A stretch of 64,000 nucleotides of DNA from Pseudomonas abieticivorans (GTDB lineage Bacteria > Pseudomonadota > Gammaproteobacteria > Pseudomonadales > Pseudomonadaceae): assembly GCF_023509015.1 (NCBI RefSeq), contig NZ_CP094975.1:5635501-5699500 (forward strand), given 5' to 3'. Position 1 is the first letter of the stretch, and each line of letters starts with the position of its first letter. Shown here in pieces: positions 1 to 64,000 of this stretch. The notes under the pieces are model-generated. The model ran no database searches and was not told the DNA's origin. It saw only the letters and a program-made list of their open reading frames with translations. Position numbers and translations under genes: made by a program.

Positions 1-95
1 GCCTTGCTTGATAGCAACTCGCTGTTTTAAAAAACATTTTTTTAACTTTTGCTTCCCAAGACCGGCGAATGCTGGTAAATTTGCGCCCACTCCAC

Positions 96-170
96 AGGGG
101 CGTCGCCAAGCGGTAAGGCAGCAGGTTTTGATCCTGCCATGCGTTGGTTCGAATCCAGCCGCCCCTGCCA
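96..170 (+). tRNA. tRNA-Gln (anticodon TTG)
   Basis: A 75-nt cloverleaf can be folded by eye. The acceptor arm AGGGGCG (96-102) pairs with CGCCCCT (160-166), followed by discriminator G and an encoded CCA. The anticodon stem GCAGG/CCTGC encloses the loop TTTTGAT, giving anticodon TTG, which reads CAA/CAG glutamine codons. The T arm carries GGTTCGAATCC. Length and shape match bacterial tRNA-Gln. A run of six T follows two bases after the CCA and may aid termination. Bases 1-95 upstream hold no gene I can support. Confidence 0.96.
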
Positions 171-248
171 TTTTTTCTTATGCTCATCCAGGCCACTCCC
201 TCCGGCCTCAGGTATTCTTCGATTGAAAACGATCAGAAGAGACGAGTA

Positions 249-1229
249 TTGATCCAGCACCGTTCAACCCGTCGTGACCCCGCGTCACCTGGCACCCCGA
301 CCACTCACGTCGGCTTCGTGCTGCTGGAACACTTTTCCTTGCCCGCGTTTACCCAGGCACTCGACACGCTCGTGACGGCCAACCTGCTCAGGCCCCAGTT
401 GTTCAATACCCAGACCCTGGGTTTGGACGGCGGGCAAGTGACCAGCGACCTGGGCCTGGTGATCCGCCCCGACACTGCCTTGAACCCTGCATTGCTGGGC
501 ACCCTGGACGTGCTGGTGGTGTGTGGCGGTTTTCGCACCGAGCTCAAGGCCAGCGAGGCACTCACGGCCCTGCTCAAGGGCGCGGCCCAGCGCGGCATCG
601 TCCTCGGTGGTTTGTGGAACGGCGCGTGGTTTTTGGGCCATGCCGGCCTGCTGGACGGCTACCGCTGCGTCATCCACCCCGAACATCGCCCGGCACTGGC
701 CGAGATCGCCCGTATCAGCCACGTCACCAGTGAGGCCTATGCGCTGGACCGCGATCGCATCACCGCCTCAAGCCCGGCCGGGGCCTTCAGCATGATGCTG
801 GAGTGGATCAAGGGCCTGCACGACAAGGCCTTGATCGAAGGCGTCGAGGACATCCTGGCGTTCGGTGAGTCGCGCTACCGGCGCATCACCCCCTCCAACA
901 CCCTGTCGGTGAGCCCGCCGCTGCGCGAGGTGATCAAGTTGATGGAGGCCAACCTGGAAGAGCCCTTGGAATTCGATCAACTGGCCGAATACGCCGGGCG
1001 TTCGCGCCGCCAGATCGAGCGGCTGTTCAAGGAGCAACTGGGTACCACGGCCCAGCGCCACTACCTGGAGCTGCGCATCATCGAGGCGCGCCGGCTGCTG
1101 CAATACACCGAGCTTGAAATGATCGACGTGCTGGTGGCCTGCGGCTTCGTATCGCCCAGCCATTTCAGCAAGTGCTACAGCGCCTACTTCGGTTATCGGC
1201 CCTCCAAGGAAACGCGGCTGGTGAAGTGA
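249..1229 (+). CDS. GlxA family transcriptional regulator (DJ-1/PfpI-like domain plus AraC HTH)
   Basis: Cytoplasmic DNA-binding regulator of about 326 residues. The N-terminal half (about 18-185) is a DJ-1/PfpI amidotransferase-like ligand domain beginning VGFVLLEHFSLPAF, as in GlxA/ArgR-type regulators. The C-terminal third is an AraC double helix-turn-helix, with RRQIERLFKEQLG and the typical ending GFVSPSHFSKCYSAYFGYRPS. The open frame extends back to 144, but that start lies inside the tRNA. A TTG at 249 preceded by AGAAGAGA fits the family's usual length and is preferred; an ATG at 180 is the alternative. The ligand is unknown. A Rid-family gene follows after 27 bp, so nitrogen-compound sensing is possible but unproven. 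Confidence 0.88.
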   Translation: MIQHRSTRRDPASPGTPTTHVGFVLLEHFSLPAFTQALDTLVTANLLRPQLFNTQTLGLDGGQVTSDLGLVIRPDTALNPALLGTLDVLVVCGGFRTELKASEALTALLKGAAQRGIVLGGLWNGAWFLGHAGLLDGYRCVIHPEHRPALAEIARISHVTSEAYALDRDRITASSPAGAFSMMLEWIKGLHDKALIEGVEDILAFGESRYRRITPSNTLSVSPPLREVIKLMEANLEEPLEFDQLAEYAGRSRRQIERLFKEQLGTTAQRHYLELRIIEARRLLQYTELEMIDVLVACGFVSPSHFSKCYSAYFGYRPSKETRLVK

Positions 1230-1256
1230 ATTAATCCCCCATTGCTAGAGACTCCC

Positions 1257-1637
1257 ATGGCTAACCACGACATCACCTTCATTCCCGATCCGGATGCGCA
1301 ATCCATCTCCTCAGACGTCGCAGGTTTCGCCGGCCTGCTGGTGTCCACCCAGATCCCTACCCACACCGACGGCAGCCTGGAGCTGGGTGACATCACTGCG
1401 CAGAGCGAGTGCACCCTGCAAGCGCTCAAGCTGGCCCTGGAAAAGGCCGGCAGTGGCATGGACCGGGTGCTGCACCTGACCATCTACCTCACCGACATGG
1501 CCGACCGTGCAGCGTTCAACCTGGTGTACCAGCGCTTCTTCGCCAAGCCGTGGCCGGTGCGGGCCGCCGTGGGCGTTGCCGCCCTGGCGGTGGAAGGGAT
1601 GCGCGTGGAAGTGACGGCGATGGCGGCCAAGGGCTGA
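1257..1637 (+). CDS. RidA family protein (enamine/imine deaminase fold)
   Basis: A 126-residue protein of the YjgF/YER057c/UK114 family. RidA members hydrolyse reactive 2-aminoacrylate-type enamines released by PLP enzymes; other subfamilies act in catabolic pathways. The conserved arginine lies in the motif PVRAAVGVAAL, and the preceding HLTIYLTDMADRAAFN is a family hallmark. The ATG at 1257 (MANHD) is chosen over an in-frame TTG 15 bp upstream. It lies 27 bp after the GlxA-type regulator and is probably co-transcribed. The sequence is a Rid subfamily member rather than obviously archetypal RidA, so no symbol is given. Confidence 0.9.
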   Translation: MANHDITFIPDPDAQSISSDVAGFAGLLVSTQIPTHTDGSLELGDITAQSECTLQALKLALEKAGSGMDRVLHLTIYLTDMADRAAFNLVYQRFFAKPWPVRAAVGVAALAVEGMRVEVTAMAAKG

Positions 1638-1664
1638 GGGGCGCTTGGCACTCGCGCAGGCCCA

Positions 1665-2504
1665 TCAATCCAGATCAGCGGCCTCATGCCGCTCCGGCAC
1701 CTGGTTGGGCTCATCACCCCAGGTGCGGTTGACCCGCATGCCGCGCTTGACCGCCGGCCGGTTGGCGATGACTTCGGCCCAGCGCTGCACATGGGTGTAT
1801 TCGTGCGCCGCGAGGAATTGGGCCGCCGAGTAGACGGTGCCGCGCACCAGTTGGCCGTACCAGGCCCACACCGCGATGTCGGCGATGGTGTAGTGCTCGC
1901 CTGCCAGGTAAGGGCTCTGGGCCAGGCGCCGATCCAGCACGTCCAGTTGACGCTTGGCTTCCATGGTGAAGCGATTGATCGCGTACTCGATTTTCTCCGG
2001 CGCATACACATAGAAGTGCCCGAAACCACCGCCCAGGTACGGCGCGGCGCCCATTTGCCAGAACAGCCAGTTCAGGGTTTCGGTGCGCCCGGCGAGGTCC
2101 TCGGGCAGGAACTGACCGAATTTTTCGGCCAGGTACAACAGGATCGAGCCGGACTCGAACACCCGGATCGGCGGCGTGGCGCTGCGGTCGAGCAGGGCAG
2201 GGATCTTGGAGTTCGGGTTGATGCCGACGAAGCCACTGCCAAACTGGTCGCCTTCGTTGATGCGGATCAGCCAGGCGTCGTACTCGGCATCACTGTGCCC
2301 CAGCGCCAGCAACTCCTCCAGGAGGATGGTGACCTTGATGCCGTTGGGCGTGGCCAACGAATAGAGCTGCAGCGGGTGCTTGCCCACCGGCAGTTCTTTC
2401 TCGTGGGTGGGGCCGGCGGTGGGCCGGTTGATGCTGGCAAACTGGCCGCCCGAGGGCGCGTCGTTGTGCCAGACCGTGGGGGGGACGTAGGCGGTTTTGC
2501 TCAT
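1665..2504 (-). CDS. yghU: Glutathione S-transferase family protein, YghU type
   Basis: A 279-residue GST-fold enzyme. E. coli YghU has disulfide-bond reductase activity and binds two glutathiones. The opening MSKTAYVPPTVW, the linker HPLQLYSLATPNGIKVTILLEE and the cis-proline loop NPNSKIPALLD with ESGSILLYLAEKFG define the thioredoxin-fold half. The C-terminal all-helical domain carries GGGFGHFYVYAPEKIEYAINR, typical of this subfamily. The reading frame continues far upstream, but the YghU N-terminus fixes the ATG at 2504; the upstream part is antisense shadow of the amidase gene. It is transcribed divergently from that amidase. Confidence 0.92.
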   Translation of the reverse strand: MSKTAYVPPTVWHNDAPSGGQFASINRPTAGPTHEKELPVGKHPLQLYSLATPNGIKVTILLEELLALGHSDAEYDAWLIRINEGDQFGSGFVGINPNSKIPALLDRSATPPIRVFESGSILLYLAEKFGQFLPEDLAGRTETLNWLFWQMGAAPYLGGGFGHFYVYAPEKIEYAINRFTMEAKRQLDVLDRRLAQSPYLAGEHYTIADIAVWAWYGQLVRGTVYSAAQFLAAHEYTHVQRWAEVIANRPAVKRGMRVNRTWGDEPNQVPERHEAADLD

Positions 2505-2545
2505 GAATAAGGGTCCTGCACGCGAGGGTGGAGGTGGCGAGATGG

Positions 2546-2565
2546 CCGAACAGGCCGCTGTTCGG
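2546..2565. promoter_or_regulatory. Inverted repeat in the yghU/amidase divergent promoter region
   Basis: CCGAACAG-GCCG-CTGTTCGG has perfect 8-bp arms with a 4-nt spacer. It sits about midway in the 102-bp gap between the divergent starts at 2504 and 2607. Its position suits an operator shared by both genes, but the cognate regulator is unknown and a simple mRNA hairpin is also possible. Confidence 0.4.
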
Positions 2566-2606
2566 ATAAGCTCAACCACAGAAAATGCCGTGCAAAGAGA
2601 ATAACC

Positions 2607-4355
2607 ATGAATACCCCCCTTCAGACAAGTGAAGCTGGCACTGCCCGCAGCATCGAAGTGACCGAAGCCACCATCGCGCAATTGCGTGCCGCGCTCGAAA
2701 CCGGCCAGGCCACGGCCGTCGAACTGGTGCAGGCCTACCTTGCCCGTGTCGACGCCTACGACGCTGCCGACACGCCCACCGCCCTCAACGCCGTGGTGGT
2801 GCGCAACCCGGCGGCGCTCGATGAGGCGCGGGCGTCCGATGCCCGTCGTGCCCAAGGCCAAACCCTGGGGCCGCTGGATGGCATCCCCTACACCGCCAAG
2901 GACAGCTACCTGGTGAAAGGGCTGACCGCAGCCTCCGGCAGCCCGGCCTTCGCCAAGCTGGTGGCGCAACGTGATGCCTTTACTGTCGAACGCTTGCGCG
3001 CCGGCGGGGCGATCTGCCTGGGCAAGACCAATATGCCGCCCATGGCCAACGGTGGCATGCAGCGCGGTGTGTACGGCCGAGCCGAAAGCCCCTACAACGC
3101 GGCGTACCTGACGGCGCCCTTTGCCTCGGGTTCCTCCAACGGCGCGGGCACGGCCACCGCGGCCAGCTTCGCAGCCTTTGGCCTGGCCGAAGAAACCTGG
3201 TCCAGCGGCCGGGGCCCGGCGTCCAACAACGGGCTGTGCGCCTACACGCCGTCGCGTGGGGTGATCTCGGTACGCGGCAACTGGCCGTTGACGCCGACCA
3301 TGGACGTGGTGGTGCCTTACGCGCGCACCATGGCCGACCTGCTGGAGGTGCTTGACGTCGTCGTCGCCCAAGACCCCGACACCCGTGGCGACCTGTGGCG
3401 CCTGCAACCCTGGGTGCCCATCCCCAGCGTGGCGTCGGTGCGCCCCGCCTCGTACCCGGCGCTGGCGGCGGGCACCGAGGCGCTGGCGGGCAAGCGCTTT
3501 GGCGTGCCGCGCATGTTCATCAACGCCGACCCCGCGGCGGGCACCTCCGAGGCCCCCGGTATCGGTGGCCCAACCGGGCAGCGGATCAACACCCGCGCTT
3601 CGGTGATCGCGCTGTGGGAGGCCGCACGCAAGGCCATCCAGGCGGCCGGTGGCGAAGTGGTCGAGGTCGACTTCCCGCTGGTGTCCAACTGCGAGGGCGA
3701 TCGCCCCGGTGCGCCGACGGTGTTCAATCGTGGCCTGGTGAGCCCGGAGTTTCTTCACCATGAGCTATGGGACCTGTCGGCCTGGGCGTTCGATGAGTTC
3801 CTGCAGGCCAACGCCGATCCGCATTTGAACCGCCTGGTGGACGTGGACGGTTTGAAGATATTCCCGCACGACCCCGGCACCTTGCCCAACCGCGAGGGCG
3901 ACCTGGCGGCGGGCATGGATGAGTACGTGCGCATGGCCGAGCGCGGCATCACGCCGTGGGACCAGATCACCACGCTGCCCGATGGCCTGCGGGGGCTTGA
4001 ACAAACGCGCCGCCTGGACCTTGAAGACTGGATGGACACGCTCAAGCTCGATGCCGTGCTGTTCCCGACCGTGGCAGACGTGGGCCCGGCGAACGCCGAC
4101 GTGCACCCCGAATCGGCAGACATCGCCTGGAGCAATGGCGTGTGGGTAGCCAACGGCAACCTCGCCATCCGCCACCTGGGGGTGCCAACCGTCACGGTGC
4201 CCATGGGAGTGATGTCTGACATCGGCATGCCGGTCGGCCTTACGTTTGCTGGCCGCGCCTACGATGATTCGGCGCTGTTGCGTTATGCCGCAGGGTTCGA
4301 GTCGACGGGTAGCAAGCGGCTTGTGCCACCCCGTACCCCCGCCCTGAAGCACTAA
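2607..4355 (+). CDS. Amidase signature family hydrolase
   Basis: A 582-residue amidase (AS family). These enzymes hydrolyse carboxylic amides with a Ser-cisSer-Lys triad. The Lys is in DGIPYTAKDSY (K98), the cis-Ser is in FASGSSNGAG (about S176) and the nucleophile is in WSSGRGPASNNG (about S200). The last motif differs from the usual GGSIRxPA, though the key Ser and R-x-PA remain. No signal peptide is seen, so it is cytoplasmic. The physiological amide is not predictable. The start at 2607 has AGAGA about 8 nt upstream. A REP pair follows 18 bp after the stop. Confidence 0.9.
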   Translation: MNTPLQTSEAGTARSIEVTEATIAQLRAALETGQATAVELVQAYLARVDAYDAADTPTALNAVVVRNPAALDEARASDARRAQGQTLGPLDGIPYTAKDSYLVKGLTAASGSPAFAKLVAQRDAFTVERLRAGGAICLGKTNMPPMANGGMQRGVYGRAESPYNAAYLTAPFASGSSNGAGTATAASFAAFGLAEETWSSGRGPASNNGLCAYTPSRGVISVRGNWPLTPTMDVVVPYARTMADLLEVLDVVVAQDPDTRGDLWRLQPWVPIPSVASVRPASYPALAAGTEALAGKRFGVPRMFINADPAAGTSEAPGIGGPTGQRINTRASVIALWEAARKAIQAAGGEVVEVDFPLVSNCEGDRPGAPTVFNRGLVSPEFLHHELWDLSAWAFDEFLQANADPHLNRLVDVDGLKIFPHDPGTLPNREGDLAAGMDEYVRMAERGITPWDQITTLPDGLRGLEQTRRLDLEDWMDTLKLDAVLFPTVADVGPANADVHPESADIAWSNGVWVANGNLAIRHLGVPTVTVPMGVMSDIGMPVGLTFAGRAYDDSALLRYAAGFESTGSKRLVPPRTPALKH

Positions 4356-4373
4356 CCCAGCCGCGTCACCGTC

Positions 4374-4464
4374 TGTAGGAGCGGATTGATCCGCGAAAAG
4401 ATCGCCTCGGTTTGCCTGATGTACCCGTGGCAATTTTTTCGCGGATAAATCCGCTCCTGCGGGA
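4374..4464. repeat. REP doublet (inverted pair)
   Basis: Two inverted copies of a Pseudomonas REP, GTAGGAGCGGATTGATCCGC (4375-4394) and its reverse-complement-like partner CGCGGATAAATCCGCTCCTG (4440-4459), flank a 45-bp spacer. Such REPINs are non-autonomous elements moved by RAYT transposases. None is encoded in this window. Confidence 0.85.
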
Positions 4465-4542
4465 GGGGCGGTGCACATTTGACAGCTTCCAAGTCCAGTC
4501 AGACGAATCCATCGCCCCTGCGTTCGAATGGATACCGTTTAG

Positions 4543-5074
4543 CAGGTCAATAAAAACAGCTACAGATGGACCATCTGCACGCTGTTGTTCGTCGCCATCG
4601 GCATCAACTACATCGATCGCCAGATGATCGGTATTCTCAAACCCACCCTCGCCGCTGAACCCAAGTGGTCGGAAACCGACTACGCCAGCATCGTGTTCTG
4701 GTTCCAGTGCGCCTACGCCATTGGCTTTTTGACCTTCGGGCGGGTAATCGACAAGGTCGGCGTGCGCATCGGTTACGCGCTGGCGTTTACCTTGTGGACA
4801 CTGGCCAGCATTGGCCATGGCATCGTCCACAGCGTCACGCAGTTCGCCTTGGCGCGCTTTGCCTTGGGCCTCGGTGATCGGTATCGGTGGCACGGCCGGT
4901 GCCATGGGCGGCATGCTGATGACCACCTACAACGGCTACATCCTGGAGGTGTTCAAGTCCTACCAGCCGATCTTCATCGTGGCCGGTAGCGCCTACCTGG
5001 TGGCGATCGTGGTGATCCATCTGCTGACGCCGCACCTCAAGCCCGTGGCCGCCGAGCGTTTGCTCAAGCTGTAA
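4543..5074 (+). pseudogene. Decayed MFS transporter (hexuronate/ExuT-like), internal deletion
   Basis: The frame from 4543 reads as an MFS sugar-acid transporter N-terminus: YRWTICTLLFVAIGINYIDR, then IVFWFQCAYAIGFLTFGRVIDKVGVRIGY up to about 4875. It then jumps frame to a typical MFS C-terminus (VIGIGGTAGAMGGMLMTTYN through IFIVAGSAYLVAIVVIHLLTPHLKP, stop at 5074). Roughly 100 plus 65 residues remain of a family protein near 430, so most of the central transmembrane helices are missing. No ATG or GTG lies upstream of YRWTIC in the frame, so the start is also lost. It cannot make a working transporter. Confidence 0.85.
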
Positions 5075-5188
5075 ACGCCCGCAAGGGGCAAAGGTGCAGA
5101 TTTGCCAACCCTGGCTCCGGCACTTTGCCCCCTAACGCCATGCCTGGCCGTGCTACAACATGGCCAGTTCAACGCATGGAAACGCCAT

Positions 5189-6373
5189 ATGACCAACGCC
5201 CGCCCAGCCACCGTCCGATTCGGCGCCTTCTGCGTCGCCAGCTTCCTGCTGTCCATCGCCTATGGTGCGACGTTCCTGCTGTCATTGCTGATCGCCTCCC
5301 TGGGCGGCAACGAAGGCCAGGCCGGGCAGGTATTTGCCGTGGCCATGGTCAGTACGTTGGCCGCGGTGCTCGGCTCCGGGCACCTGATGCAGCGCTGGGG
5401 CGCGGCGCGCTGTATCACCTTGGGCGCCGCTTGCCTGGTGCTGGCCTCGCTGGGGTTTGCCCAGGTTTCGGATTTGGGCCCGGCCCTGTGGGTGTGTGGC
5501 CTGTTGCTGGGGGTGGGCTGGGGCTTGTTCTACACGGTGGGGCCGATCATGGTCGCGGCCATGATCGAGCCGGCCCGGCGCACCCACTGCTTCGCGCTGT
5601 TGTCGGGCAGCATGTTGACTGGCATTGGCAGTGGCCCGCTGGCGGGTAAACTGGCCAGCCATTTCGGCTTTGCAGTGCAATCGGCATTCTATTGCGCGGC
5701 GCTGGCAGCGGCATTGGGCGGCCTGTATTTCTGGCAGTTGGGCGGCGGGCAACGGCCTGCCGGGCGGGTGGAAATCAGCCTGGCGTCGGCCGCCAAAGTG
5801 TTGTGTTCGCGCAGTGCCTGGTCAATTTTGCTGGTGGGCCTGGGCGGGGCGATCTTCGGCGGCCTGGGCAGTTTCCAGACCAGCTACGCGCACAGCCTGG
5901 GGCTCGACTACTCGCTGTTTTTCATGGGCTTCATGGGTGCGGCCATTGGCTGCCGTTTACTGATTGCCGGGTGGGTGGTCAAGCGTGATCCGCTCGCCAC
6001 CAGTGCGCTGTTGACCGGGCTGATGCTGATTGCCGTGACCGGGTTCGGTAGCTGGGTGCACGGCAGCCTGGGTTACATCTTGACCGCCGCCTTGCTGGGC
6101 ATCGGCTATGGCCTGAACTATTCGGTGATCAACGGCCTGGCGGCCAACGAGGCGCCCCCGGGGCTGACTGCGCAAGCCTTGTTGCTGTTCAGCCTGGCCT
6201 ACTTCATCGGCGTGTTCGGCTACCCCTTCCTCGCCGGCAAGCTGATCAGCGAGGGTGGGGTCCAGGGCTTGCTGCTCAGCGTCAACCTGATCGCTTTGCT
6301 GGTGTGGCTGGTCAGCCTAGGCCGCTGGCTGGGCGGGCTGTTTGGCCGCGCAGGGGCGGCCTCCAACCCCTAG
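5189..6373 (+). CDS. MFS transporter
   Basis: An inner-membrane secondary transporter of about 394 residues with around 12 hydrophobic helices and no signal peptide. The frame opens further upstream, but the ATG at 5189 (MTNARPATVRFGAF) has GGAAA 6-7 nt before it and starts just ahead of the first helix. The loop between helices 2 and 3 reads GSGHLMQRWGAARC, the MFS motif A position in degenerate form. The substrate cannot be predicted. It stands alone between the decayed MFS gene and a convergent ABC ATPase. Confidence 0.85.
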   Translation: MTNARPATVRFGAFCVASFLLSIAYGATFLLSLLIASLGGNEGQAGQVFAVAMVSTLAAVLGSGHLMQRWGAARCITLGAACLVLASLGFAQVSDLGPALWVCGLLLGVGWGLFYTVGPIMVAAMIEPARRTHCFALLSGSMLTGIGSGPLAGKLASHFGFAVQSAFYCAALAAALGGLYFWQLGGGQRPAGRVEISLASAAKVLCSRSAWSILLVGLGGAIFGGLGSFQTSYAHSLGLDYSLFFMGFMGAAIGCRLLIAGWVVKRDPLATSALLTGLMLIAVTGFGSWVHGSLGYILTAALLGIGYGLNYSVINGLAANEAPPGLTAQALLLFSLAYFIGVFGYPFLAGKLISEGGVQGLLLSVNLIALLVWLVSLGRWLGGLFGRAGAASNP

Positions 6374-6422
6374 CCCATCGAGCAGGCCTGATGAGCGGTG
6401 CGCGTCAGGCGCGCCGTCTCAT

Positions 6423-7196
6423 TCACGCATGCCAGCACCGATACCAGCCGTCCTGCTCGCTGACCTGCAACTGGGTGCCGTACAGCTCGGACAGTTGCGC
6501 GCTGGTCAGTACCTGGGCCTTGGGCCCGTCGGCGACGACCCGGCCGTGGTTGATGAGCACCACCCGGTCGATCTCGGGGATGATTTCGTCGATGTGGTGG
6601 GTGGTGATGATCATCGCCCGTTGTTCATGGCAGAAGTCGCGCATCAGCGTCAGCAACCCCAGGCTTGCGCCCATGTCCAGGCCGCTGGTGGGTTCGTCCA
6701 ATATCAGCGCCTGTGGGCTGTGGGCCAGGGCGCGGGCCAGTAGCAAGCGGCGTTTCTGGCCGGTGGACAGGCGTTGGAACATGCGTTGCTCATCGACGTC
6801 CATGCCCAGTTGGCCGAGCAAGTCGCGGGCGCGGGCAATCTGCTCGGCAGTGGGTTGCAGGTGGGCGTGGGCGCCCATGGCACCGAAAAAGCCCGAGAGC
6901 ACCACGTCCAGCGCCGACGTGTAGGGGGTGTAGTCTTCCTGCATGTCCTGGGACACGAAGCCGATCTTGCTGCGCAAGTCCCACAGGTTGACGGTCTGCT
7001 GGCCGAACAGCGTCAGTGAGCTGTCGGGGCGCTCCACCGGGTAGAGCTCGCGGTTGATCAATTTGAGCAGGGTGCTTTTGCCGGCGCCGTTGGGGCCCAG
7101 GATGGCGACGCGCTCCTGGTAGTCAATCTTCAGCGACACCCGGTCGAATACGCGGGTTTGTTGTTGGTAGGCGGTGACGTTGTTCAACTCGATCAT
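6423..7196 (-). CDS. Stand-alone ABC transporter ATP-binding protein
   Basis: A 257-residue ATPase with Walker A GPNGAGKST, signature LSTGQKRRL, Walker B LILDEPTSGLD and an H-loop histidine in TTHHIDE. A partner permease is not encoded nearby, so the transported compound is unknown; this YlmA-like type is often found alone. The ATG at 7196 (MIELNNVTAY) is chosen because the family starts just before the first beta strand. The longer frame to 7268 adds an unrelated tail. It is transcribed divergently from the AfsA-like gene, with 190 bp between starts. Confidence 0.88.
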   Translation of the reverse strand: MIELNNVTAYQQQTRVFDRVSLKIDYQERVAILGPNGAGKSTLLKLINRELYPVERPDSSLTLFGQQTVNLWDLRSKIGFVSQDMQEDYTPYTSALDVVLSGFFGAMGAHAHLQPTAEQIARARDLLGQLGMDVDEQRMFQRLSTGQKRRLLLARALAHSPQALILDEPTSGLDMGASLGLLTLMRDFCHEQRAMIITTHHIDEIIPEIDRVVLINHGRVVADGPKAQVLTSAQLSELYGTQLQVSEQDGWYRCWHA

Positions 7197-7386
7197 GGAG
7201 GTGCATTCCGCAGGGCTTTGGCCGGTATTGAAGCAATCGGGCGCGCTGATTGCAATCGCGCCGGGCACCTGGCAGGGCGCCGGTGTGTATGACGTTTCCT
7301 ATTAGTGCTTGGGAATGGTAGGGCTTTTTATGCCCTTGAATTGGTACAGACTTTGTTCCTGATCGCTTTTCAGGAGGCTGCTGCCC

Positions 7387-8424
7387 ATGTCCCAATCGCC
7401 TGTTTCAAGCCCGGTCGTCGCGGGCTTCATCAACCCCTCGCTGCTCATCGAGTGCGAGAACACCGTGCCGCGCAGCATGGTCCACCGCGCGGCCGTCAGC
7501 GAGGTGTTCCTGACCGGCGCGGTGCTGGCAGGCGAGGGGCATTTTCGCTGCATGGCCCAGTTGCCGCGCACCCACAGCTATTTCAGCGAACACAGCCAGC
7601 GCCACGCGCACTACGACATGTTATTGCTGCTGGAGGTGTTTCGGCAGGCGTCGATCTATATCTCCCATGCGTTCCTTAACGTCAGCGCCCAGGACAAGTT
7701 TATCTACTTGGACAGCGTCACCCACGTCACCGAGCGCAATGCCTTGGCGGTGGGCGAGCGCCCGGCGCTGGCGCTGATCGAGGTGTGGGTGGTGGACCAC
7801 CACTGGCGCCATGGCGTGCGCAGCGGCGTCACGCTGAACATGGCACTGAGCATCGATGGCCAGGTGGCGGCCCGCCACGAAGGCATGAGCATCCGCTGGA
7901 TGGCCGGCGCGGCCTGGGCCAGGATGCGGGCCCGCGGGCAGGCAATGGTGCCAGTGGGGGCCGATGGCGTGGCGCAACTGCCGGTGCCGATGCGCCCATC
8001 CGCCGTTGCTCGCCAGGTGTCGAGCAACGTGGTGCTGGGCCGTGACGTGGCCCAGGGGCCCGGCACGCTGGTGGCGACATTGCGAGTGGACCGCACGCCC
8101 CCGGCGATTTTCGACCACCCGCTGGACCATATACCGGGCATGTTGTTGCTCGAAGGCTTTCGTCAAATGGCACTGGTGGCGGCCCAACGGCACTTGCAGA
8201 TAAGCCCCGAAACCTTGGCGCTGTCACGTTGCGAGGTAGCGTTCAGGTGCTTTGGCGAGTTTGCATTACCGACCCAGGTACGTTGCCACCTTGCCTCCTT
8301 GGCGCACGATGAGCAGGGGCGCGTGAGCGTGGCCTTGGACATCGTGCAGGGCGGCGCGGTGCTCGCCACCGCAGCGCTTGAACTGCTACCGGTGCCGGCC
8401 CGGGTTGGCGGGGGTGAGCAATGA
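7387..8424 (+). CDS. AfsA-family protein (putative gamma-butyrolactone/butenolide synthase)
   Basis: A 345-residue protein with two tandem AfsA domains. In Streptomyces, AfsA/ScbA/MmfL condense a beta-ketoacyl chain with dihydroxyacetone phosphate, the committed step to A-factor-like hormones. Repeat 1 has VHRAAVSEVFLTGA (about 32-45) and MLLLLEVFRQASIYISHA (78-95). Repeat 2 has DHPLDHIPGMLLLEGFRQMA (243-262). The paired E-x-x-R-Q motifs (E83/R86/Q87 and E256/R259/Q260) are those expected at the active site. AGGAGG lies 9 nt before the ATG. The stop overlaps the next start (ATGA), coupling it to an HAD phosphatase. The family call is firm; the product is inferred. Confidence 0.85.
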   Translation: MSQSPVSSPVVAGFINPSLLIECENTVPRSMVHRAAVSEVFLTGAVLAGEGHFRCMAQLPRTHSYFSEHSQRHAHYDMLLLLEVFRQASIYISHAFLNVSAQDKFIYLDSVTHVTERNALAVGERPALALIEVWVVDHHWRHGVRSGVTLNMALSIDGQVAARHEGMSIRWMAGAAWARMRARGQAMVPVGADGVAQLPVPMRPSAVARQVSSNVVLGRDVAQGPGTLVATLRVDRTPPAIFDHPLDHIPGMLLLEGFRQMALVAAQRHLQISPETLALSRCEVAFRCFGEFALPTQVRCHLASLAHDEQGRVSVALDIVQGGAVLATAALELLPVPARVGGGEQ

Positions 8425-9101
8425 GCCGGCTGCAGTTTATCTGGTTCGACTTCGGCGGCGTGCTGTCACCCCCTATCCCGGCGCTGTTCGCGCAGTACCA
8501 GGTCAAGACGGGGCTGGATCCGCAGGTATTGCAACAGGCGATGCAGGATGTCGCCGACGACCTCGGCGTGCCGATGCTCGCGCCCATCGAGTGCGGGCTG
8601 CTGAGCGAGGCCGAGTGGGGCCGGCGCCTGGAACAAGCCTTGCGCCGCCGTCACCAGCACCTGGACGTGTCCCGCGCCCGTCTGCAGGCTTTCGGCGAAC
8701 ATTGGTTTGCCGGGGTGCCGGCCAATGCACCGCTGGTTGCGGCGGTCAGGGCGCTCAAGCAGGCCGGCTACCGTGTGGGCATCCTCACCAATAACGTGCA
8801 GGAGTGGTCGCCGCATTGGCGGGCGATGGTCGGGCTGGACGAGGTGATCGATCTGCTGGTGGATTCCAGCGAGCAGGGCTGCCGTAAGCCTGACGCGGCG
8901 ATCTTTGACATCGCCACGCTGCGCTCCGGGGTGGGGGCGCAGGCCAGCCTGTTGATCGATGACCTGGCCGAGAACGTCGCCGCGGCGGCAGCCTTGGGCT
9001 GGCAAACGCTGCATTTCATCGACAACGGCCAGGCGTTGGCGCACTTGCAGTGCCTGACGGGCGTGAGCCTGTTGCACCTTGCCCAGGAGTATCAGAGATG
9101 A
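8421..9101 (+). CDS. HAD-superfamily hydrolase (probable phosphatase)
   Basis: A 226-residue HAD hydrolase. Motif I is WFDFGGVL (D10), with Gly in place of the second Asp as in DFGGVL-type members. Motif II is ILTNN, the motif III lysine is in CRKPDAAIFD and motif IV is LIDDLAEN. It overlaps the AfsA-like gene by 4 bp and the following P450 by 4 bp (ATGA at both junctions). In the Streptomyces methylenomycin-furan system an HAD phosphatase (MmfP) dephosphorylates the AfsA-type product. A parallel role here is an inference from gene order. Confidence 0.85.
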   Translation: MSRLQFIWFDFGGVLSPPIPALFAQYQVKTGLDPQVLQQAMQDVADDLGVPMLAPIECGLLSEAEWGRRLEQALRRRHQHLDVSRARLQAFGEHWFAGVPANAPLVAAVRALKQAGYRVGILTNNVQEWSPHWRAMVGLDEVIDLLVDSSEQGCRKPDAAIFDIATLRSGVGAQASLLIDDLAENVAAAAALGWQTLHFIDNGQALAHLQCLTGVSLLHLAQEYQR

Positions 9102-10307
9102 GCACGACCACGCCGACAGTTTGCGTCACGCACATTCCCCACCTCGACGCGCCGCCTGCGTATCGACCCGCCCGCGCCGCCAACGGCCTGCCCAGGATTG
9201 AACTGCCCAGCGGCCACCTGGCCTATCACCTGACGCGCTACGAGCACGTGCAACAGCTGTTGCTCGACGACCGAGCCATTCGCAGCCCGTGCAATGAAGA
9301 GGGTGGCGCAAGCTTTTTGCCAACCGTCACGCCCGCGCAAATGCTGTTTAACAAAGACGTGCCCGACCATGGCCGCCTGCGCAAGGTGATCGCCCGGGAC
9401 TTCAGCCCCGCCGGGGTGGCGCGGCTGCGCGAGCAGGTGCTGCAGGCCACCCATGAGCGCCTGGATGCATTTGAGCGCCAGGCGCCGGGGGCGGACTTGT
9501 TTGCCCTGGTGCTCGATCACATACCGGCTACCGTGGACTGCCACTTGCTCGGTATTCCCTTGGCCGACCGTGGCGAGTATCGACCACTGAGCCACACGGG
9601 TGCAGGTGGCCAGTGATACGGACGTCCCGGAACTGCTGCGCCAGTTCTGGGCCCTGTTCCAGTACGTGACCGACTTGGTGACGGGGGCGCGCCCAACGCA
9701 CCCGCACGGGTTGATCCAGCAACTGGTCGCCACCCGCGCCGACAGCCAGCCGCCGCTGTCTGACGAGGAACTGGTCGGTATCCTGCTGGGCGTGCTGATT
9801 GGCGGTGACCAGAACATCCTGACGCTGTTGACCAAGTCGCTGTATACGCTGCTGGCCCAGCCTGCGCTCTGGCAGTCACTGGTGGACGAACCGGCGTTGA
9901 TTGCCGATGCGGTCGAGGAACTGCTGCGGCTGATCCCCCTGGGCACGCTGTCGATCTTTCCACGCCTGGCCAGTGTCGACCTGGACGGCCCCTGGGGGCT
10001 GATCCCGGCGGGCAGCATCGTCTACGCCGACGCCTTTGCCGCCAACCGTGACCCCGCGGTGTTTGCCCAGCCGCTGGCGATCCGTTTGGGTCGCAAGGAC
10101 GGCCGCCACCTGCAGTTCGGCTATGGCATGCACAACTGCATGGGCGCCGCCCTGGCCCGTCTGGAAATCACCACGGTGCTGCAACTGCTGGTCCAGCGCA
10201 TGCCACACCTGCGCCTGGCCGTGCCGGCAGCGCAGATCCCCTGGGTGAACGGCGTCGTCCTGCGCCGGCCGGCGTGCTTGCCGGTGCGCGGGTTTACGGG
10301 AGGTTAG
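9098..10307 (+). pseudogene. Cytochrome P450, interrupted by a +1 frameshift
   Basis: Two overlapping frames encode one bacterial class I P450 of about 400 residues. Frame 1 (from ATG 9098) runs through HGRLRKVIARDFSPAGVARL to RGEYRPLSHT. Frame 2 carries the I-helix GVLIGGDQNILTLLTK, the ExxR motif EELLR and the haem loop FGYGMHNCMGAALARLEI with its cysteine ligand. Removing one G from the GGG at 9598-9600 restores PLSHT-VQVASDTD, so a single inserted base explains the break. It may be true inactivation or a sequencing error. Coupling by ATGA to the HAD gene suggests a tailoring oxygenase for the AfsA product. Confidence 0.85.
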
Positions 10308-11023
10308 CGATCTACCGCCAGGGAGACCTGCACCGCATCCGGTCGCCAATATTCCAGGTCGAACTCCACCGCGCGTCCCTCGTCGTCAAAGCACAGGCGC
10401 TCCAGGTACAGCCCGCTAGAACCGCTGGCGATTTCCAGCAGTTCGCTTTGCCCGTCATCCAACAGGCACGGCTTGATGTTGATCTGGCTGCGGGCCTGTT
10501 GGCGGGCATAATGCTCGCGCAGCAGGGTGGTCAGCGAACCGTCCAGGGGGTGGCTGAGCAAGTCGGGGCACCAGTCTTCGCGCAGCACGTTGGTTTCCAG
10601 CAGCACCGGGCGGCTGTCTACCCAACGCCGTCGCTGCAGGTAAAACACCCCGTCGCCTTCGCGCAGGTTCATCCGCGCGGCCAGCCAGGCGTCGGCGGCG
10701 CGGCGCTCGGCACACAGGCATTCGGTGCGCGGTTCGCGGCCCTGGGCGCTGACATACTCCATGAAGCCGGTAATGCGCGTGGGGTCGTAGCGGATCGGCG
10801 TGGGCGAGACGAACCAGCCGCGGCGGTGGCCACGGTACAACGTGCCCTGGGCCTCCAGCCGTTGCAGCGCCTGGCGCAGGGTGACGCGGGTGCAGCCGAA
10901 CCGCTCGGCCATCTCGCGCTCGGTGGGAAAGCGCTCGCCAGCCAGCCACTGGCCGGCGCCAATGTCGGTGGCCAGTTGCTCGCTGATGCGCAGGTACTGG
11001 GAGTGGGCAGGCTTGATGGTCAT
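10304..11023 (-). CDS. GntR family regulator, HutC/UTRA type
   Basis: A 239-residue repressor-type protein. The N-terminal winged helix (about 1-70) has RFPTEREMAERFGCTRVTLRQAL, and the UTRA ligand domain (about 90-235) ends GLYLERLCFDDEGRAVEFDL. It is the last gene of a six-gene minus-strand operon, 14 bp after the PnuC-type gene, and its 3' end overlaps the convergent P450 by 4 bp. A TGGTATATACCA-centred palindrome of the kind bound by this subfamily lies in front of the first gene of the operon. Autoregulation through that site is therefore likely. Confidence 0.9.
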   Translation of the reverse strand: MTIKPAHSQYLRISEQLATDIGAGQWLAGERFPTEREMAERFGCTRVTLRQALQRLEAQGTLYRGHRRGWFVSPTPIRYDPTRITGFMEYVSAQGREPRTECLCAERRAADAWLAARMNLREGDGVFYLQRRRWVDSRPVLLETNVLREDWCPDLLSHPLDGSLTTLLREHYARQQARSQINIKPCLLDDGQSELLEIASGSSGLYLERLCFDDEGRAVEFDLEYWRPDAVQVSLAVDR

Positions 11024-11037
11024 GGGGGTGGCGCCGG

Positions 11038-11631
11038 TCAAAGGGACGGCTCCAGTGTACCGGGCTGCGCGGGTTGCTGCGCCAGGTCCCGTTGCCAGGC
11101 CCGCAGCCCATAGATGGCCAAGCCGATGAAGCCTGCGTACAGGGCGGCGGTCAGCGGCAAGGCCTTGTAGTAGTAAAGGCCGGTGTACACCGCATCCAGC
11201 ACGATCCACAACCACCAACTGGCGACGAACTTGCGCGCCGCCCAGTAACTGGCCACCAGGCTGTAGCCGGTCAGGGTCGCGTCCAGCCAGGGCACGGCGG
11301 CGTCGGTGAAGTGGGCCATGGCCGTGCCCAACAGCAGCGACAACAGTGCGCCGATCACTAGGCTGAGCAGGGCCAACTTCGCCGGCAGGCGTTCGACCCG
11401 TACTTTGCCTTGGTCCATGCGCCCGGTGTGCCAGCGCCACCAGCCATACCCTTGCAGGAAGGCAAATAGCACTTGCAGGAGCATGTCCGAGTAAAGCTTG
11501 ACGTCATAGAAGATCCACACGTACAGCAATACCGCCACCACGTTGACCGGCCAGCACCAAGCGGTGCGCCGCGCCGTCAGCCAGACGCCCAGTACGTTGA
11601 CCAGCACCGCCAGAATTTCCAGATTGGACAT
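11038..11631 (-). CDS. pnuC: PnuC-family vitamin/nucleoside carrier
   Basis: A 197-residue inner-membrane protein with about seven helices. PnuC carriers move unphosphorylated vitamins (nicotinamide riboside, thiamine in PnuT, riboflavin in PnuX) by facilitated diffusion and depend on a cytosolic kinase for trapping. Family features include NVLGVWLTARRTAWCWPVN and the aromatic LQGYGWWRWH. AAGGAAA precedes the ATG at 11631. It follows the TonB receptor by 13 bp. The operon also carries an APH-fold kinase, which fits the trapping mechanism. The substrate is uncertain; thiamine or a precursor is favoured by the THI5-like neighbour. Confidence 0.88.
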   Translation of the reverse strand: MSNLEILAVLVNVLGVWLTARRTAWCWPVNVVAVLLYVWIFYDVKLYSDMLLQVLFAFLQGYGWWRWHTGRMDQGKVRVERLPAKLALLSLVIGALLSLLLGTAMAHFTDAAVPWLDATLTGYSLVASYWAARKFVASWWLWIVLDAVYTGLYYYKALPLTAALYAGFIGLAIYGLRAWQRDLAQQPAQPGTLEPSL

Positions 11632-11644
11632 GAGCCATTTCCTT

Positions 11645-13801
11645 TTAGAAGTTGACCGTGGCGGACAGCCGCGCGGTGCGCGGGGCGCCCAAGAAGAGGT
11701 AACCGTCGCCGGCAAACTCGCCGACGTCGCGCCAGTAGCGCTTGTCGAACAGGTTGTCGACGCTCAGGCGCAACACCGTTTCATAGCCTTCGATGCGCGT
11801 GGTGTAGCGGCTGCCGGTGTTGAACACGGCGTAGTCGCCGACCTTGACGTTGCCTTCGCGGTTGGCGTTCTTGCTGGCGCTGTACTGCACGCCGCCCAGC
11901 AGGGCCAGGCCGTCGATGCCCGGTACGCTGTAGTCGCCATAGAAGCTGGCGCGCAGGGTGGGCACATTGATCGCCTGGTGGCCGTCGTAGGCATCGGTGC
12001 CGCTGTCACTGACCCGCGCGCGGGTGGCCGCGACGCTGGCGTTCAGTTGCAGGCGCTCGGTGGCGCGGCCGCTGGCGGTCAGTTCCAGGCCGATGTTTTT
12101 CTGCTGGCCTTGCTGTACGAAGGTAAATGTACCGTCGCCGTTGGGGCGCGAGTATTGATAGGCCTGGGTGATCTGGAACAGCGCCGCGCCTAGGCTCAGG
12201 CGTTGCCAGTCTTGCTTGATGCCCACTTCCAGTTGCCGCGAGACGGTCGGTGCCAGGGTGTCGCCGGCGTTGGTGGTAAACCAGGCCGCCTGGCTGCCCA
12301 GCGACAGGCCCTTGCTGTAGCGGGTGTACAGCGAGAGGTTGTCGCGGGGCTTGTAGATCACCGCCAGGTTAGGCAGAAACTCCCACATCTGCGTATGGCG
12401 GGTGGTGTCGCCGTCGATGTCGAAGGTCTTTTCATCCAGGCGTACCTCGCGACCGCCCAGCAGCACTTGCCACTGTTCGTTCAAGTGGATGCGGTCGTTG
12501 ATGAACAGGCCGTACTGACGGCTGTCCAGGTGCCGGTAGGTGGGGTTCAACGCGCCCTCGTAAGGGGCGTAGGTGGGCGGCGTGGCGTCGATGTTGCCGC
12601 TGCCGACCCATTCGTTGATTTCGTCGCGCTGGTCGACCGTGCGGCGAAAGGCACTCAGGCCCATGTCCAGTTCGTGGCGCAGGCCGGCGAGCTTGAATTC
12701 ACCGCTTACGCCAGCCTCGGCTTCGTCGTTGCGGCGGGTGTCGTCGGGGCTGCGGAAGTCGTAGATGTCATAGTCGCCCTCGCTGCTGAAATAATTGGGC
12801 AGTGCGCTACCCGCGCAACTGGCGGCCCCGTAGCAGCCCCAGGGGAACGAACTGTAGTCGTCGATCACCGCGCGGCTGCGCGACAGGCTCAGGCGAGCCT
12901 TCCAGTCATCGGTGAGGCGATACTCGTAGCGGCCGCTCATGTTCAGCGAGTCGATGCCCACCGGGTTGGCCCAACTTTGGTAGCCCAGGTGGTCGTGGGG
13001 GGCGGCGTGGTGCGGTACCTCGGTACCGCCCAGCAGTTGGTAGCCGGGCACCGAGCGCTGTTCGCGGGTCTGGTATTCCACGTCCAGTTGCAAGGTTGCG
13101 CGCGGGTCGATGTTCCAGTCAAAGGCCAGGGAGGCGAAATCGCGCTTGCCGTCGGCATGGTCGACGTAGGAGCGGATGTCTTCGTGGGCCAGGTTGGCGC
13201 GCAGGCCGAACTGTTGTTCGCTGCCAAACCAGGTGCCCACGTCGGTGGCCAGGGTGCGCCCGCCCTGATCGTCGGTGCCCACCGTGACCGAGCGCACGTC
13301 GGCAGGGCGCTTGGTCACGTAGTTGACCACGCCACCGGGCTCGCTGACACCGCTGGACAAGCCCGCCAGGCCCTTGAGCACTTCGACCTGTTCTTTGTTT
13401 TCCAGGGCCACGTTTTGCTCGCCGGTGATGGTGCGCCCGTTGATCTTGTAGCTGCTGGCGGCGTTCAGCGAAAAACCGCGCACCACGAAGTTCTCGTAGT
13501 AGCCGACCGGGGCGTAGCTGTCGCCCACCGCTGCGTCGTTGCGCAGCACCTCGCTGAGCAGGCGCGCTTGCTGGTCCTGCAACAGTTGCGCATTGAACAC
13601 TGAGACCGCAGCCGGGGTGTCGATCAGCGGCGCATCATTTAAGCCGGTGACCGAGGCGCTGGTGGCGCGATAACTGTCGGGCTGTTCGCCCAGCACCGTG
13701 ACGGCACTCAGGGTAGTGGGTTCCTGCGCGGCGGCCCAGTAGGGCACGAGCGCGATGCTCGACACCAGCAGGCGGGCCGGGAAGGGAAGGGGGCGAAACA
13801 T
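11645..13801 (-). CDS. TonB-dependent outer-membrane receptor
   Basis: A 718-residue receptor with a signal peptide (RLLVSSIALVPYWAAAQ), a TonB-box-like TTLSAVTVLG, a plug domain (about 45-160, with VEVLKGLAGLSSGVSEPGGV) and a 22-strand barrel ending in phenylalanine. It resembles siderophore receptors, but the operon partners (PnuC carrier, kinase, rhodanese, THI5-like protein) argue for vitamin-type cargo. AAGGAGCT lies 6 nt upstream of the ATG. I see no Fur-box-like sequence or TPP riboswitch in the 95 bp before it. Expression probably comes from the upstream operon promoter. Confidence 0.9.
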   Translation of the reverse strand: MFRPLPFPARLLVSSIALVPYWAAAQEPTTLSAVTVLGEQPDSYRATSASVTGLNDAPLIDTPAAVSVFNAQLLQDQQARLLSEVLRNDAAVGDSYAPVGYYENFVVRGFSLNAASSYKINGRTITGEQNVALENKEQVEVLKGLAGLSSGVSEPGGVVNYVTKRPADVRSVTVGTDDQGGRTLATDVGTWFGSEQQFGLRANLAHEDIRSYVDHADGKRDFASLAFDWNIDPRATLQLDVEYQTREQRSVPGYQLLGGTEVPHHAAPHDHLGYQSWANPVGIDSLNMSGRYEYRLTDDWKARLSLSRSRAVIDDYSSFPWGCYGAASCAGSALPNYFSSEGDYDIYDFRSPDDTRRNDEAEAGVSGEFKLAGLRHELDMGLSAFRRTVDQRDEINEWVGSGNIDATPPTYAPYEGALNPTYRHLDSRQYGLFINDRIHLNEQWQVLLGGREVRLDEKTFDIDGDTTRHTQMWEFLPNLAVIYKPRDNLSLYTRYSKGLSLGSQAAWFTTNAGDTLAPTVSRQLEVGIKQDWQRLSLGAALFQITQAYQYSRPNGDGTFTFVQQGQQKNIGLELTASGRATERLQLNASVAATRARVSDSGTDAYDGHQAINVPTLRASFYGDYSVPGIDGLALLGGVQYSASKNANREGNVKVGDYAVFNTGSRYTTRIEGYETVLRLSVDNLFDKRYWRDVGEFAGDGYLFLGAPRTARLSATVNF

Positions 13802-13896
13802 GGGGCAGCTCCTTGCAAAACAGGATTTTTTTTCGGGTGCAGTCGGCCGAGGCGCGGGGTAACGCGCCTGGGTCAATGACAAAGCCCGGTAAGGTA

Positions 13897-14766
13897 TCAG
13901 GCCGGAGCTGCTCCGGTGGACATTGGTAAAGCGGGGTCGGCGCTCCATTGCTGCAGCGAGCCGTCATACAGCGAAACGTTCCACTGGCCCAGCAGGGCCA
14001 GGGCGAACGCGGTGGCGGCCGCACTGATGCCGCCGCCGCAGTAAAGCAGCACGGGGCCTTGCAGCAGGTCGGCGCCCAGGCGTTCGCGCAGCACGGCCTG
14101 CGGGTGGTAACGGCCGGTGTCATCGAACAGCTGGCGGGCGGGGCGGTTGAGGCTGTTGGGAATATGCCCGCGCCGGCTATAGCGGGTGGCCGTGGCGCCC
14201 TCGAACACCGCCTGGGACAGCGCACACACCAGGCGCCCCGGCGTGCGCTGTTCACTCACGGCCTTGACCTGTTCAAGGCTGGCCCAATAGCCCGGTTGTT
14301 TGCGCAAGGTCAGCGGGGCCGTCGTCGGGCGTGGCCCAGCCATGCCTGCCAACGTCGGCTGGCCAGCCTGTTGCCAGGCGTGCAGGCCGCCGTCCAGAAT
14401 CGCCGGCGCAAGGCCCACGCTGCGCAGCATCCACCACAACCGGGCGGCCCAGAAGCCCTCGGCGCGGTCGTAGATCACCACGCGGCTGTGGTCGCTGATG
14501 CCCAGTTGACGCAGGCTCGCGGCCAGCCGGTCAAGGGGCGGCATGGCAAAACTGTAGCGTGCCGCCAGGTCGTGCAGATCATGCAGCAGGTCGGCGTGCC
14601 GGGCGTGGGGCAGGTGCTGTTCGAGCCCGCTCGGCGCGCCGCTTTCAACCTGATAGTCGCCATCGTAGCGTGGCGCCTTGAGGTTCACGGTCGCGTCGAG
14701 AATGACCAGCTCCGGGTGCTGCAACTGCGCCGCCAGCCACGCGACATCGACCAGCAGGCGGTTCAT
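13897..14766 (-). CDS. Sulfurtransferase, two-domain rhodanese (thiosulfate/3-mercaptopyruvate type)
   Basis: A 289-residue protein with two rhodanese domains. The N-terminal one has HLPHARHADLLHDL and VVIYDRAEGFWAARLWWMLR, inactive as usual. The C-terminal one has the active-site loop YCGGGISAAATAFALALLG, whose cysteine carries the persulfide. The ATG at 14766 overlaps the kinase stop by 4 bp; a TTG two codons upstream is less likely. Sulfur transfer next to a THI5-like protein and a PnuC carrier could serve thiamine-type chemistry, but nothing in the sequence fixes the acceptor. Confidence 0.87.
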   Translation of the reverse strand: MNRLLVDVAWLAAQLQHPELVILDATVNLKAPRYDGDYQVESGAPSGLEQHLPHARHADLLHDLHDLAARYSFAMPPLDRLAASLRQLGISDHSRVVIYDRAEGFWAARLWWMLRSVGLAPAILDGGLHAWQQAGQPTLAGMAGPRPTTAPLTLRKQPGYWASLEQVKAVSEQRTPGRLVCALSQAVFEGATATRYSRRGHIPNSLNRPARQLFDDTGRYHPQAVLRERLGADLLQGPVLLYCGGGISAAATAFALALLGQWNVSLYDGSLQQWSADPALPMSTGAAPA

Positions 14767-15899
14767 GCCCAATCTCCCGTGCGTTGCTGTAAATGTTCGA
14801 TCAAGCGTTGGCCTTCGCTGCTTTGGAACCAGCTGGCGTGGCGCAACAGGTAGTCATCCCAGGCAATGTTGGCACTGACGCGGTCGCCCAGAATACCGTC
14901 GAAGTATTCGGTTTCGCTGATCGCGAAATCGGCGTGCACCACCGGCAGCCAGGCGATCAGGCCCGCTATTGCCTGGGCGTTCAGTGGCGTGTGGGCCGCG
15001 TAGCCGTCCAGCATCGCGTCGACGGTGGCCAGGTCCGCCTGGGCGACACCGCCGCTGTCCAGCTCCAGCCACGGGATGGCATTGCGCTCAAGCGCCGTGG
15101 CCAGGTCATACAGCGCGCTGGTGCGGTCGCACAGGCCAAAATCGAGCACGCTGGCAACCTGGCCGTCGCGCCACAGCAGGTTGGAGGCGTGCCAGTCGTT
15201 GTGCGTCCACAGGGCCGGTTGGGTGCGTAAGTGAGGCAAGAGCTTCTGCTGGGCGGGCAATAACGCCTGGCCGAGTTCGCTGCGCCAATCGCGGCCAGCC
15301 AGGTAACGCGCCAGTGTCGGGTTGTGCTGCAGGTGCAGCTCCACCGCCGCCAGCAGATCGGGCTGGGTGAAGAGATGCCAGCGGCTGCTGAGCACGCAGG
15401 CCTGGCGCGCGGGGGCCGCGAAGTGTTCGGCGGCACGGTGCAACTGCGCCAAGGCCAGGCCAGCGGCGTGGGCATGCTCCAGGCTGTACAGGGGTGACCA
15501 GGACTGCGCATCACGGTACAGGTCGTCGCCGATGGCGCGGGCATGCACTTCATAGGTCCAGCCGCCGTGGCTGATTACCGTCGCGCCGGTGGCGCTGGCC
15601 TGTACCACCGGTGTAGCAATGCCGTTCAGGCGCAGGTGTTGGCTGAAGCCATGTTCCTCGGCAAGCCAGGCGGCGCTGCGCACGCTGGGGTGGTGGCGTT
15701 TGACGAACCACTGGCCGTGCTCGGTGCTCACCAGCGCTGCGGCAGAGAAGGGCCGTGGGCTGTGCCAATCGATGGCACGCAACGCCCCCAACTGGGGGTA
15801 CTGCGCCAGTACCGGTTGCAACTGGGCTTGGGTCAGCGTTGCCCAGATCGGCGCAACCTGCTCACCGGCCAACCCATGGCTATGCAGCGGCTGGTTCAT
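14763..15899 (-). CDS. Aminoglycoside phosphotransferase-fold small-molecule kinase
   Basis: A 378-residue APH/choline-kinase-fold enzyme. The N-lobe lysine is in GQWFVKRHHPSVR, the catalytic Brenner motif is WTHNDWHASNLLW, and the metal-binding DFG-like motif is VLDFGLCDRTSALYDLA. Relatives include homoserine, choline and thiamine kinases. It is coupled by 4-bp overlaps both to the upstream binding protein and to the downstream rhodanese. In the same operon as a PnuC carrier it is a good candidate for the kinase that traps imported substrate. That role is inferred from context. Confidence 0.85.
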   Translation of the reverse strand: MNQPLHSHGLAGEQVAPIWATLTQAQLQPVLAQYPQLGALRAIDWHSPRPFSAAALVSTEHGQWFVKRHHPSVRSAAWLAEEHGFSQHLRLNGIATPVVQASATGATVISHGGWTYEVHARAIGDDLYRDAQSWSPLYSLEHAHAAGLALAQLHRAAEHFAAPARQACVLSSRWHLFTQPDLLAAVELHLQHNPTLARYLAGRDWRSELGQALLPAQQKLLPHLRTQPALWTHNDWHASNLLWRDGQVASVLDFGLCDRTSALYDLATALERNAIPWLELDSGGVAQADLATVDAMLDGYAAHTPLNAQAIAGLIAWLPVVHADFAISETEYFDGILGDRVSANIAWDDYLLRHASWFQSSEGQRLIEHLQQRTGDWA

Positions 15900-16816
15900 G
15901 GCGCCTCCACAGGCAAGTAATCATTGGTGATGGCTGACTCCCAGGCCTGCGGATTTTGCACGATGCCATGCTGGTGCAGCCAATGGGCATAAGGCTCGAC
16001 CAATGCCTGGCGCTGCACGCCCCAGCGGTTTTGATGCAGCCAGGTGGGAGCGATGTGCGTCAGCGATTGTTCGATCAACGTGCGGGGGAAGTACGGAATG
16101 ACCCGCTCATAGGCCGCGCGGGCCAGCGCGGGCGCCTCGGCCACGCAGTGAAAGCCACGCGCGGTGGCGGCGAGGAAGGCGCGCAGGGTGTGCGCATTGG
16201 CTTGGATCCAGTCCTCGCGAGCCCCCAGCAGGTAGCTGTGGTAGGCCGGTGCGCCCCAATCACTGACCCGGTGCACCACCCGTCGCTGCGCCGCCACGGG
16301 GCTGTCCATCAAGGCTTCCCAGGCCCAATAGCCGCCGAAACTGGCGTCGGCAAGGCCGGCCTCCAGTTCTTCGGGGCGTAACTCGCGGGCACCGGCATCG
16401 ACGATGATCACGGCGTCCGGGTCGCCGCCGTCCTTTCGTACCAGGTCGCGCACCATGGCCAGCCCGCGGGGCGTGGGGTTCATGGCCAGGCGCTTGCCCA
16501 TCAGGTCACGTGGGCGTTGGATGCCCAATTCGCTCAGGGTCTGGAAGGCCTCCAGGCCCGCGTGGTTGATCGCCGCCACGCCTCTGAGCGGCTGGCCCAG
16601 GTCGCGGCGCACCAACAGGCGATTGCTGGGGAACACACTCAGGTGCGCGGCGCCTTGCAGCACATGCTGCAGGCTGTCGCCGCGCTCGGGGTCCGGCACG
16701 CACAGCTCGACATCCAGCCCAGCCTCTGCGTACCAACCGCGCTCGCGCGCCAGGTAAAAGCCCGCCGAGTTCGGCCAGGGGTGAAAGTATTCCAGCATGA
16801 TCCGCAGTGACAGCAT
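15896..16816 (-). CDS. NMT1/THI5-like substrate-binding protein without signal peptide
   Basis: A 306-residue type II periplasmic-binding-protein fold. It starts directly at the first beta strand (SLRIMLEYFHPWPNSAGFYL), so the ATG at 16816 is kept, and there is no export signal or lipobox. Relatives include ThiY, which binds thiamine pyrimidines, and yeast Thi5, which makes HMP phosphate. Only two cysteines are present and there is no Thi5-type cysteine cluster, so synthase activity looks unlikely. No ABC permease is nearby. It heads the six-gene operon. A cytosolic binding, sensing or catalytic role is open. Confidence 0.8.
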   Translation of the reverse strand: MLSLRIMLEYFHPWPNSAGFYLARERGWYAEAGLDVELCVPDPERGDSLQHVLQGAAHLSVFPSNRLLVRRDLGQPLRGVAAINHAGLEAFQTLSELGIQRPRDLMGKRLAMNPTPRGLAMVRDLVRKDGGDPDAVIIVDAGARELRPEELEAGLADASFGGYWAWEALMDSPVAAQRRVVHRVSDWGAPAYHSYLLGAREDWIQANAHTLRAFLAATARGFHCVAEAPALARAAYERVIPYFPRTLIEQSLTHIAPTWLHQNRWGVQRQALVEPYAHWLHQHGIVQNPQAWESAITNDYLPVEAP

Positions 16817-16864
16817 GACGCGCAGGCCTTGTTCGGTCTTTGAAGGTGGCCATTTATAGGCTTA

Positions 16865-16884
16865 TATTTGGTATATACCAAATA
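16865..16884. promoter_or_regulatory. GntR/HutC-type operator palindrome
   Basis: TATTTGGTATATACCAAATA is a perfect 20-bp palindrome, 49 bp upstream of the first ATG of the vitamin-salvage-like operon. Its core TGGTATATACCA closely resembles operators of UTRA-domain GntR proteins such as PhnF (TGGTATAGACCA) and DasR (TGGTCTAGACCA). The last gene of the same operon encodes exactly such a regulator. Confidence 0.75.
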
Positions 16885-16942
16885 CCGAAAAGCACTATGC
16901 TTAGTCCTGATGGCCGCGTCGGCTGCCCCGCATATGCCTGCG

Positions 16943-18067
16943 CTACAGGTTCAAGCAGCCATTGCCCTCCAGCCGAATCATCTGGCCGTGATGCAGCGTG
17001 GTAAACGCATCGTCAGCCAACCCTGCAGCTTTGCTCGCCTCGGCCAGCTTGGCCGGCGGCTCGTCGAGCGGTTCATCGGTCAGTTCAAAGGTGCCCCAGT
17101 GAATGCCGATGGCCTTTTTCGCGCCCACGTCCTGGAATACCTTCACGGCCTCTTGCGGGTCGATGTGCTGCGCTCGCATGAACCAGCGCGGCGCGTAGGC
17201 GCCGATCGGGATCAGGGCCAGGTCAAAGCAGCCGAACGCTGCGCCGATGCGCTTGGCGTCGTTGGAGTAACCGGTGTCGCCAGCAAAATACAGCGAGAAC
17301 GACGGCGTCGCGCCGGGTACGGTCTTCACCGCCCAGCCACCCCACAAGGTGTTGTTGCGATCGCTCAGGCTGCGCGCAGACCAGTGCGTGGCCGGCACAA
17401 ACCAGAAGTCCAGCCCTGCGACCCGGGTGCGGTCGCCCCAATCCAGTTCCTGTGCGTTGTCGATCCCTTTGTTGGCCAGCCATTGCTTGATGCCCAAGGG
17501 CACCAGGAAGCGTGGCGGCCCGCCTGCTTGCTGATTGAGCGCCTGCACGCTGGCGGTGTCCAGGTGGTCGTAATGGCTGTGGGAAATCAGCACCACGTCG
17601 ATGTGCGGCAACTCGGCCAGGCTCAGCCCCGGCGGCACGCGCCTGGCCGGCCCCACGAAGGAAAACGGCGAGGCGCGTTGGGAGAACACCGGGTCGGTCA
17701 AAATGTTCAGCCCGCCGATCTGCACCAGAGTGCTCGCATGGCCGATCCAGGTCAGCGTGGTGACGCTGCGGTTGGCCTTGAGCCAGGGCAGGTCGGGGTG
17801 ATCGATGGGGAACTGGTAGTGATTGGCAGGGGGAGGCGGCAGGTTGTTGATGAATGCGTTCCAGCGCCACTTCCAGATCGAACCTTGGGCGAGCGGCCCG
17901 TCGTTGTTTTCGAAACCGCTTTGGGTGTGCGGCGCGTGGTGGATGCCGCTGGCCGCCAGTTGCTCGGGCGATGGGGCAGGTGTGGCGGCGCCGGCGGCAC
18001 TGGCGCACGTGGCCGCGCACAGTAACGATGCGCTCAACAACAAGGGCAGGCCGGGTGAACGTCGCAT
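16943..18067 (-). CDS. Secreted MBL-fold metallohydrolase (NAPE-PLD/UlaG-like)
   Basis: A 374-residue protein with an N-terminal signal peptide (PGLPLLLSASLLCAATCASA). The metallo-beta-lactamase core has TWIGHASTLVQIGGLNILTD and the dinuclear metal motif HSHYDH (163-168). Further ligands are expected in PATHWSARS, FAGDTG and IGIHWGTFELTDEP. This pattern is shared with N-acyl phosphatidylethanolamine phospholipase D-like and UlaG-like lactonases, so a phosphodiester or lactone substrate is possible. The ATG at 18067 gives the signal peptide; the frame continues upstream without better support. Confidence 0.86.
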   Translation of the reverse strand: MRRSPGLPLLLSASLLCAATCASAAGAATPAPSPEQLAASGIHHAPHTQSGFENNDGPLAQGSIWKWRWNAFINNLPPPPANHYQFPIDHPDLPWLKANRSVTTLTWIGHASTLVQIGGLNILTDPVFSQRASPFSFVGPARRVPPGLSLAELPHIDVVLISHSHYDHLDTASVQALNQQAGGPPRFLVPLGIKQWLANKGIDNAQELDWGDRTRVAGLDFWFVPATHWSARSLSDRNNTLWGGWAVKTVPGATPSFSLYFAGDTGYSNDAKRIGAAFGCFDLALIPIGAYAPRWFMRAQHIDPQEAVKVFQDVGAKKAIGIHWGTFELTDEPLDEPPAKLAEASKAAGLADDAFTTLHHGQMIRLEGNGCLNL

Positions 18068-18179
18068 GGGTAAGGTCGATCCTTGAGTGATTAAATGCTC
18101 TGATACGCGGCGCCTGGAAACGTTCGGCGCGGTTATCATGCACCCAGTCAACGCCGCCGTCTGAATTCAGGAACCGAAC

Positions 18180-18677
18180 ATGCTGTTTGTCGTGATGCTG
18201 GGAGGCAAACATCCCAGGGCCAAAATTGAAGTCCATGATGTGGCGTTTGTGATTGCCGACAGCCTGGAGGCGGCCTACCCGCAACTGCGCCAAGGCTGGT
18301 TTGGCAGCCCGAAAGGGCTGCATGTGGACTCATGGATGCGGGTGGACGGCGTCGAGCAATGGAAGGTGCAGCTCAGCCACCTGGCGCCTGCGCCCGGCTC
18401 GCCACGGCTGTATTTCATCAACCTGGGTGGTTACCAAGCGCAGGCGTTCGGCGAGGCGCACCACTACGTGCTGGTGGTCGCCCAGAACAAGGCCCAGGCG
18501 AAGGCCAAGGGCAAGCAGCACCTGCTGGCGCACTGGTCCAAGCCCCACACCGATGCGCTGATGGATGTGGACGACTGCCTGCCGATCGACGAAGTGAGCG
18601 GGCGTTACATTCACCTGGTACAGGGCGCGCATGGCGGTATCGTCCAACGCAACGATTACATCGTGCTGCCAGATTGA
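18180..18677 (+). CDS. DUF1543 domain protein
   Basis: A 165-residue cytoplasmic protein of unknown function. It begins MLFVVMLGGKHPRAKIEVHD and contains two related segments (GLHVDSWMRVDGV near 45, and MDVDDCLPIDEVSGRYIHLV near 130), consistent with the duplicated DUF1543 fold. No catalytic motif is evident. It is monocistronic and divergent from the MBL-fold gene, with 112 bp between starts. Its start at 18180 is the only reasonable one. Confidence 0.85.
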   Translation: MLFVVMLGGKHPRAKIEVHDVAFVIADSLEAAYPQLRQGWFGSPKGLHVDSWMRVDGVEQWKVQLSHLAPAPGSPRLYFINLGGYQAQAFGEAHHYVLVVAQNKAQAKAKGKQHLLAHWSKPHTDALMDVDDCLPIDEVSGRYIHLVQGAHGGIVQRNDYIVLPD

Positions 18678-18691
18678 GCGCCCCACCGTCT

Positions 18692-18755
18692 AGGCGCGGA
18701 TTTATCCGCGAAGCAGGCGCCGCGGTTTGCCTGATACACCCCGGCGTACTTTTCG
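18692..18755. repeat. Degenerate REP pair
   Basis: TAGGCGCGGATTTATCCGCG followed 35 bp later by a weak inverted partner (ACTTTTCGCGGTG). It resembles the REP doublet at 4374-4464 but has mutated arms. It sits between convergent genes (DUF1543 and the GMC oxidoreductase). Confidence 0.55.
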
Positions 18756-18762
18756 CGGTGTG

Positions 18763-20322
18763 TCAGGCCTTCAACTGCTCGGCAATGTAGTCGGCCTGCC
18801 GTATCGCCAAGGTCACGATGGTCAGGGTCGGGTTTTCGGCGGCGCTGGTGGTGAACTGGCTGCCGTCACTGATGTACAGGTTAGGCACTTCATGGCTTTG
18901 CCCATGGCTGTTGCACACCCCGTCTTCAGGCTTGGCGCTCATGCGGCAGGTGCCCATGTTGTGGGTGGAGGGGTAGGGTGGCACGCGGTGGGTTTTCAGG
19001 GCGCCCACCGCGCTGTACAGCGCCTGGCCCTGGGTGAAGGCATGCTCGCGCATGGCCAGGTCGTTGGGGTGGTCGTCGTAGTGCACGTTGGCCACCGGCA
19101 GGCCGAATGCGTCCTTCACCTCGCTGTTCAGGGTAATGCGGTTGCTGGCCTGGGGCATGTCCTCGCCCACCAGCCACATCCCGGCCAGGTGGGTGTACTG
19201 GTCCAGCACCCGGGTAAAGTCGCGACCCCAGGCGCCAGGGTTGAAGAAGGCGCCCATGAACGATGGCCCGAGCGAAATCGTCTCCATCTCGTAACCGCCG
19301 ACAAAACCGCGATCGGGCTTGAAATGCACCTCGTCGCTGACGATGCCGGCCATGATGGTGCCGCGGTAAAAGTGCACCGGGTCCTGAAACTCGGCGAACA
19401 CCGAACCGGTGGTGTGGCGCATGTAGTACTGGCCCACCTTGCCGGCGCCGTTGCCCAGGCCGTGGGGGAAGCGTGAACTGGACGAGTTGAGCAACAGGCG
19501 CGGGGTTTCGATGGCATTGCCGGCCACCGCCACGATGCGCGCCTTCTGGCGTTGCAACTGGCCTTTTGCGTCGGCATACACCACCGCACTGGCGCGGCCC
19601 TGGTCGTCGTGCTCGATGTGCAGTACCTGGGATTCGGCGCGCAGCTCCAGTTTGCCGGTGGCTTCGGCAGCGGGGATTTCGGTGTACAGCGTCGACCATT
19701 TGGCGCCCATCTTGCAGCCCTGGAAGCAGAACCCCAGTTGCTGGCACGAGGCGCGACCGGCACGCGGGCGGCTGTTGATCGCCATGTGGCCGGTGGAGCA
19801 TTCGCTGTAGCCAAGCTTCTTGGCGCCGTTGTACAGCACCTTGAAGTTGTTGTTGCCCGGCAACCCCGGCACGTTGTTGGTACGGGTCACGCCCATCTTG
19901 TCTTCGGCGCGGGTGTAATAGGGGTCAAGCTCTGCGCGGGTGATGGGCCAGTCCAGCAGGTCGGCGCCCTTGACCTTGCCGTAGGTCTGCAAGGCGTGGA
20001 ACTCGTGTTCCTGGATACGCAGGCTGGCACCGGCCCAGTGGGTGGTGGTGCCGCCCACGGTCTTGCAGATCCAGGCGGGCAGGTTGGGGAAGTCCTTGGC
20101 CACCCGCCAACTGCCCGAGGTGGTGCGTTTGTCTGTCCAGGCCAACTGGTTAAACGAGGGCCATTCATCGTTGATAAAGGTGGCCGTGGACTGGCGCGCG
20201 CCCGCTTCGAGCAAAACCACGGGGATGCCTTTCTGGCAGAGCTCGTTGGCCAGGGTGCCGCCGCCGGCGCCGGAACCGATGATCACCACCACCGAATCGT
20301 CATCTAGGGTGTAAGTCGTCAT
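18763..20322 (-). CDS. GMC family oxidoreductase (gluconate/sugar dehydrogenase large subunit type)
   Basis: A 519-residue FAD enzyme. The Rossmann motif VVVIIGSGAGGGTLANELCQ (11-30) opens the protein, TVGGTTTHWAGASLR is the second GMC motif, and the C-terminus has the family's SAAENPTLTIVTLAIRQADY. The histidine-containing STHNMGTCRM is conserved in membrane-bound alcohol, sugar and gluconate dehydrogenases. It follows a Tat-exported subunit-3-type gene by 10 bp and is probably carried across the membrane as a complex with it. The usual third subunit, a multi-haem cytochrome c, is not adjacent. The substrate is unknown. Confidence 0.9.
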   Translation of the reverse strand: MTTYTLDDDSVVVIIGSGAGGGTLANELCQKGIPVVLLEAGARQSTATFINDEWPSFNQLAWTDKRTTSGSWRVAKDFPNLPAWICKTVGGTTTHWAGASLRIQEHEFHALQTYGKVKGADLLDWPITRAELDPYYTRAEDKMGVTRTNNVPGLPGNNNFKVLYNGAKKLGYSECSTGHMAINSRPRAGRASCQQLGFCFQGCKMGAKWSTLYTEIPAAEATGKLELRAESQVLHIEHDDQGRASAVVYADAKGQLQRQKARIVAVAGNAIETPRLLLNSSSSRFPHGLGNGAGKVGQYYMRHTTGSVFAEFQDPVHFYRGTIMAGIVSDEVHFKPDRGFVGGYEMETISLGPSFMGAFFNPGAWGRDFTRVLDQYTHLAGMWLVGEDMPQASNRITLNSEVKDAFGLPVANVHYDDHPNDLAMREHAFTQGQALYSAVGALKTHRVPPYPSTHNMGTCRMSAKPEDGVCNSHGQSHEVPNLYISDGSQFTTSAAENPTLTIVTLAIRQADYIAEQLKA

Positions 20323-20332
20323 GGCAGTGTCC

Positions 20333-20893
20333 TCAGGCGAAGGGGTCGGGGCTGGCGTCGGCAGGCGGGGCGGGCAACCAGGTCAGGTCGTTGAACCCGC
20401 GCAGCAGGTAGCCACCCTTGGGAAACGAGGCGCCTTCGTAGCCAAAGTGTGCGTACGCCAACTCGTTGCTGTACAGCGACCCGACCGCCGTGGCCCGCAC
20501 CAGGGCGAAAAATGGCGAGTCTTGCAGGGTTTCCAGGATTTTCACCTGGTGGGTTTCATCCAGCTTGAGCCAGTGGCCGCCGGCCTGCTTGTCCAGTTGC
20601 GCCACGCCGTCCTTGAGTTGCTGGGCCACGCCTGGGTCCTGGCTGGCCTTGTCGTCCAGCGCTTTGACCGAGAAAGCGTAGGCGGCGTCCTCCAGGCTGT
20701 CGTGGGGGTAGATGCGCCGCACCATCACCAGCAGGCGGGCGCCGGTGTCACTGTCCAGGGTGGTCAGGGCCATGGCCCAGCTCTGGCTGGGCGCCAGCAA
20801 GGCAATGGGGCCGGAGGTGAAGAGCAGGGTGCCCAACAGCAACCCACCACTGCCCTGTAGAAAGCGGCGACGATCGAGTTTCAGGTCATTCAC
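20333..20893 (-). CDS. Gluconate 2-dehydrogenase subunit 3 family protein (Tat signal)
   Basis: A 186-residue small subunit with a twin-arginine leader: DRRRFLQGSGGLLLGTLLF. Subunit 3 proteins act as export escorts and assembly partners for GMC flavoprotein subunits. Start choice: a GTG at 20893 (VNDLKL) has GAGGAA 6 nt upstream and puts the Tat motif at residue 7. The longer frame lacks a sensible leader. It is the first gene of a two-gene operon with the GMC oxidoreductase. Confidence 0.88.
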   Translation of the reverse strand: MNDLKLDRRRFLQGSGGLLLGTLLFTSGPIALLAPSQSWAMALTTLDSDTGARLLVMVRRIYPHDSLEDAAYAFSVKALDDKASQDPGVAQQLKDGVAQLDKQAGGHWLKLDETHQVKILETLQDSPFFALVRATAVGSLYSNELAYAHFGYEGASFPKGGYLLRGFNDLTWLPAPPADASPDPFA

Positions 20894-21158
20894 GGCGTGT
20901 TCCTCGTTATTTTTTTTGTAAGAGGCGATGCAGCTGCTTTTGATACTAGACCCCCTGCAATACAGCAGGTAATAGCGCGGTACTACGTGGGTGCCTGCCC
21001 CAAGGTCAATCAATCGCTGGCGACTTCAGTCGAGGCAACCGGTACGCTTGATGTCGCGCACGCCAAGGCGTCAGTGGGGTATGCCAGACCTGCACGGTGC
21101 GATGAAACTTCTACCCTGTCTGCGACTCAATCAGCCATGGCCACTGAAGGTACTGCAC

Positions 21159-22436
21159 ATGATCGCCCGTTGGCGTTGGCTAATGAATCAACTCACCAAG
21201 CGGCTGTGGTTCAGGGCCTCTTTGTTCTCACTGCTGGGGGTAGTCACGGCACTGCTCGCGGTATTTTTCAAGGACTTTATTCCAGAGTCGCTACCCGCGC
21301 GTATCGGGGCTGACGCGGTGGACAAGATCCTGGGGATCATTGCCTCGAGCATGCTGGCGGTGACGACCTTCTCGCTAAGCACCATGGTGACCGCGTACGG
21401 TGCCGCCAGCAGCGGGGTGACGCCTCGCGCCACGACCCTGGTGATGGAGGACGCCACGACGCAGAACGCCCTGGCCACGTTCATAGGTTCCTTTCTTTTT
21501 AGCCTGGTGGGCATCATTGCCCTGAGCACCGGTGCATACGGAACCCAAGGTCGGGTGGTGTTATTCGCGGTCACGATAGCCGTGGTCATTTTGATTGTTT
21601 ATACCCTGTTGCGCTGGATCGACCACCTCTCCAAGCTGGGGCGGGTGGGGGAAACTATCGACCGGGTTGAAAACGCCACGATGGAAGCCATCAATCAACG
21701 CGCACAGTGGCCTCATTTGGGCGGCTCGGCCTACCCGCCCGACCTTGTCCTGCCCCCCAACGCCCACGCGGTGGCCAGCGACCAGACCGGCTACGTCCAG
21801 CATATCGATGTGCAGGCTTTGGGCGTCATTGCCAAGGCGTGCCAGGTCCGGATCTATCTGGAGATTGTCCCGGGGAGTTTTGTCCACCTGGGGATGCCTC
21901 TCGTCCATACCGTGGCATTGAACGGCGAGCGTGCCGATGACGGGCAGGCGATCGCGCACAAGGTCTTGGCGGCATTGACCATTGGCATCAGGCGATCGTT
22001 TGAACACGATCCGAGGTTTGGCCTTTGCGTGCTTTCGGAAATTGCCTCCCGCGCCTTGTCTCCTGCGGTCAACGACCCGGGGACTGCCATCGACGTCATC
22101 GGTCGGGGGGTCCGAACCTTTACGTGCTGGGGTAAGCCGCAGTTACCTACGCCAAAGACCGATTCAGACTGTGAGCGGGTGTATGTGCGGGGGTTGCGGG
22201 TCGATGATTTGTTCGACGACTTTTTTGCCCCGATCAGCAGAGATGGCGCAGGCCTGCTTGAAGTCAACCTGCGCTTGCTAAAGGCGCTCGCAAGCCTTGC
22301 TCAGATCAACCCGGCGCTCTTCAAGGCGGCTTGCAGCAGGCATGTCGGGCTTTTGATCATGCGTGCCAACGCCTCGCTCGTACTGCAACACGAAAAGGAT
22401 GAACTGAGTACGCTCGCCAGGGCCATGGCCTCGTAG
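21159..22436 (+). CDS. DUF2254 membrane protein
   Basis: A 425-residue predicted inner-membrane protein. The first part has four hydrophobic stretches (FSLLGVVTALLAVFF; ILGIIASSMLAVTTFSLSTM; FIGSFLFSLVGIIALSTGAY; VVLFAVTIAVVILIVYTLLR). A soluble domain follows with VLSEIASRALSPAVNDPGTA, a strongly conserved DUF2254 motif. The function is unknown. The frame reaches back to 20991, but the ATG at 21159 (MIARWRW) has GAAGG upstream and matches family length. It is monocistronic. Confidence 0.86.
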   Translation: MIARWRWLMNQLTKRLWFRASLFSLLGVVTALLAVFFKDFIPESLPARIGADAVDKILGIIASSMLAVTTFSLSTMVTAYGAASSGVTPRATTLVMEDATTQNALATFIGSFLFSLVGIIALSTGAYGTQGRVVLFAVTIAVVILIVYTLLRWIDHLSKLGRVGETIDRVENATMEAINQRAQWPHLGGSAYPPDLVLPPNAHAVASDQTGYVQHIDVQALGVIAKACQVRIYLEIVPGSFVHLGMPLVHTVALNGERADDGQAIAHKVLAALTIGIRRSFEHDPRFGLCVLSEIASRALSPAVNDPGTAIDVIGRGVRTFTCWGKPQLPTPKTDSDCERVYVRGLRVDDLFDDFFAPISRDGAGLLEVNLRLLKALASLAQINPALFKAACSRHVGLLIMRANASLVLQHEKDELSTLARAMAS

Positions 22437-22504
22437 TAGTGCGCTATTACCCAGGCCGGCGCGCCCGTGGCTAGACTGTGCAGACCTTGAACCGAGTAAC
22501 TGCC

Positions 22505-23035
22505 ATGACCTTTGTCAGCGAAACCCAGCCCGGTGTGTGCCTGACACCGGACGCCGAAACCCAAGGCTATGTGTTCAACCACACCATGCTGCGGGTCAAG
22601 GACCCGCAACGCTCACTGGATTTCTACAGCCGGGTGCTGGGCATGCGCCTGCTGCGCCGGGTGGATTTCCCCGAGGCCCGGTTCTCGCTGTATTTTCTGG
22701 CGATGACGGCCGGCGAGCAGGTGCCGCAAGACGAGGGCGCGCGCCAGGTGTACACCTTCGGCCGCCAATCGGTGCTGGAGCTGACGCACAACTGGGGCAC
22801 CGAGAGCGACGATTCGCACTACCACAACGGCAACGCAGACCCGCGTGGGTTTGGGCATATCTGCTTTTCGGTGCCGCACATCGAAGCCGCCTGCGAACGC
22901 TTCGATCGGTTGCAGGTACCGTTCGTGAAGCGTTTGGACAAAGGCATGAAGCACGTGGCGTTTGTCAGCGACCCGGACCAGTACTGGATCGAGATCGTGC
23001 AGGCGGATTTGTTGGCGGGGTTGGGTAAGGGCTGA
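22505..23035 (+). CDS. gloA: Lactoylglutathione lyase (glyoxalase I)
   Basis: A 176-residue metalloenzyme that isomerises the methylglyoxal-glutathione hemithioacetal to S-lactoylglutathione in the cytosol. The four metal ligands are visible: His in FNHTMLRVKD, Glu in SVLELTHNWG, His in GFGHICFSV and Glu in YWIEIVQAD. It is of the longer type, with an insert around HYHNGNADPRG, as in Zn-dependent GloA of Pseudomonas and eukaryotes. The ATG at 22505 is used; the upstream extension lacks family similarity. Confidence 0.94.
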   Translation: MTFVSETQPGVCLTPDAETQGYVFNHTMLRVKDPQRSLDFYSRVLGMRLLRRVDFPEARFSLYFLAMTAGEQVPQDEGARQVYTFGRQSVLELTHNWGTESDDSHYHNGNADPRGFGHICFSVPHIEAACERFDRLQVPFVKRLDKGMKHVAFVSDPDQYWIEIVQADLLAGLGKG

Positions 23036-23061
23036 GGGCTGGGTGACAGTCCAAGGCCCTC
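23034..23061. terminator. Possible bidirectional terminator between gloA and csgA
   Basis: GAGGGC (23034-23039) pairs with GCCCTC (23056-23061) across a 16-nt loop between two convergent genes. No T-tract follows on either strand, so this is only a candidate. Confidence 0.3.
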
Positions 23062-23076
23062 GCCGCCCCTTGCTGC

Positions 23077-24525
23077 CTACTGCTGCAGCACATTGGCCTG
23101 GTTCAACGAACCGGTCTGCTGCACGGTCGCTGTCTGGCTGTAGCCGCTCTGGTCCACGGTGGCGGTGTTGGCGGTGCCGCCCTGGGTCACGTAGGCGACG
23201 TTCAGGCTGTCGGCCTGCTTGATGTTGATCTGGTTGTCCGAACCGTACAACTGCGCGGTGTAGGCTTGGTTGTTGCTGCCCGACTGGTCGAACGTGGTGC
23301 TGTTGCCGGTGCCGGCGCTGGACCCCTGGGCCAGGTTGCTTTCGCCGCGCTGGTCAGAGATCAGGATGTTGTCGCTGCCATTCTGGTCGAAATACAGCTC
23401 GTTGAACGCGTCGGCCTGGGTCACCGTGGCCTGGTTGCGTTGGCCGGTCTGGTTGAGCTGGGTCAGGTGGCTGGCGCCGTCCTGGGTGAAGGTGGCGACG
23501 TTGGCGGTGCCGTTCTGGTTGATGAACGCCTTCTGGCTGGAACCGCTCTGGCCGCCCACGTGGGCACCCTGGAAGGGGTTGGCGTTGACCTTGTTGCCGT
23601 CGCCCAGCGAGCTTGCGCTGATCAGGTGGTTATCGCCGGTCTGGTAGGTGAAGTGCGCGTTGTCGTTGCCGCTTTGATACAGCTGCACGGTAGAGCCGAT
23701 GGACTCGAACTGGTCGACGTACAGCGCGTTGAGGTCACCCACCTGCAACACCGTGGCCAGGTTGCTCTGGCCGAAACTCTGGTCGAGGGTGGCCTCGTTG
23801 CTATTACCCATTTGCGTCACGTGGGCTTCGCTGCCCAGGGTCTGGGTGTCTTGCCACACTTCGCTGGCGTTGAGCGTGCCGCTCTGGGTGATGGTGGTCA
23901 GGCCGCCGTCGCCGTTGCGCTGGTCGGCGTAGGCGTATTGGCCGTCGCCAGTCTGGTTGATGCTGATCTGCCCGCCCATGTGCAGCACCTGCTCGGTGGC
24001 GGCATAGTGGTTGAGGCCGAACTGGGTGACGAAGGCACTGTTGTTCAGGCCGCCGAACAGTTGCTCCATGTAGGCGCTGTTGTTGTCCCCCGATTGCAGG
24101 CTGCTCAGCCGGCTGCCCTGCTGCGAGTCCTGGTACACGAACGAGAAGTTGCCGGTGCCGTCCTGTTGCTGTTCGGCCTGGTTGCCGATGCCCACCGACT
24201 GGCTGGCGTGGGCGGTATTGAAGCTTCCGTTCTGCTGCTGTTTGATGGTGCTGGCATCTTCGAATAACTGCTCGGCGTAGCCGGCGTTGTAGCTGCCACT
24301 TTGAATCTGGTCGATTTGGCCGTCGGTGGTTTGTTGCACGCTGGCCGCGTCGTTGCCCTGGCCCTGCTGCTGTTGGTTGGCCTTGGCGTTGCTGGCCTGG
24401 GTTTGCTGCACGTCGGCGATGTTGGCGGTACCGTCCTGGATTTGGCTGGATACGCTGTCATCGGCCATGGCGTGGGCGCTGAGCACCACCAGCAGGGCGG
24501 CGGCGAGGGGGTTTAGTCTGAACAT
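23077..24525 (-). CDS. csgA: Curlin repeat protein, large CsgA-like amyloid subunit
   Basis: A 482-residue secreted protein: signal peptide FRLNPLAAALLVVLSAHAMA followed by roughly twenty imperfect repeats of the curlin type, Q-x-G-x-x-N-x-A-x3-Q (for example VTQMGNSNEATLDQSF, INQNGTANVATFTQ, VTQGGTANTATVDQSG). Each forms a beta-strand-loop-strand unit of an extracellular amyloid. It is about three times the length of E. coli CsgA (about 151 residues, five repeats). GGAGG lies 7 nt before the ATG. It follows the CsgB-like gene by 29 bp. No csgD, csgE, csgF or csgG is in the window, so the export channel must be elsewhere. Confidence 0.9.
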   Translation of the reverse strand: MFRLNPLAAALLVVLSAHAMADDSVSSQIQDGTANIADVQQTQASNAKANQQQQGQGNDAASVQQTTDGQIDQIQSGSYNAGYAEQLFEDASTIKQQQNGSFNTAHASQSVGIGNQAEQQQDGTGNFSFVYQDSQQGSRLSSLQSGDNNSAYMEQLFGGLNNSAFVTQFGLNHYAATEQVLHMGGQISINQTGDGQYAYADQRNGDGGLTTITQSGTLNASEVWQDTQTLGSEAHVTQMGNSNEATLDQSFGQSNLATVLQVGDLNALYVDQFESIGSTVQLYQSGNDNAHFTYQTGDNHLISASSLGDGNKVNANPFQGAHVGGQSGSSQKAFINQNGTANVATFTQDGASHLTQLNQTGQRNQATVTQADAFNELYFDQNGSDNILISDQRGESNLAQGSSAGTGNSTTFDQSGSNNQAYTAQLYGSDNQINIKQADSLNVAYVTQGGTANTATVDQSGYSQTATVQQTGSLNQANVLQQ

Positions 24526-24554
24526 GGTGAATCCTCCAGAGTGAAAGGTTGCTT

Positions 24555-25016
24555 CTAGCGGTACTGTTTGACTGAAACGCTCATACCGTTGCCCGACTGC
24601 GTCACGGCGCTTTGCAGCCCCGTACCGGCCTGATCGATGCTGGCGTTGTTGTTGCTGCCGTTTTGCGAAATCTGCGCCCGGTTGTGGCTGCCGTTCTGGC
24701 TGATGGACGCGCTGTTGCCGTAACCCTGTTGATTGATCGTGGCCATCAGGTCACTGCCGGCCTGCAGGATGTAGGCCTCCTGGTTGCTGCCCGACTGCAC
24801 GATGTTGCCCAGCAGCGACTGGCCGTTCTGCTCCACGCGGGCCTGGTTGGCCTGGCCGTTCTGGTCGATCAGCGCGTGCTGGCCCACCGGCGGCGGCAGC
24901 TCGCCCAGGTCGGTGCTGGGCGCAAGGTCGGCGTTGTCCATCAGGTCATCGGCGCAAACCGTGCCACTGCCCGCCAGCATTGCCAGGCACAACAGCGCGG
25001 CTTTGAGTACGTCCAT
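24555..25016 (-). CDS. csgB: Curlin minor subunit, CsgB-like nucleator
   Basis: A 153-residue secreted protein. The signal peptide (LKAALLCLAMLAGSGTVCA) is followed by a short acidic, proline-containing region and about five curlin repeats (IDQNGQANQARVEQNG, INQQGYGNSASISQNG, ISQNGSNNNASIDQAG), ending QSGNGMSVSVKQYR. Size, repeat number and the basic C-terminal end fit CsgB, which nucleates CsgA polymerisation at the cell surface. AGGAGC sits 6 nt before the ATG. A strong hairpin lies immediately upstream in the transcript. Confidence 0.86.
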   Translation of the reverse strand: MDVLKAALLCLAMLAGSGTVCADDLMDNADLAPSTDLGELPPPVGQHALIDQNGQANQARVEQNGQSLLGNIVQSGSNQEAYILQAGSDLMATINQQGYGNSASISQNGSHNRAQISQNGSNNNASIDQAGTGLQSAVTQSGNGMSVSVKQYR

Positions 25017-25038
25017 GGCAAGCTCCTGGTGGGGGGCA

Positions 25039-25065
25039 CCCCACCGGCAGGCAATGCCGGTGGGG
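25039..25065 (-). other. Intercistronic stem-loop upstream of csgB
   Basis: CCCCACCGGCA-GGCAA-TGCCGGTGGGG: a perfect 11-bp stem with a 5-nt loop. It sits between the stop of the Ig-like repeat gene (25074) and the csgB ribosome-binding site. There is no T-tract on the minus strand, so it is not a classical terminator. It is well placed to stabilise or mark a processing end of the curlin mRNA. Confidence 0.7.
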
Positions 25066-25073
25066 CGCGGGGG

Positions 25074-27323
25074 TTACAGGGTGGTTACCGAGACCGTGCG
25101 CACCGTCCCTTGCGAGGAGCGGATGGTCGCGGTCGGGTTGGCCGAGGGGATCGGCGTGGTCAGGTTGTTCAAGGTCAACCGCCATCTGCCGGTGGCCGGC
25201 ACGGTGGTGGTGCCCAGGGTGACCAGCCCGGTCGGCGTGGTGACCTGCACGGTGATGGTATTGCCGGTGGTCACCGACGAGGTGCCGGCAAAGTCCCAGT
25301 TGAAGCGGTTGCCGGAGCGCGCCTGCACCGTGGCGGTGGTCACCGTGAAGGTTTCCGCGGCAGGTTTGGGCGAGACCTGCACCGTGACCGTGGCCGGCGT
25401 CGACAGGGCGCCGAAGCTGTCACGGGCGATGTAGGTGAAGGTGGTGGTGAACGCTGTGGTCACCGTGGCCGGTGGCGTGTAGGTGATCACTGTGCCGTCG
25501 GTGCTCACGGTGCCGCGCCCGGCAGCCGGTTGGGTCAGGCTGGCGACGCCCAGGGGCACGTTGCCTTCGGGGTCGGTGTCGTTGGCCAGCACATTGATCG
25601 CGATGGCCACGCCCAGGGTGGCGACGGCGTCGGCGTTGGCCACCGGTGGCCGGTTGGGCGCCACGCTGACGCTGACGTTGGCCGGGGTGGAGTTCAGGCC
25701 TTTGGCGTCCTGGGCCATGTAGGTGAACACCGCGGTAATCGGCGTGTTGACCACCGCCGGCGGGGTGTACACCACCGACGTCGAGCCATTGAGCACCACG
25801 CTGCCCAACCCCGAGGCCGGTTGCGTGAGCCCGGTGATGCTCAGCGGCGTGTTGCCGTCCGGGTCATGGTCGTTGGCCAGCAGGTTAAGGGTGATGGGCA
25901 CGCCAAAGCCGGTGCTGGCGGTGTCGGCCACGGCCACGGGCGGTTGGTTGTCGCCGGTATTGGGCGCATTGCCCACCACTTTTACCCATTCGGTGTCGCT
26001 GCCGCCTGCTGCCGATTTCACCGTGACGCTGGCCGGCGGTTGGGCCAGGTCGGCCACGGTCAGGCGTTGCAGGGTACCGGACTTGGACAACCGGCCGAAG
26101 CCTTGCGCGACCATGTCGGGCACCGCCACTTCATCGCTGGAGGTGGCCTCGATCACCAGGTTGTGGTTGCTCCAGGTGTAGGTGGCGGCGCTGATTTTGA
26201 CGATGTCGCTGAGTTTGCTCGACACCGCCGTGGGCCGGGTGGTGCCGGCCGGGTTGCTGGCTGTGACCACCACCAGCGCGGGCAGGGTGTTGCCGGTGAG
26301 CAGGTGCTGGCCGAAGTACAGCCCGGTGTTGTCGTTCGCAAGGCTGGTTTGGCAAGGCGTGGCCGGTGGGCCTGGCAGCAGCGCCAGGGTTTCGCGAAAG
26401 CACAGGCTGGAGCTGTTGGGCGAATGGGCGAACACCTCGACGCGGGTGTTGTTGCCACCGCCGCTGGTGGTGCGCCGGTAGGTGATGCGGTCGACGTCCA
26501 CCGGGGTTTGCGCGCGGTTATCGTAGACCTTGCCGGTCAGGTTGAACAGGCTGGTCTGGATCGTGCCGGGCGGGCCGCTGATGCGGATGAAGTTGGTGCC
26601 CTGCGGGCTGCCGGTCACCGCTTCCGCCAGGTTAGGGTCGCCAATGAAGGTTTCGCTGGCACCGGTCTCCGGGTTGACCTCGATATAGGGGCCATTGACG
26701 GCATGCAGGAACGGCCCGATGGCCCCGTTCAGCGCGCCGCCGAAATTGCCGGGGGCGGCCACGCCGATGTCGCGGGTCACGTTGATCGCGCGCCGGCCCG
26801 GGGTGGTGACGTTGAAGGTTTCGGTGCCGTAGGGGTGGGTCACGGTGTAGCTGCCGGCCACCGGCACGTTGATGCGCAGGCGGATGCGCGCAAAGCTGAT
26901 CTGCTGGCCGTCCACCGGGTCTGGGGTGGTGAACGCCGCCTCGATGCCCGCCACATAGGCTTCCAGCTCATACCCGCTGTTGCCCACGGCCGGGATCTTG
27001 GCCTCGGCCACGGTCCAGAAGGCCTCTGGTGGCCAATTGTCGGGGAACACCATGGGCAGGGTGTCATCGAAGATGCCCGGCTCCGGCAGGATGGTGCACA
27101 TGTATGAAGGGGTGCCCGCTACGCTGGGCACCCGCGAGCTCAATGCCTTGGACTGGCAGAGTTCGAGCTGCAGGTTGGTGGAGTCCTGATACCACAGCGG
27201 GAAGCGCCCGGTGGCGGCAGTGTAGGGGCCGCTGTCGACGGCAGCCAGGGTCGCGTGGGCGGTGCCCGACAGCGATATCGAAAGCCCCAGGGCGCTGAGC
27301 GCCAGGCGTGGCCAATTGTTCAT
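25074..27323 (-). CDS. Secreted protein with shared N-terminal domain and two cadherin/Ig-like repeats
   Basis: A 749-residue exported protein. After a signal peptide (LALSALGLSISLSGTAHA) comes a domain of about 430 residues related to the next gene upstream (GPYTAATGRFPLWYQDS, VTHPYGTETFNVTTPGRRAI, GDPNLAEAVTGSPQGTNFIR). Two repeats of the RTX/cadherin-like type follow (NQPPVAVADTASTGFGVPIT and NRPPVANADAVATLGVAIAI, each with a LANDxDPxGN motif), then a Thr/Val-rich C-terminus. CAGGAGG precedes the ATG at 27323. No catalytic motif is seen. Position in the curlin operon suggests a matrix or surface protein; the molecular role is unknown. Confidence 0.85.
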   Translation of the reverse strand: MNNWPRLALSALGLSISLSGTAHATLAAVDSGPYTAATGRFPLWYQDSTNLQLELCQSKALSSRVPSVAGTPSYMCTILPEPGIFDDTLPMVFPDNWPPEAFWTVAEAKIPAVGNSGYELEAYVAGIEAAFTTPDPVDGQQISFARIRLRINVPVAGSYTVTHPYGTETFNVTTPGRRAINVTRDIGVAAPGNFGGALNGAIGPFLHAVNGPYIEVNPETGASETFIGDPNLAEAVTGSPQGTNFIRISGPPGTIQTSLFNLTGKVYDNRAQTPVDVDRITYRRTTSGGGNNTRVEVFAHSPNSSSLCFRETLALLPGPPATPCQTSLANDNTGLYFGQHLLTGNTLPALVVVTASNPAGTTRPTAVSSKLSDIVKISAATYTWSNHNLVIEATSSDEVAVPDMVAQGFGRLSKSGTLQRLTVADLAQPPASVTVKSAAGGSDTEWVKVVGNAPNTGDNQPPVAVADTASTGFGVPITLNLLANDHDPDGNTPLSITGLTQPASGLGSVVLNGSTSVVYTPPAVVNTPITAVFTYMAQDAKGLNSTPANVSVSVAPNRPPVANADAVATLGVAIAINVLANDTDPEGNVPLGVASLTQPAAGRGTVSTDGTVITYTPPATVTTAFTTTFTYIARDSFGALSTPATVTVQVSPKPAAETFTVTTATVQARSGNRFNWDFAGTSSVTTGNTITVQVTTPTGLVTLGTTTVPATGRWRLTLNNLTTPIPSANPTATIRSSQGTVRTVSVTTL

Positions 27324-27358
27324 GATGCCTCCTGAAACGAAACTGGGCCGAGGGGTGC

Positions 27359-28705
27359 TCATTGCACGATGACCACTTCTTCGGTATCGCTGCCGCCGTT
27401 GGACGACGTCACCTTGACCAGGGCCGGCGGTATCGGCGAAATGCCGGTGGCCAGGGTTTTCACCGCGCCATCACCGCTCAGCGCGCCGATGGTCACGCCT
27501 GTGCCGGAGGTGGCCGTGAGCAGCGGCGGCGAGGTTTCATCGCTGCTGGAGGCCACCAGGGTCAGTTGCCCGGTGCTGAGGCTGTATTCGGCTTTCTGGA
27601 TGATCACCAAATCCGTCAGCGGCAAGGCCAGGGTGGTCGGCGTGCTGCTGGCGATGGCCAGGTGGTTGTCCGCAGTCAGCAACAGGTTGCTCGGCAGGGT
27701 CGGGTTGCTGGCCGACTGGGCATACCAGTTGCCAGTGGCGGTGTTTTCGATCAGCGCCAGGGCCGGGCTGTTGCTGGCCAGGGTCACGGTGCCGGGCGGC
27801 GGTGGGGCCATCACGAACACGTCCTGCTGGGCCACAGGTGCGCTGTCGCCGGCATGGCGCGAGTAGGTACCACGCTGGGTGATCAGCGGGGTGGGCCGGA
27901 CCACGCTCGAGAGCTTGCCGGACACCGCGAACACGGTGGTGCGCACATCCAGGCCATTGGGGCCCTCGATGCGGATGTAGTTGGTGTTGTAGGGGCTGCC
28001 GGTGACCGCCTCGGTGAGGTTGGGGTCGCCGACGAAGGTTTCCGCCGCGCCGGTTTGCGGGTTGGTTTCGGTGTACGGGCCATTCACCCCGCGTAGGAAC
28101 GGGCCGATGTCGCCCTTCAGCGCGCCGGTGAACACCTGCGGGTCGCCGATGCCCAGGTCGCGGGTCATGTTGATCGCGCGCCGCCCGGGGGTGGTCACGT
28201 TGAACACGTCCACGCCGTAGGGGTGGGTGATGACATAGGTGCCGGCGGTGGGCACGTCGATGCGCATACGCACGCGGGCAAAGCTGATCTGCTCGTTTTC
28301 CGCGGGAAGCCCGCCACTGAACGTGGCCTCGATGGCCGCGCCATAGCTCAGGTTGATGCCCCGGGCGGCATCGACCAGGGTGCCGTCGGCGGTGAACCAG
28401 AAGGCTTCGTCGGGGAAGTTGCTGGGGAAGACGATCGGCTTGGTGTCGTCGAACACCCCGGGGTTGGGGATCAGCGAGCACATGTACGACGGTGCCCCGG
28501 GGGTGCCGGGCACGCGGGAGCTTTGGGCCCGCGACAGGCAGAAGTCGAGCACGCGGCCGTGGCTGTCCTGGTACCAGCTGGCGAAGTGGCCGTTGCTGGC
28601 CGGGTAGGGCCCAGGGTCGACGTCGAACAGCGCGGCGCGGGCGACGCCTTGGGCGAGGCAGGCGACGACCATCACCGACGCGGTTTTAGACAGTAAAGGG
28701 TGCAT
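27359..28705 (-). CDS. Secreted protein, paralogue of the Ig-like repeat protein
   Basis: A 448-residue exported protein (signal peptide SVMVVACLAQGVARA). It is collinear with the first part of its neighbour (DVDPGPYPASNGHFASWYQD, ITHPYGVDVFNVTTPGRRAI, VGDPNLTEAVTGSPYNTNYI) but lacks the Ig-like repeats. Its end, KVTSSNGGSDTEEVVIVQ, corresponds to the SAAGGSDTEWVKVV segment just before the repeats there, so gain or loss of the repeat tail separates the paralogues. It is the first gene of the curlin operon, with a sigma54-type promoter about 60 bp upstream. Function unknown. Confidence 0.84.
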   Translation of the reverse strand: MHPLLSKTASVMVVACLAQGVARAALFDVDPGPYPASNGHFASWYQDSHGRVLDFCLSRAQSSRVPGTPGAPSYMCSLIPNPGVFDDTKPIVFPSNFPDEAFWFTADGTLVDAARGINLSYGAAIEATFSGGLPAENEQISFARVRMRIDVPTAGTYVITHPYGVDVFNVTTPGRRAINMTRDLGIGDPQVFTGALKGDIGPFLRGVNGPYTETNPQTGAAETFVGDPNLTEAVTGSPYNTNYIRIEGPNGLDVRTTVFAVSGKLSSVVRPTPLITQRGTYSRHAGDSAPVAQQDVFVMAPPPPGTVTLASNSPALALIENTATGNWYAQSASNPTLPSNLLLTADNHLAIASSTPTTLALPLTDLVIIQKAEYSLSTGQLTLVASSSDETSPPLLTATSGTGVTIGALSGDGAVKTLATGISPIPPALVKVTSSNGGSDTEEVVIVQ

Positions 28706-28764
28706 GGGTTATCCCTCTGGCAAAAGGCCCGGCCCCGGGGGGATGGGTCAGTTGAGAGGTCTTT

Positions 28765-28780
28765 GGCAACTTCCATACCA
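28765..28780 (-). promoter_or_regulatory. Sigma54 (-24/-12) promoter of the curlin operon
   Basis: Read on the minus strand, TGGTATGGAAGTTGCC matches TGGCACG-N4-TTGCW at the key positions. The -24 GG (28779-28778) and -12 GC (28767-28766) are separated by exactly 10 nt. A transcript would start near 28754, leaving a 5' leader of about 50 nt before the ATG at 28705. Confidence 0.72.
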
Positions 28781-28963
28781 AGGCCTGCGCTTTGAACCAC
28801 GATGCCCGCGCCACGCGGCTCGCGGCGGTTAAGGCGGCAACGCGACGGGTGCGGGGTGTGGGGCGCAACCCCCGGCATTGGGGGCAGGTGGGGAATGGGG
28901 AAGGGCAGGCAAGAACCGATGAGTGGTCTATAACCCTATAGTCATCGGCGTAAAGGATATTTC

Positions 28964-30409
28964 ATGACCAGGCATGAGCCGCCCCGCAGTGAGCGCCCCG
29001 CAACGCTCGCCACCGCGCGCAAGCCCTTCAACCTGTTGCGCTGGTTTTCGGTGATCAGCCTGGCCATCATCGGCCTGGTTGCGCTGGGCCTGGGCGCGGT
29101 GTCCACCCGCTTCGTGATCCAGGAGAGCGTGGCGCGCGATGCCTTGCTCACCGCGCAGTTCATTCAGTCCATTGCCTCCACCGAAGTGCGCCACACCACC
29201 ATCCCCAACGTGCGGACCCTGGGCGAATTGCTCGACCCACGCCATGACGCGGACTTCCCGGACGTGGAACCGGGCGCGCGGGCCAAGGCCCGGCACGAGT
29301 TCCTCGATCACATCGAACACTTGCCCGACGTGCTGCTGGCCTCGGTGTATGCCCCTGATCGCACGGTGATCTGGTCGACCAACCCGGCGCTGATCGGCAC
29401 GCACATCGATGAGGACGACGACCTGGAGCATGCCTTTCGCTACAAGATCCCGGTGTCGGCCAGTTATCACAATGTCGATAACGCGCGCATGGAGCAGAAA
29501 TTCCTCACTCCGCCCGACTTCCTGTTCATCGAAAACTACATTCCGCTGTTCAACGCCGACGGCGACAGCGTGGCTGCCATGGTCGAGATCTACAAAGAGC
29601 CCAAAGACCTGATCAACCGCATGGAGCGCGGCCTGGTGCTGATCTGGACCTCCACGGCGGTGGGCGGCGCGTTGATCTATTTCGGCCTGTTCTGGATCGT
29701 GCGCCGCGCCGCGACCTTGTTGGTGGAACAGCAACAACAACTGATCACCAACGAAACCTTCGTGGCCCTGGGCGAGATGTCCTCGGCGGTGGCCCACAGC
29801 CTGCGCAACCCCCTGGCCACCATCCGCTCCAGCGCCGAACTGGCCCTGGAGTTCGACGGTGGCGCGGCGCACAAGAACATCACCGACATCATCAACCAGG
29901 TCGACCGCATGTCCAAATGGGTCCGCGAGCTGTTGCAGTCGTTGCGCCCGCTCAATGACGACCCGGAGCCGGTCAACCTGGTGGCCTGCGTGCACGACAG
30001 CCTGCTGGCCTTCGAGCAGCAGATCGAGCGGGCCCAGGCCCACGTGATCTTCAGCCCGGCCTTCACGCCCATGGTGCTCAGCCAGCATGTGCAAGTGACC
30101 CAGATCCTCAACAGCCTGTTGGCCAATGCCTTGGAGGCGATGAGCCGCGGCGGCACCTTGACCCTCACCTTGGAGCCTGAGGGCGCCCAAGCCGTGAGCC
30201 TGACCCTGACCGACACGGGCAAGGGCATGAGCGCCGAACAGCGCAGCATGGCCTTCCGGCCATTTTTCACCACCAAACAGGGCGGGCTGGGGGTGGGCCT
30301 GGTGCTGGTGAAGCGGATCATGGAACGCTTTGGCGGCCAGGTGCAGCTGCACAGCGTGGAAGGCGAAGGGACCCGCGTGAGTCTTTCGTTCCCGTTGGCA
30401 ACCACCTGA
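28964..30409 (+). CDS. mnxS1: Sensor histidine kinase, MnxS1-like
   Basis: A 481-residue membrane kinase. TM1 (about 27-47) and TM2 (about 224-246) bracket a periplasmic domain of about 175 residues. The dimerisation/phosphoacceptor box is GEMSSAVAHSLRNPLATIRS (H278), followed by N-box NSLLANALEAM, G1 DTGKGM, F-box FRPFFTTK and G2 GGLGVGLVLVKR. It is closely paralogous to the kinase at 34613. In P. putida GB-1 two kinases, MnxS1 and MnxS2, act with MnxR to allow Mn(II) oxidation; the numbering here follows gene order and is tentative. AAAGGAT lies 8 nt before the ATG. Confidence 0.82.
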   Translation: MTRHEPPRSERPATLATARKPFNLLRWFSVISLAIIGLVALGLGAVSTRFVIQESVARDALLTAQFIQSIASTEVRHTTIPNVRTLGELLDPRHDADFPDVEPGARAKARHEFLDHIEHLPDVLLASVYAPDRTVIWSTNPALIGTHIDEDDDLEHAFRYKIPVSASYHNVDNARMEQKFLTPPDFLFIENYIPLFNADGDSVAAMVEIYKEPKDLINRMERGLVLIWTSTAVGGALIYFGLFWIVRRAATLLVEQQQQLITNETFVALGEMSSAVAHSLRNPLATIRSSAELALEFDGGAAHKNITDIINQVDRMSKWVRELLQSLRPLNDDPEPVNLVACVHDSLLAFEQQIERAQAHVIFSPAFTPMVLSQHVQVTQILNSLLANALEAMSRGGTLTLTLEPEGAQAVSLTLTDTGKGMSAEQRSMAFRPFFTTKQGGLGVGLVLVKRIMERFGGQVQLHSVEGEGTRVSLSFPLATT

Positions 30410-30536
30410 CAATGGGTGTGAACTTTCCCCGCAGGTGGGTGTCATTCCCCAGTCGTTTGCCCGATTTCTTGAAATATTTTTTTACAAGTGCTTGAAACCA
30501 CGGCATTTTAAAAAACACCTTTCGAGCGCCAAAAGC

Positions 30537-30552
30537 TGGCGAGCTAATTGCT
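30537..30552 (+). promoter_or_regulatory. Sigma54 (-24/-12) promoter of the multicopper oxidase gene
   Basis: TGGCGAGCTAATTGCT fits TGGCACG-N4-TTGCW, with GG (30538-30539) and GC (30550-30551) exactly 10 nt apart. Transcription would begin near 30563, about 30 nt before the ATG at 30593. This also rules out the upstream in-frame start at 30548. Confidence 0.78.
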
Positions 30553-30592
30553 CCTGTGCCATCACCCCTTCAAGCAAACGAGGCGGATGGCG

Positions 30593-33400
<2,808 letters not shown>

Positions 33401-33412
33401 GGGGAAACAGTC

Positions 33413-34507
33413 ATGGCTGCTCACGCAATGGGTACCCGGGCACGGGGCATGCACTTGATCCTGATGTTGGTGGCCGGGCTGCTGGGCAGCCAGGCCTTGG
33501 TGGCGCACCAGGTGCCGGCGCCGCCTGCGCAGGCGTCGGCCACCCCGTGGGGTGAGGGCTATTTCCCCAACACCCCGCTGACCAACCAGGACGGCCAGGC
33601 GGTGCATTTTTTCGACGACCTGATCAAAGACAAGGTGGTGGTGATCAACTTCATCTTCACCTCGTGCACCGATTCCTGCCCGCTGGAAACCGCGCGTTTG
33701 CGCCAGGTGCAAAAGTTGCTGGGGGAACGGGTGGGCCAGGACGTGTTCTTTTATTCCATCACCATCGACCCCGACACCGACACCCCGGCGATGCTCAAGC
33801 GCTACGCCGAGAAGTTCAAGGTGGGGCCGGGCTGGCAGTTTCTCACCGGCAGCAAGGAGGATGTCACCCAGTTACGGCAAAAACTGGGGTTGTTCATCGA
33901 GGGGGTGGACAACGGCCGCAGCAAAGACCACAACCTCAGCCTGATCGTCGGCAACCAGGCCACTGGGCGCTGGATGAAGGCTTCGCCGTTCGAGAACCCC
34001 TGGATTCTGGCCGACCAATTGGCCAATACCCTGCAAAACTGGAAGCAGCCCAGCGCCGAGCAAAGCTACGCCGACGCGCCGGTGGTGCGCCCACCGAGCA
34101 ACGGCGAGGAGCTGTTCCGTACCCGTTGCGCTTCGTGCCACAGCATGGGCCCGCTGGACGGCCAGGGCCTGGGCCTGCGCAGCATCGGCCCGGACCTGAT
34201 CGGGGTGACCGGCAAGCGCGACCCGGCCTGGCTGAGCCGCTGGCTGAAAGAACCGGACCGCATGCTGGCCGAGAAAGACCCGCTGGCCACCGCCTTGTAC
34301 GAGCAATACGACAAGGTGGCCATGCCCAACCTGCGCCTGGACGACGCCGCGACCTTGGCGTTGTTGACCTACCTGCAGGAAGAAACCGACCGCCAGCACC
34401 CACCGGCCGCACCGATGGCGGATGCGGCAATGGACATGGACATGGACCACATGGAGCACATGCATCACACCCAGGACGCTGCCGACAAGGGGGCTGCGGT
34501 TCCCTGA
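33413..34507 (+). CDS. SCO1/SenC copper chaperone fused to a c-type cytochrome
   Basis: A 364-residue membrane-anchored or exported protein in three parts. A SCO thioredoxin-fold domain (about 45-210) has copper-binding TSCTDSCPLE and a distal histidine in KDHNLSLI. A mono-haem cytochrome c domain (about 235-325) has CASCH and an axial methionine candidate in VAMPNLRLDD. A Met/His-rich tail (MDMDMDHMEHMHH) follows. It starts 12 bp after the oxidase stop behind AGGGGAAA. It probably metallates or exchanges electrons with the multicopper oxidase. Confidence 0.88.
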   Translation: MAAHAMGTRARGMHLILMLVAGLLGSQALVAHQVPAPPAQASATPWGEGYFPNTPLTNQDGQAVHFFDDLIKDKVVVINFIFTSCTDSCPLETARLRQVQKLLGERVGQDVFFYSITIDPDTDTPAMLKRYAEKFKVGPGWQFLTGSKEDVTQLRQKLGLFIEGVDNGRSKDHNLSLIVGNQATGRWMKASPFENPWILADQLANTLQNWKQPSAEQSYADAPVVRPPSNGEELFRTRCASCHSMGPLDGQGLGLRSIGPDLIGVTGKRDPAWLSRWLKEPDRMLAEKDPLATALYEQYDKVAMPNLRLDDAATLALLTYLQEETDRQHPPAAPMADAAMDMDMDHMEHMHHTQDAADKGAAVP

Positions 34508-34612
34508 TCGTCGACTAGAATTACCGGCGTCTGCCTCATGACTAAAGTATCAATGCTTTAGACAGAGGGGCAGGCTACACAGCGGTACCCACGGCATCCC
34601 GGAGTTTCTCCC

Positions 34613-36115
34613 ATGCTGATGCTCAAACAACAACAAAGCGCCGACCACGGCGCGCAGGCCTTGGAACAGAAAGTCTGGCGCGGGCCTTTCAACCTGCTGC
34701 GCTGGTTTTCCCTGGCCAGTTTCTTGATCATCGGGGCGGTGGCCGTGGGCCTGGGCTATGTGTCCACCCGGTTCGTGGTGATCGAAAGCGTGGAGCGCGA
34801 CGCGCTGTTGACCGCGCAATTCATCCAGGCCATCGCCGAGGCGGAACTGCGCCATGCCGGCATCACCAGCCACCGCACCATGGGTGAATTGATCGACCCG
34901 CGCCAGGACGACGCCTATCCCGATGTCGACCTGGCTGCCCGCACCAGCGCACGCAACGAATTCCTCGACCACATCGAGCAATTGCCCGACTCGCTGCTGG
35001 CCAGCGTGTATGCCCTGGACCGCACGATCATCTGGTCCACCAACCCGGCCCTGGTGGGGGTCAAGATCGATGATGACGATGACGACGACCTGGGTGATTC
35101 CTTCAACCTGAAGGTGCCGGTGTCGTCCAGTTACCACCGCATCGACGATGAACGCCCCGAGCAGAAACTGCTGCGCGAGCCGCGTTACCTGTTCATCGAG
35201 AACTACATCCCGCTGTTCGACGCCGACCACAGCAAGGTGGTGGCCATGGTCGAGATCTACAAGGAGCCCATGGACCTGGTCGAGCGTATCCGCCGCGGTT
35301 TCACCCTGATCTGGGTGGCCACGTTGTTTGGCGGCCTGCTGATCTACCTGGGCCTGTTCTGGATCGTGCGCCGCGCCGCGCGGCTGTTGCAAAGCCAGCA
35401 AATGCAACTGGTGGCCAATGAGACGTTCGTTGCCCTGGGCGAAATGTCCTCGGCGGTGGCCCACAGCCTGCGCAACCCCCTGGCCACGATTCGCTCCAGT
35501 GCTGAGCTTGCGCAAGAGGTGGCCAACCCGCCCGCGCAGAAAAACATCGGCGATATCATCAGCCAGGTTGACCGTATGTCGCGCTGGGTACGCGAATTGC
35601 TTGTCTCACTGCGGCCCATGAACGACGACCAGGAAGCCGTCGACTTGGTGCTGGCAATCGACGACACCGTCAATGCCTTCGATGCGCAGATCAAGCGCGC
35701 TGGCGTGCAGTTGCAGTTCAACCCGCAGACCCATCCGCCGGTGATCAGCCAGCAGGTGCTGTTGACGCAAATCCTCAACAGCTTGTTCGCCAACGCGCTG
35801 GAGGCTATGCCCAAAGGTGGGGTATTGACCATCGAAGTGCTGCCGTTGCCCAACGATCGCCTGCAAATGGTCTTGACTGATACAGGCAAGGGCATGAACA
35901 AGCAGCAGGAACGCATGGTGTTCAAGCCGTTCTTTACCACCAAGCAAGGCGGCCTGGGCGTGGGCCTGGCGTTGGTAAAACGAATCATGGAGCGCTTCGA
36001 GGGCTCGGTCGACCTGACCAGCCAGGAGCAGGAAGGAACCCGTGTAAGTCTAAACTTTAGAGTGGCAGCGGGAGGGGAATATGGAGCACAGCATATTGCT
36101 GGTCGAGGACGATGA
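34613..36115 (+). CDS. mnxS2: Sensor histidine kinase, MnxS2-like
   Basis: A 500-residue paralogue of the kinase at 28964, alignable along its whole length (FNLLRWFSL, VLTAQFIQ-like periplasmic start, DRTIIWSTNPALVG, ENYIPLFDADHSK). The H-box GEMSSAVAHSLRNPLATIRS is identical to that of the paralogue; DTGKGM, FKPFFTTK and GGLGVGLALVKR follow. The periplasmic domain has an acidic DDDDDDLGDS stretch, a possible metal-contacting loop. The last 35 bp overlap the response regulator gene, so the two are co-translated. CGGAG lies 8 nt before the ATG. Confidence 0.82.
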   Translation: MLMLKQQQSADHGAQALEQKVWRGPFNLLRWFSLASFLIIGAVAVGLGYVSTRFVVIESVERDALLTAQFIQAIAEAELRHAGITSHRTMGELIDPRQDDAYPDVDLAARTSARNEFLDHIEQLPDSLLASVYALDRTIIWSTNPALVGVKIDDDDDDDLGDSFNLKVPVSSSYHRIDDERPEQKLLREPRYLFIENYIPLFDADHSKVVAMVEIYKEPMDLVERIRRGFTLIWVATLFGGLLIYLGLFWIVRRAARLLQSQQMQLVANETFVALGEMSSAVAHSLRNPLATIRSSAELAQEVANPPAQKNIGDIISQVDRMSRWVRELLVSLRPMNDDQEAVDLVLAIDDTVNAFDAQIKRAGVQLQFNPQTHPPVISQQVLLTQILNSLFANALEAMPKGGVLTIEVLPLPNDRLQMVLTDTGKGMNKQQERMVFKPFFTTKQGGLGVGLALVKRIMERFEGSVDLTSQEQEGTRVSLNFRVAAGGEYGAQHIAGRGR

Positions 36116-37508
36116 GATCCTGGCCGAGAACATCCAGACCTACCTGGAGCGCAAGGGCTTTGAGGTGACCGTGTGCCACAGCGCCGAAGACGCCCTTGAG
36201 CAGTTGCGCGTGTTCGCACCCGACGCGGTGCTGACCGACAACTCGCTGCCGGGCATGAGCGGCCACGACCTGATCCAGAAGCTGCGCGTCAGTGCGCCAG
36301 ACCTCAAGGTGATCATGATGACCGGCTACGGCAACATCGAGGACGCCGTGGTGGCGATGAAGGAGGGCGCCTTTCACTACGTGACCAAGCCTGTGGCCCT
36401 GCCGGAGCTCAAGCTGCTGCTGGACAAGGCCCTGGCCACCGAGCGCATGGAGCGCACGCTGTCGTTCTACCAGGAGCGCGAGGCGCAGAAGTCTGGCGTG
36501 CAGGCGCTGATCGGCGAGTCGGCGCCCATGCTCAACATGAAAAGCACCATCGGCCAGTTGCTTGAGGCTGAACGGCGCATGGCCAACACCGACCTGCCCC
36601 CGGTGCTGGTGGAGGGCGAAACCGGCACCGGCAAGGAACTGGTGGCCCGTGCCCTGCATTTCGACGGCCCGCGCAGCAAGGGCCCGTTCATTGAATTCAA
36701 CTGCGCCTCGATCCCCTCCAACCTGCTGGAATCGGAACTGTTCGGCCACGAGAAGGGCGCCTTCACCGACGCCAAGGATCGCCGCGTGGGCCTGGTGGAA
36801 GCGGCCGACGGCGGCACGCTGTTCCTGGATGAGGTGGGCGAGATGGACCTGCTGCTGCAGGCCAAGCTGCTCAAGCTTTTGGAAGACCGCACCATCCGCC
36901 GCGTGGGCTCGGTGAAGGAGCGCAAGGTTGACCTGCGCATTATCAGCGCCACCAACTGCAACCTGGAGCAGATGGTGCAGCAAGGCAAGTTTCGCCGCGA
37001 CCTGTTCTTTCGCCTGCGCATCATCTCCATCAAGGTGCCGCGCCTGTACGCCCGCGCCGACGACATCCTGCTGCTGGCGCGGCACTTTCTGGCCCAGCAC
37101 GGCAAGCGCTATGGCAAGCCGCACCTGCACTTCAGCGCCCAGGCCGAGGAGTTGATGCTCAGCTACAGCTGGCCGGGCAACGTGCGCGAATTGCGCAACA
37201 TGCTCGAACAGACCGTGCTGCTGGCCCAGCACGACACCATCGCCGCCCACCAACTGAACGTGTGTCACAGCCTGGTGGACGAGCCCCTGTTGCAACACGA
37301 ACCGTTCAGCAGCGAACCGCGCGCGCCCATCAACGGCGTGGAGCACATGAACCTGCCGGAGGTGGAGCGCGACATGGTGCGCAAGATGCTCGACAAGACC
37401 GACTGGAACGTCACCAAGTCGGCCAGGCTGCTGGGCTTGAGCCGGGACATGCTGCGCTATCGGATCGAGAAGCTGGGGTTGATGCGGCCGGACAAGCGCC
37501 AGTGGTGA
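36081..37508 (+). CDS. mnxR: Sigma54-dependent response regulator, MnxR-like
   Basis: A 475-residue NtrC-type activator. The receiver domain has D53 (AVLTDNSLPGMSG), T81 and K103. The AAA+ domain has Walker A GETGTGKE (about 179-186), the sigma54-contact loop GAFTDA (226-231, a variant of GAFTGA), Walker B GGTLFLDEVGEM and arginine fingers in FRRDLFFRLR. A C-terminal Fis-type HTH (about 433-455, WNVTKSARLLGLSRDMLRYR) completes it. GGGAGG precedes the ATG, which lies within the kinase gene. Two sigma54-type promoters in the same cluster are the likely targets. Confidence 0.86.
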   Translation: MEHSILLVEDDEILAENIQTYLERKGFEVTVCHSAEDALEQLRVFAPDAVLTDNSLPGMSGHDLIQKLRVSAPDLKVIMMTGYGNIEDAVVAMKEGAFHYVTKPVALPELKLLLDKALATERMERTLSFYQEREAQKSGVQALIGESAPMLNMKSTIGQLLEAERRMANTDLPPVLVEGETGTGKELVARALHFDGPRSKGPFIEFNCASIPSNLLESELFGHEKGAFTDAKDRRVGLVEAADGGTLFLDEVGEMDLLLQAKLLKLLEDRTIRRVGSVKERKVDLRIISATNCNLEQMVQQGKFRRDLFFRLRIISIKVPRLYARADDILLLARHFLAQHGKRYGKPHLHFSAQAEELMLSYSWPGNVRELRNMLEQTVLLAQHDTIAAHQLNVCHSLVDEPLLQHEPFSSEPRAPINGVEHMNLPEVERDMVRKMLDKTDWNVTKSARLLGLSRDMLRYRIEKLGLMRPDKRQW

Positions 37509-37532
37509 GCGGGCGGCGCTGCGGCCAACCCC

Positions 37533-39005
37533 TCAGCGCAGATACCAGCCCCACGGCCCATCCCCCACGTACTCGGTCACCTGCTTGGTCTCCAGGTAAT
37601 TATCCAACCCCCATTGGCCCAGCTCGCGGCCGATGCCGCTGTGTTTCATGCCGCCCCAGGGCGCCTCGACGAAGGTCGGTTGCGAGCAATTGACCCACAC
37701 GATGCCGGCGCGCAGTTGGTTGGCCACGCGGGTGGCGCGCTGCGGGTCGGCGCTCATCACCGCGCCCGCCAGGCCAAAGCGGCTGGCGTTGGCCATGTTC
37801 ACGGCCTGCTCTTCGGTGTTGAAGCGCTTGATGCACAACACCGGCCCGAACACTTCTTCGCGCCACAGGATGCTGCTGGAACCCGGCTCATCGAAAATCG
37901 CCGGCTCCAGGAAATAGCCCTGGGCCAGGTGGCCGGGCCGGCGCCCGCCGGTCAGCAGGCGCGCGCCGCTGGCCAGGCCCTGGTCGATGTAGCCCAGTAC
38001 CTTGTCCAGTTGGCCCTGGCTGACCAGCGGGCCGAGCAGCGCGCCGGGCTGCAGCCCCGGGCCGATGGTGATCTTGCGGGTTTCTTCCACCAGCCGCTCG
38101 ATCAGCCGGGGGGCGATGCTGTCTTGTACCAGCAGGCGCGAGGTGGCACTGCACACCTGGCCCTGGTTCCAGAAGATCCCGAACAGTATCCATTCCACCG
38201 CCGCCTCGATGTCGGCATCGTCGAACACGATAAAGGCTGATTTGCCGCCCAGTTCAAGGCTGATGTTCTTGATGTCGCGGGCTGCCGCCGACATGATTTT
38301 TGCCCCGGTGGGCACGCTGCCGGTGAAGGCCAGCTTGTCCACGCCAGGGTGTTCGGTGAGCGGGCTGCCGGCCTCGTTGCCAAGGCCTGTGATCACATTC
38401 AATACACCGGCCGGCAGGCCGATGCGATCGGCTGCGGCGGCCAGTTCCAGGGCGGTCAGGGGCGTGAGTTCCGAGGGTTTGAGCACCACGCTGGCGCCGG
38501 CGGCCAGCGCGGGCGCGACTTTCCACGCGGCCATCAGCAGCGGGTAGTTCCAGGGGATGATTTGCCCGGCCACGCCGATCGGTTCGTGGCGAATACGGCA
38601 ACGAAAGCGCGGGTCGGGCAGCGCCAGGGGCTGGTCCTGGCGGCCATCGAGCTCGCGGGCCAGGCCTGCGTAGTAACGAAAGCAGCCAATGGCGTCGCCG
38701 ATGTCCCACTGCGCCTCGGGCAACGGCTTGCCGTTGTCGCGCACCTCAAGCTCGGCCAGGGCCTGCTGGCCGTGTTCCAGTTCCGTGGCCAGCGCCTCCA
38801 GCCATTGCGCGCGCTCGGCGCCGCTGCTGTGCCCCCAGCCGTTGTCGAAGGCCCGGCGCGCAGCGCGCACGGCGTGGTCCACGTCCTCTTCGGTGCCAGC
38901 GGCCACGCGCTGGATGACCTGCTCGGTGGCCGGGTCGATCACATCCAGGTAGCCGCCCAGGTCCGGGCTCACCCATTCGCCATTGATATAGAGCTGGTCA
39001 CGCAT
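37533..39005 (-). CDS. NAD(P)-dependent aldehyde dehydrogenase (betaine/aminoaldehyde type)
   Basis: A 490-residue ALDH. Catalytic Glu E251 is in LELGGKS and the nucleophile C285 is in NQGQVCSATSR; the oxyanion Asn is in IIPWNYPLL. Similarity to BetB and gamma-aminobutyraldehyde dehydrogenases, and its place as last gene of a polyamine-type ABC operon, suggest oxidation of an aminoaldehyde made from the imported amine. The ATG at 39005 overlaps the end of the upstream permease gene by 8 bp. The exact substrate cannot be fixed from sequence. Confidence 0.9.
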   Translation of the reverse strand: MRDQLYINGEWVSPDLGGYLDVIDPATEQVIQRVAAGTEEDVDHAVRAARRAFDNGWGHSSGAERAQWLEALATELEHGQQALAELEVRDNGKPLPEAQWDIGDAIGCFRYYAGLARELDGRQDQPLALPDPRFRCRIRHEPIGVAGQIIPWNYPLLMAAWKVAPALAAGASVVLKPSELTPLTALELAAAADRIGLPAGVLNVITGLGNEAGSPLTEHPGVDKLAFTGSVPTGAKIMSAAARDIKNISLELGGKSAFIVFDDADIEAAVEWILFGIFWNQGQVCSATSRLLVQDSIAPRLIERLVEETRKITIGPGLQPGALLGPLVSQGQLDKVLGYIDQGLASGARLLTGGRRPGHLAQGYFLEPAIFDEPGSSSILWREEVFGPVLCIKRFNTEEQAVNMANASRFGLAGAVMSADPQRATRVANQLRAGIVWVNCSQPTFVEAPWGGMKHSGIGRELGQWGLDNYLETKQVTEYVGDGPWGWYLR

Positions 39006-39825
39006 GCTGAGGCTCCTGAACGCCGGTGCGGCGGTTTTGCAGATAGCGGGAGGTGAACAACAAGGCCAGCGAGGCACAGATGATCACCGTGGACACCGCG
39101 TTGATCTCGGGCGTGACGCCACGTCGGATCGAGGAAAAGATATAAATGGGCAAGGTGGTCTCGGAGCCGGCGACAAAAAAGGCGATGATGAAATCGTCGA
39201 AACTGAAGGTGAACGCCAGCAAAAAGCCCGCCATGATCGCCGGGCTGATCTGCGGCAACGTCACCCGCCAAAAGGTTTCCATGGGCGGTGCGTACAGGTC
39301 GGCGGAGGCTTCGAGCAGGGCCTTGTCCAGGCTGTCGACGCGGCTGCGCACGATCACCATCACCAGGGCCATGGTGAACAGCGAGTGGGCGGCGATCACC
39401 GTGAAAAAGCCCATGTTCAGGCGCGGCACGCCCGGCAGCCAGGCAGCCAGCACGGGGTTGATCAGGTCGAACAGGCTGATGAAGGCAATCAGCGTGGAGA
39501 TGCCGATGACAATCCCCGGGATGATGATCGCGCAGTAGGTCAGGGCGTCGAACAATAGCCGGATCTTGCGCCCGGCGCGTTGCAGGCCGAACACCGCCAG
39601 GGTGCCGAACAGCGTGGCCAGTACCGCCGAGCTGAATGCGATAAAGGCGCTGTGGCCCAAAGCTTCCATGATGAAGGGGTTACCGAAGGCGCGGCCAAAC
39701 CACTGCACCGAGCAGCACTCGAAGGCCAGGCCACTGCGCCCGGCGTTGAAGCTGAACAGCACGATCAGCGCGATCGGTGCATACAAAAACAGGTACAGCG
39801 AGGTCGAATAACTGCGCAGCCACAT
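38998..39825 (-). CDS. ABC transporter permease, PotC type
   Basis: A 275-residue inner-membrane permease with six helices. The ATPase-docking EAA loop is ALLEASADLYAPPMETFWRVTLPQISPAI (conserved E-A-S-A-D-L and G/P positions). GGAGGG 6-7 nt before the ATG at 39825 decides this start over the one at 39840. It begins immediately after the PotB-type stop. With its partner it forms the channel of a spermidine/putrescine-family importer. Confidence 0.9.
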   Translation of the reverse strand: MWLRSYSTSLYLFLYAPIALIVLFSFNAGRSGLAFECCSVQWFGRAFGNPFIMEALGHSAFIAFSSAVLATLFGTLAVFGLQRAGRKIRLLFDALTYCAIIIPGIVIGISTLIAFISLFDLINPVLAAWLPGVPRLNMGFFTVIAAHSLFTMALVMVIVRSRVDSLDKALLEASADLYAPPMETFWRVTLPQISPAIMAGFLLAFTFSFDDFIIAFFVAGSETTLPIYIFSSIRRGVTPEINAVSTVIICASLALLFTSRYLQNRRTGVQEPQHA

Positions 39826-39826
39826 G

Positions 39827-40732
39827 TCACAGCCCTCCATCGGCCGGGCGGCCGCCGTAGCGCGCCACCAACTTCAAATAGCCACCGATGATCAGTAGCA
39901 TCATCGCCACCAGCGTCATCGCCAACGCACTGCCGAACGGCCAGTTGCGCGATTGCAAAAACAGGTCGACCAAGGCATTGCCAACAAAGAACACCTTGCC
40001 GCCGCCCAATATCGCCGGGATCAAAAACTCGCCCATCAGCAGGATGAATACCAGCATCACCCCGGTGATGATCCCCGGCGCCGACAGCGGCAGGGTGATG
40101 CGCGTGAAGCTCGAAACGGCGCTGGCGCCCAAATCCGCCGAGGCTTCGAGCAGGCGTTTGTCGAGTTTTTCCAGGCTTACGTAGATCGGGAACACCATCA
40201 GCGGCAGGTAGCCGTAGACGATGCCGATCAGCACCGCCCAGGGCGTGTTGATCAGCCGCACGTCTTCAAGGCCAACGCTTGCCAGCAAGGCGGGTATGCC
40301 CTTGCCGCTGAGGATGAAGATCCAGGCGTAGGTGCGGATCAAAAAGCTGGTCCAGAACGGCACGATCACCAGGGTCAACAGTAACGAGCGGTTCTTGCCG
40401 GCCTTGACTGCCAGGAAGTAGGCCAGCGGGTAGGCCGCCACCAGGCACACCACGGTGCCCAGCGGTGCCAGCAGCAAGGTGTTGCCGAACGCTGCCGCCC
40501 GCGAACCCAGGTTCAGGTAGTTGGCCAGGGTAAACCCGCCGGCATAGCCGCCCACGGCGCTGCGCTCGCCAAAGCTGAACACCAGGATGATCACCAGGGG
40601 CATCAGCAACAGCAGCAAAAACCACAGGGTGGACGGCAACAGCATCAACAGCGTGATCCGCCGGCCGAGGCTGCGCCTGGGGCGAGCGTCGAGCGGCAGG
40701 TGCGCCGTGTGCGGGTGGGCGGCAGCGTTCAT
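39827..40732 (-). CDS. ABC transporter permease, PotB type
   Basis: A 301-residue permease with six helices; its EAA loop is RLLEASADLGASAVSSFTRITLPLS. The ATG at 40732 is chosen because AAGGAG lies 7 nt upstream; an ATG 21 bp earlier has no ribosome-binding site. It follows the binding-protein gene by 24 bp and pairs with the PotC-type permease that starts one base after its stop. Confidence 0.9.
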   Translation of the reverse strand: MNAAAHPHTAHLPLDARPRRSLGRRITLLMLLPSTLWFLLLLLMPLVIILVFSFGERSAVGGYAGGFTLANYLNLGSRAAAFGNTLLLAPLGTVVCLVAAYPLAYFLAVKAGKNRSLLLTLVIVPFWTSFLIRTYAWIFILSGKGIPALLASVGLEDVRLINTPWAVLIGIVYGYLPLMVFPIYVSLEKLDKRLLEASADLGASAVSSFTRITLPLSAPGIITGVMLVFILLMGEFLIPAILGGGKVFFVGNALVDLFLQSRNWPFGSALAMTLVAMMLLIIGGYLKLVARYGGRPADGGL

Positions 40733-40756
40733 GGGCGGCTCCTTGTTGGCCATGGG

Positions 40757-41899
40757 TCAAGCGGACTTGAAGCGCGCCATCAGTTCCGCGCGGGCGGGGC
40801 TGGTGAGCGTGGCGGCGGCGCCGAATTCCAGCGGGCTGAGGGCTTCGGCGGCCGGGTACATGATCGGGTCGTCGAGCATCGCCGTGGGCAGCAGGGCATC
40901 GACGCGCTTGTCGCCGCTGGGGTAGCCGTGGCTCAACACTTCCAGTTTGTTGTGCTGGGGGTCGAGCAGGTAGTTGATGAAGGCGTAGGCGGCGTCCTTG
41001 TGTTCCGAGCTTTTCGGGATGGCGAAAAAGTCGCTCCAGATCTCGCCGCCTTCCTTGCCCAGTTCGAACTGCATCTGCGGGTTGTCGCGGTGCAGTTGTG
41101 AGGCGTCACCGGTCCAGGACATGGCCAGCCAAGCGTCGCCACTGCGCATCGAGGGCTGGATGTCGGAGTTGATCGCAAACAGGTGCGGCTTGACCTGGAT
41201 CAGCAACTTCTCGGCGTCGGCCAGCTCTTTGGGGTCTAGGGAGTTGAAGCTGTAGCCAAAGCTTTTCAGGGCGTTGCCGATGGCGGTCAACTGGTAGTCG
41301 TGCACCATCACCCGGCCGCTGGCGGGGCCTTGGGCGACTTCCCAGAACTGCTTCCAGGTTTGCAGGTTGGTTTTGAGCTTGGTGGTGTCGTAGACCATGC
41401 CGGTGGTGCCCCAGTTTTTCGGCACCGCATACACCTTGCCGTCCACCGTGCCCTGGGCCATGAATTTTTGCTGGAAGGCGGCGGCGTCAAAGTTGGGGAT
41501 GCGCGACAGGTCCAGCGGCTCGATCAGGCCCAGGCCCACGTAGGTGCTGATGGTGTAGTTGGTGGGCACCAGCACGTCCCAGCCACTGCCGCCGGCCTGC
41601 AGTTTGGCGAGCATCTCTTCGTTGGAGCCAAACACGCTCATGGACACCCGCGCGCCGGTGTTCTTGGCAAAATTGTCGAGGTTTTCCTGGCTGTGGTAGT
41701 TCGGCCAGGTGGCCAGTGAGAGGCGATCGCCCAGGTTCGTGGCGTCGGCGGCATAGGCGTTTGCACTCAGCAGCCCCGGCAGGTTGCTGGCGACCACGGC
41801 GGCGGCGATCCCAAGGCCGGTGCGGCCCAGGAAGTCACGCCGGCTGATCGAGCCGTTCTGCCAGCTGCGCAGGGTTTTGATAAAGGTTTTCTGGTCCAT
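40757..41899 (-). CDS. Periplasmic substrate-binding protein, polyamine family (PotD/PotF-like)
   Basis: A 380-residue exported binding protein. It has a twin-arginine leader (SRRDFLGRTGLGIAAAVVASN), unusual for this family, where Sec signals are common. The mature part has LSLATWPNYHSQENLDNFAK and VYAVPKNWGTTGMVYDT, typical of the spermidine/putrescine-binding fold. GGGGAGC precedes the ATG at 41899. Its ligand may be a polyamine or another small cationic amine; the downstream aldehyde dehydrogenase fits either. Confidence 0.88.
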   Translation of the reverse strand: MDQKTFIKTLRSWQNGSISRRDFLGRTGLGIAAAVVASNLPGLLSANAYAADATNLGDRLSLATWPNYHSQENLDNFAKNTGARVSMSVFGSNEEMLAKLQAGGSGWDVLVPTNYTISTYVGLGLIEPLDLSRIPNFDAAAFQQKFMAQGTVDGKVYAVPKNWGTTGMVYDTTKLKTNLQTWKQFWEVAQGPASGRVMVHDYQLTAIGNALKSFGYSFNSLDPKELADAEKLLIQVKPHLFAINSDIQPSMRSGDAWLAMSWTGDASQLHRDNPQMQFELGKEGGEIWSDFFAIPKSSEHKDAAYAFINYLLDPQHNKLEVLSHGYPSGDKRVDALLPTAMLDDPIMYPAAEALSPLEFGAAATLTSPARAELMARFKSA

Positions 41900-41942
41900 G
41901 GCGACGCTCCCCATCCGGTTGATGAAACGATTCGAGTCGTGC

Positions 41943-43058
41943 TTACAACGCCATGGCCAGGCCATTGGCGTGATCCCAGCCCACGCGCACCGCGGCGCCG
42001 TGTTCGAAGGCATTGGCGCCGTGGTCCTGCTGGCGCGGCACCCGCACGCACACCAGGCCGAAGGCCTGGGTGCGCACGCGGTATTCAGTGGAGTTGCCCA
42101 GGTAAATGCGGTCTTCCACGCAACCTTGCAGCGTCACTTCGCGGGCCATGGTGGCCTCGCCTGCGGCGATGCTGACCAGCTCCGGGCGCACGGCAATGCA
42201 GCCCAAGGCATCGGCACTGAGCGACTGCCCGGTGGGGGTCAGCGGGCTGGTCAGTTCCAGGCCTTGGGCCGTGCGCAGCACCACCGAGTTGCCCTGCAGG
42301 CGGCGCACGGTGCCGTCGAACAGGTTGGCCTCGCCAATGAAGTCGGCCACGTAGCGGGTGGCCGGGGCCTCGTAGAGTTGTTCGGGGGTGGCAGTCTGGA
42401 TGATCGCGCCGTCGCGCATCACGCTGATGCTGTCGCTCATCGACAGCGCCTCTTCCTGGTCATGGGTCACCAGCACGAAGGTGATGCCCACCTCGCGCTG
42501 CAGGCGCAGCAGCTCCGACTGCATCTCTTTGCGCAATTTGCGGTCCAGGGCGGCCAGGGGCTCGTCGAGCAACAGCACCGTGGGCTTGTTGACCAAGGCG
42601 CGGGCCAGGGCCACGCGTTGTTGCTGGCCGCCCGACAACTCGCTCGGCTTGCGCTGGCCAAAGCCGCTCAGGCGCACCATTTCTAGGGCCTCATCGGCCA
42701 AGCGCAGTTGGGTGTGTTTGTCGGGGCGCGGGGTGCGGTAGCGCAGCCCGTAGGCAATGTTTTGTGCCACGGTGAGGTGCGGGAACAGCGCGTAGTGCTG
42801 GAACACCATGTTCACCGGGCGCTGGTAGGCGGGCACCCCGGCGACGCTTTTGCCGGCCAGTTTGACTTCGCCGCGGGTGGGCTGCTCGAAGCCTGCGATC
42901 ATGCGCAGGGTGGTGGTTTTACCGCAGCCCGAGCCCCCCAGAAAGGAGTGGAACGAGCCGCGCTTGACCGCGAAGTTCAGGCTGCCCACGGCCTGGATAT
43001 CGCCGTAGCACTTGATCACGTTGCAAAATTCGATATCGCTGGGCGAATGGTCGTTCAC
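41943..43058 (-). CDS. ABC transporter ATP-binding protein, PotA type
   Basis: A 371-residue ATPase: Walker A GGSGCGKTTT, Q-loop VFQHYALFPHLTV, signature LSGGQQQRVALARAL, Walker B VLLLDEPLAALD and H-loop VTHDQEE, then a C-terminal TOBE domain. The start is a GTG at 43058 with GGGAG 7 nt upstream; the frame extends 16 codons more without a ribosome-binding site. It is the first gene of the five-gene importer and aldehyde dehydrogenase operon. Confidence 0.92.
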   Translation of the reverse strand: MNDHSPSDIEFCNVIKCYGDIQAVGSLNFAVKRGSFHSFLGGSGCGKTTTLRMIAGFEQPTRGEVKLAGKSVAGVPAYQRPVNMVFQHYALFPHLTVAQNIAYGLRYRTPRPDKHTQLRLADEALEMVRLSGFGQRKPSELSGGQQQRVALARALVNKPTVLLLDEPLAALDRKLRKEMQSELLRLQREVGITFVLVTHDQEEALSMSDSISVMRDGAIIQTATPEQLYEAPATRYVADFIGEANLFDGTVRRLQGNSVVLRTAQGLELTSPLTPTGQSLSADALGCIAVRPELVSIAAGEATMAREVTLQGCVEDRIYLGNSTEYRVRTQAFGLVCVRVPRQQDHGANAFEHGAAVRVGWDHANGLAMAL

Positions 43059-43126
43059 GGTTCGGCTCCCTCGAGATGCGGTGGTCTTGGGGGGCCAAAC
43101 TAGCAATCAGGGTTTCGCGCTGTATA

Positions 43127-43142
43127 TATCCCTTGGGGGATA
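43127..43142. promoter_or_regulatory. Candidate operator upstream of the polyamine-type operon
   Basis: TATCCC-TTGG-GGGATA has perfect 6-bp arms, about 70 bp upstream of the GTG that starts the importer operon. The adjacent LuxR-type regulator is the natural candidate to bind it. This is inferred from position only. Confidence 0.4.
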
Positions 43143-43145
43143 GGC

Positions 43146-43160
43146 GCAGCCGCAGGCTGC
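43146..43160 (-). terminator. Small hairpin after the LuxR-type regulator gene
   Basis: GCAGCC-GCA-GGCTGC is a perfect 6-bp stem with a 3-nt loop, 29 bp beyond the stop of the regulator gene on the minus strand. No T-run follows, so it is a weak terminator candidate. Confidence 0.35.
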
Positions 43161-43188
43161 AAGCGCACAGCACAAGCAGGTCGTGCGT

Positions 43189-43998
43189 TTAGCTTGCTGC
43201 TTGCAGTTTGTCTTGCGTCAGCTCGCGAATGAACAGCCCCAGCAGCTCCGACTGGCTGCCGATGCCGAGTTTGGCGTAGAGGTTTTTGCGGTGGATTTTG
43301 ACGGTGCCGGGGCTGATGTTCAGTTGTTCGGCCACCGAGGCGCTGGAGTGGCCGCGCAGCAGCAGTTGCACGATTTCCTGTTCGCGGCCGGTGAGGATGT
43401 GCGCGCCAAACTGGTCGAAGGCCTCGCGTATCTTGAAGTCCAAATCTTGCGCCGGGCGCGGTTGTTGCGCCTGGCGCAGTTGCCACGCTTCGCCAATCAC
43501 TTGCTCGACCACCGCCTGGGCGCACTCGATCAATTGCAACTCGTCACGGCTGAACGCGCAGTTGGCAGTGGAGCGCATCAGTGACAACACGGCCATGGCA
43601 CCGGCGCCCAGGTCGACGAAAAACGCCACTTCTTCGGCCAGGCCCGTTTGCTGGTAATAGGTGAGGTAGTACTCGCCGAGGTAAAAGTGGTCTGGGGCGA
43701 ACTGCCGTAACCGCCACAGGCCCGGCGCCTGGCGGCGGGTGCAGGCCAGGTAGAAGGGGTCCAGCAGGTAGGGCCCGCATTGGTAGTCGTCCACGTACAC
43801 CGCGCGCTTGTCGGCGGGGAAGGTGTCGAACATCGCCAAGGGCCGGTGATTGCCTTCGTAGACGAACAGCACGAAGTGGTCGACCGGGCACACCTGGCGC
43901 AGCCAATGGCTCAGGCCCGACAACCGCGCATGCCCGGCGGGCAGGGCCAGCAGGTGGGCGACGCCGGTGGTCCAGAGTTTCAGTTCCTTGGGGCGCAT
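43189..43998 (-). CDS. LuxR-family HTH transcriptional regulator
   Basis: A 269-residue regulator. The N-terminal 190 residues form an unassigned sensory domain that starts MRPKELKLWTTGVAHL; it is not a recognisable autoinducer-binding or receiver domain. The C-terminal GerE-type HTH (about 200-262) has LTGREQEIVQLLLRGHSSAS and LNISPGTVKIHRKNLYAKLG. Such solo regulators often sit beside amine transport and catabolism genes, as here. The ATG at 43998 is preferred over a longer frame with no similarity. The ligand is unknown. Confidence 0.87.
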   Translation of the reverse strand: MRPKELKLWTTGVAHLLALPAGHARLSGLSHWLRQVCPVDHFVLFVYEGNHRPLAMFDTFPADKRAVYVDDYQCGPYLLDPFYLACTRRQAPGLWRLRQFAPDHFYLGEYYLTYYQQTGLAEEVAFFVDLGAGAMAVLSLMRSTANCAFSRDELQLIECAQAVVEQVIGEAWQLRQAQQPRPAQDLDFKIREAFDQFGAHILTGREQEIVQLLLRGHSSASVAEQLNISPGTVKIHRKNLYAKLGIGSQSELLGLFIRELTQDKLQAAS

Positions 43999-44169
43999 GG
44001 GGGCTTCTAAGGGGGCAGGGCTGCGGACAGATGCACAATGTGCGCCATGGCGGCCCGGGCCTTGCTGGGCAGGGGGATGGCCCGCGCCGTGGGTGTTGCC
44101 GGCGCACTGCAACGGGGCGCAGTGTCACCCTGTGCCACAGCGTTGGGTAACAAATGCCCCGCCTGCGGC

Positions 44170-45132
44170 TCATTCACCGCGCAATGCAATGCTGCCATCG
44201 GCGGCGACTTCACGGGTTTGGATCACGCTGCGATCGGTGCCGATCAGCACGGCGAACAGGTCCTCGGTAAACACCCGGTTGCCGAAGTACCAGGAGTGGC
44301 TTTGCAGGCCGACGAAACCGCCGGGTTGGTCGTGGGCGCTGTCGGCGATCAGCCGTTCGTAATAGGTTGTGCAATCGACATTCACCGCCGAGGCCGGCAC
44401 GTTGCCGGGCAAACCCACGCGCCCCACGCGCGGCGCGGTGCCGACACGCTTGACGTTGGAAATGTCCAGCGCCTGGTCGTGGCGGTTGGCGTAGTTGGTC
44501 AGGCGCACGCAGTGGCGGTACAGCGAATCGGTGCTGGGGTTGTCATCGGACATGGAGGCCGACGACACGTCGCCGGCGGCGAACAGCATCTGGCTGACGT
44601 TCCAGGCTGAATTGGGCAGGCCGGCGTCATCGGCATCGTCGAACGCCTCGCGGATCACATAAGCCCCGGTCGAGTGCCCCAGCACGTGGACGTTAATGCT
44701 ACAGGTGGGGGTTTGCTGGCCCGACAGGTAGGCGATGCCGTCGGTCACCAGCTTGAACGCGCTGTCTTTGGCCCGGTGGCGGTCGGGCAGGTAGGCCAGG
44801 GTCTTGTCGTCGCTGGGCCAGTCGAACGACACGATCACGCCCTTGAAACCGAACTCGGCCAGGCCGTCCTTGATCAACCGATGGCGCTGGAGCACCTCGG
44901 CCTCGCTCATGTTGTAGCCGTGCACGATAAACAGCACGTCGCCGCGCGGCTCGCCTTGGGCATTGGCCCACACCGCATCGGCGCGCACCGCCTTGTACCA
45001 GGCGGCGGCGGTGATGGACTGGGCCGGCGCTACCGCCTGGCCGTCAGGGGTGACCAGGAACTTGGTGGGGCCGACGTCGGCCACGAACGCACCGTTGCGC
45101 ACTGCGCGTACAGACATCAGGTAATCGGACAT
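44170..45132 (-). CDS. Alpha/beta hydrolase (DUF900-like)
   Basis: A 320-residue alpha/beta-fold hydrolase. The oxyanion region VLFIVHGYNMSEAEVL, the nucleophile elbow VLGHSTGAYV (Ser in G-H-S-T-G) and a DUF900-like FSFDW-type strand (VIVSFDWPSDDKTLAY) are visible. No signal peptide is present. GGGAG 8 nt upstream supports the ATG at 45132. The natural ester or amide is not predictable. It is preceded on the same strand by a LysR gene, with 39 bp between. The 171 bp between its stop and the LuxR-type gene hold nothing recognisable. Confidence 0.82.
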   Translation of the reverse strand: MSDYLMSVRAVRNGAFVADVGPTKFLVTPDGQAVAPAQSITAAAWYKAVRADAVWANAQGEPRGDVLFIVHGYNMSEAEVLQRHRLIKDGLAEFGFKGVIVSFDWPSDDKTLAYLPDRHRAKDSAFKLVTDGIAYLSGQQTPTCSINVHVLGHSTGAYVIREAFDDADDAGLPNSAWNVSQMLFAAGDVSSASMSDDNPSTDSLYRHCVRLTNYANRHDQALDISNVKRVGTAPRVGRVGLPGNVPASAVNVDCTTYYERLIADSAHDQPGGFVGLQSHSWYFGNRVFTEDLFAVLIGTDRSVIQTREVAADGSIALRGE

Positions 45133-45171
45133 GGGGGGCACTCCCGGTTGTGCAAAGGGGGCAGGCCCCGT

Positions 45172-46086
45172 TCATTGAAGCACGCCCTGCGCCGCCAAGC
45201 CCGACACATCCGGCAATTGCCCGACCAAGTGGTCGCGCAGTTGCTCGATGGCGGTGTGTTTGAAGCTGCCCTGCAGCCACACCAGGTAATAGGCATCGCC
45301 GGTGGCGATGGCCCGGGTGAAGGGCAGCGCCAATTGGCCGTCGGCGATCTCCTGGGCGACCAGATGCAGGTCGCCGATCGACACGCCGTGGCCACGCATG
45401 GCTGCGGTGATGCCTTGGTCCAGGGTGTCGAAGACCTTGCCGCCGTCCACCGGCACGTGCCCTTGCAAGCCTGCGGCCTGCAACCAGCGGCGCCAGTCGC
45501 GGCGGTCGGCGGAGGGGTGGATCAGCTCGGTGGCCTGCAGCCGTTGCGCGTCCCAGGGCTGGGCGCCCAAGGCGTTGGGCGCGCAAATGGGGATCAGCCA
45601 TTCATCGAACAGCTTGTGGCTGGCCACGCCGCTGCCAAAGTGGCCGTTGCCCAGCAGGATCGCGCAATCGTAAGGCTCTGCGTAGAAGTCGACGCTGTCG
45701 AAGTCCATCCACACGCTAGCCAGTTGCACCGCCAGGGTCGGGTGGGCGGCCTTGAGCGTGTGCAGCAGCCAGCGCATGGTCAGCGTCGATGGGGCCTTGA
45801 GGCGCACGTGCGCGCCTTGGCCACGGAAGGGTTGGCAGGCATCTTCGATCAGTTTGAAGCCCACCTTCAACTGTTCGGCCAGCCGCCGACCCGCGTCGCT
45901 CAACGCCAGGCGCGGGCCATTGCGCTCGAACAGGCGGCAACCCAAGGCCGCTTCCAGGGTGCGGATGTGCCGGCTGATGGCGCTCTGGGTCAACGACAAT
46001 TGGTGCGCCGCCTTGGTGAACGAACACGTGCGGGCCGCCACCTCGAAGGCGCGCAGGGCGTACAGGGGGGGCAAACGCTCAGTCAT
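45172..46086 (-). CDS. LysR family transcriptional regulator, GcvA-like
   Basis: A 304-residue LysR regulator. The winged HTH at 1-60 has LRAFEVAARTCSFTKAAHQL and SQSAISRHIRTLE-type recognition; the effector domain follows with PSADRRDWRRWLQAAGLQ. The ATG at 46086 is fixed by the family start (MTERLPPLYALRAFE). It is divergent from a LysE-type exporter gene, 108 bp apart, and is the likely regulator of that exporter. Confidence 0.92.
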   Translation of the reverse strand: MTERLPPLYALRAFEVAARTCSFTKAAHQLSLTQSAISRHIRTLEAALGCRLFERNGPRLALSDAGRRLAEQLKVGFKLIEDACQPFRGQGAHVRLKAPSTLTMRWLLHTLKAAHPTLAVQLASVWMDFDSVDFYAEPYDCAILLGNGHFGSGVASHKLFDEWLIPICAPNALGAQPWDAQRLQATELIHPSADRRDWRRWLQAAGLQGHVPVDGGKVFDTLDQGITAAMRGHGVSIGDLHLVAQEIADGQLALPFTRAIATGDAYYLVWLQGSFKHTAIEQLRDHLVGQLPDVSGLAAQGVLQ

Positions 46087-46194
46087 GGTCACGGCCTTAC
46101 TATGAGTATTAATCACAGTAGGCCATGGTTTTTTGCGTTTTTCAACGCGCCTTCCGTTGTCCACAATTGCCACACATTTCTTGGGTATGGACGG

Positions 46195-46818
46195 ATGCCG
46201 ATGGCGCTCTCCTGGTTGCTGGCCTATGCGCTCAGCGTGTTCCTGCTGATCATTACCCCAGGCCCGGTGGTGGCCTTGGTCATCAACACCAGCCTGGTGG
46301 CTGGGCCCAGGCGTGCATTGTGGACCGCGTTGGGCAGCCATTTCGCCTCGCTGGTGCTGATCCTGCTGGCGGCGTTGATACTGACAGGCTCACTGCTGAT
46401 CAGCCCGGCGCTGCTCGACGGCGTCAGCCTGGCGGGGTGCGGCTACATCGCCTGGCTGGCGGCGCAGGGGTTGCGGGCGCCGGCGCAGCCTGGCGGGCCC
46501 GCGGCCGGCCGGCGTTCGGGCGGGGTGCTGGCAGGTTTTTTGGTGGGGGTGTCGAACCCCAAGGATATTTTGTTTTTCGTGGCGTTCTTCCCGCAGTTCA
46601 TCCACGTCACGCCGTCGTTCAATACCAGCCTTGCGGTGCTGGCGGGGGTGTGGGTGGTGATCGATGTGGCGATCTTGCTCGGTTATATCCTGCTGATGCG
46701 ACAGCCCGCGGCATTGAAATACCAAGGGCTGATCGCGCGGCTGTCGGCGCTGGTGCTGTTACTGATTGCGCTGGTGGGGATGGGGTATGCGGGGTGGGGG
46801 TTGTGGGGGCGGGTATAA
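46195..46818 (+). CDS. LysE/RhtB family amino-acid exporter
   Basis: A 207-residue inner-membrane exporter with six predicted helices. The family signature is near the N-terminus (LLIITPGPVVALVINTSLVAGPRRAL), with GVSNPKDILFFVAFFPQFI in the middle. Exporters of this family expel amino acids such as lysine, homoserine, threonine or leucine; the substrate here is unknown. The ATG at 46195 (MPMALSW) is used; an ATG two codons on is possible. It is divergent from the LysR gene. Confidence 0.9.
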   Translation: MPMALSWLLAYALSVFLLIITPGPVVALVINTSLVAGPRRALWTALGSHFASLVLILLAALILTGSLLISPALLDGVSLAGCGYIAWLAAQGLRAPAQPGGPAAGRRSGGVLAGFLVGVSNPKDILFFVAFFPQFIHVTPSFNTSLAVLAGVWVVIDVAILLGYILLMRQPAALKYQGLIARLSALVLLLIALVGMGYAGWGLWGRV

Positions 46819-46850
46819 TCGTCAAATACGGTCGCTGGACTACGCCGGTT

Positions 46851-47021
46851 GTGGGAGCGAGCGTGCTCGCGAAGCGTTGCACGAGCGGCGCTTGGAGGCG
46901 AGCCTTTGACGATTGTCGACTGGGATCTCGTCAAGGCTGCCAGGTGCTAGCCGATGTTGTTTCAGTGCCTGTGAGATCGCGCGCCGCCCGCGCGGCGCTT
47001 CGCGAGCAAGCTCGCTCCCAC
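46851..47021. repeat. REP doublet in a 384-bp gene-free stretch
   Basis: GTGGGAGCGAGCGTGCTCGC (from 46851) and the inverted GCGAGCAAGCTCGCTCCCAC (to 47021) enclose about 125 bp. The remainder of the 46819-47202 gap shows no ORF with family similarity. A fragment of the other REP type (GTAGCGGATTTATCTGCG, about 47147-47164) lies further right. Confidence 0.8.
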
Positions 47022-47202
47022 ATTGATTGCAACGTGCCATTGACTGTAGGGTCGGCGTTGCCTGCCTTGTGTGACTGGCGTCAGAGCCACTCGCGCTTTT
47101 TTGCTATCACGCAGGCCTCGGCACGCTGCATAGAGATCTGTAGCTGTAGCGGATTTATCTGCGAACGATTCACCGCCATCATTCAATGAACAAGGAGTTC
47201 AT

Positions 47203-47595
47203 ATGCTTTACCGCCTCGCCGCCGACGCACTGGTCCTGTTCCACCTGGCGTTCATCCTGTTCGTGCTGTTTGGTGCGCTGCTGGTGCTGCGCTGGCGTGG
47301 CTTGGTCTGGCTGCACCTGCCGGCCGTGGCATGGGGCCTGGCGGTGGAGTTCTTGCAGCTGCAATGCCCGTTGACCCGCTGGGAAAATTGCTTGCGCCAG
47401 GCGGCCGGGCAAGGCGGCTATGACGGCGGCTTCATCGAGTATTACCTGATCCCGATCATTTACCCGGCCGGGCTGACCGCGCAGTTGCAGTGGGTGTTGG
47501 GCGCGGTGGTACTAGTGGTCAACGGCCTGGCCTATTGGCGGGTCCTGGTCAGTCGGCGCGCAGGTAAGGCAGCAGCCGGTCCGTCTCGGCCTTGA
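47203..47595 (+). CDS. DUF2784 membrane protein
   Basis: A 130-residue protein with about four hydrophobic helices (LVLFHLAFILFVLFGALLVL; LVWLHLPAVAWGLAVEFLQ; a C-terminal pair). The conserved CPLTRWENCLRQAAGQGGY motif, with two cysteines, and the ending FIEYYLIPIIYP are characteristic of DUF2784. AAGGAG lies 6 nt before the ATG. Function unknown. Its 3' end overlaps the convergent Crp/Fnr gene by 47 bp. Confidence 0.88.
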   Translation: MLYRLAADALVLFHLAFILFVLFGALLVLRWRGLVWLHLPAVAWGLAVEFLQLQCPLTRWENCLRQAAGQGGYDGGFIEYYLIPIIYPAGLTAQLQWVLGAVVLVVNGLAYWRVLVSRRAGKAAAGPSRP

Positions 47596-48268
47596 CCACC
47601 GCGTAGCACTCGCAACTCAGGCGCTCCAGCAGTGGCCGGTCGAGCACCTTGATGTGGCCGCGGCTGTACTCGATTACCCCTTGGCGTTGCAGCTTGCCGG
47701 CGGCTTCGGTGACGCCCTCGCGGCGCACGCCGAGCATGTTGGCGATCAGCTCCTGGGTCATGTTCAGCTGATTGCCGTGCAGCCGGTCCAAACTCAACAA
47801 CAGCCACCGGCACAGCTGCTGGTCGATTGAATGGTGACGGTTGCACACGGCGGTCTGCGACATCTGGGTGATCAGCGCCTGGGTGTAACGCAGCATCAGC
47901 TGCAACAGTTCGCCATGGCGGTTGAACTCCTTTTTCAACTGCACGCCGGGCATCCTGAAGGCGCTGCCGGCGCTTTGCACGATGGCGCGGCTGGAGGTGC
48001 TCTCGCCGCCCATGAACAGCGCGATGCCGATCAGGCCCTCGTTGCCGACCACGGCGATTTCCGCCGAGGCGCCGTTTTCCATCACGTACAGCAAGGACAC
48101 AATCGCATCGGTGGGGAAGTACACATGGCGCAGGGTGTCGCCCGGTTCGTAGAGCACCGTGCCCAGCGCCAGGGCGATGGGCTCAAGGTGCGGCAGCAGG
48201 CGCTTGAGCGCGTCCGCAGGCAGTGCCGCGAGCAGGTGATTGCGTTGCGGCACGGGTAAATCGGACAT
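47549..48268 (-). CDS. Crp/Fnr family transcriptional regulator
   Basis: A 239-residue regulator with an N-terminal cyclic-nucleotide-binding-like barrel (LYEPGDTLRHVYFPTDAIVS, EIAVVGNEGLIGI) and a C-terminal winged HTH (NMTQELIANMLGVRREGVTE). No FNR-type N-terminal cysteine cluster is present, so it is not an iron-sulfur oxygen sensor. The ATG at 48268 (MSDLPV) is chosen. It lies directly downstream of the giant glucan synthase gene on the same strand. Confidence 0.9.
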   Translation of the reverse strand: MSDLPVPQRNHLLAALPADALKRLLPHLEPIALALGTVLYEPGDTLRHVYFPTDAIVSLLYVMENGASAEIAVVGNEGLIGIALFMGGESTSSRAIVQSAGSAFRMPGVQLKKEFNRHGELLQLMLRYTQALITQMSQTAVCNRHHSIDQQLCRWLLLSLDRLHGNQLNMTQELIANMLGVRREGVTEAAGKLQRQGVIEYSRGHIKVLDRPLLERLSCECYAVVKAETDRLLPYLRAD

Positions 48269-48280
48269 GGGTGGCACCGT

Positions 48281-51200
48281 TCAATGGGGGAGTGCAGCCA
48301 CCTCAGGGTACTCCTTAAGGCTCGGTTGCAGGCACAGCGCCTGTACCCAATGTTCCAGGCCGTCATCCACCAGCTCCAGCTCACCGCCCGGCAGTTGCCT
48401 GCCGTCCAGGGTGAGCAGGCTCGTCGCGGCCGCTTGCACCTGGATATGGTAGGTGGCGTTGCCCTGGCGGTAATGCAGGGTAAAGCCGGGCCAACCGGCC
48501 GGTAGCAATGGCTCCAGGCGCAACGTGGCGGCGTTGCGCGTAAGGCCCAGCAGGCTTTCGACGATCAGGCGGTACATCCAGCCGGCGGAGCCTGTGTACC
48601 AGGTCCAGCCACCGCGCCCGGCATGGGGGGCGGCGCCGTAGACGTCGGCCGCCATCACGTAAGGCTCCACCTTGTAGGTGGCCATGCGGTTGGCCGGCAG
48701 GTTGGCCGGGTTGATCAATTGCGTCAGCTCCCAGGCCCGGGCGCTGTCGCCCAAGCGCGCGAAGGCCATGCTCGCCCACACGGCGGCGTGGGTGTACTGG
48801 CCGCCGTTCTCGCGCACGCCGGGCACGTAGCCCTTGATGTAGCCGGGGTCCAAGGTGCCCTTGTCGAAGGGCGGGTCCAGCAGCAGGATCGCGTGCAGGT
48901 CGCGGCGTACCAGGTGCGTGTTCACCGACTGCATGGCGCAGCGTTGCCGGGCCGGTGCGGCGGCGCCGCTGAGCACCGCCCAGCTTTGCGAGATCGAATC
49001 GATCTGGCATTCGCCGTTGCCTGCCGAGCCCAGCAACTGGCCGTCGTCGAACCAGGCGCGGCGGTACCAGTTGCCGTCCCAGGCCTGTTGTTCCAAGGCG
49101 CTTTGCAGGCGCGTGGCCTGTTGCGCGCAGCGCAGGGCGACGGCGCTGTCACCGTGCACTTGGGCCAGGCGGGCGAACTGCTGCAGCACCTCGTAGCCAA
49201 AAAAGCCCAGCCACACGCTCTCGCCCAGGCCGTGTTGGCCCACCCGGTTCATGCCGTCGTTCCAGTCGCCGCAGCCCATCAGCGGCAGCCCGTGCACGCC
49301 GCGCGCAAGGCTGTGCTCCAAGGCGCGCACGCAATGCTGGTAAAGGGTTTCGGTCACCGGCGAGTGGCCCGGCAGGTCGTAGTAGGACTCTTCCCCCGCC
49401 GCCAGCGGCCGGCCTTCCAGGTAGCCCGCTGGCTCGTCGAGGACGCTCAGGTCGCCGGTCACTTGCACGTAGCGGCTGGTGGCCAGGGCCAGCCAGAGGA
49501 AGTCGTCGGAGCAGCCGGTGCGCACGCCACGGTCCAGCGGTGGTTGCCACCAGTGTTGCACGTCGCCTTCCAGGTATTGGTGGCCGGCGCACAGCACCAG
49601 GTGCCGGCGCACGGCGGCGGGGTCGGCGTGCAGCATGGCCATGCTGTCTTGCAACTGGTCGCGAAAGCCGATCGCGCCGCCCGACTGGTAATAGCCGCTG
49701 CGCCCCAAAAAGCGGCAGGCGATGACCTGGTACATCAACCAGCCGTTGACCATCACGTCCAGGCTGGGCTCTGGCGTTTGCACCTGGATCACCCCCAGCA
49801 GGCGCTGCCAGTAGGCGCGCACCGCGTCCAGCTCGACGCCGGCTGCGCGGGTGCCGCGAAACTGCTGCACCCAGCGCGTGGCCTCGTTGGCATCCTTGCC
49901 CGCACCCAAGCGGAACACCACCTCTTGGCGCTGGCCATCCTCCAGGGTTATCTGGTTTTGCAGCGCAGCGCAGGGGTCCAGGCCGCCGCCGCTGCGCCCC
50001 GACAAGCGTGTCTGGGTCATGGCCAAGGGTGCCTTGAGGCTGCCGTTGCGCCCCAGGAATTCGGTGCGGTCGCCACTGAAGCTGCGCTCCTGGGCATCGC
50101 CATCGAGAAACGCCACGCGCTCGCCGAACTCGATGGAGTAGGCGTTGCGGGCGAACAGCGCGCCGCTGAAGGGGTCGGCTTCGGTCACCACGTGCATCGC
50201 CGATTTGCCGCGCAGGTCCGCCAGCACCCATTCCACGTAGCTGGTGACCGAGAGCTTGCGCGGGCGGCCAGAGCGGTTGTGCAGTTTGAGCTGGGTGAAC
50301 TTGATCGGCGCGTCCAGCGCCACGAACACCCACAGCTCGCTGTCGATGCCGTGCTCGCTGTGTTCGAACACGCTGTAGCCGAAGCCGTGTCGGGTGCGGT
50401 AGCTGCCGCTGCCGGGGCAGGGCAGCGGGGTGGGCGACCAGAAGTGCCCGGTTTCTTCGTCGCGGATGTAGATCGCCTCGCCGCTGCTGTCGCTGACCGG
50501 GTCGTTGTGCCAGGGCGTGAGACGGTATTCGTGGGCGTTCTCGGCCCAGGTGTAGGCGCCCCCGGCCTCACTGATCACGCTGCCGAACTGGCGGTTGGCC
50601 AACACGTTGGCCCAGGGCGCCGGGGTGCTTTGGCCTGGGCGCAGGGTCATCACGTATTCGCGGCCGTCGGCGCTGAAGCCGCCGTACTGGTTTTCCAGTT
50701 GCAGCCCCGGCACCGTGGGCAGCAACACCGGTTCGCGGGGCGGTGCGGGCAATTCGCGGGAGGGCACCAAGGGCGTGAACGGCGGCACCGCTCGGCGCCG
50801 ATGCACTTGTTCGGCGAGGCTGCCATGGCCTTCGCTGAGCACCAGGCGCGCCACCGACAGCATCAAGGTGCGGTCATCTTGGGACAGCTGCTGGGCCGGG
50901 CGCACGAAAATGCCCCCAGGCCGATCGATCAAGGCTGCCTCGCTGCCGGAAGTCACCAAGCCCATGATCAGGTCTTGCAACTGTTGGCGGTAACCGGCCT
51001 GGTCTTCGTTCCAGATCACCAGGTCCACCACCAGGCCTTTCTGGCGCCAGTAGGCGTGGGCCTTGACCAGTTGCTGCACCAACTCGATGTTTTCCTGGGT
51101 GGTGATTTGCAGCAGCACGATTGGCAAATCGCCGGAGATCGCCTGGCCCCACAGGCTCGACTGGTTGCGTCGGTTGGCCTTGAGCACGCCGTTGTCGGCG

Positions 51201-54200
51201 CGCAGCGAAGCGTTGGCGTAGAGGATCGAGGAGGCCATCTGTTCGTACAAGCGTGCTTCGGCAAGCGAGGCGTTGAGTTGGCGCAGCAAGACTTGGCTGT
51301 GGGTCCAGGCCAGGTCAAACACGCGGTCGGCCAGATGGCGGTCGCGGTACTTCTGGATCAGTTGCACGCAGCCCTCGCGCTGGCTGGCAATGCCTGTGAC
51401 CAGGTCCAGGGTGGCGGTCTGGCCGGGTTCCAGACTGATGCGGCAACGGATCGCGACGATCGGGTCGAGTACCGCGCCGGCACTGCCGGACAAACGCTCA
51501 ACGGCCGCGTCCAGGGCAGCAGGGGCGGCCAGGGTGCGGCCGCGGCCGATGAAGCGGGCGCGGTCGGTTTCATAAGAGATGGCCTGGATGTCCACCCCGT
51601 GTGCGGCCAGCAGGTGACACATCCACGGCACCGCCTCGTTGCTTGCGCGTGGCCGGCGGGTGCAGATGATGGCTTGTAGCTCGGGCAGCAGTTCGGTCTG
51701 CACGAACAGTTTGCTGAACGCCGGGTGCATGGCGTCGCTGATGGCCGGGGCCAGCACCACTTCGGCGTAGCTGGTCAGCTCCAGGGTGCGCCGTGTGCGG
51801 CCACGGTTGGTCAAATGCAGGCGGCGCAGTTCGATATCGTCTTCAGGCGAGATGACGATTTCCATGTGGCTGTCGAAGTCCTGGGTGCGCACGCGAAACT
51901 CTGCCCGCGCGTCGCTGAAGATCGCTTCGTGGCTGTCCGGCTCATGCCGGGTGGGCTGGTGGGCCGCCGACCAAAAGGTGCCGGTGGCGACGTCGCGCAG
52001 GTAGCAGAAGCTGCCCCAGTTGTCGCAGGTGATGTCTTCCTGCCAACGGGTCACGGCGGTGTCATTGTGGCGGCTGTAGCCACCGCCGCCACTGCTGACC
52101 ATCACGTGGTAACGGCCGTTGGACAGCAGCTGGATGGCCGGGCGTTTGCGCCCGGGGTCGGCGAACACCCGCAGGTGGCTTTCCTGTTGGCGTGCGGCCT
52201 CGTCCACGGCCGGCGCTTGGGAGGCATGCAAAAAATGCGCGGCGGTTTTCGGCACGCGCTCCTGCAGCAGCAACGCGGTGGCCTGGAACTGCGGGTCGGA
52301 CTCAAAGCGCCGCTGCATGGGCTGGTCCAGCAGCAAGCTGGTCAATGCCAGCAGGCTCATGCCCTGGTGGTGGGCCATGAACGATTGCACCACGGCATAG
52401 CGCTGGCCGCGTGGCAGGCGCGCTTCGGTGAAGTCCACCGCCTCATACAGCCCGAAACGCCCGGCGCAGCCCTGGCTGGCCAAGCGTTGCAGGTTGCGGC
52501 AGGCGGCCTGCGGGTCGACCATCAATGCCAGGGCGCTGGCATAAGGCGCCACCACCAGGTCCTCGCCCAGCCCACGTTTCAGGCCCAGGCCCGGCACGCC
52601 GAAGGCGCGGTACTGGTAGTTGAAGTGGGCGTCCATGGTGTTGTAGCCGGACTCGGAAATGCCCCACGGGATGCCCAGTTGCTGGCCGTAGTCGATCTGC
52701 AACGCCACCGCGCCACGGCAGGTCTGGTCGAGCAGGGTGCCTTCGTAGTTGGGCATCACCAGCATCGGCATCAGGTATTCGAACATCGAGCCGGTCCAGG
52801 ACAGCAACACCGGCACCCCGCCGGTGTTGCTCAGCAGCCGACCCAGGGTGAACCAGGCCTGTTGCGGCACCTGGCCTTGGGCGATGGTGACGAAGTTGGT
52901 CAGGCGCACCTCGGAGGCGAGCAGGTCGTAGTAGCCGCTGTCCAGGCGATTGTCGCTGGCGTTGTAGCCGATGGCGAACAGGTCGCGCTGGCTGTCGTAG
53001 AGCAGGCTGAAATCCATGTCGGCCAGTTGGGCGCATTGTTCGGCCAGGTGGGCGGCGCACGCCAGGCGGGTGGCTGCCAGTTGGCGCACGCTGGTCACCC
53101 GGGCGTGGTGCTCGGGGGCCCAGCGGTCGGTGTCCAGCGCGGCCAGTTGGCGCCAGGTCGCCGCCTTAAGGTGGCCAGGGCCCAGGGCTGCGGGCAACGC
53201 GTAATCATCCAGCTCGGCGCGCAGGTCCGCACAATGGGCATTCAAGGCTTGGGACCAGAACGCCGCCTCCGTGTCGGCGGGCAGCGCCAGGGGTTCGAGG
53301 TGCGCCAACAGGGCAGCCAGCTCGCCGGGTTGGCTGGCGGTGTGCACGGCGTCACGCAAGGCTTGCGCGGCGTGGGTATCCAGGTGGGCGGCGTGCAGGG
53401 CTTGCAGCAGGGTGTCGAGGGTGTCGAGCAGGCCGCTGCGTTGGCGCGGGGCCGCCAGGGGGCTGTCGGCCAGGCCCAGCAGGCCGGGGCGCAGGGTCAG
53501 CAACAGCCCGGCCAGGTTGCCGCTGTCGACGGTGGACACGTACAGCGGCAACAAGGGTTGCAGGGTTTGGGTGTCGTACCAGTTGTAGAAGTGCCGGCGA
53601 TGGCGCGGCAGTTGCACAAGCGTCTCCAGGCTCAGGGCCAGGCGTTGCAGCAGGCGGCTGGCGCTCAGGTAGCCGAAGTCATGGGCGGCCAGGTGAGCCA
53701 ACAGGGCCATGCCGATGTTGGTGGGCGAGGTGCGGTGGGCCACGGTCAATTGCGGGATTTCTTGCACGTTGTCCGGCGGTAGCCAGTTATTCTGCGGGTT
53801 GACGTGGTGGTCGAAAAACGCCCAGGTCTTACGGCTCAGCACCCGCAGGAACTGGCGCTCTTGGGCCGATGGCGCAAAATGGTCGCGCAAGCGTTGCCGG
53901 CTCAGCCAGCCGGCGAGGGCGGGGCCGGCCAGCCAGGCCAGCAAAAAAGGCGCGGCGCAGGCCAGCGCCGGGGCGTCGGGCCACAACAGCGCGGCCAGTA
54001 CCACGGCCAGCAACGGCCCGGCTGCCATTTGCCGGAACAGGCCAGGTAACCGATTGGTGCTGGCGCGCTCCGCCTCGCGTGACGGTTGCCACTGCAGCAA
54101 CTGGTGCTTGCTGAACGCCATGCGCCACAGCGTCCGGGCAATGGCGTCCAGGCTGTAATAGGCCTCGTGGGGCAGCCAGGCCAGGCCCAGGGCCGTGCGG

Positions 54201-56884
54201 CTCAATTGCTGGGCACCCACGGCCAAGGCCATGCCCACGTGCTGGGCCAACGGCACCTCGGGGCTTTTTTTCAACAGGTCCAACAGCATCGCCAACAGCG
54301 GTTGCAGCACGCACATGCCCAGCAAGGCCAGGGTCCAGCCCAGGGGATGGGCACTGTACAGCCAACCCCACGCCAGCATGACCAGCAGGGCGGCCGGCTC
54401 CAGGCTGCGGCGCAGATTATCGAGGATTTTCCAGCGCGCCAGGTCGCCCAGGCCGTTGCGCGCCCAGCGGCCACTGGCCGTCGGCGCCCAGGGCAACACC
54501 CAGGGCAGCAGTTGCCAGTCCCCGCGGATCCAGCGGTGCCGGCGCTTGACGTCGGCGCTGTAGCGCGCCGGGTATTGTTCGTACACCTGCACATCGCTGA
54601 GCAGGCCGGCGCGGGCGTACGAGCCCTCGATCAAGTCGTGGCTGAGGATACGGTTTTCGGGCAGTTGGCCGGCCAGCGCCCGCTCGAAGGCATCAACCTG
54701 GTAGATGCCCTTGCCGATGAACGAACCTTGCTCGAACAGGTCCTGGTACACGTCGGACACCGCGCGGGTGTAGGGGTCGACACCGGCGTCGCTGCCATAG
54801 AGTTGGGCGTAGGGCGAGCGGGTGGCACTGGGTAGGCTGATGCCCACCCGGGGTTGCAGGATGGCATGGCCACTGCGGATGCGCCCGCTGCTGTCATCGA
54901 ACTGCGGCTGGTTCATGGGGTGCATCATGGCGCCGATGCACTGCCCGGCCACGTCGCGCGGCAGCAGGGTGTCGGTGTCCAGGGTGATCACGTAGCGCAC
55001 GCTGGCGAGCGGGGTGATGTCGCCGACGATCAGGCTGAAGCGATCCAGACCCTGGCCGCGCAGCAGGGCGTTGAGTTCGGCGAGCTTGCCGCGCTTGCGC
55101 TCATGGCCCATCCACTGCTGTTGTTGGCGGTTCCAGCGGCGCGGGCGGTGCAACAGGAAAAAGCGGTCCAGGCCGCCGTCCGGGTAGCGCGCATTGAGGG
55201 TGTCGATGCGTTCGCGCGCCAGGCCCAGCAGGGCGTCGTCGTCGGGTTGGTGCTCGCTGGGCGCGTCCATGAAGTCGGTAAGCAAGGCAAAAAACAACTG
55301 CGGGTCGCGGTTGGCCAAGAAACGCACTTCCAGGCCGTCGACCAGCTCTTCGATGTCTGCGCTGCCGGCGATCAAGGTCGGGATGACGACCAGGGTGCGC
55401 GCGGCGGCCGGGATACCTTTGCTGTAGTCAAGGCGCGGCAGCACGCTGGGCGCGACCGTGAGGGTCACCAGCCAGTTGACCAGGCCAATCGCCAAGCGGC
55501 TGGTGGCAAGCACCGCCGCCACGCCCAGCAGCAGCACAGAGGCGGCCGAGGCCATGTGCCGTTCGGCGTCGGCAATGAACGGCCAGGCCAGCAAGGCCGT
55601 GATCAACAGCGCCGGGCACAGGTAGAAGTCCAGTGGCGAGCGCTGCAACAAACGCTTCCAGCGATCAGCCAGGGACACCCCCGCAGCCAGTTGCCGTTCC
55701 AGGGCCAGCAGGCCTGCGCCCACCAAGTAGTAACCCACGTGGGGGCTTGGGCTGGCGACACCTGCGGCCAGCTCGATGGCGGTGCGCGCGACCACGCCTT
55801 CAGTGTGTTTGCAGTGGCGGGCCAGGTGTTCGATCACATGGCGGTAATGGTCGCGGGTGGCAAAATCCATCTGCGCGTAGACGCCCGCCGGGTCAGTGCG
55901 CAAGGTGTGTTCCACCGGGCTCATGGCTTCGACGAACTCGCGCCAATCCACCGCCGTGAGCAGGCGCAGGCTGCCAATGCTGTTGCCGATCGAGACCTGG
56001 TCGGCGGCCTGTTGCTGGGCGTCCAATTGCACCTGGCGTTCAATGTTCAGGCCGGTTTCGCTCAAGGCCTGCTCGATCCAGGCCAGCGGCAGCACCAGGG
56101 CGGCGCTTTGCCCTTGCAGGCGGCGCGCCAGCTCAGCGATGAACGAGGTGCTCAGCGGCGGCCCGGAGCGGGCCATGTCGGCCACCGCCAGCACCACGTT
56201 TTTCACATCTTTTTCGGCGGTGCCGATCAAACGGTCGGCCCAGTCATCGGCCAAGTTGCGGTCTTCCCAGTTAGCCATGACCCGCGACGCCACCCGGCGC
56301 AAATTCTCGATCAGGGCCAGGCGCAGCATGATCGGGATGGCCCACAGCTCGCCCAGTGCCAGCGGGGTGATGCTTTGGTAATGCATCACGAAACGGCTGA
56401 GGCTTTGCGCATCGACGCGCCCATCGCCATGGGCGATGGTTTCCAGGGCAATGTCGTACACCCGGGGCAGGCCTGCCGACGGCCCGTTGGCCAGGCGCGG
56501 CAATTGCCGGCTGTAGCCTTTGGGCAAGTGGGTGCGGGCGGTGCGGATGTGTTCTTCGATCAGGAAGTAATTGTCCAGCAGCCATTCGGCCGCAGGCGTC
56601 GCCCGCCGGGTCGACAGTTGGGCGATGCGCAGTGCTGCGCAACTGCGGTCCAAAATGCCCTGGTTCTCGGTGAGCCGGCCCAGCAGCGAGTCCTTGGCCG
56701 ACAGCGCGCTCAGGCGTTGCTGCTGGGCCAGTTGCACGCCGTGCTGGGCCATCTGGTCGGCGCTGAACAGCTCGGCGCGCAGCAGCGGTTCGTATTCGAA
56801 TTTACGGGCAGTTGGCAACCAGGCTGGCCTTCGCGTCGCGAAGTGGCTGATGGCGGCGAGGGGGCGGGTCCAGAAGCTGTCCAT
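48281..56884 (-). CDS. ndvB: Cyclic beta-1,2-glucan synthase (GT84-GH94, NdvB/Cgs-like)
   Basis: A 2867-residue inner-membrane enzyme, full length for the family. After an N-terminal region come hydrophobic helices (about 410-530), then a GT domain with VITLDTDTLLPRDVAG (metal-binding DxD) and RRHRWIRGDWQLLPW (QxxRW-like). A second helix cluster, a central glycoamylase-like domain (YGIPWGISESGYN region) and two large beta-sandwich repeats follow. The C-terminal GH94 phosphorylase domain has the catalytic MGCGDWNDGMNRVGQHG. It makes and cyclises periplasmic beta-1,2-glucans used in osmoadaptation and host interaction. The ATG at 56884 is chosen by family N-terminus; the ribosome-binding site is weak. 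Confidence 0.93.
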   Translation of the reverse strand: MDSFWTRPLAAISHFATRRPAWLPTARKFEYEPLLRAELFSADQMAQHGVQLAQQQRLSALSAKDSLLGRLTENQGILDRSCAALRIAQLSTRRATPAAEWLLDNYFLIEEHIRTARTHLPKGYSRQLPRLANGPSAGLPRVYDIALETIAHGDGRVDAQSLSRFVMHYQSITPLALGELWAIPIMLRLALIENLRRVASRVMANWEDRNLADDWADRLIGTAEKDVKNVVLAVADMARSGPPLSTSFIAELARRLQGQSAALVLPLAWIEQALSETGLNIERQVQLDAQQQAADQVSIGNSIGSLRLLTAVDWREFVEAMSPVEHTLRTDPAGVYAQMDFATRDHYRHVIEHLARHCKHTEGVVARTAIELAAGVASPSPHVGYYLVGAGLLALERQLAAGVSLADRWKRLLQRSPLDFYLCPALLITALLAWPFIADAERHMASAASVLLLGVAAVLATSRLAIGLVNWLVTLTVAPSVLPRLDYSKGIPAAARTLVVIPTLIAGSADIEELVDGLEVRFLANRDPQLFFALLTDFMDAPSEHQPDDDALLGLARERIDTLNARYPDGGLDRFFLLHRPRRWNRQQQQWMGHERKRGKLAELNALLRGQGLDRFSLIVGDITPLASVRYVITLDTDTLLPRDVAGQCIGAMMHPMNQPQFDDSSGRIRSGHAILQPRVGISLPSATRSPYAQLYGSDAGVDPYTRAVSDVYQDLFEQGSFIGKGIYQVDAFERALAGQLPENRILSHDLIEGSYARAGLLSDVQVYEQYPARYSADVKRRHRWIRGDWQLLPWVLPWAPTASGRWARNGLGDLARWKILDNLRRSLEPAALLVMLAWGWLYSAHPLGWTLALLGMCVLQPLLAMLLDLLKKSPEVPLAQHVGMALAVGAQQLSRTALGLAWLPHEAYYSLDAIARTLWRMAFSKHQLLQWQPSREAERASTNRLPGLFRQMAAGPLLAVVLAALLWPDAPALACAAPFLLAWLAGPALAGWLSRQRLRDHFAPSAQERQFLRVLSRKTWAFFDHHVNPQNNWLPPDNVQEIPQLTVAHRTSPTNIGMALLAHLAAHDFGYLSASRLLQRLALSLETLVQLPRHRRHFYNWYDTQTLQPLLPLYVSTVDSGNLAGLLLTLRPGLLGLADSPLAAPRQRSGLLDTLDTLLQALHAAHLDTHAAQALRDAVHTASQPGELAALLAHLEPLALPADTEAAFWSQALNAHCADLRAELDDYALPAALGPGHLKAATWRQLAALDTDRWAPEHHARVTSVRQLAATRLACAAHLAEQCAQLADMDFSLLYDSQRDLFAIGYNASDNRLDSGYYDLLASEVRLTNFVTIAQGQVPQQAWFTLGRLLSNTGGVPVLLSWTGSMFEYLMPMLVMPNYEGTLLDQTCRGAVALQIDYGQQLGIPWGISESGYNTMDAHFNYQYRAFGVPGLGLKRGLGEDLVVAPYASALALMVDPQAACRNLQRLASQGCAGRFGLYEAVDFTEARLPRGQRYAVVQSFMAHHQGMSLLALTSLLLDQPMQRRFESDPQFQATALLLQERVPKTAAHFLHASQAPAVDEAARQQESHLRVFADPGRKRPAIQLLSNGRYHVMVSSGGGGYSRHNDTAVTRWQEDITCDNWGSFCYLRDVATGTFWSAAHQPTRHEPDSHEAIFSDARAEFRVRTQDFDSHMEIVISPEDDIELRRLHLTNRGRTRRTLELTSYAEVVLAPAISDAMHPAFSKLFVQTELLPELQAIICTRRPRASNEAVPWMCHLLAAHGVDIQAISYETDRARFIGRGRTLAAPAALDAAVERLSGSAGAVLDPIVAIRCRISLEPGQTATLDLVTGIASQREGCVQLIQKYRDRHLADRVFDLAWTHSQVLLRQLNASLAEARLYEQMASSILYANASLRADNGVLKANRRNQSSLWGQAISGDLPIVLLQITTQENIELVQQLVKAHAYWRQKGLVVDLVIWNEDQAGYRQQLQDLIMGLVTSGSEAALIDRPGGIFVRPAQQLSQDDRTLMLSVARLVLSEGHGSLAEQVHRRRAVPPFTPLVPSRELPAPPREPVLLPTVPGLQLENQYGGFSADGREYVMTLRPGQSTPAPWANVLANRQFGSVISEAGGAYTWAENAHEYRLTPWHNDPVSDSSGEAIYIRDEETGHFWSPTPLPCPGSGSYRTRHGFGYSVFEHSEHGIDSELWVFVALDAPIKFTQLKLHNRSGRPRKLSVTSYVEWVLADLRGKSAMHVVTEADPFSGALFARNAYSIEFGERVAFLDGDAQERSFSGDRTEFLGRNGSLKAPLAMTQTRLSGRSGGGLDPCAALQNQITLEDGQRQEVVFRLGAGKDANEATRWVQQFRGTRAAGVELDAVRAYWQRLLGVIQVQTPEPSLDVMVNGWLMYQVIACRFLGRSGYYQSGGAIGFRDQLQDSMAMLHADPAAVRRHLVLCAGHQYLEGDVQHWWQPPLDRGVRTGCSDDFLWLALATSRYVQVTGDLSVLDEPAGYLEGRPLAAGEESYYDLPGHSPVTETLYQHCVRALEHSLARGVHGLPLMGCGDWNDGMNRVGQHGLGESVWLGFFGYEVLQQFARLAQVHGDSAVALRCAQQATRLQSALEQQAWDGNWYRRAWFDDGQLLGSAGNGECQIDSISQSWAVLSGAAAPARQRCAMQSVNTHLVRRDLHAILLLDPPFDKGTLDPGYIKGYVPGVRENGGQYTHAAVWASMAFARLGDSARAWELTQLINPANLPANRMATYKVEPYVMAADVYGAAPHAGRGGWTWYTGSAGWMYRLIVESLLGLTRNAATLRLEPLLPAGWPGFTLHYRQGNATYHIQVQAAATSLLTLDGRQLPGGELELVDDGLEHWVQALCLQPSLKEYPEVAALPH

Positions 56885-57143
56885 AGTATTCCAGGCGTGA
56901 CGCGCGCAATGAGGGCTGAGTGTGGGCTGTGGCTGGGTTAGTGGTCTGTGCGCTGGCACACATAGGTGCTGCCCGGCGCGTCTCCCACGCGCAAACACTA
57001 GGGGCACCGGGCCAAATCACGGCGCCGGCCTTGAGGCTGGCAACGTCGCCAATTCGAGGTTCGAGCAGGTTGCCGATCAGAGTCATGACGCGGGCACGGC
57101 CGCTGCAATCAGTAAAACGTCGATTGAGCGGCTATTGCTGAAA

Positions 57144-57185
57144 CGATATGGTTATATCGCTAGATCACAACGATATAAAACGCTA
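57144..57185. promoter_or_regulatory. AT-rich inverted repeats upstream of the TauE/SafE gene
   Basis: CGATAT-GGTT-ATATCG (57144-57159) is followed by ACGATATAAAACGCTATAA (from 57170), repeating the ATATCG/CGATAT half-site. This AT-rich spot stands out in a GC-rich 366-bp gap and probably holds the promoter and an operator. No other gene is seen in 56885-57250. Confidence 0.4.
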
Positions 57186-57250
57186 TAAAAAATGCCGCTA
57201 TGCTGCCGGCCAGATTTCAGCAGGTTGCGCGTGCCGCGCAGGACATGACG

Positions 57251-58036
57251 ATGGATGTGGGTAATTTCGGTTTTGTAGTAGCAGGCTTGATCGTCGGTTT
57301 TGTGGTCGGCATGACCGGTGTCGGAGGGGGCTCCCTGATGACCCCGATTCTCTTGTGGTTCGGCATCAACCCGGCGACCGCCGTGGGTACGGATTTGCTG
57401 TACGCCGCCATCACCAAGTCCGGTGGGGTGTGGGTGCACAAGAAAAACGACAACATCGACTGGAAAATCACCGGCTGGCTGACCTTGGGCAGCGTGCCGG
57501 CAGTGGCCGTGACCTTGTGGTTCCTGAGCCACCTGCACGCCGATGCGCAGGCGATGAACGCGGTGATCAAACAGGCCTTGGGCGTGGTGTTGCTGCTCAC
57601 GGCCATGGCCATCCTGTTCAAGAAGCAATTGCTGGCCTTTGCCCAGAAGCACGCCGGGGATCATTACTCCTTGAGCGACCGCAACCTCAACGGCTTGACC
57701 GTGGTGACCGGGGTGGTGCTTGGCGTGATGGTGGCCCTGACCTCCATCGGCGCTGGCGCGCTGGGCACCGTGGCGCTGTTTTTGCTGTACCCCTTTTTAC
57801 CCACCCGTCGCCTGGTGGGCACCGAAATCGCCCACGCCGTGCCCCTGACCCTGGTCGCAGGCCTGGGCCACGCCAGCATGGGCAACATGGACTGGCACTT
57901 GCTGGGCTTCCTGTTGATGGGCTCGTTGCCGGGTATTTACATCGGCAGCCATTTGACCGGGCGCATTCCTGATGGGGTGTTGCGGCCGTGTTTAGCGGTG
58001 ATGCTGGTGGCGATTGGGTATAAGTTGGCGTTTTGA
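57251..58036 (+). CDS. TauE/SafE family anion permease
   Basis: A 261-residue inner-membrane protein with about eight helices. The two family repeats are FVVAGLIVGFVVGMTGVGGG with GTDLLYAAITKSGG, and TSIGAGALGTVALFLLYPFL with VGTEIAHAVPLTLVAGLGH. Members export sulfite, sulfoacetate or other organosulfur or anionic compounds; none is specified here. An ATG at 57251 has AGGA 8 nt before it; the ATG at 57245 is too close to it. A terminator follows. Confidence 0.87.
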   Translation: MDVGNFGFVVAGLIVGFVVGMTGVGGGSLMTPILLWFGINPATAVGTDLLYAAITKSGGVWVHKKNDNIDWKITGWLTLGSVPAVAVTLWFLSHLHADAQAMNAVIKQALGVVLLLTAMAILFKKQLLAFAQKHAGDHYSLSDRNLNGLTVVTGVVLGVMVALTSIGAGALGTVALFLLYPFLPTRRLVGTEIAHAVPLTLVAGLGHASMGNMDWHLLGFLLMGSLPGIYIGSHLTGRIPDGVLRPCLAVMLVAIGYKLAF

Positions 58037-58057
58037 GGGCGACGTTTCGGGTGGCAG

Positions 58058-58080
58058 AGAGGGTTTGGATTACCCTCTTT
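58058..58080 (+). terminator. Rho-independent terminator after the TauE/SafE gene
   Basis: AGAGGGT-TTGGATT-ACCCTCT forms a perfect 7-bp stem with a 7-nt loop, starting 22 bp past the stop and followed by a short T pair. The stem is good; the T-tract is short. Confidence 0.55.
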
Positions 58081-58152
58081 GCGCCTCGATTAACACGTTT
58101 AGCAAGTGGGCCTTGAAATGATTGAAACTTGGCATATCGATTCGATCGGGCT

Positions 58153-58791
58153 CTATGGCCCCGACATGACCGCCTCTGCTAGCTGACTGGAAGTAGTGGC
58201 ACCCGCCAGCGCAACCCCCAACTGTGTTTTCAACGAATGGGGAGCGTCATCGTTACCTGATTCGTTTTCCAATTGTGCACAATGCTGATATTTAGGCTCG
58301 CGGCAGGCGCACAATAACCAAGCCTCGGATTTGGGTTGGGGCAACATTGGCACACCTAGAGTCGATCCTCCAGCGGCAAAGCCTTTTAGCATTGATCCCC
58401 ACTTAGCTTGCCATTCGCCTCGGCCGGAAGATTGCGTGCCATCGGCATCTCGGAACAGTAGAGGTATAACTCGATCGCCTTGTTCCTGCTGCAGTTGTTC
58501 GGCCATGAGCGCCAAGCGTTTTGCATTTTCGTAGTAGTAACCTGACTCCTTCGGCTTATTCTTGCCCGGTGCGCGCAATTGACGGCCATGGTGCTTGGGG
58601 TGCGACTCAATCAGTTCGGCCTTGGACACGAACCGCACCCGTTGATAATCCAGCAAGGAATAGTCGACGCAGGCTTCGATCAGTTGATCGATAATAATCG
58701 TCATGGGACCGGGCTTGAACTCTGGCCCGTCGACTCCCGGGTGAACAGCACCTATATCTGATGGACCTTCGCCACTCACCATCAGTAGCAT
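58153..58791 (-). CDS. TOPRIM-like (DUF4276/DUF4435-type) partner of the AAA ATPase
   Basis: A 212-residue protein. The N-terminal MLLMVSGEGPSDIG holds a glutamate (E8) after a hydrophobic strand, and LLFRDADGTQ (D115, D117) is a DxD after a second strand. PMLPQPKSEAWLLCA follows. This E...DxD pattern is that of TOPRIM nucleases found beside OLD/PARIS-type ATPases. Its ATG shares one base with the ATPase stop (TGATG), so translation is coupled. It is lower in GC than its surroundings. The domain call is by motif only; the family is not certain. Confidence 0.6.
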   Translation of the reverse strand: MLLMVSGEGPSDIGAVHPGVDGPEFKPGPMTIIIDQLIEACVDYSLLDYQRVRFVSKAELIESHPKHHGRQLRAPGKNKPKESGYYYENAKRLALMAEQLQQEQGDRVIPLLFRDADGTQSSGRGEWQAKWGSMLKGFAAGGSTLGVPMLPQPKSEAWLLCACREPKYQHCAQLENESGNDDAPHSLKTQLGVALAGATTSSQLAEAVMSGP

Positions 58792-59992
58792 CAGCTTCGG
58801 CCCTTCTTGGCGTGAGCAATTTCATCAGGCAGCAGCTTAAGGTCGGTATCGACGAACACCTCACCAGGACCCATGACCGTAAATTTTTCTGCCACGGACG
58901 CAATGCTGAAAAATGGAACAGCTCGGGTCTTTCCATCCAGCGTTTTATAGATCAATTGCACACCGCTGCGTGCAACGTCGTCTTCTAGATAGTTGAGGAT
59001 CATCGGGCTGTGGGTGGTGACCATGATTTGCTGGTGAGCGTTCACGAGGTAGTCGAGCAGGAACTCGATCAATTCGGGGTTAATGCCATTTTCAATTTCG
59101 TCGAACAGCATGAATTCATGGGCGGATAAGGTTTCCGCCAAAATGGCCATCAGCCTGAGCATGCCATCGTTGATGTGTCGTGCTTCAGTGCTGAACCGAA
59201 CGCCTGCGTATTCTTCCTGGATACCTAGCGATTTCCAGCCCGCACGTAAGGCCGACAATTCAAAGCCTTTGAGCTGAGGGTATTGTTGCTGCAAGAGCGC
59301 CAGCAGTTGACCTTGCTGCTCGAGCGGAAGCTGATGAATGAACGCTGATAGTTTTTCTCCGGCAAAACCCAGATTGCCCTGAGATTCACGCGATTTTCGC
59401 CGCAACTGCTGAGGGGAAAGTGCATCCAGCGAGGTCATGCTGGAAATGAAACGCTTGACCGTGCGCAGGTCGTCATTGAGCACTGACTCTTGAGGAGCGA
59501 CAGCATTGAACCCTGATAATCGAAATTGATATCACCTAGGGCAAGGGTTTTTGATTGCGACTGAATGTGTTCAATAATCGAGTAGCGGCCATCGTCCACT
59601 TTCATGAACGTAGTGTCGGCGATCTCGAGTGTTTCCTGGGTGCATCGAAGCAAACTTCGATTAAAGCTGCCTTTCCACCGAACCTCTTTCCCACCCAGCT
59701 CGAAAACCACTTCAAAACTGATGTTGCTTACTTTGCTAAGCTTGGATTTGAGGTCGATCGCTTCCCACTCGCGATTTTTCAGCCACCCCGAAAGGTCGCC
59801 TTTCATCTGTTGGCAAAGAAAGTCCAAAGCCTGAAGGACAGTTGATTTGCCAGCGCCGTTGAGCCCCACCAGACAGGTAAACTTTGTCAGGGCCATTTCA
59901 AAACCGACCAGTGATTTGAAATTATCAATGCTGAATTTACAGAGGCGAATGCTCTGTTCACTGGCAACTTTTCCATCGTCTTGGCGGCTCAT
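58791..59992 (-). pseudogene. AAA/OLD-type ATPase, split by a frameshift
   Basis: Two overlapping frames make one RecF/OLD-like ATPase of about 400 residues. The first (59992 to about 59490) has FSIDNFKSLVGFEMALTKF and Walker A VGLNGAGKST. The second (to 58791) has the signature-like STEARHINDGMLRLMAILAE, Walker B FMLFDEIENGINPELIEF and the switch histidine in VTTHSPMIL. Adding one base near 59489-59492 joins LSLLK to ESVLNDDLRT in one frame, so a single-base deletion is the likely cause. The downstream TOPRIM-like gene is intact. The pair resembles ATPase-plus-TOPRIM phage-defence modules. Confidence 0.75.
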
Positions 59993-60105
59993 GCTCTCTC
60001 CTGCTTCCCAACGTATCAGCCGATAACATTATCACAGGCCATAGCGCTCCGGGTCGGCTATAACAGACGACAAAGAAGGCGTGGCAAGCACGCCCCACCA
60101 TTACG

Positions 60106-60477
60106 TCATACCCAACGGTCATTGACCGCCGTGCGCTCACCTCCCGCATCCCCGGTATTGAATACCCCTCGCGGTTCGATCAACAGAAGCTTCACCTCCT
60201 GTGCCGCGCACGGGCGGTGCTCCACCCCCTTGGGCACCACGTACATCTCGCCGGCGTTGACCTCGACCACGCCGTCGCGCAGCTCGATGCGCAATTGGCC
60301 TTGCAGCACGATAAACGCCTCGTCGGTGTCGGCGTGGGCGTGCCAGATGAATTCCCCTTCCAACAACGCCAGTTTGAACTGGTAGTCGTTCATTTCGGCG
60401 ATGACCCGGGGCGACCACTGGGCGTCGATCAGGCTGTATTTGTGGGCGAAGTTGATGGCGGTGTGTTGTTCGGTCAT
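60106..60477 (-). CDS. Small cupin-domain protein
   Basis: A 123-residue single-domain cupin. The metal-binding motif 1 is FIWHAHADTDEAFIVLQGQL (His, His, Glu) and motif 2 is MYVVPKGVEHRPCA (His). No signal peptide is present. Such small cupins act as isomerases, dioxygenase-like enzymes or ligand-binding proteins; no specific role can be assigned. It lies 74 bp downstream of the AraC regulator gene on the same strand and may be co-expressed. Confidence 0.86.
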   Translation of the reverse strand: MTEQHTAINFAHKYSLIDAQWSPRVIAEMNDYQFKLALLEGEFIWHAHADTDEAFIVLQGQLRIELRDGVVEVNAGEMYVVPKGVEHRPCAAQEVKLLLIEPRGVFNTGDAGGERTAVNDRWV

Positions 60478-60551
60478 GAGGTCTGGCTCGTGTGATGGAT
60501 GACGAGCACCTTAGTCAGCCATCGCACACCGGTCTTGCATGATCGTGCAAG

Positions 60552-61364
60552 TTAACGCGGGCCCAACATCTTCAGCCATCGCGCCGGCGCCACGCCGTAG
60601 GTCTGGGTGTACTGGCGGGTCATGTGGCTCTGGTCGAAAAAACCTGTGGCCAGGGCCGCATCGGTGATCGTATGGCCGGCCAGCATCAGGTGCCGCACAC
60701 GGTCCAGCCGGCGTTGGGTGATGTAGCGGTAGGGGCTGGTGCCATACAGCGCGCGGAAATCCCGTGACAAACTCCAGCGGTCGCGGCCGCAGGCCTTGCT
60801 CAGGTCGTCCAGGGTGATGGTGGTGCAGAGGGTCGCGTGAATGAACGCGCGGGCCCGTTCTGCCGCCTGGAAATCAAAGGCACGGCGGCCCCGGCGATTT
60901 CCGGCGGCGGCGTCCAGGGCGTGGGCCAGGTCGAAAATCGCGTCGTCTTCCTGCAGGGGGTCGAGGGCGTTGTCCATGCCTTGCAGCAAGCTTTCGCTGG
61001 CGGCGAACAGGCGTGGGTCGGCACTGATGCCACCCTTGATAAAGGGCAGTGCCTTGCCGCCCAGTACCTGTTGGATCAGCGCAGGCTCAACGTAGATCAT
61101 CCGGTAGTGAAAACCGGCCTCGGTACCGGCTTCGCCGTCGTGCAACTCATCGGGGTGCAGCACCAGGGTCGCGCCCGGCAAGCTGTGGCAGCGGCCATTG
61201 CGGTAGTTGAAGCTTTGCACGCCGGCCAGGGTGCGGCCGATGGCGTAGGTGTCGTGGCGATGCGGCGTGTAGCCGTGGCCGGCGAAATACGCCTCGATGC
61301 GTTCGGTCTTGGTGGGTTGCGCGGCGCGGACGATCCAGTCCTTGGCGCCGGAATGCTTGGCCAT
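60552..61364 (-). CDS. AraC family transcriptional regulator
   Basis: A 270-residue regulator with an N-terminal AraC-type cupin sensor (YTPHRHDTYAIGRTLAGVQS, LHPDELHDGEAG) and a C-terminal double HTH (ITLDDLSKACGRDRWSLSRD; ATGFFDQSHMTRQYTQTYGV). It resembles AraC proteins that control exporters or small metabolic genes. The ATG at 61364 is used. It is divergent from the trans-aconitate methyltransferase gene by 103 bp. Confidence 0.9.
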   Translation of the reverse strand: MAKHSGAKDWIVRAAQPTKTERIEAYFAGHGYTPHRHDTYAIGRTLAGVQSFNYRNGRCHSLPGATLVLHPDELHDGEAGTEAGFHYRMIYVEPALIQQVLGGKALPFIKGGISADPRLFAASESLLQGMDNALDPLQEDDAIFDLAHALDAAAGNRRGRRAFDFQAAERARAFIHATLCTTITLDDLSKACGRDRWSLSRDFRALYGTSPYRYITQRRLDRVRHLMLAGHTITDAALATGFFDQSHMTRQYTQTYGVAPARWLKMLGPR

Positions 61365-61467
61365 GGGGCAGGGTCCGGAGGGGGTGTCCTATGATGTTAT
61401 CCATTTGTGCTCTTGGGCATCAAGGCTTAGGCTTTGCGCACCCCCCCGCGATGAAGGCTCACCCTCG

Positions 61468-62232
61468 ATGACCTGGTCTGCCCAGCAGTACTCCAAATTC
61501 GAACAGCAGCGCACGCGCCCGGTGATTGACCTGGTGGCGGCCATCCCGACCCGCGAAGTGCGCACCGCGGTTGACCTGGGTTGCGGCCCGGGCAACTCCA
61601 CCGAGGTGCTGGCTGCGCAGTTTCCCCAAGCCCTGGTCAGCGGCCTGGACAGCTCCGACGACATGCTGGTCAGTGCCCGCGAGCGCCTGCCGGGCGTGGG
61701 TTTCGAGCAGGCCGACATCGCTACCTGGAGCCCAGGCAAAACCTTTGACGTGATCCTGGCCAATGCTTCACTGCAGTGGGTGCCCGAGCACGCCACGCTG
61801 TACCCGCGGCTGGTCAGCCTGTTGACCCCCGGTGGCAGCCTGGCGGTGCAGACGCCGGACAACCTTGAAGAGCCGGCGCACCGGCTGGCCCGTCAGGTGG
61901 CTGCCGAAGGCCCATGGGCCAGCACCATCGGCGCGGTCAAACACCCTGAGCGCCATGGCGCGACGTTCTACTATGAGTTGTTGCAGGGCCATTGCAGCAG
62001 CGTGGACGTGTGGCGCACCACCTACCATCACCCCCTGGAAGGCGGGGCGGCGGCGGTGGTTGAGTGGTTCAAGGGCTCGGCGTTGCGGCCTTACCTGGAA
62101 CCGCTGGGCGCTGAAGACAAAGCGGCCTTTCTGGCCCGTTACCTGGCGCTGATCAGCGAGGCGTACCCAGCCTTGGCAGACGGCACGGTGTTGCTGCCGT
62201 TTCCACGGTTGTTTGTGGTGTCCACGCGCTGA
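61468..62232 (+). CDS. tam: Trans-aconitate 2-methyltransferase
   Basis: A 254-residue SAM-dependent methyltransferase. It starts MTWSAQQYSKFEQQRTRPVI and has SAM motif I VDLGCGPGNSTEVLA, then LDSSDDML and ADIATWSPGKTFDVILANASLQWV, all diagnostic for Tam. The enzyme methylates trans-aconitate, a spontaneous inhibitor of the TCA cycle. Length equals E. coli Tam within two residues, which fixes the ATG at 61468; the upstream frame is noise. Confidence 0.93.
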   Translation: MTWSAQQYSKFEQQRTRPVIDLVAAIPTREVRTAVDLGCGPGNSTEVLAAQFPQALVSGLDSSDDMLVSARERLPGVGFEQADIATWSPGKTFDVILANASLQWVPEHATLYPRLVSLLTPGGSLAVQTPDNLEEPAHRLARQVAAEGPWASTIGAVKHPERHGATFYYELLQGHCSSVDVWRTTYHHPLEGGAAAVVEWFKGSALRPYLEPLGAEDKAAFLARYLALISEAYPALADGTVLLPFPRLFVVSTR

Positions 62233-62276
62233 GCGAAGTGCCCGTTGATCCGGCACAGTTCACGTTCTGCAACAAA

Positions 62277-62955
62277 GCCCGCCACTCGGTCTGAGCGGCC
62301 AATGTGGGAGCGAGCTTGCTCGCGATGCGCCGCGCGGTCGCAAGCACGCTCCAAACACATCGGCTGGTACCTGCCCCCCAGCCGATTGCTCTGAAGACCG
62401 CCGAAAAAGCCTTTCCTGAAATCGCATCATCGCTGACAAGTGCATGCCTCGGTTTCTCGGGCGTCCTTGAAATCGCGCGCCGCCCGTGCGGCGTATCGCG
62501 AGCAAGCTCGCTCCCACATTGGCCCGTCAGCCCGAGTTGTTAGCCTTGTGTGCTCGACCCTGGTTCTATAGCCGACCCCACAAAGCCCGCCACTCGGTCT
62601 GAGCGGCCAATGTGGGAGCGAGCTTGCTCGCGATGCGCCGCGCGGTCTCAAGCACACTCCAAACACATCGGCTGGTACCTGACCCCCAGCCGATTGCTCT
62701 GAAGACCGCCGAAAAAGCCTGTCCTGAAATCGCATCATCGCTGACAAGTGCATGCCTCGGTTTCTCGGGCGTCCTTGAAATCGCGCGCCGCCCGTGCGGC
62801 GTATCGCGAGCAAGCTCGCTCCCACATTGGCCCGTCAGCCCGAGTTGTTAGCCTTGTGTGCTCGACCCTGGTTCTATAGCCGACCCCACAAAGCCCGCCA
62901 CTCGGTCTGAGCGGCCTTTGTGGGAGCGAGCTTGCTCGCGATGCGCCGCGCAGTA
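62277..62955. repeat. 308-bp tandem duplication carrying REP pairs (about 2.2 copies)
   Basis: Units start at 62277, 62585 and 62893, a constant period of 308 bp. Units 1 and 2 are nearly identical, with only a few scattered differences. Each holds an inverted REP pair: GTGGGAGCGAGCTTGCTCGC near its start and GCGAGCAAGCTCGCTCCCAC about 185 bp later. Unit 3 is truncated after the first REP. The 62233-62959 gap has no supportable gene; ORFs that read through it are repeat artefacts. Confidence 0.92.
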
Positions 62956-62959
62956 CCCA

Positions 62960-64000
62960 TCACAGGTCGTTGTAGAACGGCTGCAACGGCCCCTCGGTCA
63001 CCCGCCGGCCTTCGGCGCCGACCGGTTGCAAGGTCACTTGCGCATCCTGCGCCCGTGGCGTGGTGGCCTTGATGTCCAGGGGGCGCAGCGTCACGGTGTT
63101 TTCATCACCGGTGTGGCCCTGCACGATCACCAGTGACGGATGATCGAACGGCGCACGCTCCCACGCCACGCGCGGGTCGGTCAGGCCCACTTCCATGAAC
63201 TTGACCAAGGCATCGATCTCCTCGCTGGTGAGGTTGAGGCGGGTGATGTCGGCGTCCAGGTTTGAGGCGTTGTGCTGGTTAACGCTGGCGTGATCGAAAC
63301 CACTGGTGTTGCTGGCGTCCTGGCCACGGCGGTCGCCGCCGCGGTTGTAGAACTCCATCACCTGGCGCAAGGTGGCGCGGCTGCCGTTGTGAAAATACGG
63401 GCCAGTGAGCGCGATGTTGCGCAGGGTCGGGGTTTTGAACGCACCGTCGACTGCATCGCGAAAGCCTGCGGGTGGCTTGAGCGTGGCGTCGCAGGGCACG
63501 GCGGCGCTCAGGGGCACTTCGAACTGGCAGACATCCACCTCGAACGGGTCGGGCACATTGCCGCCGGCCAACTGCGTGTTGTATTGGCGGGTGAACGACA
63601 ATGGGTTGCCCCACGCGTCGCTGCCACCCAGTGCCAGGTCCTCGGACGTGGGCCGAACGCCGGTGTTGTAGAAGCCGTTGTCATAGAGGGTCGTCAGGTT
63701 GTCGGCCATCAGCATGCGCTCGATGCGCTCGCGCGGTTCAAAGCGAAGGCGGCTGGCGGCGTTGGTCAGTTCCGGGCCGCCGTGGCAGTTGACGCATTTG
63801 CCTTTGCCGATGAACAGGTTCATGCCCTGCACCTGCTGGGCATTCATCGCTTGGGTGTCTCCGCCCAGGTAGGCGTCAAGCGGCGCCTGGTCGGAGACCA
63901 GGGTGGCTTCGTACAGCTGGATCGCCAGGCCGAAAAACAGCGGGAAGTTGGCTTCGATCTGGGTATACGCCGCGCCGCCCAGCGACACCGGTTGGCTGGC
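62960..64000 (-). CDS. Di-haem cytochrome c peroxidase family protein, 5' end outside window
   Basis: The C-terminal 346 residues of a CcpA/MauG-type protein. The visible haem c motif is GKCVNCHGGPELTN. Conserved FKTPTLRNIALTGPYFHNGS and LRQVMEFYNRGG, which frame the second haem's axial region, follow. The frame is open to the window edge (upstream residues ASQP precede VSLGG), so the first haem domain and signal peptide lie beyond 64000. Members reduce peroxide or oxidise protein or small-molecule substrates in the periplasm. Confidence 0.88.
   Translation of the reverse strand, partial: ASQPVSLGGAAYTQIEANFPLFFGLAIQLYEATLVSDQAPLDAYLGGDTQAMNAQQVQGMNLFIGKGKCVNCHGGPELTNAASRLRFEPRERIERMLMADNLTTLYDNGFYNTGVRPTSEDLALGGSDAWGNPLSFTRQYNTQLAGGNVPDPFEVDVCQFEVPLSAAVPCDATLKPPAGFRDAVDGAFKTPTLRNIALTGPYFHNGSRATLRQVMEFYNRGGDRRGQDASNTSGFDHASVNQHNASNLDADITRLNLTSEEIDALVKFMEVGLTDPRVAWERAPFDHPSLVIVQGHTGDENTVTLRPLDIKATTPRAQDAQVTLQPVGAEGRRVTEGPLQPFYNDL

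Follow-up and report, generated by a model that had tools for sequence, protein, structure and literature searches.

The window, which is the whole 64 000-nucleotide stretch of Pseudomonas abieticivorans DNA that was analysed, holds a minus-strand curlin operon and, divergent from it, a plus-strand set of predicted manganese-oxidation genes (table 1; the names secA and secB were assigned in this analysis). Coordinates and Pfam matches confirm the minus-strand operon of two secreted proteins, csgB and csgA that the initial annotation had described. The NtrC-type activator with two paralogous kinases that it had also proposed is borne out by Pfam domains and by 66% identity between the mnxS1-type and mnxS2-type kinases over 463 aligned positions. 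The curlin genes lie outside 28765–37508, the interval to which that annotation was attached.

Table 1. Genes and predicted promoter elements, with positions counted from the first nucleotide of the window.
Feature	Position	Strand	Description
csgA-like major curlin	23077..24525	-	PF07012, 6 stretches; 482 aa
csgB-like minor curlin	24555..25016	-	PF07012, 3 stretches; 153 aa
secB, secreted	25074..27362	-	secA-like N-terminal part and Big_9/cadherin-like C-terminal part (Pfam)
secA, secreted, family-less	27359..28705	-	first gene of the curlin operon; 4-nt overlap with secB
Curlin-operon sigma-54 box (predicted)	28765..28780	-	TGGTATGGAAGTTGCC (minus strand 28780-28765); 9/12 informative positions of TGGCACG-N4-TTGCW
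Curlin-operon UAS candidate	28860..28883	-	CCCC-N6-GGGG-N6-CCCC
mnxS1-type sensor kinase	28964..30409	+	HisKA+HATPase (Pfam); divergent from curlin operon
Multicopper oxidase UAS candidate	30427..30450	+	CCCC-N6-GGGT-N6-CCCC
Multicopper oxidase sigma-54 box (predicted)	30537..30552	+	TGGCGAGCTAATTGCT; 10/12 informative positions of TGGCACG-N4-TTGCW
mcoA-type multicopper oxidase	30593..33400	+	PF07731; 935 aa; assigned by Pfam and gene order
SCO1/SenC + cytochrome c protein	33413..34507	+	PF02630, PF00034
mnxS2-type sensor kinase	34613..36115	+	HisKA+HATPase (Pfam)
mnxR-type NtrC-family response regulator	36081..37508	+	PF00072 receiver, PF00158 sigma-54 AAA+, PF02954 Fis-type HTH

Curlin repeats (Pfam PF07012) are found in both the CsgA- and CsgB-like products, so a curli-type pair is present. 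The CsgA-like product is acidic (pI 4.05 computed without the first 20 residues; 41 D/E, 9 K/R and 117 N/Q), while the top NCBIfam model for the CsgB-like product is CsgB, at a score under the model's cut-off. SecB and SecA share 45% identity across 448 aligned positions. SecA matched no Pfam family and yielded no match at E up to 1 in a PDB sequence search; the 120 of 1488 protein matches listed carry only the names hypothetical or uncharacterized protein, or ‘Glycoprotein gp2’. An AlphaFold model of SecA, with 26 close relatives as input, was set aside (mean pLDDT 42.5). The curli secretion genes csgEFG, which the initial annotation had not considered, are absent from the window and lie elsewhere in the genome in the mnxG/T2SS cluster, where the CsgG channel gene is accompanied by csgE (called by Pfam) and csgF (G000:C1, approx. 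5.871–5.873 Mb). A search for a CsgD-type regulator revealed no LuxR-type family among the Pfam-scanned neighbours of the csgBA or csgEFG operon. An Rfam scan of 22000–40000 gave no match at gathering scores, and a sigma-70 scan of 22900–37700 found two sites against 1.6 expected. In our locus sample, the best 80 of 213 confirmed loci, mnxS1 adjoins secA in 72 of 80, which is every locus whose contig extends that far. A 5.8-kb insertion in locus L060 was ruled out: mnxS1 adjoins secA there and is split into several frames.

Read directly from the sequence, the two −24/−12 boxes noted initially are both in place with GG-N10-GC spacing, and the proposed starts at 28705 (minus strand) and 30593 (plus strand) are both ATG codons. 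At up to three mismatches the window contains 148 box-like sites against 163.8 expected; either box alone is no more than chance, and their weight therefore comes from conservation across genomes. Upstream of secA, the −24 GG is present in 81 of 81 aligned sequences and the −12 GC in 58 of 81; GT replaces GC in the other 23, which was counted against placing the curlin operon in the regulon. The box matches at least 9/12 positions in all 20 further genomes read, a subset of the 48 with secA. Mean column identity is 0.90 inside the box, whereas for 16-nt blocks 90–330 nt upstream of secA it is 0.07–0.61 in 11 of 16 and 0.64–0.83 in five; of these five, two are immediately upstream of the box, two coincide with the palindrome described below and one is near mnxS1. 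Judged by this alignment, the putative curlin-operon box is a phylogenetic footprint. The mcoA box matches at least 9/12 positions in 67 of 72 slices (the window plus 71 loci; L024, L042, L054, L079 and L087 are without one), and an mcoA-type box is also found in 19 of 20 loci that have no oxidase gene. There is no good IHF site at secA, where the spacer is GC-rich and 1 of 80 sequences has a match at up to one mismatch, unlike mcoA, where an IHF-like site was found in 45 of 67.

Common to the secA and mcoA promoters is a palindrome, CCCC-R-N4-Y-GGG(G), located 75–100 nt upstream of the box, a candidate activator site (UAS). The pattern was derived from these same promoters, using a first set of 50 loci (22 with an intergenic length outside 200–330 nt, and eight more without mnxS1, were left out) and a second set of 61 of 72 sequences. 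At secA it was found in 70 of 75 sequences, 79–92 nt from the −24 element, compared with a shuffled mean of 2.5 and maximum of 8; six of the 81 sequences were left out, three with a C before the box (L030, L060, L081) and three with short upstream DNA (L044, L048, L085). It recurs at secA in 19 of 20 further genomes. Among mcoA-site promoters it is present in 63 of 67 (shuffled mean 0.36, maximum 2). The pattern alone is not rare, with two occurrences in the window against 1.2 expected. A putative activator site, in the form of a kept palindrome, thus stands upstream at both secA and mcoA, and a comparison of the two promoter regions across Pseudomonas, which the initial annotation had proposed as a check, finds box and palindrome kept at both.

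The combined UAS and box pattern has three matches in the 6.7-Mb genome, at the curlin operon, mcoA and mnxG, against two for a reversed-pattern control. mnxG, the other known Mn-oxidase gene, lies 190 kb away; its product, a predicted Mn oxidase identified from PDB 9bxa_A (E 2.1e-71), matches no Pfam family. Only 22 of 47 mnxG promoters contain the strict UAS, which in two of the 22 lies at 152–166 nt (G076, whose contig begins 292 nt before the match, was left out, and two places were read in G087). A promoter with two palindromes heads the receiver–T2SS–csgEFG run, and all 19 genomes with the receiver gene inside the slice read have such a promoter (21 slices surveyed, two without REC). With a matrix trained without the secA sites and applied to 94 kb of this genome, secA comes next in rank below the receiver-run and mcoA sites, although its score is only 13.5 and that of the best other non-target site 11.3; with a matrix trained without mcoA, the mcoA site is absent from the top ten. 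We conclude that secA, mnxG and mcoA probably have a promoter architecture in common, which the left-out matrix recovers for secA but not for mcoA.

Among 149 Pseudomonas genomes, with mnxR called at E up to 1e-180, secA and mnxR occur together in 48, neither in 101 and one alone in none, in counts where related genomes are not independent of one another. mnxG is present in 47 of the 48, and curlin in those 47 and three others. Three genomes encode curli but have none of secA, mnxR and mnxG; upstream of csgE, examined in two of them, neither box nor UAS was found. Curlin and Mn oxidation are not always coupled. G137 still has mnxG, but only a single curlin repeat remains there and CsgF is missing; in G049, which also has mnxG, secA is broken; G021 retains secA and mnxR but has neither mnxG nor curlin; and L050 retains mcoA but lacks csgA. 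It could be argued that the curlin operon is merely co-inherited with the Mn cluster as a genomic block and carries a sigma-54-like sequence by chance, given that single boxes are not above chance and that curlin, mnxR, CsgF and mnxG lie within approximately 40 kb in genomes such as G128, G053 and G005. However, box and UAS are kept at a fixed distance while most of the intergenic sequence varies, the UAS is found in 70 of 75 sequences against the shuffled mean of 2.5, and in six genomes where mnxR lies 0.1–1.3 Mb from secA on one contig the secA promoter keeps both elements, so that we consider chance co-inheritance very improbable.

A second possibility accepts the boxes and palindromes as genuine but assigns them to another sigma-54 activator, such as one with a general role in surface or biofilm regulation, with MnxR a mere neighbour. 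The field of potential regulators is wide, at 62–154 first-look candidates per genome for an NtrC-like query, and the specificity of MnxR for the palindrome is something we infer. On the other hand, the mnxR ortholog and secA have an identical distribution, in 48 of the 149 genomes, including those where they are far apart, and sites are present at both Mn-oxidase promoters, which have MnxR as their proposed regulator in the published text available; a different activator is therefore unlikely. Taken together, the shared palindrome, the mnxG and receiver-run promoters, the co-occurrence and the conservation of unlinked promoters point to a shared sigma-54 activator, most likely MnxR. There is thus good reason to assign the curlin operon (secA-secB-csgB-csgA) to the predicted MnxS1/S2–MnxR sigma-54 regulon, and curli and both Mn oxidases very probably form a single regulon under MnxR/sigma-54. 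The same type of switch at curli and Mn-oxidase genes in many Pseudomonas suggests that one Mn-response regulator builds both. Comparative evidence strongly supports the regulator that the initial annotation had proposed for the curlin operon and the oxidase; its interpretation as a whole is supported in part.

In the mechanism that we envisage, MnxS1 and MnxS2 would respond to a manganese-related signal by phosphorylating MnxR, as taken from print on P. putida GB-1. MnxR oligomers would bind the CCCC-R-N4-Y-GGG(G) palindromes, whose motif and position are observed and which at secA and mcoA have a further C-block one turn away, and would activate sigma-54 polymerase at the observed boxes approximately 75–140 nt downstream. 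Four units would respond: mcoA-SCO1, mnxG and its helpers, the receiver–T2SS–csgEFG run and secA-secB-csgB-csgA, with the T2SS plausibly serving export of the oxidases. Oxidases, T2SS, curli export channel and curlin fibre would thus be made together, and the cell would oxidise Mn(II) while placing an acidic amyloid on its surface. A role for the fibre in holding the oxidases or in nucleating Mn oxide is plausible.

What this joint production is for can be read in two ways. The regulon may be one for a surface or biofilm matrix with Mn oxidation as one output, curli being co-made for adhesion with no interaction with Mn oxide; we give this about an even chance. It would fit the six loci with both sides visible that lack csgBA and mcoA while secA-secB and mnxS/R stay (L016, L017, L023, L026, L036, L081), the G021 genome described above, and the published connection, through c-di-GMP, of biofilm with Mn(II) oxidation in P. 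resinovorans (PMC9765421, text available in part). Nothing was counted against it, as co-regulation is common to both readings and the difference is in function only. More tentatively, and somewhat short of an even chance, a single Mn-responsive sigma-54 regulon of Mn-oxidising pseudomonads, comprising the Mn oxidases together with a dedicated T2SS, the curli channel and the acidic fibre, may build a mineralised amyloid matrix, in which the fibre with SecA and SecB would anchor secreted oxidases and template Mn oxide at the surface.

A role for sigma-54 in Mn oxidation has precedent in the accessible parts of two papers: strain MS-1 no longer oxidises Mn when rpoN carries an insertion (PMC11409713), and sigma-54 sites are predicted at the promoters of mnxG and mcoA, which are active only in the presence of Mn (PMC11930936). 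In the available text of these two papers, and in that of PMC9765421 and PMC8218464, the terms curli, csg and amyloid do not occur. Wu et al. 2010 (PMC3056050) treat Mn oxidation and curli in separate sections with no link between them in the text available, and the word ‘manganese’ does not occur in the accessible text of Dueholm et al. 2012 (PMC3521004), where no Mn-oxidation link to csg was found. A regulatory link between curli and Mn oxidation was not found in the open literature searched. Dueholm et al. observed, in the part available, no csgD near Pseudomonas csg clusters except in P. stutzeri and suspected other regulators; our analysis offers a concrete answer to that 2012 question of how Pseudomonas curli are controlled without a neighbouring csgD. 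For the MnxR regulon it further provides a motif and names four transcription units, and it opens a fresh, testable approach to the question of why bacteria oxidise manganese, as the oxidases appear to be co-made with an extracellular amyloid.

Curli in E. coli depend on CsgD and RpoS. The system described here resembles E. coli csgBAC/csgDEFG in its curlin repeats, CsgB/CsgA pair and CsgE/F/G, but differs in having csgBA and csgEFG in two transcription units with predicted sigma-54 boxes and palindrome, a CsgA of 482 aa and an operon with two further secreted proteins. Both Wu et al. 2010 (PMC3056050) and Dueholm et al. 2012 (PMC3521004) had already recorded csgAB and csgEFG clusters in Pseudomonas, as seen in the parts available. 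The gene order mnxS1-mcoA-SCO1-mnxS2-mnxR is that printed for the Mn-oxidising strains MS-1 and DSV-1 (PMC11409713, in part). Compared with MnxS1/MnxS2/MnxR and the mnxG and mcoA operons of P. putida GB-1, the regulator set, oxidase kinds and sigma-54 boxes are the same, whereas the regulon proposed here would reach csgBA and T2SS–csgEFG. For secretion of the GB-1 Mn-oxidising factor, de Vrind and colleagues reportedly described in 2003 a requirement for a Gsp-related pathway. This is possibly the T2SS run downstream of mnxG here, which, in comparison, starts with an MnxR-type promoter and ends in csgEFG.

The window (C1:5635501-5699500), part of a single-contig genome of 6.7 Mb, contains two transcription units that diverge from each other: a curlin operon headed by two secreted-protein genes, here named secA and secB, and an mnx/mcoA set whose two kinases share 66% identity. 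The gene order printed for the Mn-oxidizing strains MS-1 and DSV-1 (PMC11409713) is that of the rightward unit. Three side observations concern the window. The mnxS2 and mnxR frames share 35 nt (start codons predicted), a strong hairpin (CCCCACCGGCA-TTGCC-TGCCGGTGGGG) lacking a T-run separates secB from csgB and may set the secB:csgBA stoichiometry or act as a partial transcription stop, and repeats of TGGGAGCGAGCTTGCT in both orientations are REP-like.

Features of the curlin and mnx/mcoA units (positions within the window; UAS, candidate upstream activator site; box, sigma-54 -24/-12 element)
Feature	Position	Direction	Detail
csgA	23077-24525	leftward	
csgB	24555-25016	leftward	
secB/csgB hairpin	25039-25065	(-)	
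secB	25074-27362	leftward	
secA	27359-28705	leftward	
secA leader	28706-28763	(-)	
secA box	28765-28780	(-)	
secA UAS candidate	28860-28883		CCCC-AATGCC-GGGG-GTTGCG-CCCC
Conserved element	28921-28941	(+)	consensus TGGGCTATAACCCTATAGGGG
mcoA UAS candidate	30427-30450		CCCC-GCAGGT-GGGT-GTCATT-CCCC
mcoA box	30537-30552	(+)	
Rightward unit		rightward	mnxS1-type kinase, mcoA-type multicopper oxidase, SCO1/cytochrome c protein, mnxS2-type kinase, mnxR-type NtrC regulator, in this order
mnxS2/mnxR overlap	36081-36115		
REP-like repeats	47005-47020; 62305-62936	both	

Direct reading placed both boxes where the initial annotation had put them. With up to three mismatches such boxes number 148 in the window against 163.8 expected, and each taken as a single sequence is unremarkable. 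A SecA search of genome contigs confirmed 213 loci, of which the best 80, all Pseudomonas, were retained and aligned with the window (81 sequences). In this alignment the TGG of the -24 element and the A and G that follow it are invariant, while the -12 element reads GC in 58 sequences and GT in 23; the GC-type box begins 68-76 nt ahead of secA. Mean column identity across the secA box is 0.90, and 11 of the 16 16-nt blocks lying 90-330 nt upstream of secA have identities of 0.07-0.61, the five higher ones falling directly 5' of the box (0.64, 0.73), at the UAS (0.75, 0.83) and near mnxS1 (0.73). The mcoA-side box is present in 67 of 72 slices (the window and 71 loci). Four of the five slices without it carry mcoA, or a piece thereof, farther off; mcoA itself is absent from 20 of the 72 loci reaching mnxS1, and 19 of those 20 retain the box. 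Two other stretches were observed to be conserved. The secA leader (identity 0.80-0.88 per block) roughly equals the promoter in conservation and contains a C4/G4 stem-like element; it may be subject to post-transcriptional control. The TGGGCTATAACCCTATAGGGG element, in the window 22-43 nt 5' of the mnxS1 start, is a possible mnxS1 promoter or operator.

The secA and mcoA promoters have in common a palindrome, CCCC-R-N4-Y-GGG(G). Of 75 secA promoters, 70 contain this UAS pattern, at a distance of 79-92 nt from the -24 element (dinucleotide-shuffled sequences gave a mean of 2.5 and at most 8); of 67 mcoA-site promoters, 63 contain it, at 75-100 nt (shuffled mean 0.36, at most 2), although these counts are not independent events because the genomes are related. 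The palindrome alone is common in such GC-rich DNA (two in the window, 1.2 expected); its weight comes from position and combination. IHF-like sites are frequent at mcoA (45/67) but not at secA (1/80), and the two promoters therefore need not respond identically.

Searching the whole genome for the combined pattern UAS-N80-110-TGG-N8-TTGC yielded three matches (a reversed control pattern, two): secA, mcoA and C1:5851587-5851713. The last lies directly 5' of a gene encoding 1936 aa; among solved structures the best relative of its product is MnxG (9bxa_A, E 2.1e-71), and the Pfam scan gave no family. Downstream follow genes for a beta-propeller protein, a pair of SCO1 proteins and one SurA-like protein, a set matching the mnxG-operon legend of PMC8218464. 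Each of the 47 mnxG promoters read (46 places in 45 other genomes, plus the source genome) has a box matching 10 or more of 12 positions; 22 contain the strict UAS pattern and many of the remainder show other G4/C4 block arrangements. In one surveyed genome (G005) a repeat with many identical copies, perhaps an insertion sequence, matched the combined pattern as a false positive.

A fourth promoter, with a pair of perfect palindromes (CCCCAATAGTGGGG, CCCCAAATTTGGGG) ahead of the T2SS genes and a box (TGGCATGAAGTGTGCT), occupies the interval that separates the SurA-like gene from a receiver-domain gene (C1 ~5.863 Mb). The latter leads a co-directional T2SS-type run of GspE, a PilN-like protein (just under the Pfam cut-off), secretin and pseudopilin that terminates in csgE, csgF and csgG, the curli secretion genes absent from the window's own cluster. 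The inferred start of csgE, its first ATG (L129:9129), overlaps the preceding ORF's stop codon; that ORF has no Pfam family. Both palindromes and the box were present in all 19 genomes whose slice contained the receiver gene (two further slices lacked it and were not counted); csgEFG thus share the promoter signature, within the Mn-oxidase/T2SS cluster.

A 21-nt matrix, built with one promoter class withheld each time, was scored on 94 kb of the source genome. Without secA, the secA site scored 13.5, outranked only by the receiver-run and mcoA sites and level with mnxG (13.4); the best non-target site reached 11.3. The withheld mnxG and receiver-run sites likewise ranked among the targets, while the withheld mcoA site was not in the top ten for these 94 kb.

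In a sample of 149 genomes spread evenly over the genus Pseudomonas, secA occurs in 48, mnxR (E ≤1e-180) in the identical 48 and mnxG in 47, every one inside that set; curlin repeats occur in 50 and CsgF in 49, with a curlin match in all 47 mnxG genomes (Fisher p-values <1e-31, ignoring relatedness and linkage). Three genomes (G020, G068, G115) carry curlin and CsgF but none of secA, mnxR and mnxG, and in the two checked (loci L177, L178) neither box nor palindrome lies upstream of csgE. G021 has secA and mnxR without mnxG, curlin or CsgF; G137 keeps mnxG, has a single curlin repeat match and lacks CsgF; G049 combines a broken secA with intact mnxG. Linkage explains the association only in part: csgBA and mnxG are ~190 kb apart in the source genome, and in six genomes (G025, G045, G102, G104, G110, G134) mnxR and secA are ~0.1-1.3 Mb apart on one contig, all six retaining box and palindrome at secA. 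Over all 20 additional genomes read, whatever the mnxR distance, the box was found in 20 and the palindrome in 19.

All six loci without csgBA in which both sides are visible (L016, L017, L023, L026, L036, L081) also lack mcoA and keep secA-secB, SCO1 and mnxS1/S2/R, which suggests that SecA/SecB may have a separate role. Their mcoA-site promoter is kept, now 5' of SCO1. L050 lacks csgA, has a csgB fragment and retains mcoA, so curli loss can precede mcoA loss. In L060, mnxS1, mcoA, mnxR and secB each matched in several frames, reflecting gene decay or poor assembly.

Most likely, MnxS1/S2 would signal to MnxR, and the resulting MnxR-P would bind the palindromes and activate sigma-54 polymerase at all four transcription units, in keeping with the single regulator initially proposed for the curlin operon and Mn oxidation. 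No link of curli, curlin or amyloid to Mn oxidation was found in titles, abstract openings and passages of the open-licence literature, and the Mn-oxidation papers PMC11930936, PMC11409713, PMC9765421 and PMC8218464 contain no word starting curli, csg or amyloid. In the passages available, Wu et al. 2010 (PMC3056050) list csgAB and csgEFG apart from the genes for Mn oxidation, each under its own section. Strain MS-1 loses Mn oxidation upon an rpoN insertion (PMC11409713), and the mnxG and mcoA promoters, for which sigma-54 and IHF sites are predicted, show activity in stationary phase and only with Mn (PMC11930936). If secA-csgBA shares this control, curli would be Mn-induced in these bacteria; the acidic, N/Q-rich composition of CsgA would suit cation binding. 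Pseudomonas csg operons, P. stutzeri excepted, are described as having no csgD nearby, and other regulators have been suspected (Dueholm et al. 2012, PMC3521004).
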